NCBI GenBank assembly: GCA_963930775.1
Contig: OZ005693.1
Coordinates: forward strand, 9,732,006 to 9,796,005
Direction of reading: 5' to 3'
Source: Cliona cf. orientalis
Lineage: Eukaryota; Porifera; Demospongiae; Clionaida; Clionaidae
Length of the DNA: 64,000 nt
The notes under the pieces are model-generated. The model made no database searches and was not told the origin of the DNA. It saw only the letters and a program-made list of their open reading frames with translations. Position numbers and translations under genes: made by a program. The number at the start of each line of letters is the position of its first letter. Position 1 is the stretch's first letter. Positions 1 to 64,000 of this stretch are shown here, piece by piece.

Positions 1-103
1 TGGCATACATGTACCTAATTCACCCATTACTCTCTTTGCTGTACATTACCTTTCTTTCTTCCAACCTTAGTTAAGTGTGTAATAGTTACTGTATGATGCT
101 TAC

Positions 104-326
104 CTCTTTTGTCAGCAAAGCTGATGATATGTTTTCTACATTGAGGACAGACTGTTGAATGCTTCTTGTGCACCTCCAGACATATCTTGCAGAACACCTT
201 TCCACAGCAGCTGATTTGCTGTGGGTCTCTGGCCACACACAGGCAGATCATACAAAGGAGATCATCGCGAGGGGGCTCCAAAAACTGATGGTCATAGCCT
301 TTCAAATCTCCAGCACTGGCTGCCAT
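104..326 (-). CDS. TRAF-like protein, first coding exon only (RING); gene runs off the left edge
   Basis: This is the 5' coding exon of a TRAF-family RING/zinc-finger/MATH gene; the rest lies beyond the window edge or cannot be identified. I start it at the ATG at 326-324 (protein begins MAASAGDLKGYDHQF) because that matches the start of the complete paralogs at 1829, 3405 and 23360. The exon is exactly 223 nt in all four and ends in phase 1 at a GT donor (here G|GTAAG at 103). The RING has CxxC, then CCGKVFCKIC, then CPQC. The usual His ligand after CG is Lys, so it resembles the C4C4 type of RING (as in RBBP6) more than C3HC4. RING-type TRAFs act as E3 ligases or adaptors downstream of receptors; that role is inferred for this one. 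Confidence 0.75.
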
Positions 327-539
327 GATACTAGGGGGTGTAACATAAACTAGCACTTGTACATTGTATATATCACGTGAAGGTGTCAATACCTCAATTT
401 ATGAATAGCGTTAGCACCCAAACAATCATGATTATAGTTATGGTAATACGAACTTCAAAACGAAATTACACTACTAGTCATTGTATATGTTTACCTAGAT
501 CAAAATGAAATTACACTACTAGTCATTGTATATGTATAC

Positions 540-1829
540 CTAGATTAGCCATGGGGTGGAAGAGCTCTTTGTGTTGACACTGATCTTGAAATGGAGGCGA
601 TCATCCTTGAGGTATTGACAGTTTTCGGCCGTCTTGAGGCCAAGGTCAGAGTGGGAGATGTATTTTTCCCATCCCCAGCCAAAGCTTGATCTTTCCTCGT
701 CTTCTACTCGGCTAAAATCATCATCAGAAGTGAATTTTATAACGTCGTAGTGATGATTCCTGTCCTCCAGTTGGTTAAGAAGCTCAACAGTTACTTTCCC
801 TGTAAAAGGCCACTGCAAGTAGTCGTCATTCTCTCCCTTCATGAGGTATACATACACAGATATGTGAGTATTTTCACCATCTCCCTCTCCATTGGCGTCT
901 ACACCGATACACATCTTATATCCTTTTGAGCTGGTGTAGAATGCTGGGCTGTAGACTGTATCACATGAAGTCTTGTGCTGATTAAAGTTGGTGAATTTGT
1001 ATGACACAGGCATCTTCCTAGATTGTGCTTGCATGTTCTCAATTTTAAGTTGTTGCTGCTGAACAGTATCCACTGCCAGCCGGAGGTGATGTTGAGTGTC
1101 TCCCTCGTGGTCTGCCAGGTTTTTGCGTTCAACCTCCTCTTCGCAACCAATAACAGAAAATTTGCAAGGAACTATTTCAAACTGGCACTCTTGGCGGTGC
1201 TTTGAGAGATCACGTCTTAATAAATGTGTTTCGCACTTTCGTTTTGGGCAAGGTACCTCTACCATAGGACATTCGTCAAGGTGCTTCGTTGTCCTCTCCT
1301 GGTACTCCCCAGCCTCTTGGCAGTGAGGACACTCATACTGTCTCCTTGGGCACTCCTCCTTTGTGTGTTTCTCCAAGTCTTTGCGAAGTAATTGTTCCAC
1401 CTTGTCGTCCTTGCTGCATTCATTAGGGCATGGCAGGAGAGCGAAGTCACAGCTAGCCAAGTGCTCATCCATTGAGCGCAGCTCACCAACCCACTCACAG
1501 CCACCAGATGCATTATCACACTGAGCTTTAAGTAAAAGGATATCTCGTTCACCTGTGGTATGAAGTTTATATTAAAAATAATTATTATAGATCATGAAAG
1601 TATTACTTTTTCTATCAGCAAAACTGCTGATTTTTACTCTACATTGAGGGCAGTTGCTGGAACGTTTCTTGTGTTCTTTCAAACAAGCTCTGCAGATTAG
1701 CATTCCACAGCAGGTGAGTTGCTGTGGGTCTCTGGCCACACACAGGCAGATCAGACAGATCAGGCCATCAGAATACTTTTCTGCGAATTGATGATCATAG
1801 CCTCTTAGATCTTGAATGTTAGATGCCAT
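540..1829 (-). CDS. TRAF-like protein: RING, TRAF zinc fingers, MATH (411 aa)
   Basis: Two coding exons, complement 1607-1829 and 540-1552, are joined by a 54-nt GT-AG intron in phase 1. The joined length is 1236 nt, giving 411 aa. Order: RING (about residues 25-62), a run of TRAF-type zinc fingers (about 85-235, repeated C/H pairs such as CPHCQEAGEY and CPMVEVPCPKRKC), a short heptad-like linker (LAVDTVQQQQLKIENMQ), then a MATH/TRAF-C domain (about 265-411) ending STPWLI. TRAF MATH domains bind receptor tails and adaptors; RING and zinc fingers support ubiquitin ligase activity. This is one of a local tandem family on the minus strand with identical exon structure. The linker is much shorter than the coiled coil of vertebrate TRAF2, so trimerisation is uncertain. 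Confidence 0.88.
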
Positions 1830-2110
1830 GATGTATGCTACCAACTACAGTATGGTCTACAGTGTACAATGTTGTGATCAACGATCATGTGATGTGTATT
1901 GCATATATATTTGGCCATAGGTTATCCCCCCTGACAGTAGATTTTAGCACAATAATATTATTACTATGACCTTATTTGGAGTGATTAATTTTAGACAGAT
2001 GGGGTTGGCCCTGGGGAGTACCCAGGGAATGTCCCACACTGCCATCCACACAGAAATGTAATAATATTGTCATGTTGCATTACTTAGTCATTGTACATGC
2101 ATAGCTACAA

Positions 2111-3405
2111 CTAGATTAGCCATGGAGTGGATGAACTTTCTGCATCAACACTGATCTTGAAATAGAGGCGATCATCCTTGAGATATTGACGGTTCTTGGC
2201 TGTGTTAAGACCAAGATTATAGTGGGAGATGTATTTTGGATATCCCCAGCCAAAACTTGATCTCTCCTTGTCCACTACTCGCTGGCTAGAATCGTTATCA
2301 GAAGGGTATGTTGTATGCCTGGGGTGATGGTTGTTGTCCTCCAGCTGGTTAAGAAGCTCAAAAGTTATAGTTCCTGTAAAAGGCCACGGCAAGTAATCGT
2401 CATTCTCTCCCTTCATGAGGTAAGCAAACACTGAGACGTGAGTGTCTTTGCCGTCTCCGCATCCATTGGCATACACTTTGATGCACATCTTATATCCTTT
2501 TGGACTGGTGTAGAATGCTGGGCTGTAGACTGTATCATTGGCCATCTTGTGCTGATCATAATTGGTTAGTATATACTTCATAGGCATCTGCACGTGTTTG
2601 GATGGTAGATCTCCTAGTTTGCTTTGTAGCTGATGAACAGTGTCCACTGCCAGCTGGAGGTGCTGTTGAGTGTTTCTCTCATGCTCAGCCAGGTCTTTGC
2701 GTTCAACCTCCTCTTCACATCCAATGGTAGAGTACTTACAAGGAACCTTTTCAAACATGCACTCCTGGCGATGCTTTGGGAGATCACGTCTTACTAAGTA
2801 TGTTTTACACCTTCGTTTTGGGCAAGGTACCTCCACCATAGGGCATTCATCAAGGTGTTCGGTTTTCATCTCCTGGTACTCCCCAGCCTCCTGGCAGTGA
2901 GGACACTCATACATCCGCTTTGGGCACTCTTCATTTATGTGTTGCTCCAAGTCTTTGCGGAGCAGTTTGACCAGCTTATAATCCTTGCTGCATTTATTAG
3001 GACATGAAATTAGAGTGAATTCACAGCTGTCCAGATGTTGATCTAGTGAACACAGCTCTCTGATCCAATCACAGCCATTAGATGAATTGTCACATACAAC
3101 TTTGATTGAAAGGATATCTCGCTCACCTGTGGTATGAAATTTGTATCATACTTTTTTCAGAGCTACAGTATTGGAGTATTACTTTTTTTATCAGCAAAAC
3201 TGTGGATTTGTACTCCACATTGAGGACAGTCGTTGGAACCTTTCTTGTGTTCTTCCAGACAGGCTCTGCAGAGTAGCTTTCCACAGCAGCTAAGTTGCTG
3301 TGGGTCTCTGGCCACACACAGGCAGATTAGACACACTAGGTCATCAGAATATTTATCCACAAATTGATGATCATAGCCTCTCAGAGCTTCAATGTTAGAT
3401 GCCAT
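2111..3405 (-). CDS. TRAF-like protein: RING, TRAF zinc fingers, MATH (412 aa)
   Basis: Exons are complement 3183-3405 (223 nt, ends A|GTAATA) and 2111-3126 (starts after CCACAG). They join in phase 1 across a 56-nt intron to give 1239 nt, 412 aa. The start MASNIEALRGYDHQF is shared with the neighbouring paralog. The RING reads CLIC...CCGKLLCRAC...CPQC, with the canonical His replaced by Lys. TRAF-type zinc fingers follow, then a MATH domain with the family core YSPAFYTSPKGYKMC and GENDDYLPWPF. It lies head-to-tail with the gene at 540-1829, about 280 bp apart, and looks like a recent tandem duplicate. The gene is intact by eye. Likely a cytosolic signalling adaptor or E3 ligase (family inference). 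Confidence 0.88.
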
Positions 3406-4428
3406 GATGTAGGCTTACTCAACTCAGTCTATTCCCTGGTCTATCCCTAGTATACAGTACAATGTCGTAATGAATAATCATGTGATGTGCAAATTTGGCC
3501 ATAGGGTATCTCCCTGATGAATTGTAATGTAAACAGAAATGTGTACATGTAGTAGTAAATGCACAATTCTACATAAACTGCTATACATGTACTTGTAGTT
3601 AATGCTAATCTAATAGTGATGCACTATGCTTAAGCCTGTCAGAGACTGGATGTACATGTGTGTATAGACTGGAAGCTGTACATGGCATTACTGATGCCAT
3701 TCAATTATACATAATAGTTAGACACTGAGGACAACGGATCTACAGTATTTAGCATCCCGATGGCCCTGAGCTGTGACACCCGAGCATAGCGAGGGTGTTA
3801 CTAAGGGGACAAAGGGATGCTAAATACTGTGGATCCATAGTTTTACAACTGTTGCTATAGTAATACAGTTGGTATTCACCTTAATTGGAGCTCTCATAAT
3901 ACCATGGATCCTATTGGCCAAAATTTACAAGTACGTTAGAATTTTACTGCCACTTTCCTATCATCTGATTGGTCAATAGGAAGTAACTAAGTAACTAAGT
4001 CTTAGTTACTTGTAGGAGTTACTTATAAATTTTTCTTAGTTAGTTATAAGTTTTGGCCAACAGGATCCATGGTATTACCGGTATGAGAGCTCCAAGGCAA
4101 ATAGCTGTACTACTATAGCAACAGTTATAAAACTCTAAATAACTTCGGCCAGTGGGATCCACAGTATTTAGCATCCCTCTGTCCCCTTAGTAACACCCTC
4201 ACAATGCATGCTCAGGTGTCACAGCTCGGGACCATCAGGATGCTACATCTAAATACTGTAGATCCTTTGTCCTTGGTGTCTAGCTATTATTTACTGCCAA
4301 CCTTCTATCTATGCGGTAATATGTAGCAACCAATATTCCTAGTTAGGATGAGTACATACGATCCGTGATCCCTGAAACATGTCTATCCTATCTTCCCCCC
4401 CCCCCCCCCCCACACACGCACACCCTAG
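3406..4428. other. Intergenic region between divergent TRAF and KDM5-tail genes
   Basis: About 1 kb with no coding exon that I can support. It should hold the promoter of the minus-strand TRAF gene. No upstream KDM5 exon is visible, although the first KDM5 exon starts at a splice acceptor. The centre is occupied by the foldback element at 3717-4289, and a C-run with CA repeats precedes the acceptor. Confidence 0.6.
3717..4289. mobile_element. Foldback (long inverted repeat) element, about 570 bp
   Basis: The two halves are inverted copies of one another. The outer ends read TAGACACTGAGGACAA and TTGTCCTTGGTGTCTA; the inner arms pair around GGATCCACAGTATTTAGCATCC, GAGCTCTCATAATACCATGGATCC and GGTGTTACTAAGGGGACA. 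No ORF is present, so it is non-autonomous. The arms contain a smaller palindrome with CGAGCATAGCGAGGGTG, related to the small foldback at 13998-14125. The superfamily is not assigned. Confidence 0.65.
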
Positions 4429-7186
4429 GCCTTACCAAGATCACGACTTCTTCAACTCAATGCTTCTCCAAGCCAAGGAGATCCCCGTCCAACTACCCAC
4501 TGTGCAAGTCATCTGTGACATGTTAGACCGTGCAGAGGAATGGAGCAAAGAAGCTCAGCTAATCCAGGACAGCGACACGACACCTCACTTCGACCAGCTA
4601 AAGAGCATGCTAGCATCAGGGAGGCCCATTCCTGTCAAACTGGAGCTGCTTGCTCAACTGGAGTCGAGGTTTGCTGCAGCTAAGGGGTGGGTGGATAGAG
4701 CAGCAAGGACATTCCTCAAGAAGACTTCAAATAACTCAGTGCTTGAGGTAAGGTGATAATGCTGTATTATTTCTGGATTCATTTTGTGTGTTCTTTTTTG
4801 TGGCGGGGGAGGGAGAGAGAGGACCCCCCCCCCCCCCCCCCAAAACAGGGTCGTATTATTACCAAGTTGTGTTTAACAACGGGAGGAAAAACAATGTTTC
4901 ATACTACATGTAGCTGAGCCTGTGTATGTAGTGATTCTGTACACATATTGCTTCCAAGTTGTGTGCCTTTACTAGCTGTCTGTATGACTAGGTGGGTGGC
5001 AAAATTTTCTGTTTCACCATTAGTGATACCAAGAGTATATACTCTTGGTGATACTTTAAAGATTTAGTTGTATGATAAGTTGCCCCAAAGACACTGCATT
5101 TTAGAAAGAAAAACAATCCCAGCACATAAATTATACACATACGCATTCGAAGTAGAGTCCCTCTCTTGTATACATATACATGTACCACCTGTGATAATTT
5201 CAATTCCTCAAAACCTGCATTTAGGAAAAATAGTCACCTCAAATAATAAAAATTATGCACGCATCGAAAGTGACGTCTAGCCAGGATCGTTCATACCTGT
5301 TTTTGGGACATTGGTTTTTTATGTACTGTTCGTATGTTGTTAATTTTGCACACCGTACATGGTACGTATGCATATACTTTTGGGTCTGAATAAGCTTACT
5401 GTTAATAACAAACAAGAGATAGTGAATCTCAATGCTCCCACATACATGTACATGTAGCTGAGGCAATAGGGGGCAGTTGACTAGTGTTTTATTGGTCAAG
5501 GCTTATCAGAGATGTTACACGTACACATGTATGTGGGGATGCGTGAAGGGAGGGAGGGAGAGAGAAAAACAACTGTATTGCTTACAATTGTAAGCTCAGT
5601 CATTCCTCCCATACATGTGGAACTAAATTTTGGAGTTTGAAACATTGTTTTAAATATGTGTGCATGTTAATGCTATTAATCACGCATTAAACTTAATAAT
5701 AGAGCCTACACATATATTGTGACACTATGAAACTTTCATGTGCATATTGGTCCATGCACAGGTGCTGCTGCCCCGCTCACAGGCCAACTTCCTTCTTCGT
5801 CACATCAACCGTGGAGGCAAGAAGAAGCTGGAGGGAGAGTTAGCCATCAATCCCAACCCACTCTCTGAGCTCAAGGGAGACAGAATCAAGGAGATGGAGA
5901 AAATCCACGACATGGAACAGACCGAGCAGAAAATGACCATCCAGCTGAGAAACGAGAATCTACAAAAGATGGAGAGAGACGAAGAGCTAAAGAATGGCGT
6001 CATCAGCGGCCCCCAAGTAGTCTACTGTATGTGCCGTAAGCCCGAGTCTGGCTATATGCTACAGTGCGAGCTTTGTCACGAGTGGTACCACGCTGCCTGC
6101 CTCCACATCCCGAAAGGGAAACGAATCCCGGGGAAGGATATCGGAAAAGATTCTCGCTTTATCTGCTCCATCTGCCAGCGCACGAGAAGACCACGACTCG
6201 ATGCTATCATATCGCTACTGATCTCGCTTCAGAAGGTACCTGTGGCTATTTCTGAGGGTACGGCACTTCACTGTATTGCAGAGAGGGCCATATCTTGGCA
6301 GAGGAGAGCGAGACAGGCCATTTCGAACTGCAGTGGCGTGCTGGAGGCGGCTAAACAGCAGAAGAGAAGGATCGAGGAGATCAAAGGTCACATCAGAAGG
6401 TGGAGGAACGAGGCACAGTCCAACAGAGACGGAAGCAGCGTGACTTCAATACAGGCACAACTGGCAAGCTCAGCAGGTATGTACACTATAAATTATGTAT
6501 GTGTATATATAGTGCTTTGGGAATCCCAGTATTAAATATAATGTACATGTACATACGTACATGTGCATGTGTGTATGTCAAGGGGTAGAAAGCATAGGTC
6601 TACTTACGCCTCCTTTGTTGTTTATACTCGATAGGGTACAACTCCCAACAAGATTGAGATACTCTTTCAGTTTGTGAAGTGAGCCACAGCATGGGGCTGT
6701 ACTCTAGTTTGCCCCCTCACTGTTTTCTTATGTTACAAACTTGCACACCAGAGTTTTCTCCCGAGTTTCGTTTTCACGATCAAGAAATTGCCCTCTGAAG
6801 GCCCTTAATTTTAACACTTGTAATACAGGGGGTGTACTATAGGGAGAACACTGCACAATATGTGTGTATGCGCAAGTTTGTGATTATGACTTTTCATTAC
6901 ACAGGTTCCGTCCTCCACCACTATGAGACTGAGCTCCAGCGTCTCCGATCAGAGTACGCTGGTTTGTCGGGCAGTAAGAGAACAGAGCTGGAGAACCTGT
7001 TAATGGAGGGAGATCTACTCGAGGTCACAATGGACGAAGAAACTCAGCTGTGGCAGCTGCTACAGCAAGATGCTGAGAGCTCCTTGGCTTTTGAGAAGTC
7101 GGGTCGAGAGGAGGAAGTGGAGAAACCGACGCAGACTATAGGGACTCAAGCGACTCCTGAACCACTGCAGGTGGGTGTACGTTGCC

Positions 7187-7217
<31 letters not shown>

Positions 7218-8190
7218 GGGAGGGTGGATAGTATACAATCATGTATAATTACGTTTGTCCTAAGAGAGGAATGATGAAATCTTTGAACATCAACCATCTT
7301 TCGGGACTGAAAGAGAACATGTTGATAACAACCTCTGACAAACTGACCTCTCAGTGAAATTTTACGTTGCAAAAGAGGTGTGGCCTAATGGTGTTTCCAT
7401 CTTATGAAAATATTGCACCAATATCATTATAATATAATCATTAGATTATGAAGCGTGTAAGTATTAAATTTTTATTCCTCCTCTATTGTACACATGCACA
7501 TGTGCTTACTAACAGACAAATGAAGATGAAGAAAAGCGCAAGAAACGAAAGCGTAAAGATCCCTCCCCCTCTCCGAGTGTCAGCTCCACTGCTTCCACCG
7601 ATAGCCCAAGACTAGTGGCAGCATTAGGGGGAGGAGCTGCCCCACCTCCATCGAAGAAGAAGAAAAAATCTCGTACAACTGGAGGAACAAAGCCACACCA
7701 CCACCCATCACCGGCTCCCTCCAACTCCTCATCCAATCGTAGCCGCACCCCTCTTTCTGACACGCCGAAATTCAACCGTTCTGGCTCAAACGAGAGCAAC
7801 GATGGCCTAGGCTGCTCCGAAGAAATACTAGAAGAGGAGGAAGAAGAGTCGGAATGCTCGGCTACGAAATGCCTCCAGCCCATGGTGGACGAGATTAGCT
7901 GGGTACAGTGCGATAAGTGTCAGGAGTGGTTCCACTGCATGTGTGTCAGACTTACAAAGGAGATGGCCGAGAAGATTGACAGTTATGTCTGTGACGGCTG
8001 TAAGCATGTGCTATTGAACTCGAAAGCTTCACAGAGTATGATGGGAAGCAGTGGTGGCAGTAATGTTTCAGGAGGGGGAGGGGGTGTGGCTAAGAGTAGT
8101 ATTGGACTTATGACGTCGATCAAACAAGGTGGTATTTCTGGTGTTGGACACAGTAGTACGGCACGTTTACACTCGCATCTTCAAACCTAA
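4429..8190 (+). CDS. KDM5-type demethylase C-terminal region (PLU-1 helices, PHD2, PHD3), 5' truncated, copy 1
   Basis: Four exons (4429-4747, 5762-6476, 6905-7170, 7516-8190) join in phase 0, 1, 0 with GT-AG introns. From the first internal Met (4460) they encode 647 aa. Exon 1 gives PLU-1-like helices (W.D.A...F). Exon 2 gives more helices, then a PHD finger (CMCRKPESGYMLQCELCHEWYH...CSIC). Exon 3 is helical. Exon 4 has a Lys/Ser-rich linker and a C-terminal PHD finger (WVQCDKCQEWFHCMCV...CDGC) like the H3K4me3-reading PHD3 of KDM5A/B. The JmjN, ARID, PHD1 and JmjC catalytic domains are absent upstream: the first exon begins at a splice acceptor (CCTAG|G) just behind a poly-C tract and an inverted TRAF gene. 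It may be expressed as a reader-only protein or be a non-functional fragment. An AATAAA signal is at 8207-8212. Confidence 0.75.
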
Positions 8191-8989
8191 CTCATAGAGC
8201 ATGCATAATAAAGTATAATTTGTCCGAAATTTGTGTACTTTATTATAATTATTACTGTATCTGTATCGTATCAACTCAAAAAGTTTCTTGTTTCTGAAAG
8301 TATAGTGTTTATCTAAGTGGTGACATTGTGTTATTTCTGTCTGATGTGCATACTCTACTGCATTTGTGCACTGATATGTATTGTACAGATCGAAACTATA
8401 AGAACTTGTGTTGTTCTATCTAAATCTTGTTTCTTTAACACTTCTTCATGCATCACTGTGAGTGTGGTTTACAAAACCTGTGGTACTTAAATCACCCAGT
8501 ATGCTTTGGGGTAAAATTATTGATGATTTTGATTAGAAAGTGAGGTCTTGTGTCAACAGAGGCTGGCCGGGGAGTATTATAAGTCAGATGTGTACACACA
8601 AGATGAATGTTTTGAGGAAAAAAATGTTGAATTTTGGTACTAAAGTGAGTTTTGTACTAGTCTAAGAATGTATGTTAATATCAACATGTAAAATCATACA
8701 ATGAACTGTTGATACAAACATTAAATTTTAATAGCATAATGATTGATGTGTACACATTGTGAGTAAAATTAACTCTACACCTTAGTCTCGTGATGTGGCC
8801 TAGCTGCATGCTGCAATATCAGGAAATTGAAAGCAGTGGAAAGTTTGCAATTGCCAATAATTCGCTATTTATTGCAGTCCGTGCAACATGCTGCTTGGCA
8901 CTTGCATTTGTGATCAAACAATTTGCCGGTTTTTTTATTAGCTTGTTGAAATCGAATTCAAAGGGGCATAGCTGAGTTAGAGAGAAGCA
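8191..8989 (+). other. 3' UTR of KDM5 tail and upstream region of lysozyme
   Basis: No gene seen. The block is recognisably conserved in all three rounds of the duplication. Just before the lysozyme ATG all three share AAGGGGCATAGCTGA followed by TAGAGAGAAGCA, which is either 5' UTR or core promoter. Conservation here may only reflect recent duplication. Confidence 0.55.
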
Positions 8990-9571
8990 ATGGCTACTTT
9001 TGTGCTACTTACCCTCTCAGCTTTATTGCTTGTTCAGCTTGCCCATGTGAATTGCCTCAGTGGGACCTGCAATTCTTACGAAAGAGAAAAATTGAATGAA
9101 GGGTATGCACCTCATGTCTACATTGACACTGAGGGACACCCTACTGTAGGGATTGGATTCAACCTGGACAGATCTGATGCTAGGAGTCGCTTGTCTGCAG
9201 TCGGTGCAAACTATGACAAAATTCGAGCTGGGACTGCAACCCTGACTGATTATCAAATCAGGACCCTCTTCGATGATGACATGGCAAATGCCGTTACGTG
9301 TGCATCTACTTGGCTCGATCAAGTCTGGGGACAGATGAGCACGGATCAAAAATCTGCTGTTGCGGATATGGCCTTCAATTTGGGCTGCTCTGGCGTGCGG
9401 AAGTTTAGGAACATGAAGTCTGCGCTTTTGAGGGGAGATTATGGTGGAGCGGCAGCTGAGATGAGGAATTCAAAATGGTGCAGGCAGGTCAAGTCACGCT
9501 GCGACCGCAACATTGCCTGCATGAAGGGAGGACTGGCACTGCTGATGGAAATCTTTGGACTCAATCGTTGA
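8990..9571 (+). CDS. Secreted phage-type (T4-like, GH24) lysozyme, intronless (193 aa)
   Basis: Hydrolyses the beta-1,4 bond between N-acetylmuramic acid and N-acetylglucosamine in peptidoglycan (family knowledge). The N-terminus is a signal peptide (MATFVLLTLSALLLVQLAHVNC). The mature part carries the T4-lysozyme triad pattern: Glu in KLNEGY (T4 Glu11), Asp in YIDTEG (Asp20) and Thr in PTVGIGF (Thr26). C-terminal helices follow, with AVADMAFNLGC and WCRQVKSRCDR. Even-spaced cysteines (CNSYE, CASTW, LGCSG, WC...RCD...CM) suit a secreted, disulphide-stabilised enzyme. The coding region has no intron, unlike its neighbours, which fits a bacterial or phage origin followed by gain of a signal peptide. 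It sits 0.8 kb downstream of the KDM5 tail on the same strand. Confidence 0.9.
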   Translation: MATFVLLTLSALLLVQLAHVNCLSGTCNSYEREKLNEGYAPHVYIDTEGHPTVGIGFNLDRSDARSRLSAVGANYDKIRAGTATLTDYQIRTLFDDDMANAVTCASTWLDQVWGQMSTDQKSAVADMAFNLGCSGVRKFRNMKSALLRGDYGGAAAEMRNSKWCRQVKSRCDRNIACMKGGLALLMEIFGLNR

Positions 9572-10293
9572 TATGTTTTAAGCTTGAGCCTATTCCTACC
9601 AAAATTTGACTGAACTGCTGTAGCTAATTGAGAACTGTAAAATTGCAAAATCAAGGGGTTAGTATAATAATTATTATAATACTGCATGCATGAATGAACG
9701 TCTTGCAAGATAATCACTACCCTTTCAAAATTATTATTGCAGTAGCCATATGTGCAGCATACCACATACAGCTGTTACAGTAACTATATAATAAAATTAT
9801 ATTATTATGTTGTTAAATTTAGGTATGGTGTCTTGATGCATGACTGCACCATAGATAATATTATCTATTATCTATGACTGCACAATGCATGTGGAGTCTA
9901 TAATAATAATTAGTAATGTTGGATATAGCAGATTTAGGAGTACTGTAGCTGCACGCATAATATGGGCAATTTGGGACCTATAGTGGGGTTATAATAATGG
10001 TATGGATACACAAAAGCAACATGTTTTAAACTAACAGCTATTACAACATAATAATATTATGTCAACTAAGCTTGGGTTAGATAATGAAACTGGTTATTAA
10101 CTTTATAGACAAGCATTAAACGATCAGCTCAATTGTAGTGAATTCGAACTGAGCAGTGTTAAAATTAATGAACCACGAGAGGTTTATATTCTACATAATA
10201 TAATGCAGTAGAATGGGAAACAGTATAATGTTGTTATTATTGTGCATAATTTTATACCAAATCTCACTACTTAGTCATTGTACATAGCTACTG
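9572..10293. other. Intergenic AT-rich region
   Basis: No gene seen. Similar sequence (TGCAGCATACCACATACAGCTG, GTATGGATACACAAAAGCAACATG) recurs after the lysozymes at 20226 and/or 29490, so this is part of the duplicated block. Confidence 0.5.
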
Positions 10294-10852
10294 CTAGATA
10301 AGCCAGGGAGTGGAGGAACTCTCTGCACCAACACTGATCTTGAAATGGAGGCGATCATCCATGAGATATTGACAGTTATTGGCTGCATTATGGCCAAGAT
10401 CAGAGTGGGAGATGTATTTTGTCCAGCCCCAGCCAGTTGACCGTTTGTTCTCATCCACTACTCGCTGGCTAGAACCGTTATCAGAAGGGAATTTCATAGT
10501 CATTGAGTAATGATTCTCATAGGCGTAGGAAGATGAGTTGGTAAACGGGTGCTCTGATACCTATATGTACACTAAATCAATCTGAACATAAAAAATACTT
10601 CAGAGCAAAGTATGACTTTGTGTGTATTCCACTCAGAAATTTCATGGGTGCACCAACACCCGGTGCACCCATGCTTCCTACGCCAGTGAAATTTCTTGTC
10701 CTCCAGTTGGTTAAGAAGCTCAACAGTTACTGTTCCAGTAAAAGGCCATGGCAAGTAATCATCATTCTCTCCCTTCAAGAGGAAAGCAAACATCGAGACA
10801 CTTTTCCACAAATTGATGATCATAGCCTCTTAGATCTTGAATATTAGATGCC
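10294..10852 (-). pseudogene. TRAF-like pseudogene with internal deletion and a small TE insertion
   Basis: On the minus strand the family start MASNIQDLRGYDHQFVEK (10852-10800) is followed directly by mid-MATH sequence (VSMFAFLLKGENDDYLPWPF). The RING, zinc fingers and first part of MATH are therefore deleted. The MATH portion is interrupted after LLNQLEDK by about 163 bp of unrelated sequence (10522-10684, ends TAGGCGTAGGAAG / CTTCCTACGCC). It then resumes (MKFPSDNGSSQRVV) through the terminal STPWLI at 10294. It cannot encode a TRAF. Confidence 0.8.
10522..10684. mobile_element. Short TIR element inserted in TRAF pseudogene
   Basis: About 163 bp bounded by AGGCGTAGGAAG and its inverse CTTCCTACGCC, containing an internal palindrome (GGGTGCACC...GGTGCACCC). 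It interrupts the MATH reading frame of the pseudogene. Non-coding; ends are approximate. Confidence 0.5.
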
Positions 10853-10948
10853 ATGATGTATACACAATTGGTACTATACTGTAATCTACAGTACAGTGTC
10901 ATGTGATCAACAATCATGATTGTGATGTGCATTGGCCATAGGATATCC

Positions 10949-11352
10949 AGAGGAGGTAGGATGGATGATCACGTACCACCTGAATTACCACGCACTTATG
11001 AACATTCCATAGTCAATTAGCACAAAAATCTATATAAAACTGTGCTATTAGGACGGGATCATGGTGGGATCACGAGGGTTTCAGGCATGCTGGAGCCGTG
11101 TGACAGATGAAAGCCTTGAGTAAACAGCTCCCTACCCTATCAAGGGCAGTTTTTTGGCTTTTGAAGGTATATTGCCAGGTATACTTAAAACTGACCTTCT
11201 AGTTAGCTTCGGCGCGGCTAGAAACCCTGCGATCCCACCATGACCTGTCCTACCTGCGCCATTTTATCTAGATTTTTGCACTAATTGACTATGGAATGTT
11301 CATTAGTTTGCGGTAATTGAGGTGATACGTGATCATCCGTCCCACCTCCTCT
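10949..11352. mobile_element. Long-TIR element (404 bp) with 11-bp target duplication, Mutator-like
   Basis: Ends are AGAGGAGGTAGGATGGATGA and the inverse TCATCCGTCCCACCTCCTCT, and pairing continues far inward (TGGGATC, CATTCCATAGTCAATTAG). The flanks carry the same 11 bp, ATAGGATATCC, at 10938-10948 and 11353-11363. Paralogous sites elsewhere in the window (GGCCATAGG then TATC) show the empty site. Long TIRs with an 8-11 bp duplication are typical of Mutator-like elements. No ORF, so non-autonomous. Confidence 0.75.
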
Positions 11353-11363
11353 ATAGGATATCC

Positions 11364-11922
11364 CCCGATACTGGTACTCATTAGTGATGTATTCAGAAGT
11401 AGTGGGGTGGAGGCCATGCAATAGCACTTACATCTGGTCAAAGTCAAAGTCAAAGTTCATATTTACTGCCCAAACAGGATACACAATACAGTGTAGACTA
11501 CTTATACTATGATAGAAAATTACACAAATTTACTTAATTTTAAACCAGTAAAAAGTTCTTCAGAACATAAACAAATAGCTAGTGTCAAATAGAGAGTCAA
11601 TATCCATGTTGAGGTCGGTGTGCTAGGTTAAAAAGTGATTGTTCAGTGCGTGATCAGATGGAATAGTTTCACTGCATAGTTCCATAGGACATTTTCTGTC
11701 GGCAAACACAGTTTAAAGTTTACATAGCAGCTTGAGGATGGAGAGTGAGGCCAAGGTACCTGTGGGACCGCGATCCAGTGCCTCGTCCCAGATTTTCGGC
11801 CAGCCGACAGCCATAGCAACACGAGTGACTAGTTTCTGAGATGGATGATTCAGGGCCTGTTTCAGTTGGTAGGAGCGATCTACTTCGATGATTCGCTTTT
11901 TCAGACCCTTAAGAAATCCAGC
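11364..11922. other. Region without a recognisable gene
   Basis: I see no supported exon. The left part continues the TRAF upstream region. From about 11440 the sequence may belong to the degraded retroelement whose coding remnant lies just to the right, because the reading of that remnant continues toward it on the minus strand. Confidence 0.4.
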
Positions 11923-12513
11923 TTAGTTTGACAATACTTCGCTGGTGAAGTTTGTGGAATAGGGAAGCTCAAGGAGACGGCATTGCTTGACAAGGTCTAG
12001 TGCCTCTACATCAGAGTAGCTTAGAGTCTTGAACACCTCTTCCCTCAATGTATCAGTATTTGAATCTCCAGAGCAGGCTTGAGACAAGAAGCACAGCTTT
12101 GCACAGAGACAGCGGCATCTCATAGATGGCCAGTCCAGAGTTATCAAGGGGATGCTAGTTGCAGTAGTTCTTGGCAATCGCAGAATTCTTTTCCCCAGCT
12201 CGGCTTGGAAAGATTCCAGGCGAGACAGCAAGGTGGTGTTTAGGTGCCAAAACTCAGAACCATACATCAAGACAGGCATTACACAGGATTCAATGAGGCT
12301 TCTAGATGAAAGTGGATTCAGTTGGCCATGGAAGGTGTTTATTAACGCTCGGCGCATGCGCACGAGCGTTACGGTAGTCTGTTTGTCTGTCTGTCTGTCT
12401 GTGTGTTTAATAAGAACAAATAGCGGGTGTGCATTAATTGGAGCATGTAGTACAACTTTGATGCCTAGTTGGAGAAGTCTATCACATTTTGTATGTATTA
12501 TGTATGACATCAC
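11923..12513 (-). pseudogene. Non-LTR retrotransposon 3' coding remnant (C-terminal part of RT polyprotein)
   Basis: The minus-strand reading contains the conserved post-RT block SRSLIESCVMPVLMYGSEFW followed by a segment like those after the RT of LINE elements (FQAELGKRILRLPRTTAT, then LDWPSM). The RT catalytic core and endonuclease are absent, so this is a 5'-truncated or decayed copy. The upstream end is fused to unrelated sequence including a (CTGT)n run near 12380-12400. It is a different LINE lineage from the element at 54884-57955. Confidence 0.65.
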
Positions 12514-12672
12514 ATCCTTTTATAACGATACAGTGGAACTTCTCATAATGGACCCTCCCAGGAGCGACCACCCACTATATAACGGACAACCGCTATGGAA
12601 CGGATTGAATTTGCCATAGACTTAGTACATTATGAACCTCCGAGGAGCGGACAACCTCTCAACTCACTATAA

Positions 12673-12930
12673 TGCACCTATCAATGTATTGCCCCAGGTA
12701 CCACCCCACTGGCAAGGGTGGGGGATTTGACCTATGTGAAATCAATTGCCTCTCCCCTGGAGCAAATGCTAGGGTCAAATACTCCCATTAAGATTGTATA
12801 TTTCCCCTATTATATCTGTAAATATTGATCAAATCCCCCTGATCCGGGGCATGTTTATCGGTCAAATACGATCAAATCCCCACCTTTTGCCAGTGGGGTG
12901 GTAGGTGGGGCAATACATTGATGGGTGCAT
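12673..12930. mobile_element. TIR element with TA target duplication (258 bp)
   Basis: The left end ATGCACCTATCAATGTATTG and the inverted right end (reading ATGCACCCATCAATGTATTG) match over more than 20 bp. Pairing continues into CCCACTGGCAA / TTGCCAGTGGG, and the ends are flanked by TA. Non-coding; consistent with a mariner-type MITE. Confidence 0.65.
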
Positions 12931-13113
12931 TACCAGTCTACTGACTGCATATAAAGTTTATGCTAGAAAATGAACATACCAGCCAACTTCACGCTGATCT
13001 CCAAAGGTTTTCAACTTTGGGATTTCACTATAAAGCATTCGTTGAAGAGTTATGGCTCTATTCATTCTTTTTAGCGTGCGAGTCCGCCATTTTCATTTGT
13101 GATATAAAATATA

Positions 13114-13502
13114 GTCCAACCTCGATTATCCGAACCCCCTTGGCCAAGGGGAAGTTTTGAACCGTTCGAAATAGTTCGGATAACGTTGGCCACACCCACC
13201 AGACCGATCATACGTACAAAAACGTATTATTAACAGATTTATCGAGCATTTTGATGATTTTAATCCCATCCTCGATTCATAGAAAGCCTACCTTGCGTTT
13301 CTTTTACTTCTTTGAGCGTTAAAACTAGATTTGACAGCTGCGCAGCAGCTGGTTCTCGCGTGGCAAGTATGCGACGTACATTTACTGCGCATGCGCAATT
13401 AGGTCACGTGGTCACAATGTGTACTTTGACCCTGCATTTTCTTTGTATCTCGAGTTCGGATAATCGAGGGTTCGGATAATCGAGGTTCTGATAATCGAGG
13501 TA
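13114..13502. mobile_element. Pogo/Tigger-like MITE (about 390 bp)
   Basis: The left end has CCAACCTCGATTATCCGAAC. The right end has three tandem inverted versions (GTTCGGATAATCGAGG, GGTTCGGATAATCGAGG, GGTTCTGATAATCGAGG). Flanks are TA. The CCTCGATTATCCGAA terminus is typical of pogo/Tigger-derived elements. No transposase ORF. Confidence 0.6.
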
Positions 13503-13594
13503 TACTATTTCCACGTGTATGCTAAACTGTCTATTAATAGCACGTACTATCTATTTATACCTGTTACTATTAATAGGTACCCTGGTGGTAGATT

Positions 13595-13612
13595 GCGCAT
13601 GCGCTATATAAA
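13595..13612 (+). promoter_or_regulatory. Possible promoter: NRF1-like palindrome plus TATA box
   Basis: GCGCATGCGC (13595-13604) is followed immediately by TATATAAA (13605-13612) on the plus strand. The palindrome matches the metazoan NRF1 consensus. It lies about 1.07 kb upstream of the first KDM5 copy-2 exon. Whether it drives that pseudogene, an unseen transcript or a transposon is unknown. Confidence 0.3.
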
Positions 13613-13997
13613 GTTCATCTCTTTTTTGCACGTGGCAGTTCACAGCCTAGCTAGTGCCTAAGTGGAAAGAAGCTTGGTGTATCTGTGGTCAGTTTGTTTG
13701 TCTCACTCTGTTTCAAGACTGTTAACCCCCTGAGCATAATAGATTATGCCTAAGTTAACAAAATAGTCTCGTCCCCAGCCCCCTTTCACGCACGCGGAGA
13801 CAAACAAAACTGTGTCCTGAGTGTTCTGTTAACTTAGTGTGAATATGAAGAAGTCTGTATGTGATTTAGCCTCGTCTCCAGGCCCCTCCCTACGCGGAGG
13901 GGCCTGGGGACGAGGATTGTGGTCATGCTTTTGTACTAAAGCATAAAGTCTCCATTGATGCAACTAGAAAAAGTATAAGAATAGCTATATAATAGTT

Positions 13998-14125
13998 AAA
14001 GACCGAGTCCAAGGTCTCTACGCCTTTTAAGAGACCCGAAGGCCCTGGGCTGTAGCATCCCGAGCGAAAGCGAGGGTGCTACTAAGGGCCTGAGGGTCTC
14101 TTAAAAGCGTAGAGACCATTGGACG
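13998..14125. mobile_element. Small foldback palindrome
   Basis: Near-perfect arms GGTCTCTACGCCTTTTAAGA and TCTTAAAAGCGTAGAGACC enclose a core with CCCGAGCGAAAGCGAGGG and GTGCTACTAAGGGCC. That core resembles the inner palindrome of the element at 3717-4289, so the two are probably related non-autonomous elements. Confidence 0.55.
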
Positions 14126-14684
14126 ATGATTTAGAATGTAGCAACTGTAACCATGGTAGTTGACCTGAGGACTAGGCTACTGTTGCACTGTGCATCTTTC
14201 TTTACCCCTGGCTATACTTGTAGGTCTCTATGAAAACTTGTAGGTCTCTATGAGAAATAGAGACCTCTGAGTGTCCAATCAGATCACAGTATTTGTTACA
14301 ACTACATTCTAAGATATGTAAGAGAGCATCCGAAACCCCAATAAAAGCATGTCAAGATGAGAGCTATTATACATTGCATGTTGATCTGTCGAATCAAATC
14401 CTCAGCTATATTACAATACGTGCCTAACTATTGTCATCCCCACAAATTTATACCCATGTGGCACTTCGCCGAGCGTTTTGCACCATGGTGCTTCATTATC
14501 AATGAAATGCGCACACAATCCTATAGTAATCTGCAGTATGCTTCTTAATTGTGATGCAGACTGCTTCTGTTCATGGAATTCGCGTAACACGTAGCAACCA
14601 ACCTTCCTAGTTAGAATGACTGCATATGATCGTTGATCTCTGAAAAATAACTATCCTCCCTCCCAATACACACACATACCTTAG

Positions 14685-17600
14685 GCCTTACCAAGATCTT
14701 CAACTCGATGCTTCTCCAAGCCAAGGAGATCCCCATCCAACTACCCACCGTACAAGTCATCTGTGACATGCTAGACCACGCTGAGGAGTGGAGTAAAGAA
14801 GCTCAGCTAATCCAGGATAGCGATACGACACCTCACTTTGACCAGTTGAAGAGCATGCTAGCATCAGGGAGGCCCATTCCTGTCAAGCTGGAGCTACTTG
14901 CTCAACTGGAGTCAAGGTTTGCTGCCACTAAAGGATGGGCACCGTGGATAGAGCAGCGAGGACCTTCCTCAAGAAGACTTCAAATAACTCAGTGCTTGAG
15001 GTAGGATGACAATACTGTATTATTTTTGGGTTCTCTTTTTGTGGTGGGAGGGGGGGCCAGGAGGTGGGAGGGAGAGAGGACAGCTATTATTAACAATGCC
15101 CGTCACCTCCCCCAAAAACAGGGTCATAACAATGAAAGGAAAAATGTGTATATAGCTAGTAATAGTGATTCCATGCATAAATTTCTACCAAGTTGTGTAC
15201 CTTAGGTTTAATGACGGGAGGAAAAATGTTTCATACTACATGTAGCTGTGTAGCTATGTAGTGATTCTGTACACAGATTGCTACCAAGTTGTGTGCCTTT
15301 AGTAGCTGTCTGTATGACTAGGTGCAGGGGTTTATCTGCATAGAGCCCAGCAGGGTATGTTCTCCCCCCCCCCCCCCCCCCCCCAAGAGGTTCTGTTTCC
15401 CCCCCAAAAAATTTACAAAAAATTGATTAAAATTCATGAGATTTCACAATTAAATGTATACATATCACCTGGACTAATTATGTTAAAGTGTTACTTAGGT
15501 GCCTTTATGAGAACATTAAATTTATGCTTTAGCTTCCCGTGCTTCGCGCGGGAGGGGCACATCCCCCTTCCGCACCCACCCCCTTGGGCCGCCAATGCGG
15601 CCCATTACTTCAACTTCTCCCATGTTTCCCCCCCCCCCTCCCCCCCCCCCCCCCCAATTTTTGGGCCAGATAAAACCCTGAGGTGGGTAGCAAAATTTTC
15701 TGTTTCACCGTTAGTGATACTTTAAAGATTTAGTTGTATGATCAGTTGCCACAAAAACACTGCATGTCCAGAAAAAAACAGTCCCAGTGCATAAATACAT
15801 GTACGCATTTGAAGTATAGTCTCTCTCTTTTGTATACATACATCACCCGTGATAATTTTGATTCCTCAAAACCTGCATTTAGGAAAAACAGTCGCCTCGA
15901 TTAATAATAATTATGCACGCATCGAAAGTGAGGTCTAGCCAGGATTGTTTGTAGCTACATGTTTTTTGGGACGTTGGTTGATTTTGTTATATGCTGTTTG
16001 CATGTTGTTAATTTTGCACATTGTACATGGTACGTACGCATACACTTTTGGGTCTGAATAAGCTTACTGTCAATAACAAACGAGAGGTAGTGAATCTCAA
16101 TGCTCCCACGTACATGTAGCTAAGGCAGTAGGGGACAGTGGACTAGTGTTTTATTGGTCAAGGCTTATCAGAGATATTACACGTATGTGGGGATGCATGA
16201 AGGGAGGGAGGGAGAGAGAAAACAACTGTACTGCTTAAAATTGTAAGCTCAGCGGTCATTCCTCCCGTAGGTACATGTGGAACTGAATTTTGGAGTTTGA
16301 ATTATCGTTTAATTATGTGTGTGTGTTAATGCTATTTAAACTTAATAATAGAGCCTACACGTATATTGTGACACTATGAAACTTTCATGTGCATATTGGT
16401 CCATGCACAGGTGCTGCATGCTGCCTCGCTCACAGGCCAACTTCCTTCTTCGTCACATCAACCGTGGAGGCAAGAAGAAGCTGGAGGGAGAGCTAGCCAT
16501 CAATCCCAACCCACTCTCTGAGCTCAAGGGAGACAGAATCAAAGAGATGGAGAAAATCCATACATGGAACAGACCGAGCAGAAAATGACCATCCAGCTGA
16601 GAAACGAGAATCTACAAAGGATGGAGAGAGATGAAGAGCTAAAAAATGGTGTAATCAGCGGCCTCCAAGTATAAGTCTACTCTATGTGCCGTAAGCCCGA
16701 GTCTGGCTATATGCTACAGTGTGAGCTTTGTCACGAGTGGTACCATGCTGCCTGCCTCCACATTCCTAAAGGAAAGCGAATTCCAGGGAAGGATATCGGG
16801 AAAGATTCTCGCTTCATCTGCTCCATCTGCCAGCGGACAAGAAGACCACGACTTGATGCTATCATATCGCTACTGATCTCGCTTCAGAAGGTGCCCGTGG
16901 CTATTTCTGAGGGCACGGCACTTCACTGTATTGCAGAGAGGGCCATATCTTGGCAGAGGAGAGCAAGACAGGCCATTTCGAACTGCAGTGGCGTGCTGGA
17001 GGCAGCTAAACAGCAGAAGAGAAGGATCGAGGAGATCAAAGGTCACATCAGAAGGTGGAGGAACGAGGCACAGTCCAACAGAGACGGAAGCAGCGTGACT
17101 TCAATACAGGCACAACTGGCAAGCTCAGCAGGTATGTACACATGTGTATATATAGTGCTTTGGGAATCCATATATTATGTACATACACACATGTACATGT
17201 GTGTATGTCAAGGGGTAGAAAGCATAGGTCTACATATGCCTCCTTTGTTGTTTACACTCAATAGGGTACAAATCCCAAGAAAATTGAGATAATCTTTCAG
17301 TTTGTGAAGTACGTGAGCCACAGCATGGGGCTGTACTCTAGTTTGCCCCTCACTGTGCTCCTATGATAATTACAAACTTGTACACCAGAGTTCTCTCCAG
17401 AGTTTCATTTTAATGATCAAGAAATTGCCCTCTGTTAATTTTAGCACTTGTAATATAGGGGATGTACTAGGAAGAACATTACACGTCATATGTGTGTATG
17501 CACAAGTTTATGATTATGACTTCTCGTTCATTATACAGGCTCTGTCCTTCACCACTATGAGACTGAGCTCCAGCGTCTTCGATCAGAGTACGCTAGTCTG

Positions 17601-18803
17601 TCGGGCACCAAGAGAACGGAGCTGGAGAACCTGCTAATGGAGGGGGACCTACTCGAGGTCACAATGGATGAAGAAACTCAGCTGTGGCAGCTGCTACAGC
17701 AAGATGCTGAGAGCTCCTTGGCTTTTGAGAAGTCGGGTCGAGAGGAGGAGGTGGAGAAACCGACGCAGACTATTGGGACTCAAGCGACTCCTGAACCACT
17801 GCAGGTGGGTATATGTCACCGTGTGTGTGTGGGGGGGGGGGGGAGGGGGGAGTGAGTGGATAGTATACAATCATGTACTGTAAAATTGTGTTTGTCCTAG
17901 GAGAGGAATGATGAAATCTTTGAACATCAACCATCTTTCGGGACTGAAAGAGAACATGTTGATAACAACCTCTGACAAACTGATCTCTCTTTCAGTGAAA
18001 TCTGTAGTGCAAAAGGGATGGTGGCTTGTGGCATTGCTATGTTTCCATCTTGTAAAAGTGCAAATTATGAAGCATGCAAGTATTAATTTTATCCCTACAC
18101 ATGCACACATGTGCTTACAAATAGACAAATGAAGATGAAGAAAAGCGCAAGAAACGAAAGCGTAAAGACCCCTCTCCCTCTCTGAGTATCAGCTCCACAG
18201 CTTCCACCGATAGCCCGAGACTAGTGGCGGCATTAGGAGGAGGAGCTGCCCCACCACCGTCGAAAAAGAAGAAAAACTCTCGTACAGCTGGAGGAACAAA
18301 GCCGCACCATCACCCATCACCGGCTCCCTCCAACTCCTCATCCAATCGTAGCTGCACCCCTCTTTCTGACACGCCGAAATTCAACCGTTCTGGCTCAAAC
18401 GAGAGCAATGATGGCCTATCCTGCTCAGAAGAAGTACTAGAAGAGGAGGAATTAAGAGGAGTCGGAATGCTCGGCTACAAAATGCCTCCAGCCCATGGTG
18501 GACGAGATTAGCTGGGTACAGTGCGATAAATGTCAGGAGTGGTTCCATTGTATGTGCGTCAGACTTACAAAGGAGATGGCTGAGAAGATTGACAGTTATG
18601 TCTGTGACGGCTGTAAGCTTATGCTATTGAACTCGAAAGCTTCACATAGTATGATGGGAAGCAGTGGTGGCAGTAATGTTTCAGGAGGGGGAGGGGGTGT
18701 GGCTAAGAGTAGTATTGGACTTATGACGTCGATCAAACAAGGTGGTATTTCTGGTGTTGGACACAGTAGTACGGCATGTTTACACTCGCATCTTCAAACC
18801 TAA
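14685..18803 (+). pseudogene. KDM5-type C-terminal region, copy 2, multiply frameshifted
   Basis: The same four exons as copy 1 are recognisable (14685-15000, 16411-17131, 17539-17804, 18125-18803) with splice sites kept. Relative to copies 1 and 3 the frame is broken repeatedly: 8 nt missing in exon 1 before the internal Met, 5 nt extra near 14940, 4 nt extra at the start of exon 2, 1 nt missing near 16561, an in-frame TAA just before the PHD2 Cys pair (about 16674), and extra bases near 18450 in the acidic linker. The PHD fingers themselves are still readable in pieces. No full-length product is possible. A private TIR element sits in its first intron. Confidence 0.85.
15325..15680. mobile_element. 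TIR element in intron 1 of KDM5 copy 2 (356 bp)
   Basis: Ends CAGGGGTTTATCTG and CAGATAAAACCCTG are inverted. The flanking AGGTG (15320-15324 and 15681-15685) is duplicated, and copies 1 and 3 show the uninterrupted site (GACTAGGTGGGTGGC). It contains long C-runs and no ORF. The CAGGG terminus resembles hAT ends, but the duplication is 5 bp, not 8, so the superfamily is left open. Confidence 0.65.
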
Positions 18804-19640
18804 CTGATAGAGCATGCATAATAAAGTAGCTATAGTTTATCACGAAATTTGTGTACATTATTATAATTATATTATTATTGTATTTGTGTCGTATCAACTC
18901 AAAAAGTTTCTTGTTTCTGAAGTTTATCTGAGTGATGCCATGGCATTGTGTTATTTCTGTCTGATGTGTATACTCTACTGCATTTGTGCACTGATATACT
19001 ATTGTACAGATCGAAACTAAGAACTTGTGTTGTTCTACCTCAATCTTGTTTCTTTAACGATCACTATGATTATGGTTTATAAAACAAACTTGATCTCCCA
19101 GTATGCTTTTGGGTAAAATTGATGATTTTGCATGATTAGTAAGTGAGATATTGCATCAATAGAGGCCGCAGGAAGAATATACAAGCCAGCCATGTGTATT
19201 ATTATACAACCAATTTTTGAGAAAAATATTGTTGAATTTTAGCACTAAAGTGGGTTTTGTACTATAATGTGTGTTGATATCAACAAGCACAAGTACTGTT
19301 GATGCATGTACGTATAAGTAAACATCGATCAACACACAATGTATTATGGTGCAGTATTATAACTTATTTGGGACCGGGGGGCCAGTCATTGATACAGATT
19401 TGATGTGTATAATTATTATATACGTGAGTAAAATTTACTGTACACCTTAATCTTGTGACATGGATAGCTGCCATATCAGGAAGTTGATCATGAAAGTAGT
19501 GGAAGTTTGCAATTGCCGATTCGCTATTTATTGTGGTGCATGCAACTGCTTGGCACTTGCATTCAATAATTTGCCAGTTTTATTCTCTTGTTGGAATTGA
19601 AATCAAATTAAAAGGGGCATAGCTGAATTAGAGAGAAGCA
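18804..19640. other. 3' UTR of KDM5 copy 2 and upstream region of lysozyme pseudogene
   Basis: No gene seen. AATAAA at 18820-18825. The region is a diverged copy of 8191-8989, and the pre-ATG block GGGGCATAGCTGA is retained. Confidence 0.5.
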
Positions 19641-20226
19641 ATGGGCACTTCTGTGCTACTTACACTATCAGCTTTGTTGCTTGTTCAACTTGCCCATGTG
19701 AATTGCCTCAGTGGGACATGCAATTCATACGAAAGAGAAGTACTCAATAATGGGTACAAATATCGGGTCTACATTGACACAGATGGAGACCCTACTGTAG
19801 GGATTGGATTCAAGCTAGATCTATAGATCTGATGCTAGGAGTCGCTTGTCTGCGGTCGGTGCAAACTACGATGAAATCCTAACTGGGACTGCAGCCCTGA
19901 CTGATTATCAAATCAGGACCCTCTTCAATGATGACATGGCAAATGCTGTTTGGTGTGCATCTTATTGGCTTTCTCAAGTCTGGGGACAGATGAGCACGGA
20001 TCAAAAATCTGCTGTTGCGGATATGGCCTTCAATTTGGGCTGCTCTGGTGTGCAGAAGTTTAGGAACATGAAGTCTGCGCTTTTGAGGGGAGATTACGAT
20101 GGAGCGGCAGCTGAAATGAGGTATTCAAAGTGGTGCAAGCAGGTCAAGTCACGCTGCGACCGCAACATTGACTGCATGAAAGGAGGACTGGCACTGCTGA
20201 AGGAAATCTTTGGACTCAATCGTTGA
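19641..20226 (+). pseudogene. GH24 lysozyme pseudogene (frameshifted; catalytic Glu replaced)
   Basis: It has the same signal peptide and body as the lysozymes at 8990 and 28909. However, GGATTCAAGCTAGATCTATAGATCTGATG carries 4 extra bases relative to them, which introduces a TAG and shifts frame near 19825. The remainder (from about 19846) is open in another frame to the normal end. The position of the catalytic Glu reads LNNGY instead of LNEGY, so it would be inactive even without the frameshift. Decay matches that of the adjacent KDM5 copy 2. Confidence 0.88.
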
Positions 20227-20615
20227 TATGTTTGAGCCTATTCCTACCAAAATTTGACTTGAACTGCTGTAGCTAGTTGATAACTGCAAAATTGCAAAAA
20301 ACGAGGTGTTAGTAATACTGCATGCATGCATTGAATGAACGTCTTGCAAGATAATCATTACCCTTTCAAAATTATTATTGCAGTAGCCATAATAATATTA
20401 TGTGCAGCATATACCACATACAGCTGTTACAGTAACTATAAATAAACGTTATTATGTTAAATTTAGGTACGGTGTCTTGATGCATTGATAGGTGCATAAG
20501 ATCTCCAGTTCATAACTGATGATTGAGAATTTGTAGTAGCTAAACCTCTGCATGCAGTAAGATTAATTTTATACCGAATCTCACTACTTAGTCATTATAT
20601 AATGTAGAGCTACTA

Positions 20616-20964
20616 CTAGATTAGCCAGGGGGTGGAAGACCTCGCTGCTGTGTTAGCACGGATCATGAAATGGAGGCGATCATCTTACAACTTTTGTCCA
20701 TGTTGTGCCCAAGATCAGAGTGGGGTATATATTCTTGCCATCCCAAGCCAAGTTTTGAATTTTCTTTATCTATTATGCTGGCTGGCAATATATTATTATA
20801 CTATCAGAATTGGTCATAGAGTGGTGGCTCTTGTCCTCCAGTTGGTTTAGAAGCTCAACAGTTAGCTATTCTTCCTTTAAAAGGCCACGGCAAGTAATCA
20901 TCATTCTCTCCCTTCATGAGGAAAGCAAATACTGAGACGTGAGATGTTGAATGTTAGATGCCAT
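20616..20964 (-). pseudogene. TRAF-like pseudogene, same internal deletion as the one at 10294-10852
   Basis: The minus strand carries the family start (ATG 20964-20962, MASNIQH) followed by mid-MATH sequence (SVFAFLMKGENDDYLPWPF) and a degraded MATH end to the TAG at 20616-20618. RING and zinc fingers are missing, and several small indels break the frame. The junction type is shared with the remnant at 10294-10852, so the deletion happened before the block was duplicated. Confidence 0.7.
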
Positions 20965-21694
20965 GATAGCACAATGTCATGTGATCAATGATCCAGTGAT
21001 GTGCACTGCACATTTGGCCATAGGTTATCCCCTGAGGCCACTCCAATTTGATATATAATTGTTTCACAAAATAGGATAGCCAGAAAGAGTGAGTCGGTAG
21101 GTACACAATGTACATGTAGGAATGAATTTGCAAACGTCATACATGCATATGAATATCATTATAAGAATTATGAATTTCATTATTTTTGTTTTCCTCTTTG
21201 TCCAACAGTGAGCCAAATGTATGCTCGACGGTGGTTGGCAAAATAGTAGGTGAAACCAGCACAACACTCCCTCGCTTTACTTCAGCACTGACCCATAGCT
21301 GATCTATCATCTCCCACAATGAAAAGTATGCCCATGTAGCTATCACTAGGTGCAGCTATATAGGTAGATATGTATATGGCAGCAAATGCGCATGCATACT
21401 TTTAAACCACGTGCACATCCACAAATTTATATTTATGAATCAAATTGGCAAAAATATTGAGTAGCCCTACACAGTACTCCTGAAACAATACATCAAATTG
21501 GAGTGGCCTGATGATGGATTTTAGCATATTTACATTATTTGGAGTGATTAATTAAAATTTTTAGACCTGATGGGCTGGCCCTGGGGAATACCCAGGGAAC
21601 ATCCCCACACTACCAGTACCACCCTTGCAATGTCAACAGTGGATGGGTGGTGACAATCCATACTGGAATAGCTGTGGCATGCTTGTGATTCAGA
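20965..21694. other. Intergenic region
   Basis: No supported gene. TRAF-gene flanking sequence (GGCCATAGGTTATCCCC) is recognisable at about 21010, and the TRAF 3' flank (GGCTGGCCCTGGGGAATACCCAGGGAA) at about 21570. Confidence 0.45.
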
Positions 21695-21900
21695 CTAAGT
21701 AGCCATGGCTTGGAGGAGCTCTTGGCTAGCTTCCAGGTTAATCCTGTTATAGAGGCCATCTTCTGGGTATTATACAGACAGTTGCATGTTTTGCTGGCTG
21801 CATTGTAGTCAGTAGCCAGCTGAAAGTAGTGTTGGCTATAATATTATATCTTCCTTATAACGTCCCTTATGTTCTGCCAGATCTTTGCATATACATGTGT
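21695..21900 (-). pseudogene. TRAF-like remnant (MATH end and linker)
   Basis: A degenerate minus-strand match to the family C-terminus (stop at 21695-21697, then a STPWL-like end), followed out of frame by sequence resembling the linker before MATH. Only short stretches align by eye. It is the remnant of another TRAF copy between the remnant at 20616 and the intact gene at 22065. Confidence 0.5.
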
Positions 21901-22064
21901 AAGATCTCTTGTTTACAATCAATGCTTGCATATTTGTACACTTTTTAATAAACCTCTGTGTACAGTAAGATTAAAGTGCATATAAGAAGTATTGTTATTA
22001 CTACGTAACAATATTAATTTCATGCCGCACTACTTTAATAGTCATTGTATATGTATAGTTACAA

Positions 22065-23360
22065 TTAGATTAGCCATGGGGTGGTTGAGCTCTTTGCATT
22101 GACACTGATCCTGAAATGGAGGCGATCATCCTTGAGATATTGACAGTTTTTGGCTGTCTTGAAGCCAAGGTCGGAGTGGGAGATGTATTTTGCTGATCCC
22201 CATCCAAAGCTTGATCTCTCCTCGTCCACTACTCGGCTACTAGAATCATTATCAGAAGTGAATTTTATGACTGTGGAGTGGTGATTCCAGTCCACCAGTT
22301 GGTTAAGAAGCTCAATAGTTAATTTTCCTGTAAAAGGCCACTGCAAGTAATCGTCATTCTCTCCCTTCATGAGGTAAGCAAACACTGACACATGAGTACG
22401 TTTACCATCTCCACATCCATTGGCATCCACACTGATACACATCTTATATCCTGTTGGGCTGGTGTAGAATGCTGGGCTGTAGACTTTATCACGTGAAGTC
22501 CTGTGCTGATTAAAGTTGGTGAATTTGTATGACACAGGCATTTTCCTAGATTGTGCTTGCATGTTCTCAATTTTAATTTGTTGCTGCTGAACGGTGTCCA
22601 CTGCCAGCCGGAGGTGTTGTTGAGTGTCTCCCTCATGCTCAGCCAGGTCTTTGCGTTCAACCTCCTTCGTGCAACCAACAGTAGAGAATTTGCAATGAAC
22701 CTTTTCAAACTGACACTCTTTACGATGCTTTGAGAGATCACGTCTTAATAAATGTGTTTTGCACCTTCGTTTCAGGCAAGGTATCTCCACCATAGGGCAT
22801 TTCTTAAGGTGTTTCGTTATCCTCTCCTGGTACTCCCCAGACTCATGGCAGTGAGGACACTCATACTGTCGCCTTGAGCACTCTTCGTTTATGTGTTTCT
22901 CCAAGTCTTTGTGAAGTAATTGAGCCACCTTGTGACCTTTACTACATTCATTAGGGCATGGCAGGAGAGTGAAGTCACAGCTAGCCAAGTGCTCATACAG
23001 TAAGCGTAGCTCTCCGACCCACTCACATCCACTAGATGAATTATCACAGAGAGCTATGAGTGAAAGGATATGTCGTTCACCTGTGGTATAATTTATATCA
23101 TATTTTTTCAGAGCTAGCTATATCATGAAAGTATTACTTTTTTTATCAGAAAAATTGTGGATATATACTCTGCATTGAGGACAGTTGTTGGAACCTTTCT
23201 TGTGTTCCTTCAGACATGCTCTGCAGAGTAGCTTTCCACAGCAACTGATTTGCTGTGGGTCTCTGGCCACACACAGGCAGATCAGACAGAGGAGGTCATC
23301 TGGAGGGGGCTCCACAAACTGATGGTCATAGCCTCTCATATCTTGAGTTTTAGATGCCAT
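22065..23360 (-). CDS. TRAF-like protein: RING, TRAF zinc fingers, MATH (412 aa)
   Basis: Exons are complement 23138-23360 (223 nt) and 22065-23080 (1016 nt), with a 57-nt phase-1 intron; the product is 412 aa starting MASKTQDMRGYDHQF. The RING reads CLIC...CCGKLLCRAC...CPQC. Zinc fingers follow (CPNECSKGHKV, CPHCHESGEY, CPMVEIPCLKRRC), then a MATH domain to STPWLI. The second exon is closer by eye to the gene at 540-1829 (shared KMPVSYKFTNFNQH). The RING exon is closer to the one at 104-326 (both have FxEPPxDDLLC), suggesting exchange between paralogs. It is divergent from KDM5 copy 3, as the 2111-3405 gene is from copy 1. Confidence 0.88.
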
Positions 23361-24027
23361 GATGTACACGTACACTTGCTAACTCCAGTATGGTAATCTA
23401 CAGTACAATGTCATGTGATCAACAATCATGTGATGTGCCTTGCATATTGACCATAGGGTATCTCCCTGATAATTGCAATCATTAGCTATACAAACAGAAG
23501 TATAGTATGGGGGTGGAGGGCATACAAGATGTAGTGCTATGGTATTTGCAGACACTACTGACCTACTAACATACTAATGACCTCCTCTAGCTATCCATAG
23601 TTGGGGGTTGAAAATTATATTGCTATGGTAACTGCTACCAAATATTATACTGATACTTATGCTAGCATTAGAACATCGTATTCTATAATATCGCAATCAT
23701 AATCTAGTAGTGATGCTCTATGCATGCACTAGAGACCAAATACTTGAAGTGCAAGTATAGTAAAATAGACTGGAAGTTTTACATGACATTACTGATGTCA
23801 CTGTAGATGCTATCACTGATATTATATAATATGCCAGTGATGCAAGATACACAGTTGTATCTTACATAATTGTGATGCAGACTGTATTGACAGACTTCTG
23901 TCTATGCAACTCGTGTAATACGTAGTAACCGACATGCCTTCCTAGTTAAGATATGGAGTACATAATTATGATCATTGATCTCCGAAACATGACTATCCCC
24001 CCCCCCCCCCCCCCACACACACCTTAG
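23361..24027. other. Intergenic region between TRAF gene and KDM5 copy 3
   Basis: No KDM5 upstream exon is recognisable. It ends in a C-run and CA repeat immediately before the exon acceptor, as in copy 1. It lacks the foldback element found at the equivalent position of round 1, so that insertion post-dates the duplication or was lost. Confidence 0.5.
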
Positions 24028-27000
24028 ACCTTACCAAGACCATGATTTCTTCAACTCGATGCTTCTCCAAGCCAAGGAGATCCCCGTCCAACTACCCACC
24101 GTACAAGTCATCTGTGACATGTTGGACCGTGCAGAGGAATGGAGTAAAGAAGCTCAGCTAATCCAGGACAGCGACTCAACACCTCACTTCGACCAGTTGA
24201 AGAGCATGCTAGCATCTGGGAGGCCCATTCCTGTCAAGCTGGAGCTACTTGCTCAGCTGGAGTCGAGGTTTGCTGCAGCTAAAGGGTGGGTGGATAGAGC
24301 AGCGAGGACCTTCCTCAAGAAGACTTCAAATAACTCTGTGCTTGAGGTAAGATGACAATACTGTATTATTTTTGGGTTCTCTTTTTGTGGCAATGGGGGG
24401 GGGGGGGGGGGGGGGGAGGTGGGAGGGAGAGAGGACAGCTATTATTAATCATGCCTGCTCCCTCCCCCAAAACAGGATCATAATAATGAAAGGAACACTG
24501 TACTAGTTGTGTATAATAGTGATTCCATACATAAATTTCTACTAAGTTGTGTACAGTAGGGAGGAAAAACAATGTTTCATACTACATGTATATGTACATG
24601 TAGCTGTGTATGTAGTGATTCTGTACACAGATTGCTACCAAGTTGTGTGCCTTTACTAGCTGTCTGTATGACTAGGTGGGTGGCAAAATTTTCTGTTTCA
24701 CCATTAGTGATACTTTAAAGATTTAGTTGTATGATAAGTTGCCCCAAAGACACTGCATTTTAGAAAGAAAAACAATCCCAGCACATAAATTATACACGTA
24801 CGCATTCGAAGTAGAGTCCCTCTCTTGTATACATATACCACCTGTGATAATTTTGATTCCTCAAAACCTGCATTTAGGGGAAAAAAGTCGCCTCAAATAA
24901 TAAAAATTATGCACACATCGAAAGTGACGTCTAGCCAGGATCGTTCGTACCTGTTTTTGGGACATTGGTTTTTTATATACTGTTCATATGTTGTTAATTT
25001 TGCACACCGTACATGGTACGTATGCATACACTTTTGGGTCTGAATAAGCTTACTGTTAATAACAAACAAGAGATAGTGAGTCGCAATGCTCCCACATACG
25101 TATATGTAGCTAAGGCAGTAGGGGGCAGTTGACTAGTGTTTTATTGGCCAAGGCTTATCAGAGAAGTTATACGTACACGTATGTGAGGATGCGTGAAGGG
25201 AGAGAGAGACAGAGAAAAACAACTGTATATTGCTTACAATTGTAAGCTCAGTCATTCCTCCTATACATATGGAACTAAATTTTGGAGTTTGAAACATTGT
25301 TTTGTGCATGTTAATCACACATACTTAATAATAGAGCCTACATTGTGACACTATGAAACTTTCATGTGCATATTATTGGTCCATGCACAGGTGCTGCTGC
25401 CCCGCTCACAGGCCAACTTCCTTCTTCGTCACATCAACCGTGGAAGCAAGAAGAAGCTGGAGGGGGAGCTAGCCATCAACCCCAACCCCCTCTCTGAGCT
25501 TAAGGGAGACAGAATCAAAGAGATGGAGAAAATCCACGACATGGAACAGACCGAGCAGAAAATGACCATCCAGCTGAGAAACGAGAATCTACAAAAGATG
25601 GAGAGAGACGAAGAGCTAAAAAATGGCATTATCAGCGGCCCCCAAGTGGTCTACTGTATGTGCCGTAAGCCAGAGTCCGGCTACATGCTACAGTGCGAGC
25701 TTTGTCACGAGTGGTACCATGCTGCCTGCCTCCACATCCCGAAAGGAAAGCGAATCCCGGGGAAGGATATCGGAAAAGATTCGCGCTTCATCTGCTCCAT
25801 CTGCCAGCGCACGAGAAGACCACGACTCGATGCTATCATATCGCTACTGATCTCACTTCAGAAGGTACCCGTGGCTATTTCTGAGGGTACGGCACTTCAC
25901 TGTATCGCAGAGAGGGCCATATCTTGGCAGAGGAGAGCGAGACAGGCCATTTCGAACTGCAGCGGTGTGCTGGAGGCGGCTAAACAGCAGAAGAGAAGGA
26001 TCAAGGAGATCAAAGGTCACATCAGAAGGTGGAGGAACGAGGCACAATCCAACAGAGACGGAGGCAGCGTGACTTCAATACAGGCACAACTGGCAAGCTC
26101 AGCAGGTATGTACACTATAAATTATGTATGTAATAGATATCGCATGGTAGGCAGTGTATTATGGATTATAAAGCCCACGACTCCGAGGGCGCAGCCCGAG
26201 GGGGAGGGGCTTTATAATCCATAATACGCGTGCCTACCATGTGACATCTGATATATATCCTGATTGGTCAGTTTCTTAGTGTTCGTGTTTAGATGGTAGG
26301 AAATCGTTGGCTGGCATATTTTTAGTGCAGTGCACTATAGTGTTCACAGGGGATTATAATTGCCTGAGGGAGGTCAATATTTTAGTTATAACACCCCTGT
26401 TACCTAGGATACAAGGGTGAATCAGGATATATGTGTATATATAGTGCTTTGGGAATCCCAGTATTAAATATAATGTACATGTACATACATACATGTGCAT
26501 GTGTGTATGTCAAGGGGTAGAAAGCATAGGTCTACTTACGCCTCCTTTGTTGTTTATACTCGATAGGGTACAACTCCCAACAAGATTGAGATACTCTTTC
26601 AGTTTGTGAAGTGAGCCACAGCATGGGGCTGTACTCTAGTTTGCCCCCTCACTGTTTTCTTATGTTACAAACTTGCACACCAGAGTTTTCTCCCGAGTTT
26701 CGTTTTCACGATCAAGAAATTGCCCTCTGAAGGCCCTTAATTTTAACACTTGTAATACAGGGGGTGTACTATAGGGAGAACACTGCACAATATGTGTGTA
26801 TGCGCAAGTTTGTGATTATGACTTCTCATTACACAGGTTCCGTCCTCCACCACTATGAGACTGAGCTCCAGCGTCTCCGATCAGAGTACGCTGGTCTGTC
26901 GGGCAATAAGAGAACAGAGCTGGAGAACCTGTTAATGGAGGGAGATCTACTCGAGGTCACAATGGACGAAGAAACTCAGCTGTGGCAGCTGCTACAGCAA

Positions 27001-27118
27001 GATGCTGAGAGCTCCTTGGCTTTTGAGAAGTCGGGTCGAGAGGAGGAAGTGGAGAAACCGACGCAGACTATAGGGACTCAAGCGACTCCTGAACCACTGC
27101 AGGTGGGTGTATGTTGCC

Positions 27119-27149
<31 letters not shown>

Positions 27150-28130
27150 GAGGGTGGATAGTATACAATCATGTATAATTACGTTTGTCCTAAGAGAGGA
27201 ATGATGAAATCTTTGAACATCAACCATCTTTCGGGACTGAAAGAGAACATGTTGATAACAACCTCTGACAAACTGACCTCTCTTTCAGTGAAATTTTACG
27301 TTGCAAAAGAGGTGTGGCCTAATGGTGTTTCCATCTTATGAAAATATTGCACCAATATCATTATAATATAATCATTAGATTATGAAGCGTGTAAGTATTA
27401 AATTTTTATTCCTCCTCTATTGTACACATGCACATGTGCTTACTAACAGACAAATGAAGATGAAGAAAAGCGCAAGAAACGAAAGCGTAAAGATCCCTCC
27501 CCCTCTCCGAGTGTCAGCTCCACTGCTTCCACCGATAGCCCGAGACTAGTGGCGGCATTAGGGGGAGGAGCTGCCCCACCACCGTCAAAAAAGAAGAAAA
27601 AATCTCGTACAACCGGAGGAACAAAGCCGCACCATCACACATCACCGGCTCCCTCCAACTCCTCATCCAATCGTAGCCGCACCCCTCTTTCTGACACGCC
27701 GAAATTCAACCGTTCTGGCTCAAACGAGAGCAACGATGGCCTAGGTTGCTCCGAAGAAATACTAGAAGAGGAGGAAGAAGAGTCAGAATGCTCGGCTACG
27801 AAATGCCTCCAGCCCATGGTGGACGAGATTAGTTGGGTACAGTGCGATAAATGTCAGGAGTGGTTCCATTGTATGTGCGTCAGGCTCACAAAGGAGATGG
27901 CTGAGAAGATTGACAGTTATGTCTGTGACCGCTGTAAGCATGACATTGTGCTATTGAACTCGAAATCTTCACAGAGTATGATGGGAAGCAGTGGTGGCAG
28001 TAGCGTTTCAGGAGGAGGAGGGGGTGTGGCTAAGAGTAATATTGGACTTGTGGCGTCGATCAAACAAGGTGGTATTTCTGGTGTTGGACACAGTAGTACG
28101 GCACGTTTACACTCACACCTTCAAACCTAA
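24028..28130 (+). CDS. KDM5-type demethylase C-terminal region (PLU-1 helices, PHD2, PHD3), 5' truncated, copy 3
   Basis: Exons 24028-24346, 25391-26105, 26837-27102 and 27450-28130 join in frame; from the first internal Met (24059) they encode 649 aa nearly identical to copy 1. PHD2 (CMCRKPESGYMLQCELCHEWYHAAC...CSIC) and PHD3 (WVQCDKCQEWFHCMCV...CDRC) are complete. The tail after PHD3 differs slightly (CDRCKHDIVLLNSK versus CDGCKHVLLNSK). As in copy 1, the first exon starts at an acceptor (CCTTAG|A) with no upstream JmjN/ARID/JmjC exon before the divergent TRAF gene. The maintained frame in two of three copies suggests either recent duplication or selection on a reader-only protein. AATAAA at 28147-28152. 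Confidence 0.75.
26129..26434. mobile_element. Private insertion in intron 2 of KDM5 copy 3 (about 305 bp)
   Basis: Comparing introns, copy 1 reads ATTATGTATGT directly into GTATATATAGTGC. In copy 3 about 305 bp intervene, from around 26129 to 26434. The left part is a hairpin (GCATGGTAGGCA...TATTATGGATTATAAAGCCC paired with GGGCTTTATAATCCATAATA...TGCCTACCATG). The ends of the second part read TATATCCTGATT and AATCAGGATATA. No ORF; a non-autonomous element, possibly two nested pieces. Confidence 0.6.
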
Positions 28131-28908
28131 CTGATAGAGCATGCATAATAAAGTATAATTTGTCACGAAATTTGTGTACATTATTATTATTATTACTGTA
28201 TCTGTGTCGTATCAACTCAAAAAGTTTCTTGTTTCTGAAAGTATAGTGTTTATCTAAGTGATGGGATTGTGTTATTTCTGTCTGATGTGTATACTATACT
28301 GCATTATAATTGTGCACTGATACACTATTGTACAAAGAACTTGTGTTGTTCTATCTCAATCTTGTTTGTTTAACGCTTCAAGCTTCTGATCGTGGTTTAC
28401 AAAATCTGTGGTACCTTAAATCACCCAGTATGCTTTGGGGTAAAATTATTGATGATTTTGATTAGAAAGTGAGGTCTTGTATCAACAGAGGCCAGCCGCG
28501 GGAAGTATTACAAGTCAGACATGTACACACAAAATTATAATGTTTTGAGAAAAAGATTGTTGAAGTTTGGCACTAAAGTGAGTTTGGAACTATAGACTAG
28601 TGTGTGTTATTATCAACATGTACAATCATACAATGTACTGTTGATACAAACAATTAAACACCAGCATAATGATTATGATTATTAGATACAGTCATGCAGA
28701 TTCGATGTGTACACATTGTGGGTAAAATTTACTGTACACCCTAATCTCGTGATGTAGCCTGCTGCAATATCAGGAAATTGAAAGCAGTGGAAAGTTCGGA
28801 TTCGCTATTTATTGCGGTGCACGTAACTGCTTGGCACTTGTATTCATGATCAAATAATTTGCTGGTTTTATTATCTTGAAAGGGGCATAGCTGAGTTAGA
28901 GAGAAGCA
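28131..28908 (+). other. 3' UTR of KDM5 copy 3 and upstream region of lysozyme
   Basis: No gene seen. Homologous to 8191-8989, with the pre-ATG block GGGGCATAGCTGAGTTAGAGA retained directly before the lysozyme start. Confidence 0.5.
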
Positions 28909-29490
28909 ATGGCCACTTCTGTGCTACTTACCCTATCAGCTTTGTTGCTTGTTCAACTTGCCCATGTGAATTGCCTCAGCGGGACCTGCAATTCTTACGA
29001 GAGAGAAAAATGGAACGAAGGGTACAGGTCTCGTGTCTACATTGACACTGAGGGACACCCTACTGTAGGGATCGGATTCAACCTGGACAGATCTGATGCT
29101 AGGAGTCGCTTATCTGCGGTCGGTGCAAACTATGACAAAATTCGAGCTGGGACTGCAGCCCTGACTGATTATCAAATCAGGACCCTCTTCGATGATGACA
29201 TGGCAAATGCTGTTAGCTGTGCATCTTCTTGGCTTTATCAAGTCTGGGGACAGATGAGCACGGATCAAAAATCTGCTGTTGCGGATATGGCCTTCAATTT
29301 GGGCTGCTCTGGCGTGCGGAAGTTTAAGAACATGAAGTCTGCGCTTTTGAGGGGAGATTATGGTGGAGCAGCAGCTGAGATGAGGAATTCAAAATGGTGC
29401 AGGCAGGTCAAGTCACGCTGCGACCGCAACATTGCCTGCATGAAGGGAGGACTGGCGCTGCTGATGGAAATGTTTGGACTCAATCGTTGA
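28909..29490 (+). CDS. Secreted phage-type (GH24) lysozyme, intronless (193 aa)
   Basis: A near-copy of the protein at 8990: signal peptide MATSVLLTLSALLLVQLAHVNC, then the GH24 core. The triad is intact: Glu in KWNEGY, Asp in YIDTEG, Thr in PTVGIGF. Cysteines at CNSYE, CASSW, LGCSG, WCRQVKSRCDR and CMKGG match the paralog. It differs mainly in the loop after the catalytic Glu (RSRVY versus APHVY) and near the first active-site helix. Expected role: secreted muramidase, used for defence against or digestion of bacteria (inference). It shares its upstream block with the other two duplicated lysozymes. Confidence 0.9.
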   Translation: MATSVLLTLSALLLVQLAHVNCLSGTCNSYEREKWNEGYRSRVYIDTEGHPTVGIGFNLDRSDARSRLSAVGANYDKIRAGTAALTDYQIRTLFDDDMANAVSCASSWLYQVWGQMSTDQKSAVADMAFNLGCSGVRKFKNMKSALLRGDYGGAAAEMRNSKWCRQVKSRCDRNIACMKGGLALLMEMFGLNR

Positions 29491-29548
29491 AAATGTTTTA
29501 GGCTTGAGCCTATTCCTACCAAAATTTGACTGAACTGCTGTAGCTAAT

Positions 29549-29976
29549 GGGCTCTTCCATTTAATAAGCATACACCCCCTATGGATGACTGCTAACGAAT
29601 GTCCAGGGGGATATTTTGAGGCTTGTCCAGGGGGGTAAAACACTGATTTTAATGAAGGGAAGGGGGGTATTTTGGTCAAATTTAATTATGTCTAGGGGTG
29701 AAACGATCATTAATTGTGGTGTCCAGGGGGGCACTTTGCTTCTTTAGGTGATTTCCCTTCCATAAATTAATGCATTAATTTGTGTCCAGGGGAAACAAAA
29801 CTTGATTTGATTAATAGTCCAGGGGGAGTAGTAATGTTCTTAATTACGTCTTGGGGGAACAGTGACCTAATTAACGACCGTCTAGGGGGGATGGTTGCTA
29901 GTTAATTATATCCAGGGGTTAAATTTTCCTCACTAGTCATCCATAGGGGGTGTATGGATATTAAATGGAATAGCCC
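29549..29976. mobile_element. TIR element with GTCCAGGGGG repeats (428 bp), copy A
   Basis: Ends GGGCTCTTCCATTTAATA and TATTAAATGGAATAGCCC are inverted, with CATACACCCCCTATGGATGACT / TCATCCATAGGGGGTGTATG continuing the match. The interior repeats GTCCAGGGGG or close variants several times. It interrupts sequence that is continuous after the lysozyme at 8990 (GTAGCTAATTGAGAACTG), with AAT on both sides as a probable 3-bp duplication. A second copy is at 40775-41137. No ORF. Confidence 0.75.
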
Positions 29977-30693
29977 AATAATAATAATAATATTGAGAAC
30001 TGCAAAATTGCAAAAACGAGGTGTTAGTAGCTAGCTAATACTGCATATTACATGCATGGATGAACGTCTTGCAAGATAATCATTACCCTTTCAGAATAAT
30101 TACTGTTATTGCAGTAGCCATATGTGCAGCATACCACATACGGCTGGAACTATAATAAAAAATAATATTATGTTAGATTTAGGTACGGTGTCTTGATGCA
30201 TGATTGCACCATGCATGTGGAGTCTATAATGTTGGCTATAGCAGATTTGGGAGTACTGTAGCTGCATGCATGGGCAATTTGGGACCTAGTGGGGTATATA
30301 CTGTGATATAATAATAATATTACACTAGTTGATGCTGGCATTGTCTCATGTTCGAATCATATGAGTATAGCTAGTTCTTACACAGTATAACAGTTATTTT
30401 ATTGCAGTAATTATTATCAACTGCATGTGGTTATCATAACTTTCAATACGTCAACTTATGTATAATGGTATGGATACACAAAAGCAACATGTTTTAAACT
30501 GACTGTTATTACAACATATTATTATGTCAACGTAAGAATCTAAGCTTGGGTTAGATAATGAAACTGTTTAACTTTATAGACAATCGTTGAACGATCAGCT
30601 CTATTGTACGTAGTGAACTGAGCAGTGTTAAAATTAATAAACCAATAGTGGTATTAATATTATTTTTTGTGACAATACGAGATTTTGAGCAAC
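29977..30693. other. Intergenic AT-rich region
   Basis: Continuation of the duplicated post-lysozyme sequence (GTATGGATACACAAAAGCAACATG), ending just before the next lysozyme. No coding exon seen. Confidence 0.45.
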
Positions 30694-31257
30694 ATGATAG
30701 TTCTGACATCAATAGTGACCATACTCTCTTACCAACTACTGAACATTGAGTGTAGACAGTCTCCAAACCTAGATATAGTCAATGGCACCTGTAACTCATT
30801 TGAGACAGAATCGCTGAATGAGGGAATCAGCCACTGTGCCTACAATGACCACATAGGCAGCCCCGTCATTGGAATCGGCTTCAACCTGGAAAAGCAAGGT
30901 GCCAGGCGGAAAATTGCTGATATTGGAGCTGACTATGAACTAGTACGGTATGGAAAAGCCTGTCTATCAGATGATCAAGTTAGGCAACTCTTTGACAATG
31001 AGATGGCAGCATCTATAAGATGTGCTTCGTCCTGGCTGGTTAGCGTGTGGTCTAAGATGAACGAAGAGAGGCAATCTGCTGTGGCTGATATGGCCTTTAA
31101 TATGGGGTGTACGAGGTTGAAGACGTTCAAGAACATGAAGGCAGCTTTGCAGAGACAGGATTACGAGAAGGCCGAGTATGAAATGAAGGCCTCTCGCTGG
31201 TGTAGACAGGTCAGGTCAAGATGTGACCGAGCCGCCAAGTGTATGCGGAAGACATAA
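30694..31257 (+). CDS. Diverged secreted GH24 lysozyme-like protein, intronless (187 aa)
   Basis: I start it at the ATG at 30694 because the upstream in-frame TTG at 30685 is not a normal eukaryotic start. The signal peptide is MIVLTSIVTILSYQLLNIEC. The core is GH24-like: Glu in SLNEGI and Asp in AYNDHIG are kept. The position of T4 Thr26 is Val (SPVIGIGF instead of PTVGIGF), a change expected to reduce or alter catalysis. The rest keeps the family helices (AVADMAFNMGC, WCRQVRSRCDRAAKCM). An extra cysteine in SHCAYND is shared with the lysozymes at 31843 and 32803 but not with the three duplicated ones. The frame is intact, so it is probably functional in some form. Confidence 0.85.
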   Translation: MIVLTSIVTILSYQLLNIECRQSPNLDIVNGTCNSFETESLNEGISHCAYNDHIGSPVIGIGFNLEKQGARRKIADIGADYELVRYGKACLSDDQVRQLFDNEMAASIRCASSWLVSVWSKMNEERQSAVADMAFNMGCTRLKTFKNMKAALQRQDYEKAEYEMKASRWCRQVRSRCDRAAKCMRKT

Positions 31258-31842
31258 TATTATTAGCTATTAAGGAAGTGTCCACCTATAGCTACATAAT
31301 AATAATATGAAATCTTAGTGAAAATGGTGGATACATACAGCATATAAATTATTAGTATACACACATCTGTCGCTTTATCATATATTACACACATCTGTCG
31401 CTTTATCAATAATGAAAATGATTCTGTAGCTACTATGTTTAACAAATCTATAATAATATTATGTACATGTTGCCTCATTCTTCTGATGCGCATGCTAGCT
31501 ATTTTTTAAGAGCCCAATCAAGACTAGTACAGAAACTACTTTTATAAAAATTAATCATAACATCCATGTTTTGAAATCCACTCTGCCCTAACTAGGGCAG
31601 TTTCATACGGTATCAACAAGTAGTGAAGACATAGCTATAATAATGATAGTATCAACACCCATATAATTACACATGTCATAACATGAAGCTATAGCTAGCT
31701 AGTATAAAACAAGGTCATACAAAAGTTCATGTACAGGAAGTAGAGTAGAATCTACTCCTGAGAAAGCCTATAAAAGAACATGTGACAAAAATTATTATTT
31801 AAGTGCAGGATCATAGGAAATCAACACACTTTTCAATAATCC
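31258..31842. other. Intergenic region
   Basis: No gene seen. It includes a short direct repeat (ACACACATCTGTCGCTTTATCA, near 31360 and 31385). A TATA-like stretch (CCTATAAAAGA, about 31769) lies upstream of the next lysozyme. Confidence 0.4.
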
Positions 31843-32415
31843 ATGCAGTGGTTTGTGGCTACAAAGATGAAATTCCTTGCTTCTCTGCTAATTTTGCTCA
31901 CTGCCACACTCTTGCTTTTCGGTGAAAGAGCTCATTCACTGAGTGGAAAGTGCAACTCGTACACACGTGAGAAACTCAACGAAGGCTACTTCAGGTGTGT
32001 GTACAATGATCCCCTCGGTATCCCTACCGTTGGAATTGGATTCAATTTGAGGAAATCTGGTGCTAGACAAAGAATCACCAACGTTGGTGCAAACTACGAC
32101 AAAATCCTCAGAAAGAGTGAATGCCTTGAAGCTTATCAGATTAAGAGGCTCTTTGATGATGATATGGCTGAAGCGGTCCAGTGTGCTTCTTCATGGCTCT
32201 CACAAGTGTGGTCTAGAATGGGGACAACCCGCCAATCAGCCATAGCAGACATGGCATTCAATTTGGGCTGCAGTCGGCTTAGGCAGTTTAAGAACATGAA
32301 AGCTGCGTTGGAGAGAGGGGACTACACAAAGGCTGCGGCTGAGATGAGGAATTCTCGTTGGTGTCGTCAGGTGAAGTCTCGCTGTGATCGGGACATCGAC
32401 TGTATGAAAAGCTGA
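31843..32415 (+). CDS. Secreted phage-type (GH24) lysozyme, intronless (190 or 182 aa)
   Basis: Two in-frame ATGs are possible, 31843 and 31867. The second (MKFLASLLILLTATLLLF) gives the more typical signal peptide. The triad is intact: Glu in KLNEGY, Asp in YNDPLG, Thr in PTVGIGF. The cysteine set includes the extra Cys in FRCVYND. C-terminal helices AIADMAFNLGC and WCRQVKSRCDRDIDCM are conserved, and the protein stops soon after CM, lacking the GGLALL tail of the 193-aa forms. It is single-exon and lies about 590 bp from its neighbour on the same strand. Peptidoglycan hydrolysis is expected from family and residues. Confidence 0.9.
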   Translation: MQWFVATKMKFLASLLILLTATLLLFGERAHSLSGKCNSYTREKLNEGYFRCVYNDPLGIPTVGIGFNLRKSGARQRITNVGANYDKILRKSECLEAYQIKRLFDDDMAEAVQCASSWLSQVWSRMGTTRQSAIADMAFNLGCSRLRQFKNMKAALERGDYTKAAAEMRNSRWCRQVKSRCDRDIDCMKS

Positions 32416-32609
32416 AGTCAGTGGGTTACACACACACCAAAACGTAGAACTAGCTACTATGATAATAACTTTCATGCATTCTATTAGGACGATAGTTAAG
32501 CGATAGATATGTCACAGTTTCAATAATAGCATTAACTTTGTTGTGGTATATATAGCTATACAAACAATTAAATTTTCGCTAAATTGCGTGGAAAGATGTG
32601 TCACGATAT

Positions 32610-32619
32610 GCGCATGCGC
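32610..32619. promoter_or_regulatory. NRF1-like palindrome GCGCATGCGC upstream of lysozyme
   Basis: GCGCATGCGC lies 184 bp before the ATG at 32803 and matches the NRF1 consensus known in animals. The same 10-mer occurs at 12352, 13387, 13595, 34958, 43347 and 58313. Confidence 0.35.
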
Positions 32620-32802
32620 AAAAGGTTGTAGAGTACGCGCAGATCAGAATCAGCTGATTAAAACTTCCTACAACAAGAATAGGATGTAACTTTTTTTTCG
32701 CGACAATGCAGCGCTATGATATTTAATATGACTTTCAAGGTTGGGTGTACAATACAGTGACCTTTTGAGCGCGTATCGACAAGCAAGCCCAGCCCCACAA
32801 AG

Positions 32803-33324
32803 ATGCATTTTGCCACTCTACTCGTCCTGCTTTCAGCGTCCTTTGTCGCTCTAGAAGCCGGCGAATGCAATTCCTACGATCGCGAGAAGCTCAACGAAGG
32901 ATACTACAAATGCGTCTACAAGGATCCACTCGGAATTCCCACAGTCGGCGTAGGATTCAACCTCCAGAAATTCGGCGCCAGAGCAGAAATCGAGTCGGTC
33001 GGAGCTAACTACAACGCCGTACTGAACGGCAGTCAGTGCCTGGACGATAGCCAGATCGAACGCCTCTTCAACAAAGACATGGACAGCGCCGTGAGCTGCG
33101 CATCTTCGTGGGTCTCCAACTGGGGATCGTTGGGGTCAGGTCCTCAATCCGCCATCGCCGATATGGCATTCAATATGGGCTGCGCAACACTCCACGAGTT
33201 TACGAGCTTGAGAACCGCACTTGAGGACGAGGACTACAGCAAGGCCGCGGACGACATGAAGGCTTCCCTGTGGTGCAGACAGGTGGGATCTCGCTGTGAC
33301 CGTGATGTGGCTTGTATGCGTTAA
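32803..33324 (+). CDS. Secreted phage-type (GH24) lysozyme, intronless, GC-richer (173 aa)
   Basis: Signal peptide MHFATLLVLLSASFVALEAG, then the GH24 core with Glu in KLNEGY, Asp in YKDPLG and Thr in PTVGVGF. The cysteine pattern is CNSYD, KCVYKD, QCLDD, SCASSW, MGCATL, WCRQVGSRCDRDVACM. A loop differs from the paralogs (VSNWGSLGSGPQSA). The codon usage is visibly richer in C/G at third positions than in the other lysozymes, suggesting a different age, expression level or source. It is intronless and the last member of the array. Confidence 0.9.
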   Translation: MHFATLLVLLSASFVALEAGECNSYDREKLNEGYYKCVYKDPLGIPTVGVGFNLQKFGARAEIESVGANYNAVLNGSQCLDDSQIERLFNKDMDSAVSCASSWVSNWGSLGSGPQSAIADMAFNMGCATLHEFTSLRTALEDEDYSKAADDMKASLWCRQVGSRCDRDVACMR

Positions 33325-33534
33325 TTAACTGCAATTAAACACTTGGACAGTAGGCCTATAATTCTTTATTTTTAATGCGTGTGTTAGTGAGTTCTGTAGA
33401 ATATTCTGCTGTATCATAGCTACTGTGCAAACTTTTTTTGCGTATTAAAGATGTTTAATAAGGTCAGAATCAGGTGATATTAAAATTAAACAGCAACAAA
33501 GCCACAAATTAAAAAAAAAGTCAGTGAATATTAT

Positions 33535-33565
<31 letters not shown>

Positions 33566-33625
33566 AATTGTTATGAAAACGGCATTAATTAAAAGTAGGC
33601 CAATGAGAAAATTGCAATTCATGAG
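33325..33625. other. Intergenic region with GA microsatellite
   Basis: Contains (GA)n at about 33541-33565 between the convergent ends of the lysozyme and the SMKR1-like gene. No gene seen. Confidence 0.6.
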
Positions 33626-34742
33626 CTACTTCTTTTTCCTCCCACCCTTCTTTTTCTTCTTGCCAGCCCCACCCCCTGACCAGCTGTAGCCTCGAAACTC
33701 TAGAAATTGCACAGGTCCGTGGGAAATGTAGTAGGCATTCTTCATAGCTGCATAGCTGAGGGGATCTGGCACAGGCTGGGTCCTTTCACTAGTTGCAGAA
33801 GCTGATTTTTTGCCCTTTGATTTTCCCTTGCTTTTGCCCTTCTTCTTGGCACTGCCACCTTTCTTTTTACCACTTCCAGACTTCTTTGCTTTAGGCTGAA
33901 AAAAAAAACAACAGAGAGAGCAGGTGTAGTGATGGTGACTGTGCCCATGGATCATTAAGTATTCCCAGGCTCTTGTGCACTCTCCATTTTGTTCAGTATT
34001 GGTTACACACTTCATGCTTAATGGCCATAAATTTTCGAGCGAGAGCAAGATCACATATTATAGTTTTGTGAGCAAGATGCATTGCAGATGATAGGGTGTA
34101 TTTCACAAGACTGTATAGGAACAAAGCAACTACATAGAAGGCAACCCTTTGCTCATTTCCAGAAATGAGAGAGTCTAGCTGTACTGTACGGTGATTTCTA
34201 GAGAGCTGATCTTCAAAGCTAAAGTTTGTGTGAAAATTAGCATCCGTTATTAGCATCTAAAAGGTGAGAAATGATGCTAATACTGCCTAATCATAACACC
34301 ATGTAGCCTCGTACCCAGGGCCTGGGTACGAGGCTAAACACCATGGCACTCAGCAATCACTATGTCAACAAACCGTCCAAATAAGATGCTGCCATTGTGC
34401 ATACACTCACTGGTGAACAGTTAGAAAACAAGGCTGTTTACACAAACGAATAATTTATTTAGCCAATCACATGATTATTTATCACTGAAGGCACAATACG
34501 TGCATCACTACCCCTTGGTCGATCTAGTCTGGCGAGCTAGCCCCTCCTCTCTTCTTGTATGCACGAGGGCCCACACTACGTACCAAACATCTGGATGCAT
34601 AATATTATGTTAGTTTCTTTAAAGATGATAGTACAGCTAGTAAGGCTAGCTTCATGAGCTTGTATAATAATTATGTAGCCTGGCTGGCTATAAAAAGATA
34701 CTACAGACATTTAATTTTAATATCTATGGATCTACTCACCAT
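33626..34742 (-). CDS. SMKR1: SMKR1-like small lysine-rich protein (90 aa)
   Basis: Two exons. The first contributes only the initiator: AATAATG ends at 34740 directly before GTGAGTAG. The second, complement 33626-33895, follows TTTTTTCAG and encodes PKAKKSGSGKKKGG onward, for 90 aa in total. The middle is Lys/Ser/Gly rich. The conserved block DPLSYAAMKNAYYISHGPVQ, then LEFRGYSWSG, and the Lys-rich end resemble vertebrate small lysine-rich protein 1. No function is established that I can state. The 844-bp intron and the ATG-only coding exon explain why no normal start is seen in the second exon. It is divergent from the TRAF gene to its right. Confidence 0.75.
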
Positions 34743-35042
34743 TATTGGTGTTGATCTCAAATTTGAGACTCCTTTCATCTGCTTCGTGTCATCTCTTACT
34801 GTACTGTACTTTGGTTTTACTTAGTATAAGCGAGCAGCGCTAATCAAGTGCTCCATCATGGGATATGGGAAAACGTTGCCATAGGCAACTGATGTCATGT
34901 GATCATCAGCGGCGCGCGCGCCCCCGCCACACCACGTACGTACGCGTTCGACCTCATGCGCATGCGCATAAAGTGCCCTTGCGTGTTCAATGAATGAGTA
35001 AAAGTTACTCACTTGGTGACCAGATCCAACGGAATTTACGCA
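34743..35042. promoter_or_regulatory. Candidate bidirectional promoter, SMKR1-like / TRAF
   Basis: About 300 bp separates the SMKR1-like start (minus) from the ancestral start of the plus-strand TRAF gene (ATG at 35045). It is locally CpG-rich (GGCGCGCGCGCCCCCG at about 34912) and contains the NRF1-like GCGCATGCGC at 34958-34967. This arrangement fits a shared divergent promoter; that is inference. Confidence 0.4.
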
Positions 35043-35051
35043 GAATGGATA

Positions 35052-36424
35052 GGGCAAGTGGATTTAGCGGAAACGGACGAAAACGGAAACGAAAACGAAC
35101 GCGGAAACGAAAACGAAAAAGGAAATGGTCGTCAAGAAGGTTCCAAATGTGGTATAGGTCGACGATCTTGTAAGCCTACTTTATTATGCAAGATAGTGTG
35201 GTGCATTCAGAGACTTGTCACAGGCTCAAGGCAGGCTGCTCATGCTAGCTACATAAATTATATCGTGGGCCAACATATGCTGAAAGTTTGCCTGTCTGGA
35301 GTCTGGCAGGACCTAGCCTCGTTCCCAGGCCTTTCAAGAAGGGCCTGGGTACGAGGCTAGGCAGGACCTTTCTGGTCTTTGCATTTGGTAGCTATCTGAC
35401 AGTGAATTGAATGTCTATATAATTTGTCAGATGTTTAATAATCATATTAATTGATAAGCCAGGGGTGGGTAAGTACTATAGTAACATGCTGGTAGTGAAC
35501 TCATGTAAGTTGTATCTTGAAACTGAAAATTTAATGCAAATTATTGTAATTAGGGTTGTTACTGGTAGTTCATAAATATGGAAAGTCAGCATTTACACAC
35601 ATAAAATTATGTAGTTAATAATATATAGCTATTGTTGTTGGTTCCTTAGGTGCCCTTGATGTCTCTGGTGTCATTGGTGCCCTTGGTGTCTCTGGTGCCA
35701 TTCGGTGCCCCTGGTGTTCCTGGTGTCGTTGGTGCCTCTGGTGTCATTGGCCACTACCTAGCTTTAAGCTGAGCCTATATAGGGCCTGGGGATGAGGCTC
35801 AGGCTGGCCTACAGTCATCAGGGCCAGGGCCAGAGTTTGTAGATACCTTCAACTAAATACATGTAGCATAGATCAGTAGAGAACTACCAGATAGGTCAAA
35901 TATAATATTATATCTTATGTATCGGGTCAAGGTTCTGTAATATTATATAGCTGATCATGCAGTACTACATGTGCTGTTTAGCAAATAGGGGTGATAATGG
36001 AATGCGAGACTAGGGTAAAAAGTGTACTGATTGGCAAACGTGCATGTGAGACTCCAAGTGCTCCACATCACACGGCCCCGTTTTAGGATAGCTGCATAGC
36101 CAAGTCATACTTTTTCAGCCCAATATTGGAAAGCATTTACATAAGCTAGCTACCTGTGCCGGGCTAAATGCAAAGATCAGAAAGGTCCTGCCAGACTCCA
36201 GACAGGCAAATTTTCAGCGTATGTTAGCCCACGATATTATATAGCTCGAATGAGCAGCCTGTGACAAGTCTCTGGACTAATAAAGCTGACAAGGTCGTCG
36301 ACCTATACCACATTATTTTGTAACCTTCTTGACGACCATTTCCTTTTTCGTTTTCGTTTCCGTGTTCGTTTTCGCGTTCGTTTTCGTTTCCGTTTTCGTC
36401 CGTTTCCGCTAAATCCACTTGCCC
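35052..36424. mobile_element. Mutator-like long-TIR element (1373 bp) with 9-bp target duplication
   Basis: Inverted arms of about 250 bp start GGGCAAGTGGATTTAGCGGA and end with the inverse. They include a (CGAAAA)-rich stretch and TCTGGCAGGACC / GGTCCTGCCAGA. The flanks are identical 9-mers, GAATGGATA, at 35043-35051 and 36425-36433. The interior has a GGTGCC/GGTGTC minisatellite (about 35649-35750) and a small CTCGTTCCCAGGCC...GGGCCTGGGTACGAG palindrome. No transposase, so it is non-autonomous. Short arm ORFs (Asn/Glu/Gly-rich) are chance readings of the repeat. Confidence 0.85.
35649..35750. repeat. GGTGYC minisatellite
   Basis: Imperfect tandem units built on GGTGCC / GGTGTC with CTTG or CTCT spacers, inside the long-TIR element. 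Confidence 0.7.
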
Positions 36425-36426
36425 GA

Positions 36427-38251
36427 ATGGATACTATTATTACCATGGATAGCAACGAGTGCCCCGACGTTACGATTTACACGAGCGAACACGACACGGC
36501 GATGATCCAGGAAGAGAGCCAAACAGTGAACGACACGAACTGCGGAGGCTACAGCAGCTGCTCCTTCGTAAATGAACCGGATAGCGCATTGATTTGCCCT
36601 GTCTGCACCCACGTTCTGAGGGAACCTGAGCTAACGGGCTGCTGCGGTAACCATTTTTGCGCCTCGTGTCTCAAAGAGTGGGTGGACGTGGCTACTTCCG
36701 GACCGGATGGCAGTTGCCCCCTGTGCAGGGAGAAGAAATTCACTACATTTAGAGATAAGAAGACTGAGAGAGCTATCTTTGAATTACAGGTATTAAGCCA
36801 AATCAAACTAGATCTACTGGGTATTAAAAATGAGAAACAGACAATAATTATTTTGGCCTCCTCCCTGTTTTTATTCATTATTAATCGTCTCTGAGGAGAC
36901 ATAGAATAGCTGCTAGCTAGTAGCTAGCCCCGAATTCAACAATGCCTCGTTAATTAAGGAGTATACGAGATATTGACTGTCTATATAGCTGTAAAATTGA
37001 ATCCAATAATAACTAGTATTGTTTGTTTTACAGGTCAAATGCAAACACCACCTTTCTGGCTGCGCGTGGACTGGGGCACTCGGAAGCCTGGACAACCATC
37101 TCAAAACCACTTGCCCATGTGTCCTCTTGATGTGCTCCAACAACTGTGGGTGCATAGTTCAACGCTCTGAGCTTCAAAGCCACCTCACGGATGACTGCTA
37201 CCTTCGCACAGTCTCCTGCAAATTCTGCTCCCTCAAGGGTACTTTCGAATCCATCACAAAAGTTCACAATAATGAGTGTCTGATGATGCCTGTAGACTGT
37301 CCCAATAACTGCAACACGGAGTCGATTCTTCGTAAAGATCTCCCGGAACATTCTGAACTCTGTCCATTGGAAGAAGTGAAGTGTCCTTTTCACATCATCG
37401 GCTGTGAAATTGTTGCTGCTAGGATTGATGTACAGGATCATCTGGAAGAAGATCGAACTGTTCACATGCTGAATATGGCTAAGCATTTCCAACAAGTATG
37501 CCGTGAGATGATGGATCAACACATGCACAAGCTTAAAAAAGAGTTTGAGCAGAAATTTGACTCGATGAAGAAACTGGAGGCAGACATTGAATGCATGAAG
37601 TCCGATATGAAAAGCTTCAAAACCCACCAAATTGAATGTGATCACAGAAATAGTGACACGACCGACATGTTTACGAAACTTGTACGCCAACTCGCAACTG
37701 AATTGGTCTCTCCTAAAGCACACTCCAACATCATGGAGCTGCACTTGTTGGCACATGCGCGTCAATCATTGAGCGAACCTTTTCTACCCGTTACCTTCAA
37801 GATGGATAACTTTGAAGGGAAGAGGCTCCTTGAAAGTGTGTGGCAAAGCCCTTCATTTTACACAGAGCCCTTTGGCTATAAGCTTTGCCTGGTCGTTTAT
37901 CCGAATGGTTGCTGCAATGGAACTGGCACACATCTGTCGCTGTTTGTGCACGTGATGGCTGGGGAATTTGACCACCAAAATGATTGGCCTATCGATGTAG
38001 GGATAACTGTTGAGATTCCAAATCAGCTGGAAAATAAGGGGCACCACAGAGTTGACTGTAGTTTAACGAACGATCAGCCACTCCATATTAGGAAGAAGGT
38101 GCAGGGAAGCCCAGAAAGTGATGCAAAAGCTCGCAAAGGAAGTGGTAGGCCCCTATTCATTAGTCATTCAAAACTGAATTACTGTACACTTGGTGGTACT
38201 GGAAGTCGACAGTACTTGAAGAACAACTGTATTTATTTTACAGTGTATTAA
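36427..38251 (+). CDS. Divergent TRAF-like protein: RING, zinc fingers, coiled coil, MATH (526 aa)
   Basis: Exons 36427-36789 (363 nt, ends CAG|GTATTA) and 37034-38251 (after TTTTACAG) join in phase 0 to give 526 aa. Order: acidic N-terminus; RING at about 57-100 (CPVC...CCGNHFCASC...CPLC); TRAF zinc fingers to about 265 (C..H..C pairs such as HLKTTCPCVLLMC and HSELCPLEEVKC); a predicted coiled coil (HKLKKEFEQKFDSMKKLEAD); then MATH (about 375-526, PSFYTEPFGYKLC). It differs from the four tandem TRAFs in phase, length and coiled coil and is closer to classical trimeric TRAFs. The start ATG lies in the right copy of a transposon target duplication, and the ancestral promoter is on the other side of the element. 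A second ATG at 36445 is an alternative start. Confidence 0.85.
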
Positions 38252-38760
38252 TAGGGCAGCTACTAGTCAGTGCTATATTGCTTTCACTGAGTTCATTACT
38301 GCAGTATTATAAAGCCTGGAGCCTAAGGGGCATCACACAATTGACTATAGTGTGACAAATGATCAGCCCCTCCACAATAAAATTAAGATGGTGCATGGAA
38401 GCTCAGAGAGTCATGCAAAAGCATGCAAAGGAATTAAGTGGTAGGCCCCTATTCATAATCTGTATGCTAATATTGGAAGATGACAATACTTGAAAAACAT
38501 GCAGCTATCTTAAGCTTTAATTTGTTTTACGGTCTATTCATAGGGTACTACCCTTTGCTATCGCTTTCAGTATAATAGTTTATTATTGCAGTAGTATATT
38601 AAAACTATGCCTTCACATGCAATATCTATACTGAGATAATAATCAATCCAGGCATTAAATCCAAGTTAGTGCATGTGTGGTATCCAGATACAAAAGCTCT
38701 ACAGGGCAGATATCTTGCATTGTGATATATCTATAGCTATTTGCTACAGAAAATACCGTA
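38252..38760 (+). pseudogene. Partial tandem copy of the TRAF MATH end, then intergenic sequence
   Basis: From about 38320 to 38545 the sequence repeats the end of the preceding gene in decayed form: AAGGGGCATCACACAATTGAC, GATCAGCCCCTCCACA and GTGGTAGGCCCCTATTCAT match 38036-38160, with a shortened end. No open frame. The rest holds nothing recognisable up to the MITE at 38756. Confidence 0.65.
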
Positions 38761-38975
38761 TTTCTTCTAAAAATTCGGCCCTTCTAATTATTCGGCACCC
38801 TTTACTGAATAATTGAATATAGTCTCTAATTTTTCGGCAAAGGTCGTCATGCGTATATGCTATAAACGGGAATGGAATGCGCACGCAGACAGAATGTTGA
38901 ATATTAACCTCTAAAAATTCGGCGAAGCTAAAGCAATATTATTATTTTCATGCCGAATTTTTAGAAGAAATACGG
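38756..38975. mobile_element. MITE with CCGTATTTCTTCTAAAAATTCGGC termini (220 bp)
   Basis: Ends CCGTATTTCTTCTAAAAATT and the inverse AATTTTTAGAAGAAATACGG match over more than 20 bp, with TA on both sides. Interior repeats of ATTTTTCGGC are present. Non-coding, mariner/pogo-type by target site. Confidence 0.7.
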
Positions 38976-39450
38976 TAGTCATTAATTTTACCTATGCATG
39001 ATATTGTGGGGAAAATCAAATTCAGCCGAACCCAGCTGAACAGTGATTTAAAAAAACAACAGCAGATATAGAGCATCAAAAACTAATAATATTAAGACTT
39101 ATACACGTTCCAGAAGTCTCACTGAATTTCTCACGAAAATTAAAATGTTCTCATCAAAATTAATACAAAAGCCGCAACTATGCCACCGTCTATAGCTAGA
39201 TGGTCTGATCGTTAAGCACAGTGTGTTTCAAACTGTGCCAAATATGTGTAAATCCAAACACTTGTAAATGTAATACTATTATTGCACACAAAATTCAACA
39301 AAAGATCAAACTATAATATAAGTTCGTCTATTAACAGTTACTATCAACTAATCAACTACAATGTCATACTATTAATAATACAATGCATGGATGTTCAGAG
39401 CAAGCTTATTAAGTTAAATAAGTTAATTACCACGTACCATCAAAGTCACA
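38976..39450. other. Intergenic region
   Basis: No gene seen; AT-rich 3' flank of the metalloprotease-Death gene that ends at 39451. Confidence 0.45.
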
Positions 39451-41305
39451 TTATTTCCTCGTTGCGCTACTATCAGGTGCTGCGAGAGCTATGCGAAGCT
39501 CTTTGGCGACTTCTCCAAGTTGACTCTTTGTCAACAGATTAAGCAAACCATCCCAGCTCTTTGGGAATTGATCGGCATTGGGTAGCCCCACGGCATCCTC
39601 GAGCCACCTGCCAAATACCTCCCTCACACACTCGATATTATTATTGAAACGCCTCATAGCAATTTCATCAATGCATCCTGGTTCTTCATCTTCCAACCTA
39701 AGGCTTCTGGCAATCAGTTTCCACTTCTTGGCAGTCTTGGCGTAAACATGCAGCTTTTTCTTGTCACCGTCCCAAGTGATTTCTTCAAGAAGGCCTGTTG
39801 AGACTTCTTTGAGTCTACTGAAATCTAAAAAGGACATTAAAAAGCCATTTTAAGCACTATTAATTTTATTAATATAGGGGCAAGGCTGGCTTTTGTACTC
39901 TCTGCTCACTGCACAATTATTGTAAAGATCAAAAATAATTTAAATAATCAGAAATTCATGAATGGTCCAAGCACCTATTAGTAGCTATACCATCAGACAC
40001 TGTTACAGTACATGACTAAGCCTTAGTGCATGTTGAAACAACTTCAAATAATATTATATAGAGCTAATAGCTAACCTGGCTGAAGTGGTCCATGAGCCAT
40101 AGTATCATTCACATGATCCGGAGTAGCTAATCAGAATAATTTTATAAAAATAATCATTACACTACAACATCAGCCAGCTAGCTTCATGTTACTGTACCAG
40201 TACTTACTGGATTCTTTATCAGATCTTCCAGACAACACTTTTTCTGAAAAATGAATAATTGTGCACCTTATCAATATCATTGCAATGTAATACCGTATAG
40301 CTAGTGGGTAAATTTGGCGAGCATTAAAATTTAATTGCTCTTCATTGGTACATTGGTGAAGTTTAAATTTGGCGATTTGAATGCTTATCGCCATAGGCGC
40401 ATGTACATAAAAAATTAAGTTAAATTGGTGAGTTTTAATTATAATAATTATGGCAATCTATACTGAATTTGCCAAAATGCCAAATTAAAACCTTGCCATA
40501 GTTTCCCACCATACAATATTCAAATTGAGTGATTCTACATGCTAATTACTGTATAGTATAATGGCTTACTATACTTGGCACTCAAAAAATCCAAATCGAT
40601 CCTTGAAGGTTCTGTGACCACATTTCCATCTCGCTTATGAATACCGTACAAGGCTGCTTTCAGCTCTTTAGGGAGGGATGTGGACTGTTCGTCCAAATAC
40701 TCTTTGTTAGAGTAACCCTGTGTCAGCCAACTCTTCTTGCACCTATAATATTTATTATAATAGAAGGCAACATTGGGCTCTTCCATTTAATAAGCATACA
40801 CCCCCTATGGATGACTGCTAACGAATGTCCAGGGGGGTATTTTGACGCTTGTCCAGGGGGGTAAAACACTGATTTTAATGAAGGGAAGGGGGCACTTTGC
40901 TCCTTTAGGTGATTTCCCTTCCATAAATTAATGCATTAATTTGTGTCCAGGGGGAACAAAACTTGATTTGATTAATAATCCAGGAGGAGTAGTAATGTTC
41001 TTAATTATATCTTGGGGGAACAGTGACCTAATTAACGACTGTCTAGGGGGGATGGTTGCTAGTTAATTATGTCCAGGGATTAAATTTTCCTCACTAGTCA
41101 TCCATAGGGGGTGTATGGCTATTAAATGGAATAGCCCATTAATTTTTAATAGCTAACTATAGCTAGCAGCTGTATAATGTCATGATTCCAAACAATGTGC
41201 CTAATTAGCTAATCATGGTTATTATAATTATTATGGTCCAGCAGCTGATACACAAACAGGAAGTACACCATTGGCTATAGCTTCATGAAACACATTCTAA
41301 AAATT

Positions 41306-41349
<44 letters not shown>

Positions 41350-44300
41350 TGGGTCGGTTAAGTCAATATTTATGAGTTAGAGTGGTGGTAGATCTATATA
41401 ATAGCCAGGTACACTATCTATGGTTATAATATTACCAGTAGTGCATAACACTGTCAGAATCGTAGTCTGTAGCTCCACCATCCATTAGACCATCCTTACA
41501 CTGCCAGTCAACAAATCTTCCTCTCATGTCCGGATCCTTCTTCATCTTGTCCTCATCAATATAATCCTTGATCCAACTCCAAAAATCAGAACGCTGATGC
41601 TCATGTCCCAAGCCCAACGCATGGCCAAACTCATGAACAATCAGGTGCTCTTGGTATTTCTCGTCTGAACTCCTGAGGTCAAGGTACACTTTAGTTGGCC
41701 CTTCACCTTCAACATGGCCAATGGCAGATTTGTTGTCTCCATCCTCTTTATGATAAAAGGTTCCATCATCAAATCCATGCATGCATGCATGCAATACTGT
41801 AACACATTAATATTTGCATGCTTACCATTCAGTTCTACTATGATATCTGGACGTTTATCCTCTTTTTCAAATCTTGGAATGTGGTTGGATCCCTCACTAA
41901 CAACACCATTAGACCACCTGTTGGCACACTCCATGAACTTGGTCTGTGGAACGTCCCAACGATCAAGTAAATGACGGTTCCTTATCTGTATTTTGAGCAC
42001 TTCTATTCTCCACAATCTACTTTCATACGGCAGGGCAGCTGGGGCAAAGCCTGGGCCAGCGGTTGAAGCAGCAGGCGGTGATTTCATCTTTGGTGTAAAC
42101 TCCATAGTACACAAGGCATGAGGTACCTGCAGCACGGAATAATTATAGTATTCTAAAATAAAACATGTAGCTACATCTATTTTGCCATCATTTTCCACTC
42201 TTACCTCTGGATCTATCAGTTTGGTTCTTTTATTCACATTTGGAGCTTCCTCTTCAGACACTCCACCAGTAGGTGGTCCTGAGGAAAAGAATGCATATTT
42301 TATAGTAATATTATTATTATAGATCATATCATCAGTCAAAAGCAAACAGCCAGTTTTGATTGATCAATTAGACTGATTACAGGGGTGGATCTATAGCTAG
42401 CTCACTGCAAAAACAAAAGGGTTAGTTTAACCCATCTTAGGTTACCTGAATTGCACTCACAAGCTAAAAGAATGCAGTTCATGACCAGCCATGATTATGG
42501 AATGTGAATGAAAGTATTCCTAGCTTTGATCATAATAACATACTTGAAGCCAGGCTATTCACATATCTAAGGCTACCTTATTGTAATTATTATAGTTGGC
42601 ACAGGGACATGAAGGTGAATGACATTGAGTGAAGTGGTTGCAATTGGTAATTGAAGTAAGTGAAGTGGTAATTACCAGAAGCACTGCAAATACTCTTGCT
42701 CTACTTGGCTCTCCGTAGCAATGCACGTCTCAAGAAACTATGTGCAATGGGTACACATTATGATTATATATATTCCAAAATCATGCATTCATATGGATGA
42801 CTGTGTATGCATTGTTCATCAGTGCAACTCAGGTAACCAAAGTTGGGTTAAAGTAGCTAACCCTTTTCTTTTTGCATATATATATATATATATATAGGAG
42901 TTGAGGAAGGGGGGGGGGGCACAAAGAGCCCCTCAAAATTGATCAAACTTTGCATGCTTCCTAATTGCCATAATCTTCTTCTTTGAGCTGCTTTCTCATA
43001 GCAAAATGCACTTTCAACTAAGTTTCAAACTTCTGAGCAAAGCTTGGTATGTTTTTATATAGAAGATATTATTATAATAGCAGCAAGGGTGCTCACATTA
43101 GTGAGCTATGCCTGGAGGTGAATCAAATAAAGACTAAGATAGGCACAGGCACAATGATGGGTCATAGTCCACTGAGAATGCCCAATGGTAGCTAGGCCCA
43201 CTCCAGAAAAAAAGACAGCCTGCCACAACTTAGACTTGAACCACAGATCCCTCGCTTGCTGGGCGAGCATAGTTCGAGTCCCAATGCCTATAGATGTCCA
43301 TATTGGGCGATTTTTGTGGGATCCGATTATAATAATATTACCCCTTGCGCATGCGCGCGGGGTTACGGTAATGAGCACATGCAGGCAGATCTTGTTGCTA
43401 TACCTTGTGGCTTAAATTCTTGCAAAAAATAAAGCCTATTGATAAATAGATCTCAGTAGTAAATTTGGCTGCTGTCTTAGCCAATATTGGTGTCGTGGTA
43501 CAGCATTCAAAGATTCTCTGCTACAGGTGCATTAGCTACTACTGTGGCTATAAACCTTCATCTAAACGTCTTGCCCAGGTAGCTACTAGCGATACAAACT
43601 CATTGTCTGCATGGCCCAGGATTAGTATGGCTACATCAGCATAGTTGAGTCACTTTTCAGCCCAAGTGTGGAAGGCGAATAGGCCTACTTGTCAACCTAT
43701 AGCTACCACAAAATTTAATGTTCACTTTTGACGATCTTATCCATTTTGTTTCCATGTTCGTTTTCGTCCACTAGCGCTTCTGCTTGCATAGGAATAGCTA
43801 CAGCAAAGTGGACAGACCAGAGGGAACTGTCTACGGCGTGACCATGCAGCCTCTTGCGAAGGGGCTGGTGGTTACCCCAGACTACAGCATGCTAGGCCAG
43901 GTGCAGTCTGCAGGCATAGATAATAATTATTATGATCTATGCTGCAGGTGAGGTCAATTGCGCTGGATGGGAAGTTCACTGCTGAAGGGAGGGGGTACTG
44001 GCCCCGGACCCCTGTGCTCCCCCTGGATCTGCCACTGATTAGAAACCATGATATCTATGTCTTCATCACTGAAGATCCTCTGTGGCAACAATGAGTATCA
44101 TATCACCATTGGTGTCGCCAAGGGGGTGCATGTGGGTTCATTTGCACCCAATTCATGCACCTGTGCACTCATCCTATGCATGTGTAATTTTGTTGTTTAC
44201 CTATAGCCTGTCACAGTATGCACTGTTTCACTACACTGTCACAGCCAGTGATGTAACATGTCATGTATATTAATAATAATGTCACTATAATATTATACAT

Positions 44301-46434
44301 GACATTGTAGACTATATAGAGTATTATTATAATATGTTGACTGTCTACATGGAATAGTACCTATAGATTGTTAATAGTACTATAATTATGTATACTATAG
44401 TACACTTCCACTAGCTTTATGCATCCACCTGTACATGTGGCAGTGCAGTTACTTTCGATAACTTGCATCCAGTTAAACAGCTACCTAGAGATGCCACTGA
44501 CTGTATCACAATGGAATAAAAAGTGATTGGGTTTGGGAAAGTCTTTAGTAGCTAGCTAGCTATGGGATTCTTTGAGAAGATCGATATATCGAGTTTGCAT
44601 ACTATGAGGAACTTTGGGACAAAAAAGGACATCTCTAGTATAAAGTGTTAATCACACCAGCGTTTGAGCCATATATATGTGTATAATAAACGAGTGTTGA
44701 TAGAAGCCTCACGCTAGAGCTAAGGCCATAGCTAGCTATAGAGCCATGATGAAACTATATATAGCTACCATCAGATTTCAAACTGATTTGATTATGGCTG
44801 CCTATGATAGCATAGCTATAATGGCCTAATGAAAAGGCTGACAGTGGACAGACCCGGGGGAACCGTCTACGGTGTGACCATGCAGCCTCTTGCAAAGGGG
44901 CTGGTATAGCTACCCCAGATTACAGCATGCTATATATAGGTACAGTCTGCAGGCATAGATTAATAAATCTATGCTGCATGCAGGTCAGATCACTTGTGCT
45001 GGATGGGAAGTTCACTGCTTAAGGGGGAGGGGGGAGGGGGGCACTGGCTCGCTGCACGTGCTCCCCCTGGATCTGCCTCTGATTAGAAATCACGATATCC
45101 ATGTCTTCATCACTGAAGATGCTCTGTGGCAACAATGAGTATCATATCACCATTGGTGTCGCCAAGGGGGTGCATGTGGGTTCATTTGCACCCAATTCAT
45201 GCACCTTTACACCCTTTGCTACCCCTTTAATTTAACTATGGGCAGGAATTTAAAGAGTTTACCCCCCTCCCCCACTCTTTAATGCCCCTTTAATTTAACT
45301 ATAATATGGATATAGGAAAGGGTGTAGCTATACCCCCACACTAATTTTGCTGCCTGAATATAGTAGGCAGGAAAGAGTCTCCCCTACACTCTTTCCTGCC
45401 AGTTAGAATGGGCATGCCAGGTCATCTAAATAGCTATAGCTAGTGCAATTTTATCCACATCCTTGACTGATGAGAGTCAGTGCAGAATTCGAAACTCTAC
45501 AAAATTAGAGCTCTAGAGCACATATTATACTCCGCGCGGTGCCATACGCGCGCTGCAGCATCGACGTCAGAGAGCTCCATACCAGCAGCCTGTTGACCTA
45601 CATATTGTACCAGGTTGTGCGCATGAGCAAAAAGCACATTATTATACTAGTGTCCATAGGCGTGGCCAACAAAATGAAGTATTTAAAACGATTCGAAGCA
45701 TAATGAAATCATGCGATATTGACGAATATGCATGTTGTAGACTACTTGCGAGTCGCTCAGATGTCTAGATCTCCAGATTTGGCGATTTTTGTGCTGACGA
45801 TGACGATGTATAGATAAGCCTTGACCTCTTGCGCATGTAATAATCATATTAATGTTGTACTATGAAAATTTTAACAACGAAATTTTCGCGAATTACGGTA
45901 CGTCCTGTTATAATAATAATATTATTATTAGCTATATGCACAGCCATTCTTACTATGTGAGCATGCACATTCGCGTACATGCCAGCATGAATCTGCATGA
46001 CACTGATCATTACTAAAATAGTAATAATATTATTATTATTATCGGAAATACAGGCAGCAAACAGCTCCCCCACATAATAATAACGTTAATTTTAATTTAC
46101 GATTTCGCTCACCATCAGCGACGGTACCGGTGATGCCCATTTGCTCCAGAACGATTCCAAATGTAACCGTATCCTGTTGAAGCACGTCTACGAGCATTTG
46201 GAAATACTTTGTATCTTGTTCAACTTTGCTTAGCAGCAAGCCAGTGACAGTGGACGCTCTCTTCTTGGCGTCAACATATCCGTTGCTAGCTGCATCTTTT
46301 TGGCCGTCAGTGATCAAGCCCGCGGCCAAAAGCCTCTCACATGCCTTCTCGATGACGCTGGCTATCGCGTCTGAAAGGTTTGGGTAGCTTTTCTTCACTG
46401 TCTGATATTCTTTAGTATTCTGTCCACGAGGCAT
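39451..46434 (-). CDS. CARD-like / astacin-like metalloprotease / Death-domain fusion protein
   Basis: Exons (complement): 46113-46434, 42205-42278, 41826-42126, 41436-41796, 40570-40742, 40208-40243, 40076-40126, 39451-39824. Phases agree throughout (563 aa); 42127-42204 is an in-frame 78-nt stretch flanked by GTAAGA and CAG that may be intron or exon (589 aa if retained). Exon 1 (107 aa, MPRGQNTKEYQTVKK) is a helical death-fold resembling CARD (LLAAGLITDGQKD, then VDVLQQD). The protease has HEFGHALGLGHE, the astacin HExxHxxGxxHE zinc motif, and the Met-turn/Tyr SVMHYW. The C-terminal exon is a Death domain (KKWKLIARSLRL, CVREVFGRWLEDAVG, SWDGLLNLL). There is no signal peptide or transmembrane segment, so a cytosolic signalling protease is inferred. 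The 3.8-kb first intron might hide another exon, so the link of exon 1 is the weakest join. Confidence 0.7.
40775..41137. mobile_element. TIR element with GTCCAGGGGG repeats (363 bp), copy B, intronic
   Basis: Same ends as the element at 29549 (GGGCTCTTCCATTTAATA / TATTAAATGGAATAGCCC), with an internal deletion of about 65 bp relative to it. ATT is on both sides. It lies in an intron of the CARD-like/metalloprotease gene. Confidence 0.75.
41309..41347. repeat. Uninterrupted poly-G tract of about 39 nt
   Basis: A homopolymer G run in an intron of the CARD-like/metalloprotease gene, the longest of many G or C runs in the window. G-quadruplex formation is possible; the length may also be unreliable in the assembly. 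Confidence 0.7.
43200..43330 (-). repeat. tRNA-Ala-like SINE head or tRNA pseudogene
   Basis: Read on the minus strand, CTCGC CCAGCAA GCGAG (43267-43251) forms a 5-bp stem with a 7-nt loop whose anticodon position reads AGC (Ala). It is followed at the right distance by a B-box-like GGTTCAAGTCT (43242-43232). The T stem does not pair, the residue before the anticodon is C rather than T, and no good D arm or acceptor stem is seen. It is therefore not a functional tRNA. Confidence 0.4.
43807..44163. repeat. Direct repeat copy 1 (about 360 bp)
   Basis: AGTGGACAGACC..., GTGACCATGCAGCCTCTTGC, TGGATGGGAAGTTCACTGCT and CACCCAATTCATGCACCT recur in the same order about 1.04 kb downstream. No ORF. Confidence 0.75.
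44843..45205. repeat. Direct repeat copy 2 (about 360 bp)
   Basis: Partner of the copy at 43807-44163, diverged by substitutions and small indels. Together they indicate a local tandem duplication of about 1 kb, or two insertions of the same non-coding repeat. Confidence 0.75.
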
Positions 46435-48420
46435 GCTGCATTCCCTTCTCTTAGCTACTATTCAATATTAAGGGAGACGAATCCTTTAGCTCAACAGGCT
46501 GGGCGCGACGTCTGAGCTCGATGAGTTTTATAATAATTTTCTGCAAGTGGGCGTGTACATTATTAAACGGAGGAAACGGAATTTCAAAGCTGAAAGGAAA
46601 AACTAAAGCGGACAGAATCGAGGTGGATAATCACGCATGGGTGCACTAGAAAACAATATGCACTAAATATTAGGGAAAATCTTCTTGTTTTAAGTGTAAA
46701 ATTGGCTAACTCATATAAGACCACTAAGATCTTAAAATAAGTGCCGTGTTCTTATAGTAAATACCATTGCTACTTAAAAAAAGTAGCAAATAAAGCTCTT
46801 ATAATAAGTACCACTACTTAATACTAGTACCAGCTAATGCTTCAAACAAGTATCACAATGAACTTCATTAAAGAACTCTATACTATAATATAGTGGTATC
46901 AGAACTCCATTCAAGTAGCTGTGATTCGGTTTTAAGTACAATCACTACTCAATAGCAGTATAATACACTACTACATTTTAGTATACAGCTTAATATTAGT
47001 ATACCTCACACCTAGCTATGTTTGAGTATCCCAAGTATACTAATGATTAGTAGTCCACCATAACCCAACTACATTCAAGTAGCTACCTCCTTATGAAAAG
47101 CAGTAGATTGTGATTCTTATTTTAAGTAAATGTAACAGTTGTAATTAGTCACTATCACTTAAATCCATGATACATAAATACAAGGAAACAACATGCCCAT
47201 ACCAGTGCCTCCAAGTATACGGATTTGTCAGTATTTTTACTGAATTCTGACCATAAATACTGATAAAATTTCAAAAATACTGAAAACTGGGAGAATCTGG
47301 TACATACATCGTATATGGAGCCCTTTGTAATATACTGAAAAATACTGAAAATGCATGCAAAATACTGAAAAATGGGAATATTTATACTGAAAGACAGGCA
47401 AGCAGCTTGGAGGCATTGCCATACTAAAGTTTAAAGTTCAAGATTGGATAGATGCATGATCAGTACAAAAACCTGGTAGTATAGGAGAGTTAGCTAGTCA
47501 ATCACAAACACCTCACATTCAGGTACCGGCAACTGTGTGGCATCCAACAATGGCAAGTCTTGATCATCGACCACCTCTTTCTCTATTTCAATTTCAAAGC
47601 ATGAAACCACTCGATACAAGTTTGTATAGGCAATTGATTGCTTTTGTCTTGGCAGGGGATCTTGCAGGAGCTTTTCTTGAACAAACTCCAATACTTCCTT
47701 AACACCACTGTTAAATTCCCATTTATACACATAGTGGACAGCTATCAGAACAAGAAGCCCAACAAATGGGCTTCTTCCGAGCTCTTCTGTGATGACCTTT
47801 TTCTTGCAGACAATCACCATGGATTCAATGTTGTCTGGGCCTTCACCAACTGCTAGAATATATGGGTCATTGTTTTCCTTGGATTTAGCAAGACCATTTT
47901 CAACACTCTACATGTGGAGCAAAGGATAGTCAAACGTGTATTGGTCCAAAGGTATACAAAACTTACGTCTGCAAAACAAATGATGGCATTCATTCTTGAC
48001 TTCACTCGATCCTTGACACTCTTAGGTTTCAGTTTCGTCAATAACACCTCCAAACAGTACGTTGTTTTGGCTAAATCAATACAAAATAAAATCCACAGTA
48101 TTTATATATATACAGGGTTCAACATACCTTCATATGTTGCATCATCAGAAATATCCCTGAGTTTAGTTTCCTCAGCAACCCTCAATATGGCAGGCATTAG
48201 CACATTGTACCATCTATGACACAAGGCCTTGCTTGTATCTAGCACCATAGAGCGTGAGGAACACTTCTGGCCAAGACAATGAAACATATCCAGGAGTATC
48301 TGCATTATTATAATAATTATTTTATAGCGGTATATTATATAGCAGAAAAAATATGTACATACACTTCCTATCCGCATGAGAAAGGGGTACTCTTCAATTG
48401 CTTGTTGTGCACGGGAGGCA

Positions 48421-48720
48421 GAAGGAAACTCTTCTATCTTCCTCAATCTGAAAGTAGTTGTAATGCTTTGAAGCCTAACAATCTTGTCAATATCTTGTGT
48501 AGCCCGCTTCTTCTTAGCCTCCTTCAGAAGCTCTTTAAGGTGCATTTCTATACCTTCCTCATCATCATCAGAAGGAAACTCTTCTATCTTCCTCAATCTG
48601 AAAGTAGTTGTAATGCTTTGAAGCCTAACAATCTTGTCAATATCTTGTGTAGCCCGCTTCTTCTTAGCCTCCTTCAGAAGCTCTTTAAGGTGCATTTCTA
48701 TACCTTCCTCATCATCATCA
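48421..48720 (-). repeat. Perfect 150-bp tandem duplication
   Basis: 48421-48570 and 48571-48720 are identical over all 150 bases. The duplication is in frame, repeating the 50-residue segment from DDDEEGIEMHLKELL to RLRKIEEFPS. Complete identity means a very recent event or an assembly artefact. Confidence 0.9.
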
Positions 48721-49763
48721 GAAGTGGAACCATGCGACTCGGAGGAGGATATTCGTTTTTTCCTTTTCCCCTTGCTAGACTCGCCCAAATTCTTTTTTTC
48801 AGTAGATGTATGATTTTGGTACCATTTGATGATCTGGCCATATAGCCCTTTCTAATAAAAATCAACATTCAAGGGTGAAAAGATTAATATATTATCTATA
48901 GTCCTGCATACATTGTAGATCATTTAATTACCTCTGGATGATCACCAGGATCTCCTAAGCTCTTTGGAGCCAGCTTGTAGAGCCTCAAGGCAAGATCTTT
49001 TTTGTCGTCAACAGTAACAGGCCGAGACTGTTGCCTACAATATCCATAGAGAGCAGTACAGGCTTCTCGGATCAACTTGTTGCGTTGAGGACCCGTGTAA
49101 AATGCATCCTTTTTAATGCACCGTTCAATATCGAGTGAAAAGAGAGGTAAAGCAAAGGTTGTAGCACGTGCTGTAGTGGTCTTCCTACGTTTTGGCTGGG
49201 ATGAGCTTTCACAAGAAAGTGCATGATCGCTTCTGGCCAGAATTAGTACTCAAGGAACGATCATCACTAAATTGGTCAGAGAGATCAGCCAAGAGTTCTT
49301 GAGTAGTAGGGTCATCCCGATGGTTTTGAATTATTTTGTAGAGCCGCATACCAAGCACAAATTTCTCGTGATCAGGGAATATGGCAGCAATGTCTTCACG
49401 GCTCAATTCCAAAAATACTTTCCCATCAATTTTTCTCTCTACATTGAAACCAAGGAAGTCATGTTACCCATGTCTTCAATATCATATTAATTAACTCTGT
49501 CCAAACTGCTCATCATGATTTTAAACAAGTACCCTTCTAAATAATGCACTCTACACACAATACATGCACACGTTACAATGAAGTAATATTTAATATCATT
49601 AATAAACTCCACCCAAATTGCATCCATCAGCATGCGATTATCCCCTCGGTGGAACCTTTCTAAATAGTGCACATCACACTTTCTACTGAAATAATGCACA
49701 CTGAACACACACAACAAATGAACACAGCATGAAAGTGGCATGCAATAAAGTATATAAAGGCTA

Positions 49764-50454
49764 CAGTGCTTCAAGGCAAGATAGCAAATTTTTTGAACTT
49801 CTATTTTTTGAGGTTAAATGAGCTTCACTGTGCTTAATAACATCTACAGATATCATAAAAATCACTTTTGTCGTCTTTTTGCACAACTCAATATCCCCAT
49901 ATATAGCTAATAGAGAAGCCGCACAAGTTCAGGCAGTTTTTGAGCCATTTTTCACAAATCTTGGACAAAAGTGGCAATATCTCAAGAGTACTTTGGAGTT
50001 GAATATTCAAATTTGGGAATCTGAAACTCTAATACAAGTACATTGAGAGGCTCAAGTGGACTTTCTTAACTCAAAGTACTTTTCAAATAAAATGCCAAAA
50101 GTTTTTGACACTCTGAAATGACATTTTTAATGATATCCGACAAACCATACTTCCCTTAGCCTTCAAACTTGTGTCCAAGTAACTTCATATGGTGCCACAT
50201 CAGAGGAAAAAGTGCAGTTCCTTAACTCAAACTAATAAGCTTTTTCTATGCCAAAAGTATTTCTCAAAGTGGAACCGCTTGTGAAGCCATTGAAGCGAAA
50301 CTAATCAAAATTACATCCCATAAATCCAGCTGTAAATTTCAATATGGTTGTAGAAAGTGTAAACCAGATTTCATCCGATAATATTAAACAGAACCATCTT
50401 TACAACCATTTAAGCTCAAAATCAAAAAATTTGCTCTTTTGCCTTGAAGCACTG
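49764..50454. mobile_element. TIR element (691 bp) nested in the CACTA-like element
   Basis: Ends CAGTGCTTCAAGGCAAGA and the inverse TTTTGCCTTGAAGCACTG, continuing as AGCAAATTTTTTGA / TCAAAAAATTTGCTC, with TA on both sides. No ORF of note, so it is a non-autonomous mariner/Tigger-type element. It lies between SAM exons of the accessory gene. Confidence 0.75.
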
Positions 50455-50582
50455 TATATGGAGTGACTTACTAACTAATTCAGCAGTGTCTGCTTCCTCA
50501 ATACCCTTATAGACTCCAAGAAATCGGATAACTCCTCAACATCCAATGAATGGACATCATCCTTGAATAATGACTCACTCAT

Positions 50583-50982
50583 AGCTGCCGCGAACAAATG
50601 TAGTTTCTGAGGAAGAGGAAAATGTAGTCACAGTATGTAGCGATAACTACAATAAATGGCCTCGATACTGTAATTAAAACTGAGCGTAATTTTATTTTGT
50701 AAACAGGTTACCTACCGCACTGGCCAGTGACAGTCGATGCCAGCCGGTCGAACAGGAAGGCTCGGAAAGTAGGGACTCCTGAGCGCTCTCTACTTCACAA
50801 TGCAAAGAATTTCCACGAGAACAGATCACTCACCAACTACGCTCGACAAAGCCACCAGCTAACTGAAGCCAAACTGGCGCGCAAATATTGGCGCGTAAAC
50901 TTGATTCCGCGCGCGCGGGGAGAATTCGGCGCGGGCGCGCATAACATACGAGCATGCGCAGATGTCGGCGTGATTCAACAAC
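50583..50982. promoter_or_regulatory. Shared upstream region of the two divergent transposon genes
   Basis: About 400 bp between the two divergent starts. Locally CpG-rich (GCGCGCGCGGGGAGAATTCGGCGCGGGCGCGC, about 50909-50940) in an otherwise AT-rich element, consistent with a bidirectional promoter. Confidence 0.4.
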
Positions 50983-53900
50983 ATGTCCTCGTTTGATGGT
51001 GATGTGTGGAGCTGCCAACTGTGCGATGGTATTTACATCAGCCTGTCTAAGCTGGTTGGACATGCTCGAGGCAGTCATCAATATCTGAATGTGAAGTGTG
51101 GTGTGAGTGGGTGTGATGAGCTGATGAGTTCTGCTGTCTCGTGGTATAAGCATGTAAGGCTTCATCACAGGGCAGAATACTATGATTCTGTGGTACCAGA
51201 GACCTCTGCTGAATCCAGACGTCATGAAACCACAGGAGACTTTGATGGCGATAATGATGAAATGGAGCTATCTGTGATCACAGCCAGCGATACAGAAACC
51301 GCCGACATGGATTCTGAGGCTGATTCTACATATAGTATGCTGACCGCTTCGTTTCTGAACTTGAAAGATAAGCACAAATTGTCACAAGCAGCTTTTGATG
51401 ATGTAGTTAAGCTGGCAGAGCACACATGTGAACATATGAAAATGAAGATAATGGAAGATATGAAGTTGCTTGCTGAGGAACAAGCATTTGACGTCAATTC
51501 TTGTTTCTACCAAAGTTTGGAAGATCAAATTGCAAATATGGAGAGCCCTGTTCATAATGTAGGATCAGCTTATCAACAGAAGAAATACTTTTCTGCAAAT
51601 CTCCCATATATTGTGAGTATAGATGTACTGACATTGCACACTGTCATTACTGATCCAATTAACAGTATTTATGCTACTATATTATGCATGTATGTCACAT
51701 GCATGCACTTACAGGAACCGGTTTGGCATCCAGTTGGTACACATATTGCTACAATACATAACTCTAGTACACCGTCCAACATTTCTGATGGGTTTTACTA
51801 CATTCCTTTGCTTGATAGCCTAACTAAACTGCTAGAAAACAAGCATGTTTATCAACAGGTTAGCCAATGTAATGACAGGGATATGATAATAATACTTATA
51901 TGTATAATAATTTAATGTGCTCCAGGTTGTATCAGGACCACATCAAAGCTGCTTGCATATGATGGACATATGTGACGGAAGTATTTTTAAGTCCAAAGAG
52001 ATTTTTAGAAATTGTCCCACAGCATTGCAAATAGTGGCTTATTATGATGATGTAGTTGTTGTCAATCAGCTTTCTCCAAGAGCAAAAGAACAAAAGCTGG
52101 GTATAATTGTTCAGATATTGTACTACACGAGTGCATATTGTATAATAATATTATAGGTGTGATTTATTACCAACTGGCAAACCTGGACCCGGCGTACAGA
52201 TCTCGGCTCGAGTCCATCAATTTGGTTGCCATATTCAATTGCTCAATACTAAAGTACCATTCCTTTGACAGCCATTTATCGATGACATCAAGGCTTTGCA
52301 AGAGGTATATTCATTCACGCAGTAGTTAACATTAAGATTATAGCTCCATTAATTTGGTATCAGGAGGGAGGACATGCTTTTCTGCTGCATGGAGAAGAGA
52401 TAAAACTTCAGGGAGCACTTATTGCCTTTGTTGGTGATACTCCTGCCCTTGCAGAAGTAGGAGGATTCAAGAAGAGTGTTGGACCTGCTTTTCGGAAGTG
52501 TCGTGAATGTATGGCCACAGAAAATCAGATGCAGCTATACGTAAGGGCACTTTATTTATGTTTATCATACTATCAATAATAATAATATGTCAGTTCTCAG
52601 AGACAAAGTTTCACCTAAGAAACCATGACACTCATCTTCAGCACTGCCAGTACATAGAGGGTGAAGGGGTGTCATCATCTGAGCGAGAGCACTTTTCTAA
52701 AGTTTATGGTATCAACAGATGCAGTCTTCTGACATCAGTACCTGACTTTGATGTGACAAAGCAGCTTCCTCAAGACATTATGCATGTGTTGTTTGAGGGA
52801 ATATTCATGTATCACACTTCTTGGCTACTAGACAACCTGTCATCTGTAGTTACCCTGTCTACCATCAACGAAGGAATCACTTCTTTTTCATATGCCTACT
52901 TTCAACCTAGACCAAACTGCCTATCATCTACAAATGTCACAGGATCACAAACAGGTATACTACTAAATAAGAACCTTGTAGCTAGCTATTATTACTATGA
53001 TTATTTTTTGGTTTCTATAGCAACACAAATGTGGGAGCTATTTCATATTCTGCCCCTGCTTCTTTTCAGAAGTGTCCCTCCTAGTAACCAGCACTACTTG
53101 TGTTTCATGAAATTACAGCAAATCTCAATGATAATTTGTTCACCTGTGATTTCTATTCATCAGATTCCTTTTCTTCGAATTCTTATAAGTGAATACTTAG
53201 AAGAAGTCGCACATTTGTATTCCATTATCCTTCCCCCTAAATTTCACTACCTTGTTCACGTTCCTAGTTTGATTGAAAGGTTAGTAAGTATGATACCATA
53301 TTGGTATTTTGACTTTTGCATAACAATAAATTTGTAGATATGGCCCATTGATCAGGTTATGGTGCATGCGTTTTGAAGCAAAACACCAGGAATTCAAGAA
53401 GGAGGCTAGAAGAACATCATTTAAAAACATTTGTCTCACACTCTCCAAATTTCAACAGCGCCTGCAAGCCTACAATATACATTGTAATGAAGCTTTTGCT
53501 ACTTTTTCAACTAGCAATAGTTCTGGTAAGCTGCATACGCCATTAACTATTAGCTGGAATCTTTGAAGATAAATCATCATTAAATTAAAATTGATAATTT
53601 TAGAAAAGAAGGTTGTCATATCACATTTGCCATATGGCCTAGAACTTCAGAGTGCCTTGCCATCCTTCCAACCAATGGATAGCACTACAGAGCTATACAG
53701 GTATCTAATTCAGAGTTATGCATACAACTTATCTTCACTATAATATTATATTTATAGGTGTAATAATGTTACAATTTTGGGTACAAAATATGTCGTTAAC
53801 CAGTGCTGGATGCTGATAGGTGTGCAACGTACCGATTTGGCAACCCTACCTAAGTTTGGTGAACTTGTTGATATTATTCTCTATGGAAGTGAAAAAGTAC

Positions 53901-54103
53901 CATTATTTGTATTCACCCCTGCTTACACAACATCATTTGACAGAATGACAACAGCTTTCAAGGTTGAAAGGGAATCCAAATACGAGTGTAGATTCCGCTC
54001 ATCGATTAAAAATCATCAGCTATTTAATGCTGTTAATATAGGTGGAGTTCTGTACATTAAATCCAAGATAGATCTTGATGTATTCTGTGACTATTATGAC
54101 TAA
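50983..54103 (+). pseudogene. CACTA-like transposase gene, about ten exons, frameshifted
   Basis: Exons read: 50983-51612 (C2H2-like fingers CQLC...H and CGVSGC...H, acidic linker), 51715-51858 (FYYIPLLDSLTKLLENKHVY), 51926-52100 (ALQIVAYYDDVVVVNQLSP), 52157-52304, 52364-52540 (EGGHAFLLHGEEIKLQGAL, CREC), 52594-52954 (LPQDIMHVLFEGI), 53021-53282 (PKFHYLVHVPSLIER), 53356-53525 (WCMRFEAKHQEFK), 53604-53700, 53758-54103. The layout matches a widespread animal transposon protein; assignment to CACTA rests also on the termini. Near 52270 the frame must shift to connect KYHSFD with PFIDDIKALQE|EGGH, so the copy is broken. Identification of catalytic residues is not attempted. Confidence 0.65.
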
Positions 54104-54883
54104 TAGATGCATAGTAACTATAGTCAATTGGCACTTATTTCTAGAGTGTATGTACAGTAGTACTATAATATAATTCTAAGTATACCATTATTCATACTTT
54201 TATAGCACTGAAAACAAGAAGTATTGATACTTAATTATGGCATATATATCTTAAAATGAACAGATGGTACTAAAATGTAGCACTTAGTATGTATTTACTA
54301 AAATATACATGCATGGTGCTTATAATCAGTCAATGTATGCACTAATTTAAAGTATATAAAATTAATATTTAGTTTCTCTCTTTAACTTAAGTATACAGAG
54401 TTATTTATAAGCACTATACCTACTTAACATGAGTGAAAATGGCTAAATACAACTAATATTACCTTTGCATACTTAAAATAAGTATATAGCATATACTTAA
54501 AAATGGTAGGTACTTGTGCTTATTTATAGTATACAGCACTATAATCAAGTCTAAAGTTTAATTCTAAGCACTATTCATGCTGAAGTACCTCGTTTAGATA
54601 TACTTGCACTAAAAAGTAGAAAATACACTACTTAATTATAGCACTTTACTCTTCAGGTGAGTAGATGGTACTAGAAATCAGTATTGTGACTAATTATTAG
54701 TGCCATTTTCTTATAATAAGAGTGTTTACTATAAATATATATGTATAGTACTTATTACTAGTCAATATATGCACTAATTTATAGTATGTATTCTTAATTT
54801 TTAGCCTTATCCCTTTGATTTAAGTATATGGAACTATATTTAAGCAATATATATGCTTAAAGTGAGTATATATGGCTAAATAA

Positions 54884-57800
54884 GTGTCAATTTCTACATC
54901 TACAAAAAATGCCAGCAATCAGTTAGATCAAACAATCTCTGTACCCAATCATGTGAATGCTACTGCAGCTTCTTTTTTAGGAGAGAGCAACGCTGCATCA
55001 ACCAATCCATAATAGCAAACAAAGGTCATGTAGGTGTATTTTATTTTAATGTACGTAGTCTTTTACCTAAAATAGATAATTTAAGAGTAATTTGTTCTGT
55101 GTATAAACCGTGTGTTGTATGTTTGGTTGAGACATGGCTTGACAGTTCAATTGATGATGTAGAAATCAGTATTCAGGGCTACACAATTGTTAGGCTGGAC
55201 CGCTCCAGACATGGTGGTGGCATCCTTATTTATGTTTCAACATACTTATCACATTCCACCATGTTCAATGGTAGCCCTGAGTTTGAGTTTATTGTAATTT
55301 CTTTATCTAATTGTAAGTATACATCTTCAAGTCCGGATTTTTATCTTGCTCTTTTCTATCGCCCCCCAAATTCAAATATTTCTTTGCTTGACACTTTATT
55401 TTCTACTTTGTGCAACCTAAATCCTATTATTTTTGTAAATTTTTGTATTATTGGCGACTTTAACATTAATTTTTTATCACCCCCTACTTATTTATATGAT
55501 AAGCTTATTTATCTCAAGTCATATCTGAGCCTACCAGAGTTGTTAGTAATTCATCATCCCTCATTGATTTAGCCTTTGTTTCATCCCTTGGTATGGTGCA
55601 GTTGTGTGAAACACTTCCACCATTGGCAAATTCGGACCACCTTGGAGTCCACCTTGAACTGTCAGCCAGAATACGCAAGAGTACACCCAAACCACATGTA
55701 AGAAGGATTTGGCGATACAACTATGCAGATTTTGATAAAGCTATGGAGTTACTTGATGAAATTGAATGGGAGTCCCTATTAAATGAGAGTGATGTGGACC
55801 TGTATTGGTCTGCACTGAAAAACTATTTTCTGCAAGTAATGGAAGTCTGCATTCCTAATGCTATAGTTAAGGTGAAAAAGGATCTTCCATGGCTTAACCA
55901 AGACATCAAGAAAGCCATACAAAAGCGTGATTCCTTGTATCGTAGACTGAAACGTAGCGGTACACCTGCAAACCGTGGTAAATATAACACAATGCGAAAC
56001 AGAGTCGTTTATCTTATGCGTGAGAGTAAGAGGAACTTTTTCATTAAGCTAAATCAGGCAACTACAAAAGAATTTTGGAAACTACTGAAGCTTCTTAACC
56101 ATAACAATGACTCCACAATACCTACACTAGAGGACAGGGGCACAAGCATTGATTCAAGCATTGATAAGGCAAATGCGCTAAATCGATTCTTCTATAGCTG
56201 TTTTAATAACAATTGTCCCGTTCTGTCTGAGTGCTCGTCTGTTTTCGAACTGGAAGCTGAATACTGCCCTCAATACCTATTATCTACTGAGGAGTCGGTG
56301 TTTGATTTATTGGCTAATCTCGACGCGACCAAGTCAACAGGCTGTGACGGAATATCGCCGAAAATGTTGAAATCTACTGCAAGTAGTATTGCTTTGTTAC
56401 TCTCTAAGCTCATAAATCTGTCCATCTCTACAGGAAAATTCCCCAAAGAGTGGAAACTGGCCCGAGTTGTTCCAATCCCAAAAGGAAAAAGTAAGAGCTT
56501 GCTAGGTGGGTATAGACCCATATCAATACTACCTGTTGTGACCAAAATAATTGAAAGACATGTTGGAGATCTCATTCTTGCTCACCTCTCAAATTATGCT
56601 CCCATTTCACCACGCCAGTGGGGATTTATGACACACCGTTCATCTGTATCAGCTTTAATTAAAGTATTTGATAACTGGGCACAAGCACTTGATGAAGGGC
56701 ATGAAATTTGTGTGATATTCTTTGATGTACGCAAGGCTTTTGACCGGGTACCTCATCAATTACTTCTACGACAGATGCAGCATATGAACCTCAATCCTTA
56801 CCTTTTGAGATGGCTTCATGACTACCTATCAAATAGATCACAGTTTGTTGCAGTCGAAGGTGAGAAGTCGAGCACTCTCCCAGTAATATCGGGGGTTCCA
56901 CAGGGCAGTGTGTTAGGGCCATTACTCTTTATTACATATATTAATGATGTTGTCACAGTGGTCTCACCGGAAAGTGAAATAAACATGTTTGCTGATGATA
57001 TTGCACTATATAGAGTTATTAAGGCACCGGGTGATTATACGGCACTGCAGGGAGATGTAGATTCGATTGGAGCAATTGTAACTAGCAAGCATCTTGAATT
57101 CAATACTGATAAATGTCGAATGATGGTTATATCAAGAAAGCGTTCAAATTTAATACCTTCTCCCCCACTGTACCTTAATGGAAGTCAGCTTGACCAAGTG
57201 AAGAGCTATAAGTACTTGGGAGTGACTATCACTTCTAATCTCTCATGGCTACCCCACATTACATCACTCTGCAACAAAACCAGAAGATTGGTGGGAATGG
57301 TATACAGGAAGTTTTACCAGCACTCAGATAGTCGCACCCTTCTCAAACTCTATCTGTCCATCATTAGACCGCACATTGAATATGCATCACCTGTGTGGGA
57401 TCCATATCACAAGACTGAAATTGAAGCTATAGAAAGCGTTCAAAAATTTGCCTTGAAAATGTGTCTCAAGTCATGGAGTTCAAATTATGAACAATTACTA
57501 TTGGAAGCCAGACTACCAACACTCAAAGTGAGAAGATCAGCACTAAGTTTGGGTCACCTATACAAGATTATCAACAAGCTCACATATTATCCGGAACCTC
57601 CAATAATTCAAAGAAAGATCCCTTACAGGAACAGGGGTATTAACGCTAACACTGTCTGCGTACCACATGCAACTACTACTGCATATCAACAGTCCTTCTA
57701 TCCAAAAACTCTCTCTTTGTGGAATTCGCTTCCTGAAGGTATGACAAGCTGTACTAGCATTACTGGTTTTAAGCACCACCTGAAACAATCAAACTTACAA

Positions 57801-57955
57801 ATTAATTAGTATTATATATTATTACAATGTCATATATTTTAAATCTCATTTATTTCTATGTAGACATGCATTTAAATTAGCTATATAGCTACTTTGTGTG
57901 TCTTCTGCATATTGTGCAGTAAATTAGTATAAACAAAAAAAAAAAAAAAAATTAC
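54884..57955 (+). mobile_element. Non-LTR retrotransposon (CR1/L2/Jockey-like), nested in CACTA-like element
   Basis: Contains an AP-endonuclease part and a reverse transcriptase, ends in a poly-A tract (about 57936-57953) and interrupts the AAGTA-type subterminal repeats, which resume right after it. The 5' end is estimated where the subterminal repeat stops (about 54884). No clear target duplication was found by eye. No ORF1 is present, so it is probably 5'-truncated. Confidence 0.7.
55027..57809 (+). pseudogene. LINE endonuclease-reverse transcriptase polyprotein, one frameshift
   Basis: Endonuclease residues are readable upstream of the first Met (FNVRSLLPKIDNL; VETWLDSSIDDVEI; GGGILIYVS; FYRPPNS; IIGDFNINF). 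The frame breaks near 55535: LSLP must shift to TRVVSNSSSLIDLAFVSS. RT follows in the second frame (55593-57809, 738 aa from its Met): YRPISILPVVTKIIERHV, QWGFMTHRSSVSALI, FFDVRKAFDRVPH, GVPQGSVLGPLLF and the FADD catalytic motif (NMFADDIALY). The C-terminal part has YLSIIRPHIEYASPVWDP and WNSLP, as in CR1/L2/Jockey-type elements. With a single frameshift and otherwise intact domains, the insertion is young. Confidence 0.8.
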
Positions 57956-58109
57956 ATACTTAAACCAAGAAATATGTACTTAAACTGAAAATTATATTCT
58001 TGTTCAAAGCATGTAGCACTAAAAGTAGGTGCATATAACTTAAAAGTAGGTGGATAGTACTGGTGTGTAGCAGTGAATTCTTAAAGGTAGTACTTGGTTT
58101 TTTCCAGTG

Positions 58110-58662
58110 TGGCTCCTGAAATTCTGTTGACTGTAATAATTATTTCTGAATCCCAAATGAGAGATAAAGAATGATTTGAAGTCCAATTGCGAAGTATGGG
58201 GAGCCTGTTGGGAGCACTTTTCCAGAAAAAATTTGATTGCCAGTCAACCACCGTATTACGCCGTTAACCAGTGAGGGGTGTGGCCTCTGCAACTGCTTCC
58301 ATGCTTCCATCTGCGCATGCGCACGGTACTAATGGGCAATCTGAACTATGTTTTTATGTTTTGTGAGCATGTACTGTTAATAGATGATCATGCATAATAT
58401 TATAATACACTAACCACATTATCCCATGATTATGACATTAATTTAGTCCAGGATCTACAACACACAATAATACATGATATATCACTTAGCACACAAGTAT
58501 GATTAATAATTTAATCTGTTGACTGCAAGTTTTGAACAGTTTCTTGTAACACTTATAATATAATAAATATAATAATATACAGAAATCAAGATAGGGAAGA
58601 ATAGATAGTCAGTGAATCTAAAAAAAATAATTATAATGTATAATAATGATCATGCATGTACG
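58110..58662. other. Intergenic region right of the CACTA-like element
   Basis: No gene seen. NRF1-like GCGCATGCGC at 58313. AT-rich 3' flank of the Death/SAM/metalloprotease gene. Confidence 0.45.
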
Positions 58663-61600
58663 TTAATTAGTGCCTGGATACTTATCTCTTTCGAGATCAT
58701 TGGCCATTGCCGCAAAATTAACTGTCTTGGCTCGTAAGGCCTCTATGAGAGTGTGCCATGTTCTTGGCTTTGAGTTCTGCTCATCAGGCTTGTACACTCC
58801 TCTCAACCAGTGAGTCAATGTTTCACGTATGCAATCATCATCTGACCCCCTCATTGTAGCCAATGTACCAGCATCTACACCGATTTTTCTCCCAATGTCA
58901 TTCCACCTAGCTCTTGCACCCCAGAGAGCGTCTAGGACACCATCCAGATCATTGATTGTCAAAATAATGTCTGCAATATAATTGTTAATGGTATCAACAG
59001 TTTAATAGAAAATTTGACAAAATTAATCATTCCCAAGAACATAATAGCAAAAGTCTCCCACTGCACAGTTTAACTATGTCTCAGTGGAAGTGCATTATTG
59101 TTTATCAGCTAGCTCAAGTTTTCAATGGCTTACATGCATGTGCAAGGAGGCTACAGCCCTGTGGCATAGCTATATAGGCAAATGCTGCAAGCTATATAGG
59201 CCCCCCTATGAAAAGGGTCTGGCTTGTGAGACTAGTACAATGTCATAATACATACAGAGTGCTAGCTAGCACTTGTGCGCATGGGCAGACTGAGCACTTG
59301 ATTGTTAATAACTAACCAGTCTGAGGTGATGGTCCATGAGCCATAGCACCATTATCATGGTCTGTAGTAATTTGAACAATAATAATTATTATAATATTAC
59401 AATCAGCAGCAACATCAGCTATATGGCTACTTACCGGTTTCCTCACTATCAGGAACTATTCTAGAATCTGATCTTCCAGTCTCTTCTTTCTTGGTAGACT
59501 CAAGCTTGGCAGACTGTTTACCTGGCTGCACTTTTTCTAAAATTAATAATGCATGGGTGGATAAAAATTGTGCCATAAATTATTAATAGTGTACAAGGCA
59601 TTATAATTTTGATGATACTCAAGTTAAGTGATTCTGCGTGCTAATTATAGCTACTGCATGCATGACATTATAAGTATAGAAAATGGCTTACTATACTTGG
59701 CACTCAAAAAATCCAAATCAATCCTTGAAGGTTCTGTGACCACATTTCCATCTCGCTCGTGAACACCATACAAGACTCGTTTTAGATCTTCAGAGAGGAA
59801 TTTGGACTGTTTGTCCAAATATTCTTTGCTAGAGTAGCCCTTTGTTAGCCAACTCTTCTTACACCTGCACATGTACAAAAGGCAACATTAATACATAATA
59901 ATGCAGTGATTCCAGCTAATGAATCAACATACAAACAAGAAATGCAAACCATACGTTAACTACAATGTCATGGGAGAATGTTCTATCCCCTGAATCTCAA
60001 ATCACAATTATTACAAGTGAATTGGCTAAGTAGCTATACATCTCGGGATTTTGGACATCCTGACCAGATATGCATGCAGTCAGTAGAATAATATTATTTA
60101 ATTTACCAATAGTGCATAACACTACCAGAGTCATAGGGTGTAGCTCCACCATCCATTAGACCATCCTTACACTGCCAGTCAACAAATCTTCCTCTCATGT
60201 CCGGATCCTTCTTCATCTTGTTTTCATCAATATAATCTTCGATCCAATTCCAAAAATCAGAACGCTGATGTTCATGTCCCAAGCCCAATGCATGGCCAAA
60301 CTCATGGACAATCAGGTGCTCTTGGTAGTCCTTGTCCTGATACCCAAGGTAAAGGTACATTTGAGTTGGCCCTTCACCATCAACATGGCCAATGGCAGAT
60401 TTATTCTCTCCTTTCTCTTTTGGGTGAAAAGGTTCCATCAAATCTATGTAACACATACTAAATTTCAAAAAGCTTACCATTCAATTCTACAACGATATCT
60501 GGTTCTTCATTGTCAATGGCCATTTCAAATCTTGGAATGTGGTTGGAGCCCTCACTGACAGCACCATCAGACCACCTGTTGGCACACTCCATGAATTTGC
60601 CCAAATTAACCCTCCAACGACTAAGTAAATGTTTGTTCTTTATCTGTACTTTGAGTTCTTTCTTCCTCCACAATCTACTTTCATACGGCAGGGCAGCTGG
60701 GGCAAAGCCTGGATCAGCAGTTGAAGCAGCAGGCGGTGAATCCATCTTTGGTGTCAGCTCCATAGTACACAACACACGAGGTACCTGCAGCACGGAATAA
60801 TATTTATATTCTATACATGTACTAATGCTATCATCACAATGTACATCAGATTCTGTTTCGTCATCATGCTCCACTCTTTCCTCTGCATCTGTCAGTTTCA
60901 TTCTTTTATTGCCCTTTTCCTGTAGAAGATATTAAAGTTTGATACATTATTATATATCTGCATAATCATAATTACATGCTCCTTGCCATAGCCTCGTCTC
61001 CAGGCCGCTCGCACGTTTTCAATGTTGCACGCCGAGGGACGAGGCTAGCCTTGCCATATTCTTTTCTTAACATTCATATGAAATGCTGATACCCTAAGTC
61101 CTTGGAAATCTTGCCCAGGGTAGCTACATGAATATCATTCATTGTACAGCCAGTGCTCTCACCTCCAGACTCTGTATGATGATCATAATGTTCTTGCGAG
61201 GACCAGTCTTAAAACCCATTTTTTCTAGTTCTTCTATAGATAGATCCTTAAAAGCAGCTCCATTGATCTCTTCCTCTGGAATTAAAAGTATGAAGCTATA
61301 ATAATAATAACAATAATATTATAGGAGGAGAAATATCCCCTCCTCCACAACCACTTCAAAAAGAATCTAGGGGGTTGAGCCCCCTCATTATTGAATGGGT
61401 AAACAAAGAAGCCTCAAAGCTATTATTAGGAAGCCTCAAAAGATTTCAAAAGATTTCTTTGAGAGTCCAATACTCCCCTGGGGGAGCACCCCCCCCCCCC
61501 CCCCCCCCCCCCAACTTTTGCACAGCATCCTTCGCCCTTGTAATAGGGAACTCATAAAATCAATATTCACACCCCCATGTATGCAGATTGTGATCCGCTG

Positions 61601-63176
61601 ATGCACTCACCAACTAGTTTGTCCTTTAGCTGTTGATTCAGTGATAGACTCCTCTTCTCGAGTTCTTGAGACAACCATTCAACAAGGTCATGTGGAGAAA
61701 GATTATCAGAGAAACTCAGTGTCTTCTTACTCAGTCTGGCAGGAGCTAGACAAAATGAATCATAATTATTAACAAAATATTACGGTACTATGATCACAGT
61801 TACTGTAGTCATAATATTATAATATTCACATGATAACTGATTGTGAGCATATAACTAATACTAGGATGCACTTTCAACATTCATAAACCGATCTCATCTG
61901 ATCATTAGAAATGTGTACTTACATTAATATTAATACGTGTATATCAAACTTATATAGGATTTCCATAACACATTCTGTCATGCATGATCATACCAGTCTG
62001 ATTGTTGACCGTGAAAGGGGCTTCCTCTTTAGGCACTCCATTAGAATCACCAGTACTAGGTGGTGGTCCTGCATGAGGAAATGGGATTTTTTTAGCAATG
62101 TCATGCAGTGATGTCATGAATATATTATAATAGTTTCTAATCTACCAAAACAGGATGATCAAATTTCCTATAGCAACAATGAATAGCACAAAAATTTAAT
62201 AATAGCATGCACTAATCTATGAATAAAGGCTCAACCATAATAATAATTATAGTCATATGCCATACCAATATTATTCAGCAGTGAATCAGCACCAATGAGA
62301 ATCAATCACCATTTTTGTACATACCAATACAAATAGTTGCCGTACAAGGTAAAAATAGATTACGGTATTATTATAGCAGACCTTTGCTGCATCATTATGC
62401 GAACTTAGCTAAAAATAATTATTAATAGCTATCTGAGCTACTACCTTTGAATTCTTTACCTGTAACAGTTGTGGCTATGGGCAGTTTTCGTAGCCTCGTT
62501 TCCAAGTTACGATGACCTCCCAGCCTTCCTATGGCGTCTGCTACTCTCCCCCATGTGCGTTCAGACTCCGCTGTGTTACGATACCAGTACGTGACAATTT
62601 CAGATCTTTGTCGTTGAACATCATTTCTGTGATCACTATCGATGCGATCCAAGACTATGGAGTCGATCCCAAGTTGCAGACCAAAATTATAAAGGTTAGT
62701 AATCTCCTCCAACTCACTCAAAATATTTGCTTCTGTACCTGAGTAGTTATATAGTCATGAATTTAGTAATCTTAGCCTGGCCCATTGATCATCTCACAAT
62801 GACGCTATCATACTTAGATCTATAGATAGCTAGTTATTACATTCATAAACAAACGGCCCGGCATACACATGCAGTGAATGCTCAGAGTATTCTTAGGTGA
62901 TACATGCACACTATACTGATCTACTTGTACAGATCTGGGGTCTATGACTTTCATAAGTCACTGAATGCATGCACAGATCTCAACAGATCTAGACTCATGA
63001 TCGAGCCGAGACACTGATATAATCATTGAATATTAATTATTAGCTCTACCAAACTTCAGATCAGGTAAACTTTAGTGGCCCTAGCACTCACATTTTACTA
63101 ATAATACGGATGGTTGGCTATTAAAATAATGTTTATCAGCACTAGTCTCGAACTTACACGAGGTTCTCGCGGCCAT
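58663..63176 (-). CDS. Death / SAM / astacin-like metalloprotease / Death fusion protein (675 aa)
   Basis: Eleven exons (complement): 63158-63176, 62460-62738, 61994-62068, 61611-61745, 61163-61275, 60478-60919, 60107-60443, 59692-59864, 59435-59536, 59317-59361, 58663-58970. Lengths and phases join to 2028 nt, 675 aa, starting MAARTSC. Order: Death domain about 12-95 (LGIDSIVLDRIDSDHR, VTYWYRN, TWGRVADAIGRLG); Pro-rich linker; SAM about 137-205 (HDLVEWLSQELEK, INGAAFKDLSIEELEKMGF, GPRKNIMIII); linker; metalloprotease with HEFGHALGLGHE (astacin HExxHxxGxxHE), HQRSDFWNWIEDYIDE and SVMHYW; a Lys/Ser linker; Death domain about 580-675 (RWNDIGRKIG, CIRETLTHWLRG, TWHTLIEAL). No signal peptide, pro-segment or membrane span is seen. 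A regulated cytosolic protease recruited through death-fold/SAM contacts is inferred. Paralog of 39451-46434, from which the N-terminal modules differ. Confidence 0.8.
60990..61048. repeat. Small palindrome TAGCCTCGTCTCCAGG...GGGACGAGGCTA
   Basis: Intronic. The same motif family, CTCGTNCCCAGGCC...GGGCCTGGGNACGAGG, recurs at 13870-13912, 34303-34336 and 35313-35361, so it is a short foldback repeat family. Confidence 0.55.
61489..61512. repeat. Poly-C tract in intron
   Basis: About 24 C in an intron of the Death/SAM/metalloprotease gene, inside a stretch rich in CCCCTGGGGG-like sequence (61330-61560) that may be a small element. Confidence 0.5.
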
Positions 63177-64000
63177 GGCACGTCAATATAGCCTAGCTTG
63201 TATGTTTTGATCCTTCTCTTCTGCTCAAGCAGTGCGGTAGCTACTTTTCAGTTGATCCTTCTCTTCTGCTTAAGCAACGCTGTACGGTACGATTTATATT
63301 TAACTTGCGCGAGACTCGTGACTGGGTCCTTCAAGCCGAATGCATTGCATGTCTTTATATAGAGACTGACATCATTTACTATTTTTAGGCTAAAAATCTT
63401 GCGTGGAATGAGCCATGAATGCAGATCAGATAATGAATCTAATTTAACGAAGTTTAGCAAGCCAGATCATTGGGACAAACCATGTATGGAAGTAGGTATT
63501 AAGAGTCTGAGATCTTTGCATGGGTTATTGGGAGATCACCTGGGAAGGATTTCCTAGACATGGTTTTTGCCAATATGGAAGTGGTTGACGAATGGTTACC
63601 CTGGTGCCCATGGGCAAGCCAGTTGGGCTCAACCATTTCCATATTGACTGGGAATGTCACACAATTATTACTGAAAATAATGTGCACTATCATGCATGCA
63701 TACTTGGTTAGAATTCCAAAATTGTACTGGGCATGGCCCAGTGATGAAGATTTGTCCCCTTAGGTTAGGGGAACTGTCTTGGTACCTATTAGTTTGATCA
63801 CCTAATGACATCATACTGCCCTTGAAAGATGAAACAGTAGCTATACCACAACACCTATTTGCATAACATGTACAGTGAAGCAACTGACGTCATGATCAAA
63901 GTGAATCAGCTTCTTCTGAAATGAGCTGGCGGGACACCTTTTCTCAAACACACACGGTCACCACAGTTTACACACACACACACACACACACCATAGTTTA
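63177..64000. other. Upstream region of the Death/SAM/metalloprotease gene
   Basis: No supported exon. Contains the duplicated TGATCCTTCTCTTCTGCT (about 63210 and 63255), a hairpin at about 63572-63645 (CAATATGGAAGTGGTTGA / TCAACCATTTCCATATTG) and an (AC)n microsatellite at about 63969-63990. Confidence 0.5.

Follow-up and report, generated by a model that had tools for sequence, protein, structure and literature searches.

In animals, Death, DED and CARD domains bring caspases into assemblies such as the PIDDosome and the DISC, where initiator caspases act, and in MALT1 a Death domain is joined to a paracaspase. To our knowledge, every known death-fold-coupled animal protease is a cysteine protease. 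A locus of the sponge Cliona cf. orientalis, lying in the stretch of 64,000 nucleotides analysed here (the window), raises the question of whether a zinc metalloprotease can occupy the caspase's place. The original prediction read it as a cytosolic-type astacin-like protease flanked by Death domains and a SAM domain; astacins are normally secreted or membrane-bound and have a signal peptide and a pro-segment.

The gene lies on the minus strand at 63176..58663 of the window, position and strand being as originally given. A consistent model, however, requires 12 exons and not eleven; it encodes 655 aa, and all introns read from the genomic sequence are GT-AG with consistent phases. The domain order is Death, SAM, linker, metzincin (HEFGHALGLGHE, SVMHY) and Death. 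The features are as follows, a slash marking the exon-intron boundary.

63158..63176, minus strand: exon 1, coding for MAARTS from a start codon proposed at 63176, donor CGT/GTAAGT
62460..62738, minus strand: exon 2, N-terminal Death domain, residues about 8-92 (profiles and gene model)
61994..62068, minus strand: exon 3, linker (gene model)
61611..61745, minus strand: exon 4, first half of the SAM domain (profiles and gene model)
61163..61275, minus strand: exon 5, second half of the SAM domain, phase-0 donor GAG/GTGAGA (profiles and gene model)
60845..60919, minus strand: exon 6, charged linker (gene model; related stretch in loci L021 and L022)
60478..60784, minus strand: exon 7, encoding the Cys238 linker (LCTMEL) and the catalytic domain's N-terminal half (linker comparison and gene model)
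60767..60769, minus strand: codon of Cys238, candidate cysteine-switch residue (linker comparison and gene model)
60107..60443, minus strand: exon 8, catalytic core with HEFGHALGLGHEHQR and SVMHY; the start may be 60416
60262..60306, minus strand: zinc motif H381-E382-xx-H385-xxGxx-H391-E392 and HQR (gene model)
60109..60123, minus strand: Met-turn SVMHY (M444, Y446) (gene model)
59692..59864, minus strand: exon 9, C-terminal part of the catalytic region (paralog alignment and gene model)
59435..59536, minus strand: exon 10, linker (gene model)
59317..59361, minus strand: exon 11, linker (gene model)
58663..58970, minus strand: exon 12, C-terminal Death domain and stop (profiles and gene model)
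39487..42126, minus strand: a further family member inside the window, modelled in part, its protease exons lying between 42126 and 40570 and its Death-like exon at 39762-39487 (paralog alignment and profiles)

The acceptor of intron 7 may be 60443, for an intron of 34 nt, or 60416, for one of about 61 nt; the two versions differ by 9 aa and are both in frame. For exon 9, the donor A/GTGCCA was replaced by A/GTAAGC at 59692, which keeps the phase, is the better donor and gives the length of the homologous exon. Whole-protein profile scores were obtained from a 651-aa version of the protein, 4 aa shorter in the exon-9 linker.

The SAM domain of the window protein was recognised directly, SAM_1 scoring 25.5 bits on the 651-aa chain (cut-off 23) and the isolated domain passing the curated cut-off (PF00536/PF07647) with 31.1 bits for SAM_2 and 30.6 bits for SAM_1. 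With PF00531, the C-terminal Death domain scored 15.3-19.1 bits (19.1 on the 651-aa chain), under the cut-off of 22.6, and the exon of the N-terminal one, searched by itself, 13.1 bits (E 0.11), with no match for that domain listed in the Pfam search of the 651-aa chain. The relatives strengthen the Death assignment at both ends of the protein. Paralogous C-terminal Death exons exceed the Pfam cut-off in L031 (33.5 bits), L025 (29.8 bits) and L035 (25.1 bits) and fall below it in L023 (18.8), L037 (19.7), L022 (14.1) and L032 (12.8), and their family profile matches PIDD, TNFR1, Fas and RIPK1 in the PDB. Copies of the N-terminal type match Pfam Death at E <= 1 in 18/22 cases (best 6.6e-9), their profile matches FADD (6.6e-4) and PIDD in the PDB, and an HMM built from the C-terminal Death exons alone detects the N-terminal Death domain of the window protein at E 1e-7. 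The predicted Death and SAM folds at the ends were thus recovered by profile comparison, though for the Death ends this took the relatives as well. A protein database search with residues 1-225 gave no hit at E <= 0.01. Across the family, Pfam SAM_2 matched only 4/10 SAM sequences at E <= 1, SAM-like exons at the loci on contigs C8, C4 and C1 are weak (leave-out E 0.014-0.064 for four), and the second SAM half of L025 carries an apparent frame shift.

The astacin assignment of the protease stood in part. The Astacin profile scored 40.8 bits on the 651-aa chain (cut-off 22.5), and the window protease shares with M12A astacins (crayfish astacin, meprins, BMP1) both HExxHxxGxxH with the family-specific glutamate (H381-E392) and a Met-turn with the tyrosine ligand (SVMHY, 60123-60109). 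PMC9848320 defines astacins by HExxHxxGxxH plus Glu, ExxRxDRD, SIMHY, a signal peptide, an FxGDI pro-segment and two or three disulfides. In place of ExxRxDRD the window protein reads EHQRSDFW (HQRSDFW for xxRxDRD), with small variants in other loci, whereas RxDR occurred in 15/15 sites found among the classical astacins L001-L020 by a search that did not require the motif. In line with the cytosolic type originally proposed, the model shows no features of secretion: the FxGDI aspartate-switch pro-motif is absent from all 655 residues of the model, and on reading the predicted N-terminus, whose start exon is uncertain, MAARTSCTEANIL leads into the Death domain with no signal-like start. No cysteine column is common to half or more of 15 family members in the catalytic-domain alignment, whereas 11 classical astacins of the same genome, chosen by their RxDR motif, have three invariant catalytic-domain cysteines. 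In a tree of 75 sequences and 210 columns, the Death/SAM-linked proteases form their own clade outside the classical astacins (FastTree support 0.92), at mean distances of 4.97 from classical astacins and 4.80 from bacterial, fungal and unnamed hits; the tree is rooted on the classical astacins and therefore silent on the nearer group, so no claim of horizontal transfer is made. The best PDB match of the family profile is bacterial myroilysin (E 1.4e-17, versus 1.1e-5 for crayfish astacin). The reading as an ordinary animal astacin minus its signal peptide was rejected on motif, cysteines and tree; the catalytic domain belongs to a metzincin clade of its own and is fused to Death and SAM, so it does not derive from a classical astacin by mere loss of the signal.

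The original observation is confirmed, with corrections, and the gene is not isolated: with the catalytic exon as query, we found 22 loci in this genome. SAM-like exons lay upstream in 10 of the 20 loci examined, a Death domain downstream in 9 (plus one ambiguous) and both in 8, as counted with HMMs seeded with pieces of those same loci; within the fetched stretches, whose downstream flanks were often 2.5-3 kb, SAM was absent upstream from 10/20 and Death downstream from 10 or 11/20. Loose spliced alignment of the paralogs gave many tiny chance exons beyond the protease and SAM parts, and from it only exons that were same-phase recurrent or profile-matched were taken. The arrangement of the window gene, with SAM exons entered in phase 1 and then a protease exon in phase 0, is repeated in L023 and L026, and L040 holds an N-terminal Death domain and the first SAM half within a single 163-codon frame. 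Because family members differ in their N-terminal modules (Death, SAM, a weak match to CARD and, by eye, a possible ubiquitin-like stretch), the recurring core is SAM or a death-fold, then protease, then Death. Among the N-terminal Death copies compared on contig C5, the full order with this Death type occurs only at the window locus: for 4/5 of the other copies the next downstream protease exon is 14-40 kb away, and the fifth belongs to the window gene's neighbour that ends after SAM. The dN/dS ratio was below 1 in 8/8 pairs (0.23-0.76).

Seven named genes of Halichondria panicea, annotated as uncharacterized proteins, are related (LOC135332882, 883, 884, LOC135335465, 603, 654 and 838), their protease parts being 33-38% identical to the family query. 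LOC135332882 reads SAM-like, protease, Death and LOC135335465 Death-like, protease, Death; these two orders are those of P0007 (SAM-protease-Death) and P0009 (Death-like-protease-Death). HMMs from the Cliona genome detected a C-terminal Death domain in 5/7 proteins (E <= 2.4e-6), a SAM at the N end of P0007 (E 9.5e-7) and a C-terminal Death domain in the unnamed P0001 (8e-11); that of P0011 was weak (E 0.09), and P0010 had none by the same HMM. The Pfam search of P0007 listed no SAM at E <= 0.5. A death-fold module and the protease thus share one chain in the window gene model and in named H. panicea proteins. Because neighbouring domain pairs recur in paralogs and in H. panicea, the fusion is real at the family level. 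The complete order at the window locus has piecewise support, in agreement with the order originally proposed, and the Death-SAM-protease-Death architecture is very probably correct there.

The model might nevertheless merge two adjacent genes, a Death-SAM adaptor made of exons 1-5, with a stop a few codons past SAM, and a protease-Death gene starting at exon 6 or 7. A stand-alone Death-SAM frame does lie about 1.3 kb upstream, its stop directly after its SAM, the window's own SAM exon would reach a stop 7 codons further on if left unspliced, and half of the family loci lack SAM upstream. We consider this reading improbable, however: the donor of the second SAM exon is a good one in phase 0, the phase in which the following exons open, the other half of the loci have SAM-like exons ahead of the protease, and the named protein P0007 holds SAM-like and protease parts in one chain. 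By eye, a GT donor is readable at the same point in 9/10 sequences (eight besides the window gene, several weak), the exception being L039, in which the frame continues to a stop.

With the domains joined, the protease fold could still be a binding module in a pseudo-enzyme or scaffold, Death and SAM doing the signalling. L035, whose Met-turn is SVMHN and has lost the zinc tyrosine, and an interrupted sister locus (C5:9806190-9806518) point that way, but HExxHxxGxxHE is intact in 20/20 loci and SxMHY in 19/20, and dN/dS over the catalytic exons is 0.35-0.67 in three pairs, which makes a scaffold less probable still. Death and SAM domains are generally known as intracellular modules, the H. panicea proteins P0007, P0009 and P0010 begin at SAM-like or death-like parts, and the catalytic domain lacks shared cysteines. 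All this speaks against secretion or phagosome delivery in the manner of classical astacins, with missed start exons and Death-like bundles serving other contacts, although the start of P0001 is hydrophobic and signal-like and animal astacins are described with signal peptides (PMC9848320); we rate it as the least probable. An intracellular protease is the probable product.

A cysteine followed by Thr, Ser or Ile recurs in the SAM-catalytic linker, in 16/17 recovered genomic linkers and 6/6 linkers recovered from H. panicea; P0001 lacks it. The search, made among related sequences, accepted a C with T, S, I or W next to it at any place in the 75 upstream residues and, in proteins, a C with T, S or I next to it in 80 upstream residues; in each case the C came first. 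This recurrence suggests a candidate cysteine switch and cysteine-switch-like latency. Myroilysin, a bacterial M12A enzyme with such a switch, is alike in having a cysteine upstream of the catalytic domain as well as in its profile match, and is not known to carry Death or SAM. The assignment of the switch to Cys238 is tentative, somewhat short of an even chance.

The most likely product is a cytosolic, death-fold-assembled zymogen protease, for which we infer the following mechanism. The locus would encode a member of an expanded family, a signalling protease that is soluble and intracellular, its metzincin domain held between assembly modules, Death and SAM before it and Death after. The enzyme would be made latent by Cys238 in the linker ligating the catalytic zinc. 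Through its Death and SAM modules it would join assemblies that upstream sensors seed, or else Death-SAM adaptors, for example the one encoded just upstream; clustering or linker cleavage would take the cysteine off the zinc, and the freed enzyme would cut intracellular substrates, its activation resembling that of initiator caspases by death-fold assembly. We lean slightly towards activation driven by assembly, and the explanation as a whole, a latent intracellular metzincin between Death/SAM modules that is activated by assembly, seems to us a little better than even. The window protease may act in immunity or cell death, possibly in an inflammasome- or PIDDosome-like role.

The family resembles initiator caspases, the PIDDosome, the DISC and MALT1 in joining a death-fold recruitment module and a protease in one chain and in having an adaptor-like Death-SAM gene nearby. 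It differs from them in being a zinc metzincin and not a cysteine protease and in containing SAM, and its assembly is a prediction. In bacteria, as PMC8195603 describes, trypsin effectors carry fused Death-like (bDLD) domains; an assembly domain is likewise joined to a protease effector, but domain families and catalytic class differ, and the passages covered mention only an inactive zincin-like domain, in a related system. In agreement with the original statement that no family with this order is described, we found no description of a Death-metzincin fusion in the literature searched, which took in a minority of the subscription journals.

A wider, rather unlikely possibility is that sponges wire death-fold signalling through many paralogous latent metzincin zymogens in place of a caspase, with interchangeable N-terminal modules (Death, SAM, CARD-like), cysteine-switched and activated when Death/SAM modules assemble or the thiol-zinc bond is lost, which would amount to a redox- and zinc-sensitive metallo-inflammasome. 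The family offers a tractable test bed, combining a predicted on/off cysteine with predicted assembly domains. If a metzincin does sit in the caspase's seat, in multiple copies here and in H. panicea, early animals would have experimented with a second catalytic class in intracellular proteolysis triggered by assembly.

The window gene (minus strand, 63176-58663) was modelled with 12 exons and 11 GT-AG introns, giving 655 residues to the stop; this keeps the locus of the original prediction and replaces its eleven-exon reading. With exon 8 starting at 60443, intron 7 measures 34 nt, which is unusually short. An alternative start at 60416 extends it to ~61 nt and removes 9 residues, which had no counterpart in the aligned database proteins P0001 and P0002 or the paralog L031. 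The 19-nt start exon is the least certain piece of the model.

We scanned the spliced protein with Pfam. Astacin (residues 350-447, 40.8 bits) and SAM_1 (residues 143-206, 25.5 bits) scored above cut-off, the C-terminal Death domain reached 19.1 bits, below the 22.6 cut-off, and the N end gave no Pfam match. Thus the predicted SAM and protease domains were recovered by their own profiles, while the two Death ends, below cut-off or unlisted alone, were strengthened by relatives. C-Death exons (following the protease) of paralogs L031, L025 and L035 scored 33.5, 29.8 and 25.1 bits against Pfam Death, and those of L023, L037, L022 and L032 remained under the cut-off. Positions ~322 to 403 of the 411-position family profile matched solved Death chains of PIDD, TNFR1, Fas and RIPK1. 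For the N-Death exon group, 18 of 22 aligned copies matched Pfam Death at E <= 1 (best 6.6e-9), the group profile matched FADD and PIDD, and an HMM trained on C-Death exons alone detected the window's N-Death (E 1e-7). When training sequences with >= 50% identity were removed, the window's C-Death and SAM were still detected at 4.8e-10 and 1.1e-20, and four SAM-like sequences from C8, C4 and C1 loci reached just 0.014-0.064. The SAM profile also matched PDB SAM chains. Residues 1-225 had no protein-database relative at E <= 0.01, indicating that the N-terminal half is fast-evolving or poorly covered.

The catalytic exon matched at least 22 loci at E <= 1e-12 in the 217-Mb genome, a lower bound with scoring limited to the best candidates. 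They lie on contigs C8 (10), C5 (6), C1 (2) and C2, C3, C4 and C9 (one each); the six C5 loci span ~115 kb, and two of them are in the window. Flanks were surveyed at 20 of the 22 loci, leaving out the C2 locus and a C5 copy of the catalytic exon (C5:9806190-9806518) in two overlapping frame pieces, one with an internal TGA, which is probably a broken family member. Because the survey HMMs were built partly from pieces of the same loci and flank lengths were limited, the following counts show order, not independent detection: SAM-like exons lay upstream on the same strand at 10/20 loci (window, L023, L026, L031, L032 (second half only), L035, L037 and three C8:174-181k loci in L025/L030), Death lay downstream at 9/20 (window, L022, L023, L025, L030, L031, L032, L035, L037), and 8/20 had both. 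The C8:178k locus also has a downstream Death, which may be the next gene's N-terminal Death.

L023 and L026, each roughly half identical to the window gene across the catalytic exon, enter the SAM exons in phase 1 and then the protease exon in phase 0, like the window gene. In 9 of 10 sequences the second SAM exon ends at a donor that can be made out by eye, several of these donors being weak, and one open frame in L040 holds Death and the first SAM half. With paralog evidence on SAM-protease, protease-Death and Death-SAM, every junction of the window gene is backed by another copy; the whole order with its N-Death type was seen only in the window gene. The sequences make the predicted Death - SAM - metalloprotease - Death architecture very likely, a judgement tempered slightly because several SAM-like exons proved weak.

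The family profile search returned 85 proteins, among which the sole animal named was Halichondria panicea, with seven genes. With HMMs from the Cliona genome, P0007 (LOC135332882) showed an N-terminal SAM (E 9.5e-7), which Pfam does not report at E <= 0.5, and a C-terminal Death (1.9e-9). The same HMMs detected C-terminal Death in P0002, P0003, P0009 and P0015 (E <= 2.4e-6), weakly in P0011 (0.09), and not in P0010. The C end of P0009 (LOC135335465) passed the Pfam Death cut-off (24.9 bits), and its N end carried a death-like domain, aligned by hhalign to the N-Death profile with 88% probability but reaching just 15.1 bits with Pfam Death. The N end of P0011 gave a weak CARD match below the Pfam cut-off (14.3 bits). 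Parts of the order thus recur in H. panicea, as SAM-protease-Death (P0007) and death-like-protease-Death (P0009), with the whole arrangement seen in the window only.

In the tree, the 15 family members included grouped together with support 0.92, separate from 11 classical astacins that the genome also encodes; the family is about equally distant from these and from bacterial, fungal and other hits. HEFGHxLGLxHE was kept in 20/20 family loci and SxMHY in 19/20 (L035 has SVMHN). After the third histidine the family has HQRSDFW or a close variant, whereas the classical sites have RxDR (15/15 sites found in L001-L020), and the family has no column that corresponds to the three cysteines conserved in every classical sequence. 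The best solved-structure match by profile was myroilysin (1.4e-17), with crayfish astacin at 1.1e-5. Of the features in the astacin definition of PMC9848320, the family agreed with two and departed from four, so we named the protease astacin-like, not astacin. The zinc motif and SVMHY Met-turn of the original prediction stand.

In most family members, the first catalytic strand is preceded by a Cys whose next residue is Thr, Ser or Ile (LCTMEL in the window; PLCTTAD, IGCTMNF, WCTTIDH, WCIAHRP, YCTDSLG and FCTTDDE elsewhere). Of the 17 genomic linkers that could be recovered, 16 carry this cysteine (L032 lacks it; L034 and two L028 loci were not recovered). So do 10 of the 13 database proteins whose first strand was recovered, including 6/6 from H. 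panicea, where P0015 was not recovered. It was absent from P0001, P0012 and P0017, the latter two starting <30 residues from the first strand. The cysteine lies 19-44 residues from the first catalytic Trp, and the remainder of the linker is variable by eye. Since a cysteine precedes the metzincin domain and myroilysin is the nearest structure, a possible cysteine switch is predicted.

The window also contains the following features.

540-1571, 2111-3145, 22065-23117 and 36265-38251: four TRAF-like genes (zf-TRAF + MATH)
8981-9571, 28900-29490, 30673-31257, 31840-32415 and 32761-33324: five similar open frames
5723-8190, 16675-17292 and 25349-28130: repeated near-identical gene pieces with a PHD finger (one scanned)
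54880-57809: retrotransposon-like frames with reverse transcriptase (RVT_1, 118.5 bits), adjoining the window gene

The TRAF-like gene at 36265-38251 has a RING exon before its zf-TRAF and MATH. Each of the five similar frames has a hydrophobic N-terminal stretch, and Pfam Phage_lysozyme matched 2/2 scanned. The PHD-finger repeats are a sign of recent segmental duplication. Elsewhere, C18:7645530-7662923 holds an N-Death-type tandem array that may be a further Death gene family; most of it lies within open frames of 130-480 codons.

Oligomerisation is a known property of Death and SAM domains. The simplest reading of a latent protease between such modules would be an effector that assembly recruits and activates. 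Death domains are very many in the genome (1292 first-look candidates; 150/150 scored matched at E <= 0.1), and another frame lies close by.

L039 (C5:9796006-9803000), 1436-1711 and 533-909, minus strand: Death-SAM-only frame, ~1.3 kb upstream of the window gene's start exon

No donor was read at the end of its second SAM exon; the frame continues to a stop just past SAM, and this neighbour is a stand-alone Death-SAM adaptor-like gene. Partners are therefore plentiful, and we infer that the window protein may act in immunity or cell death.
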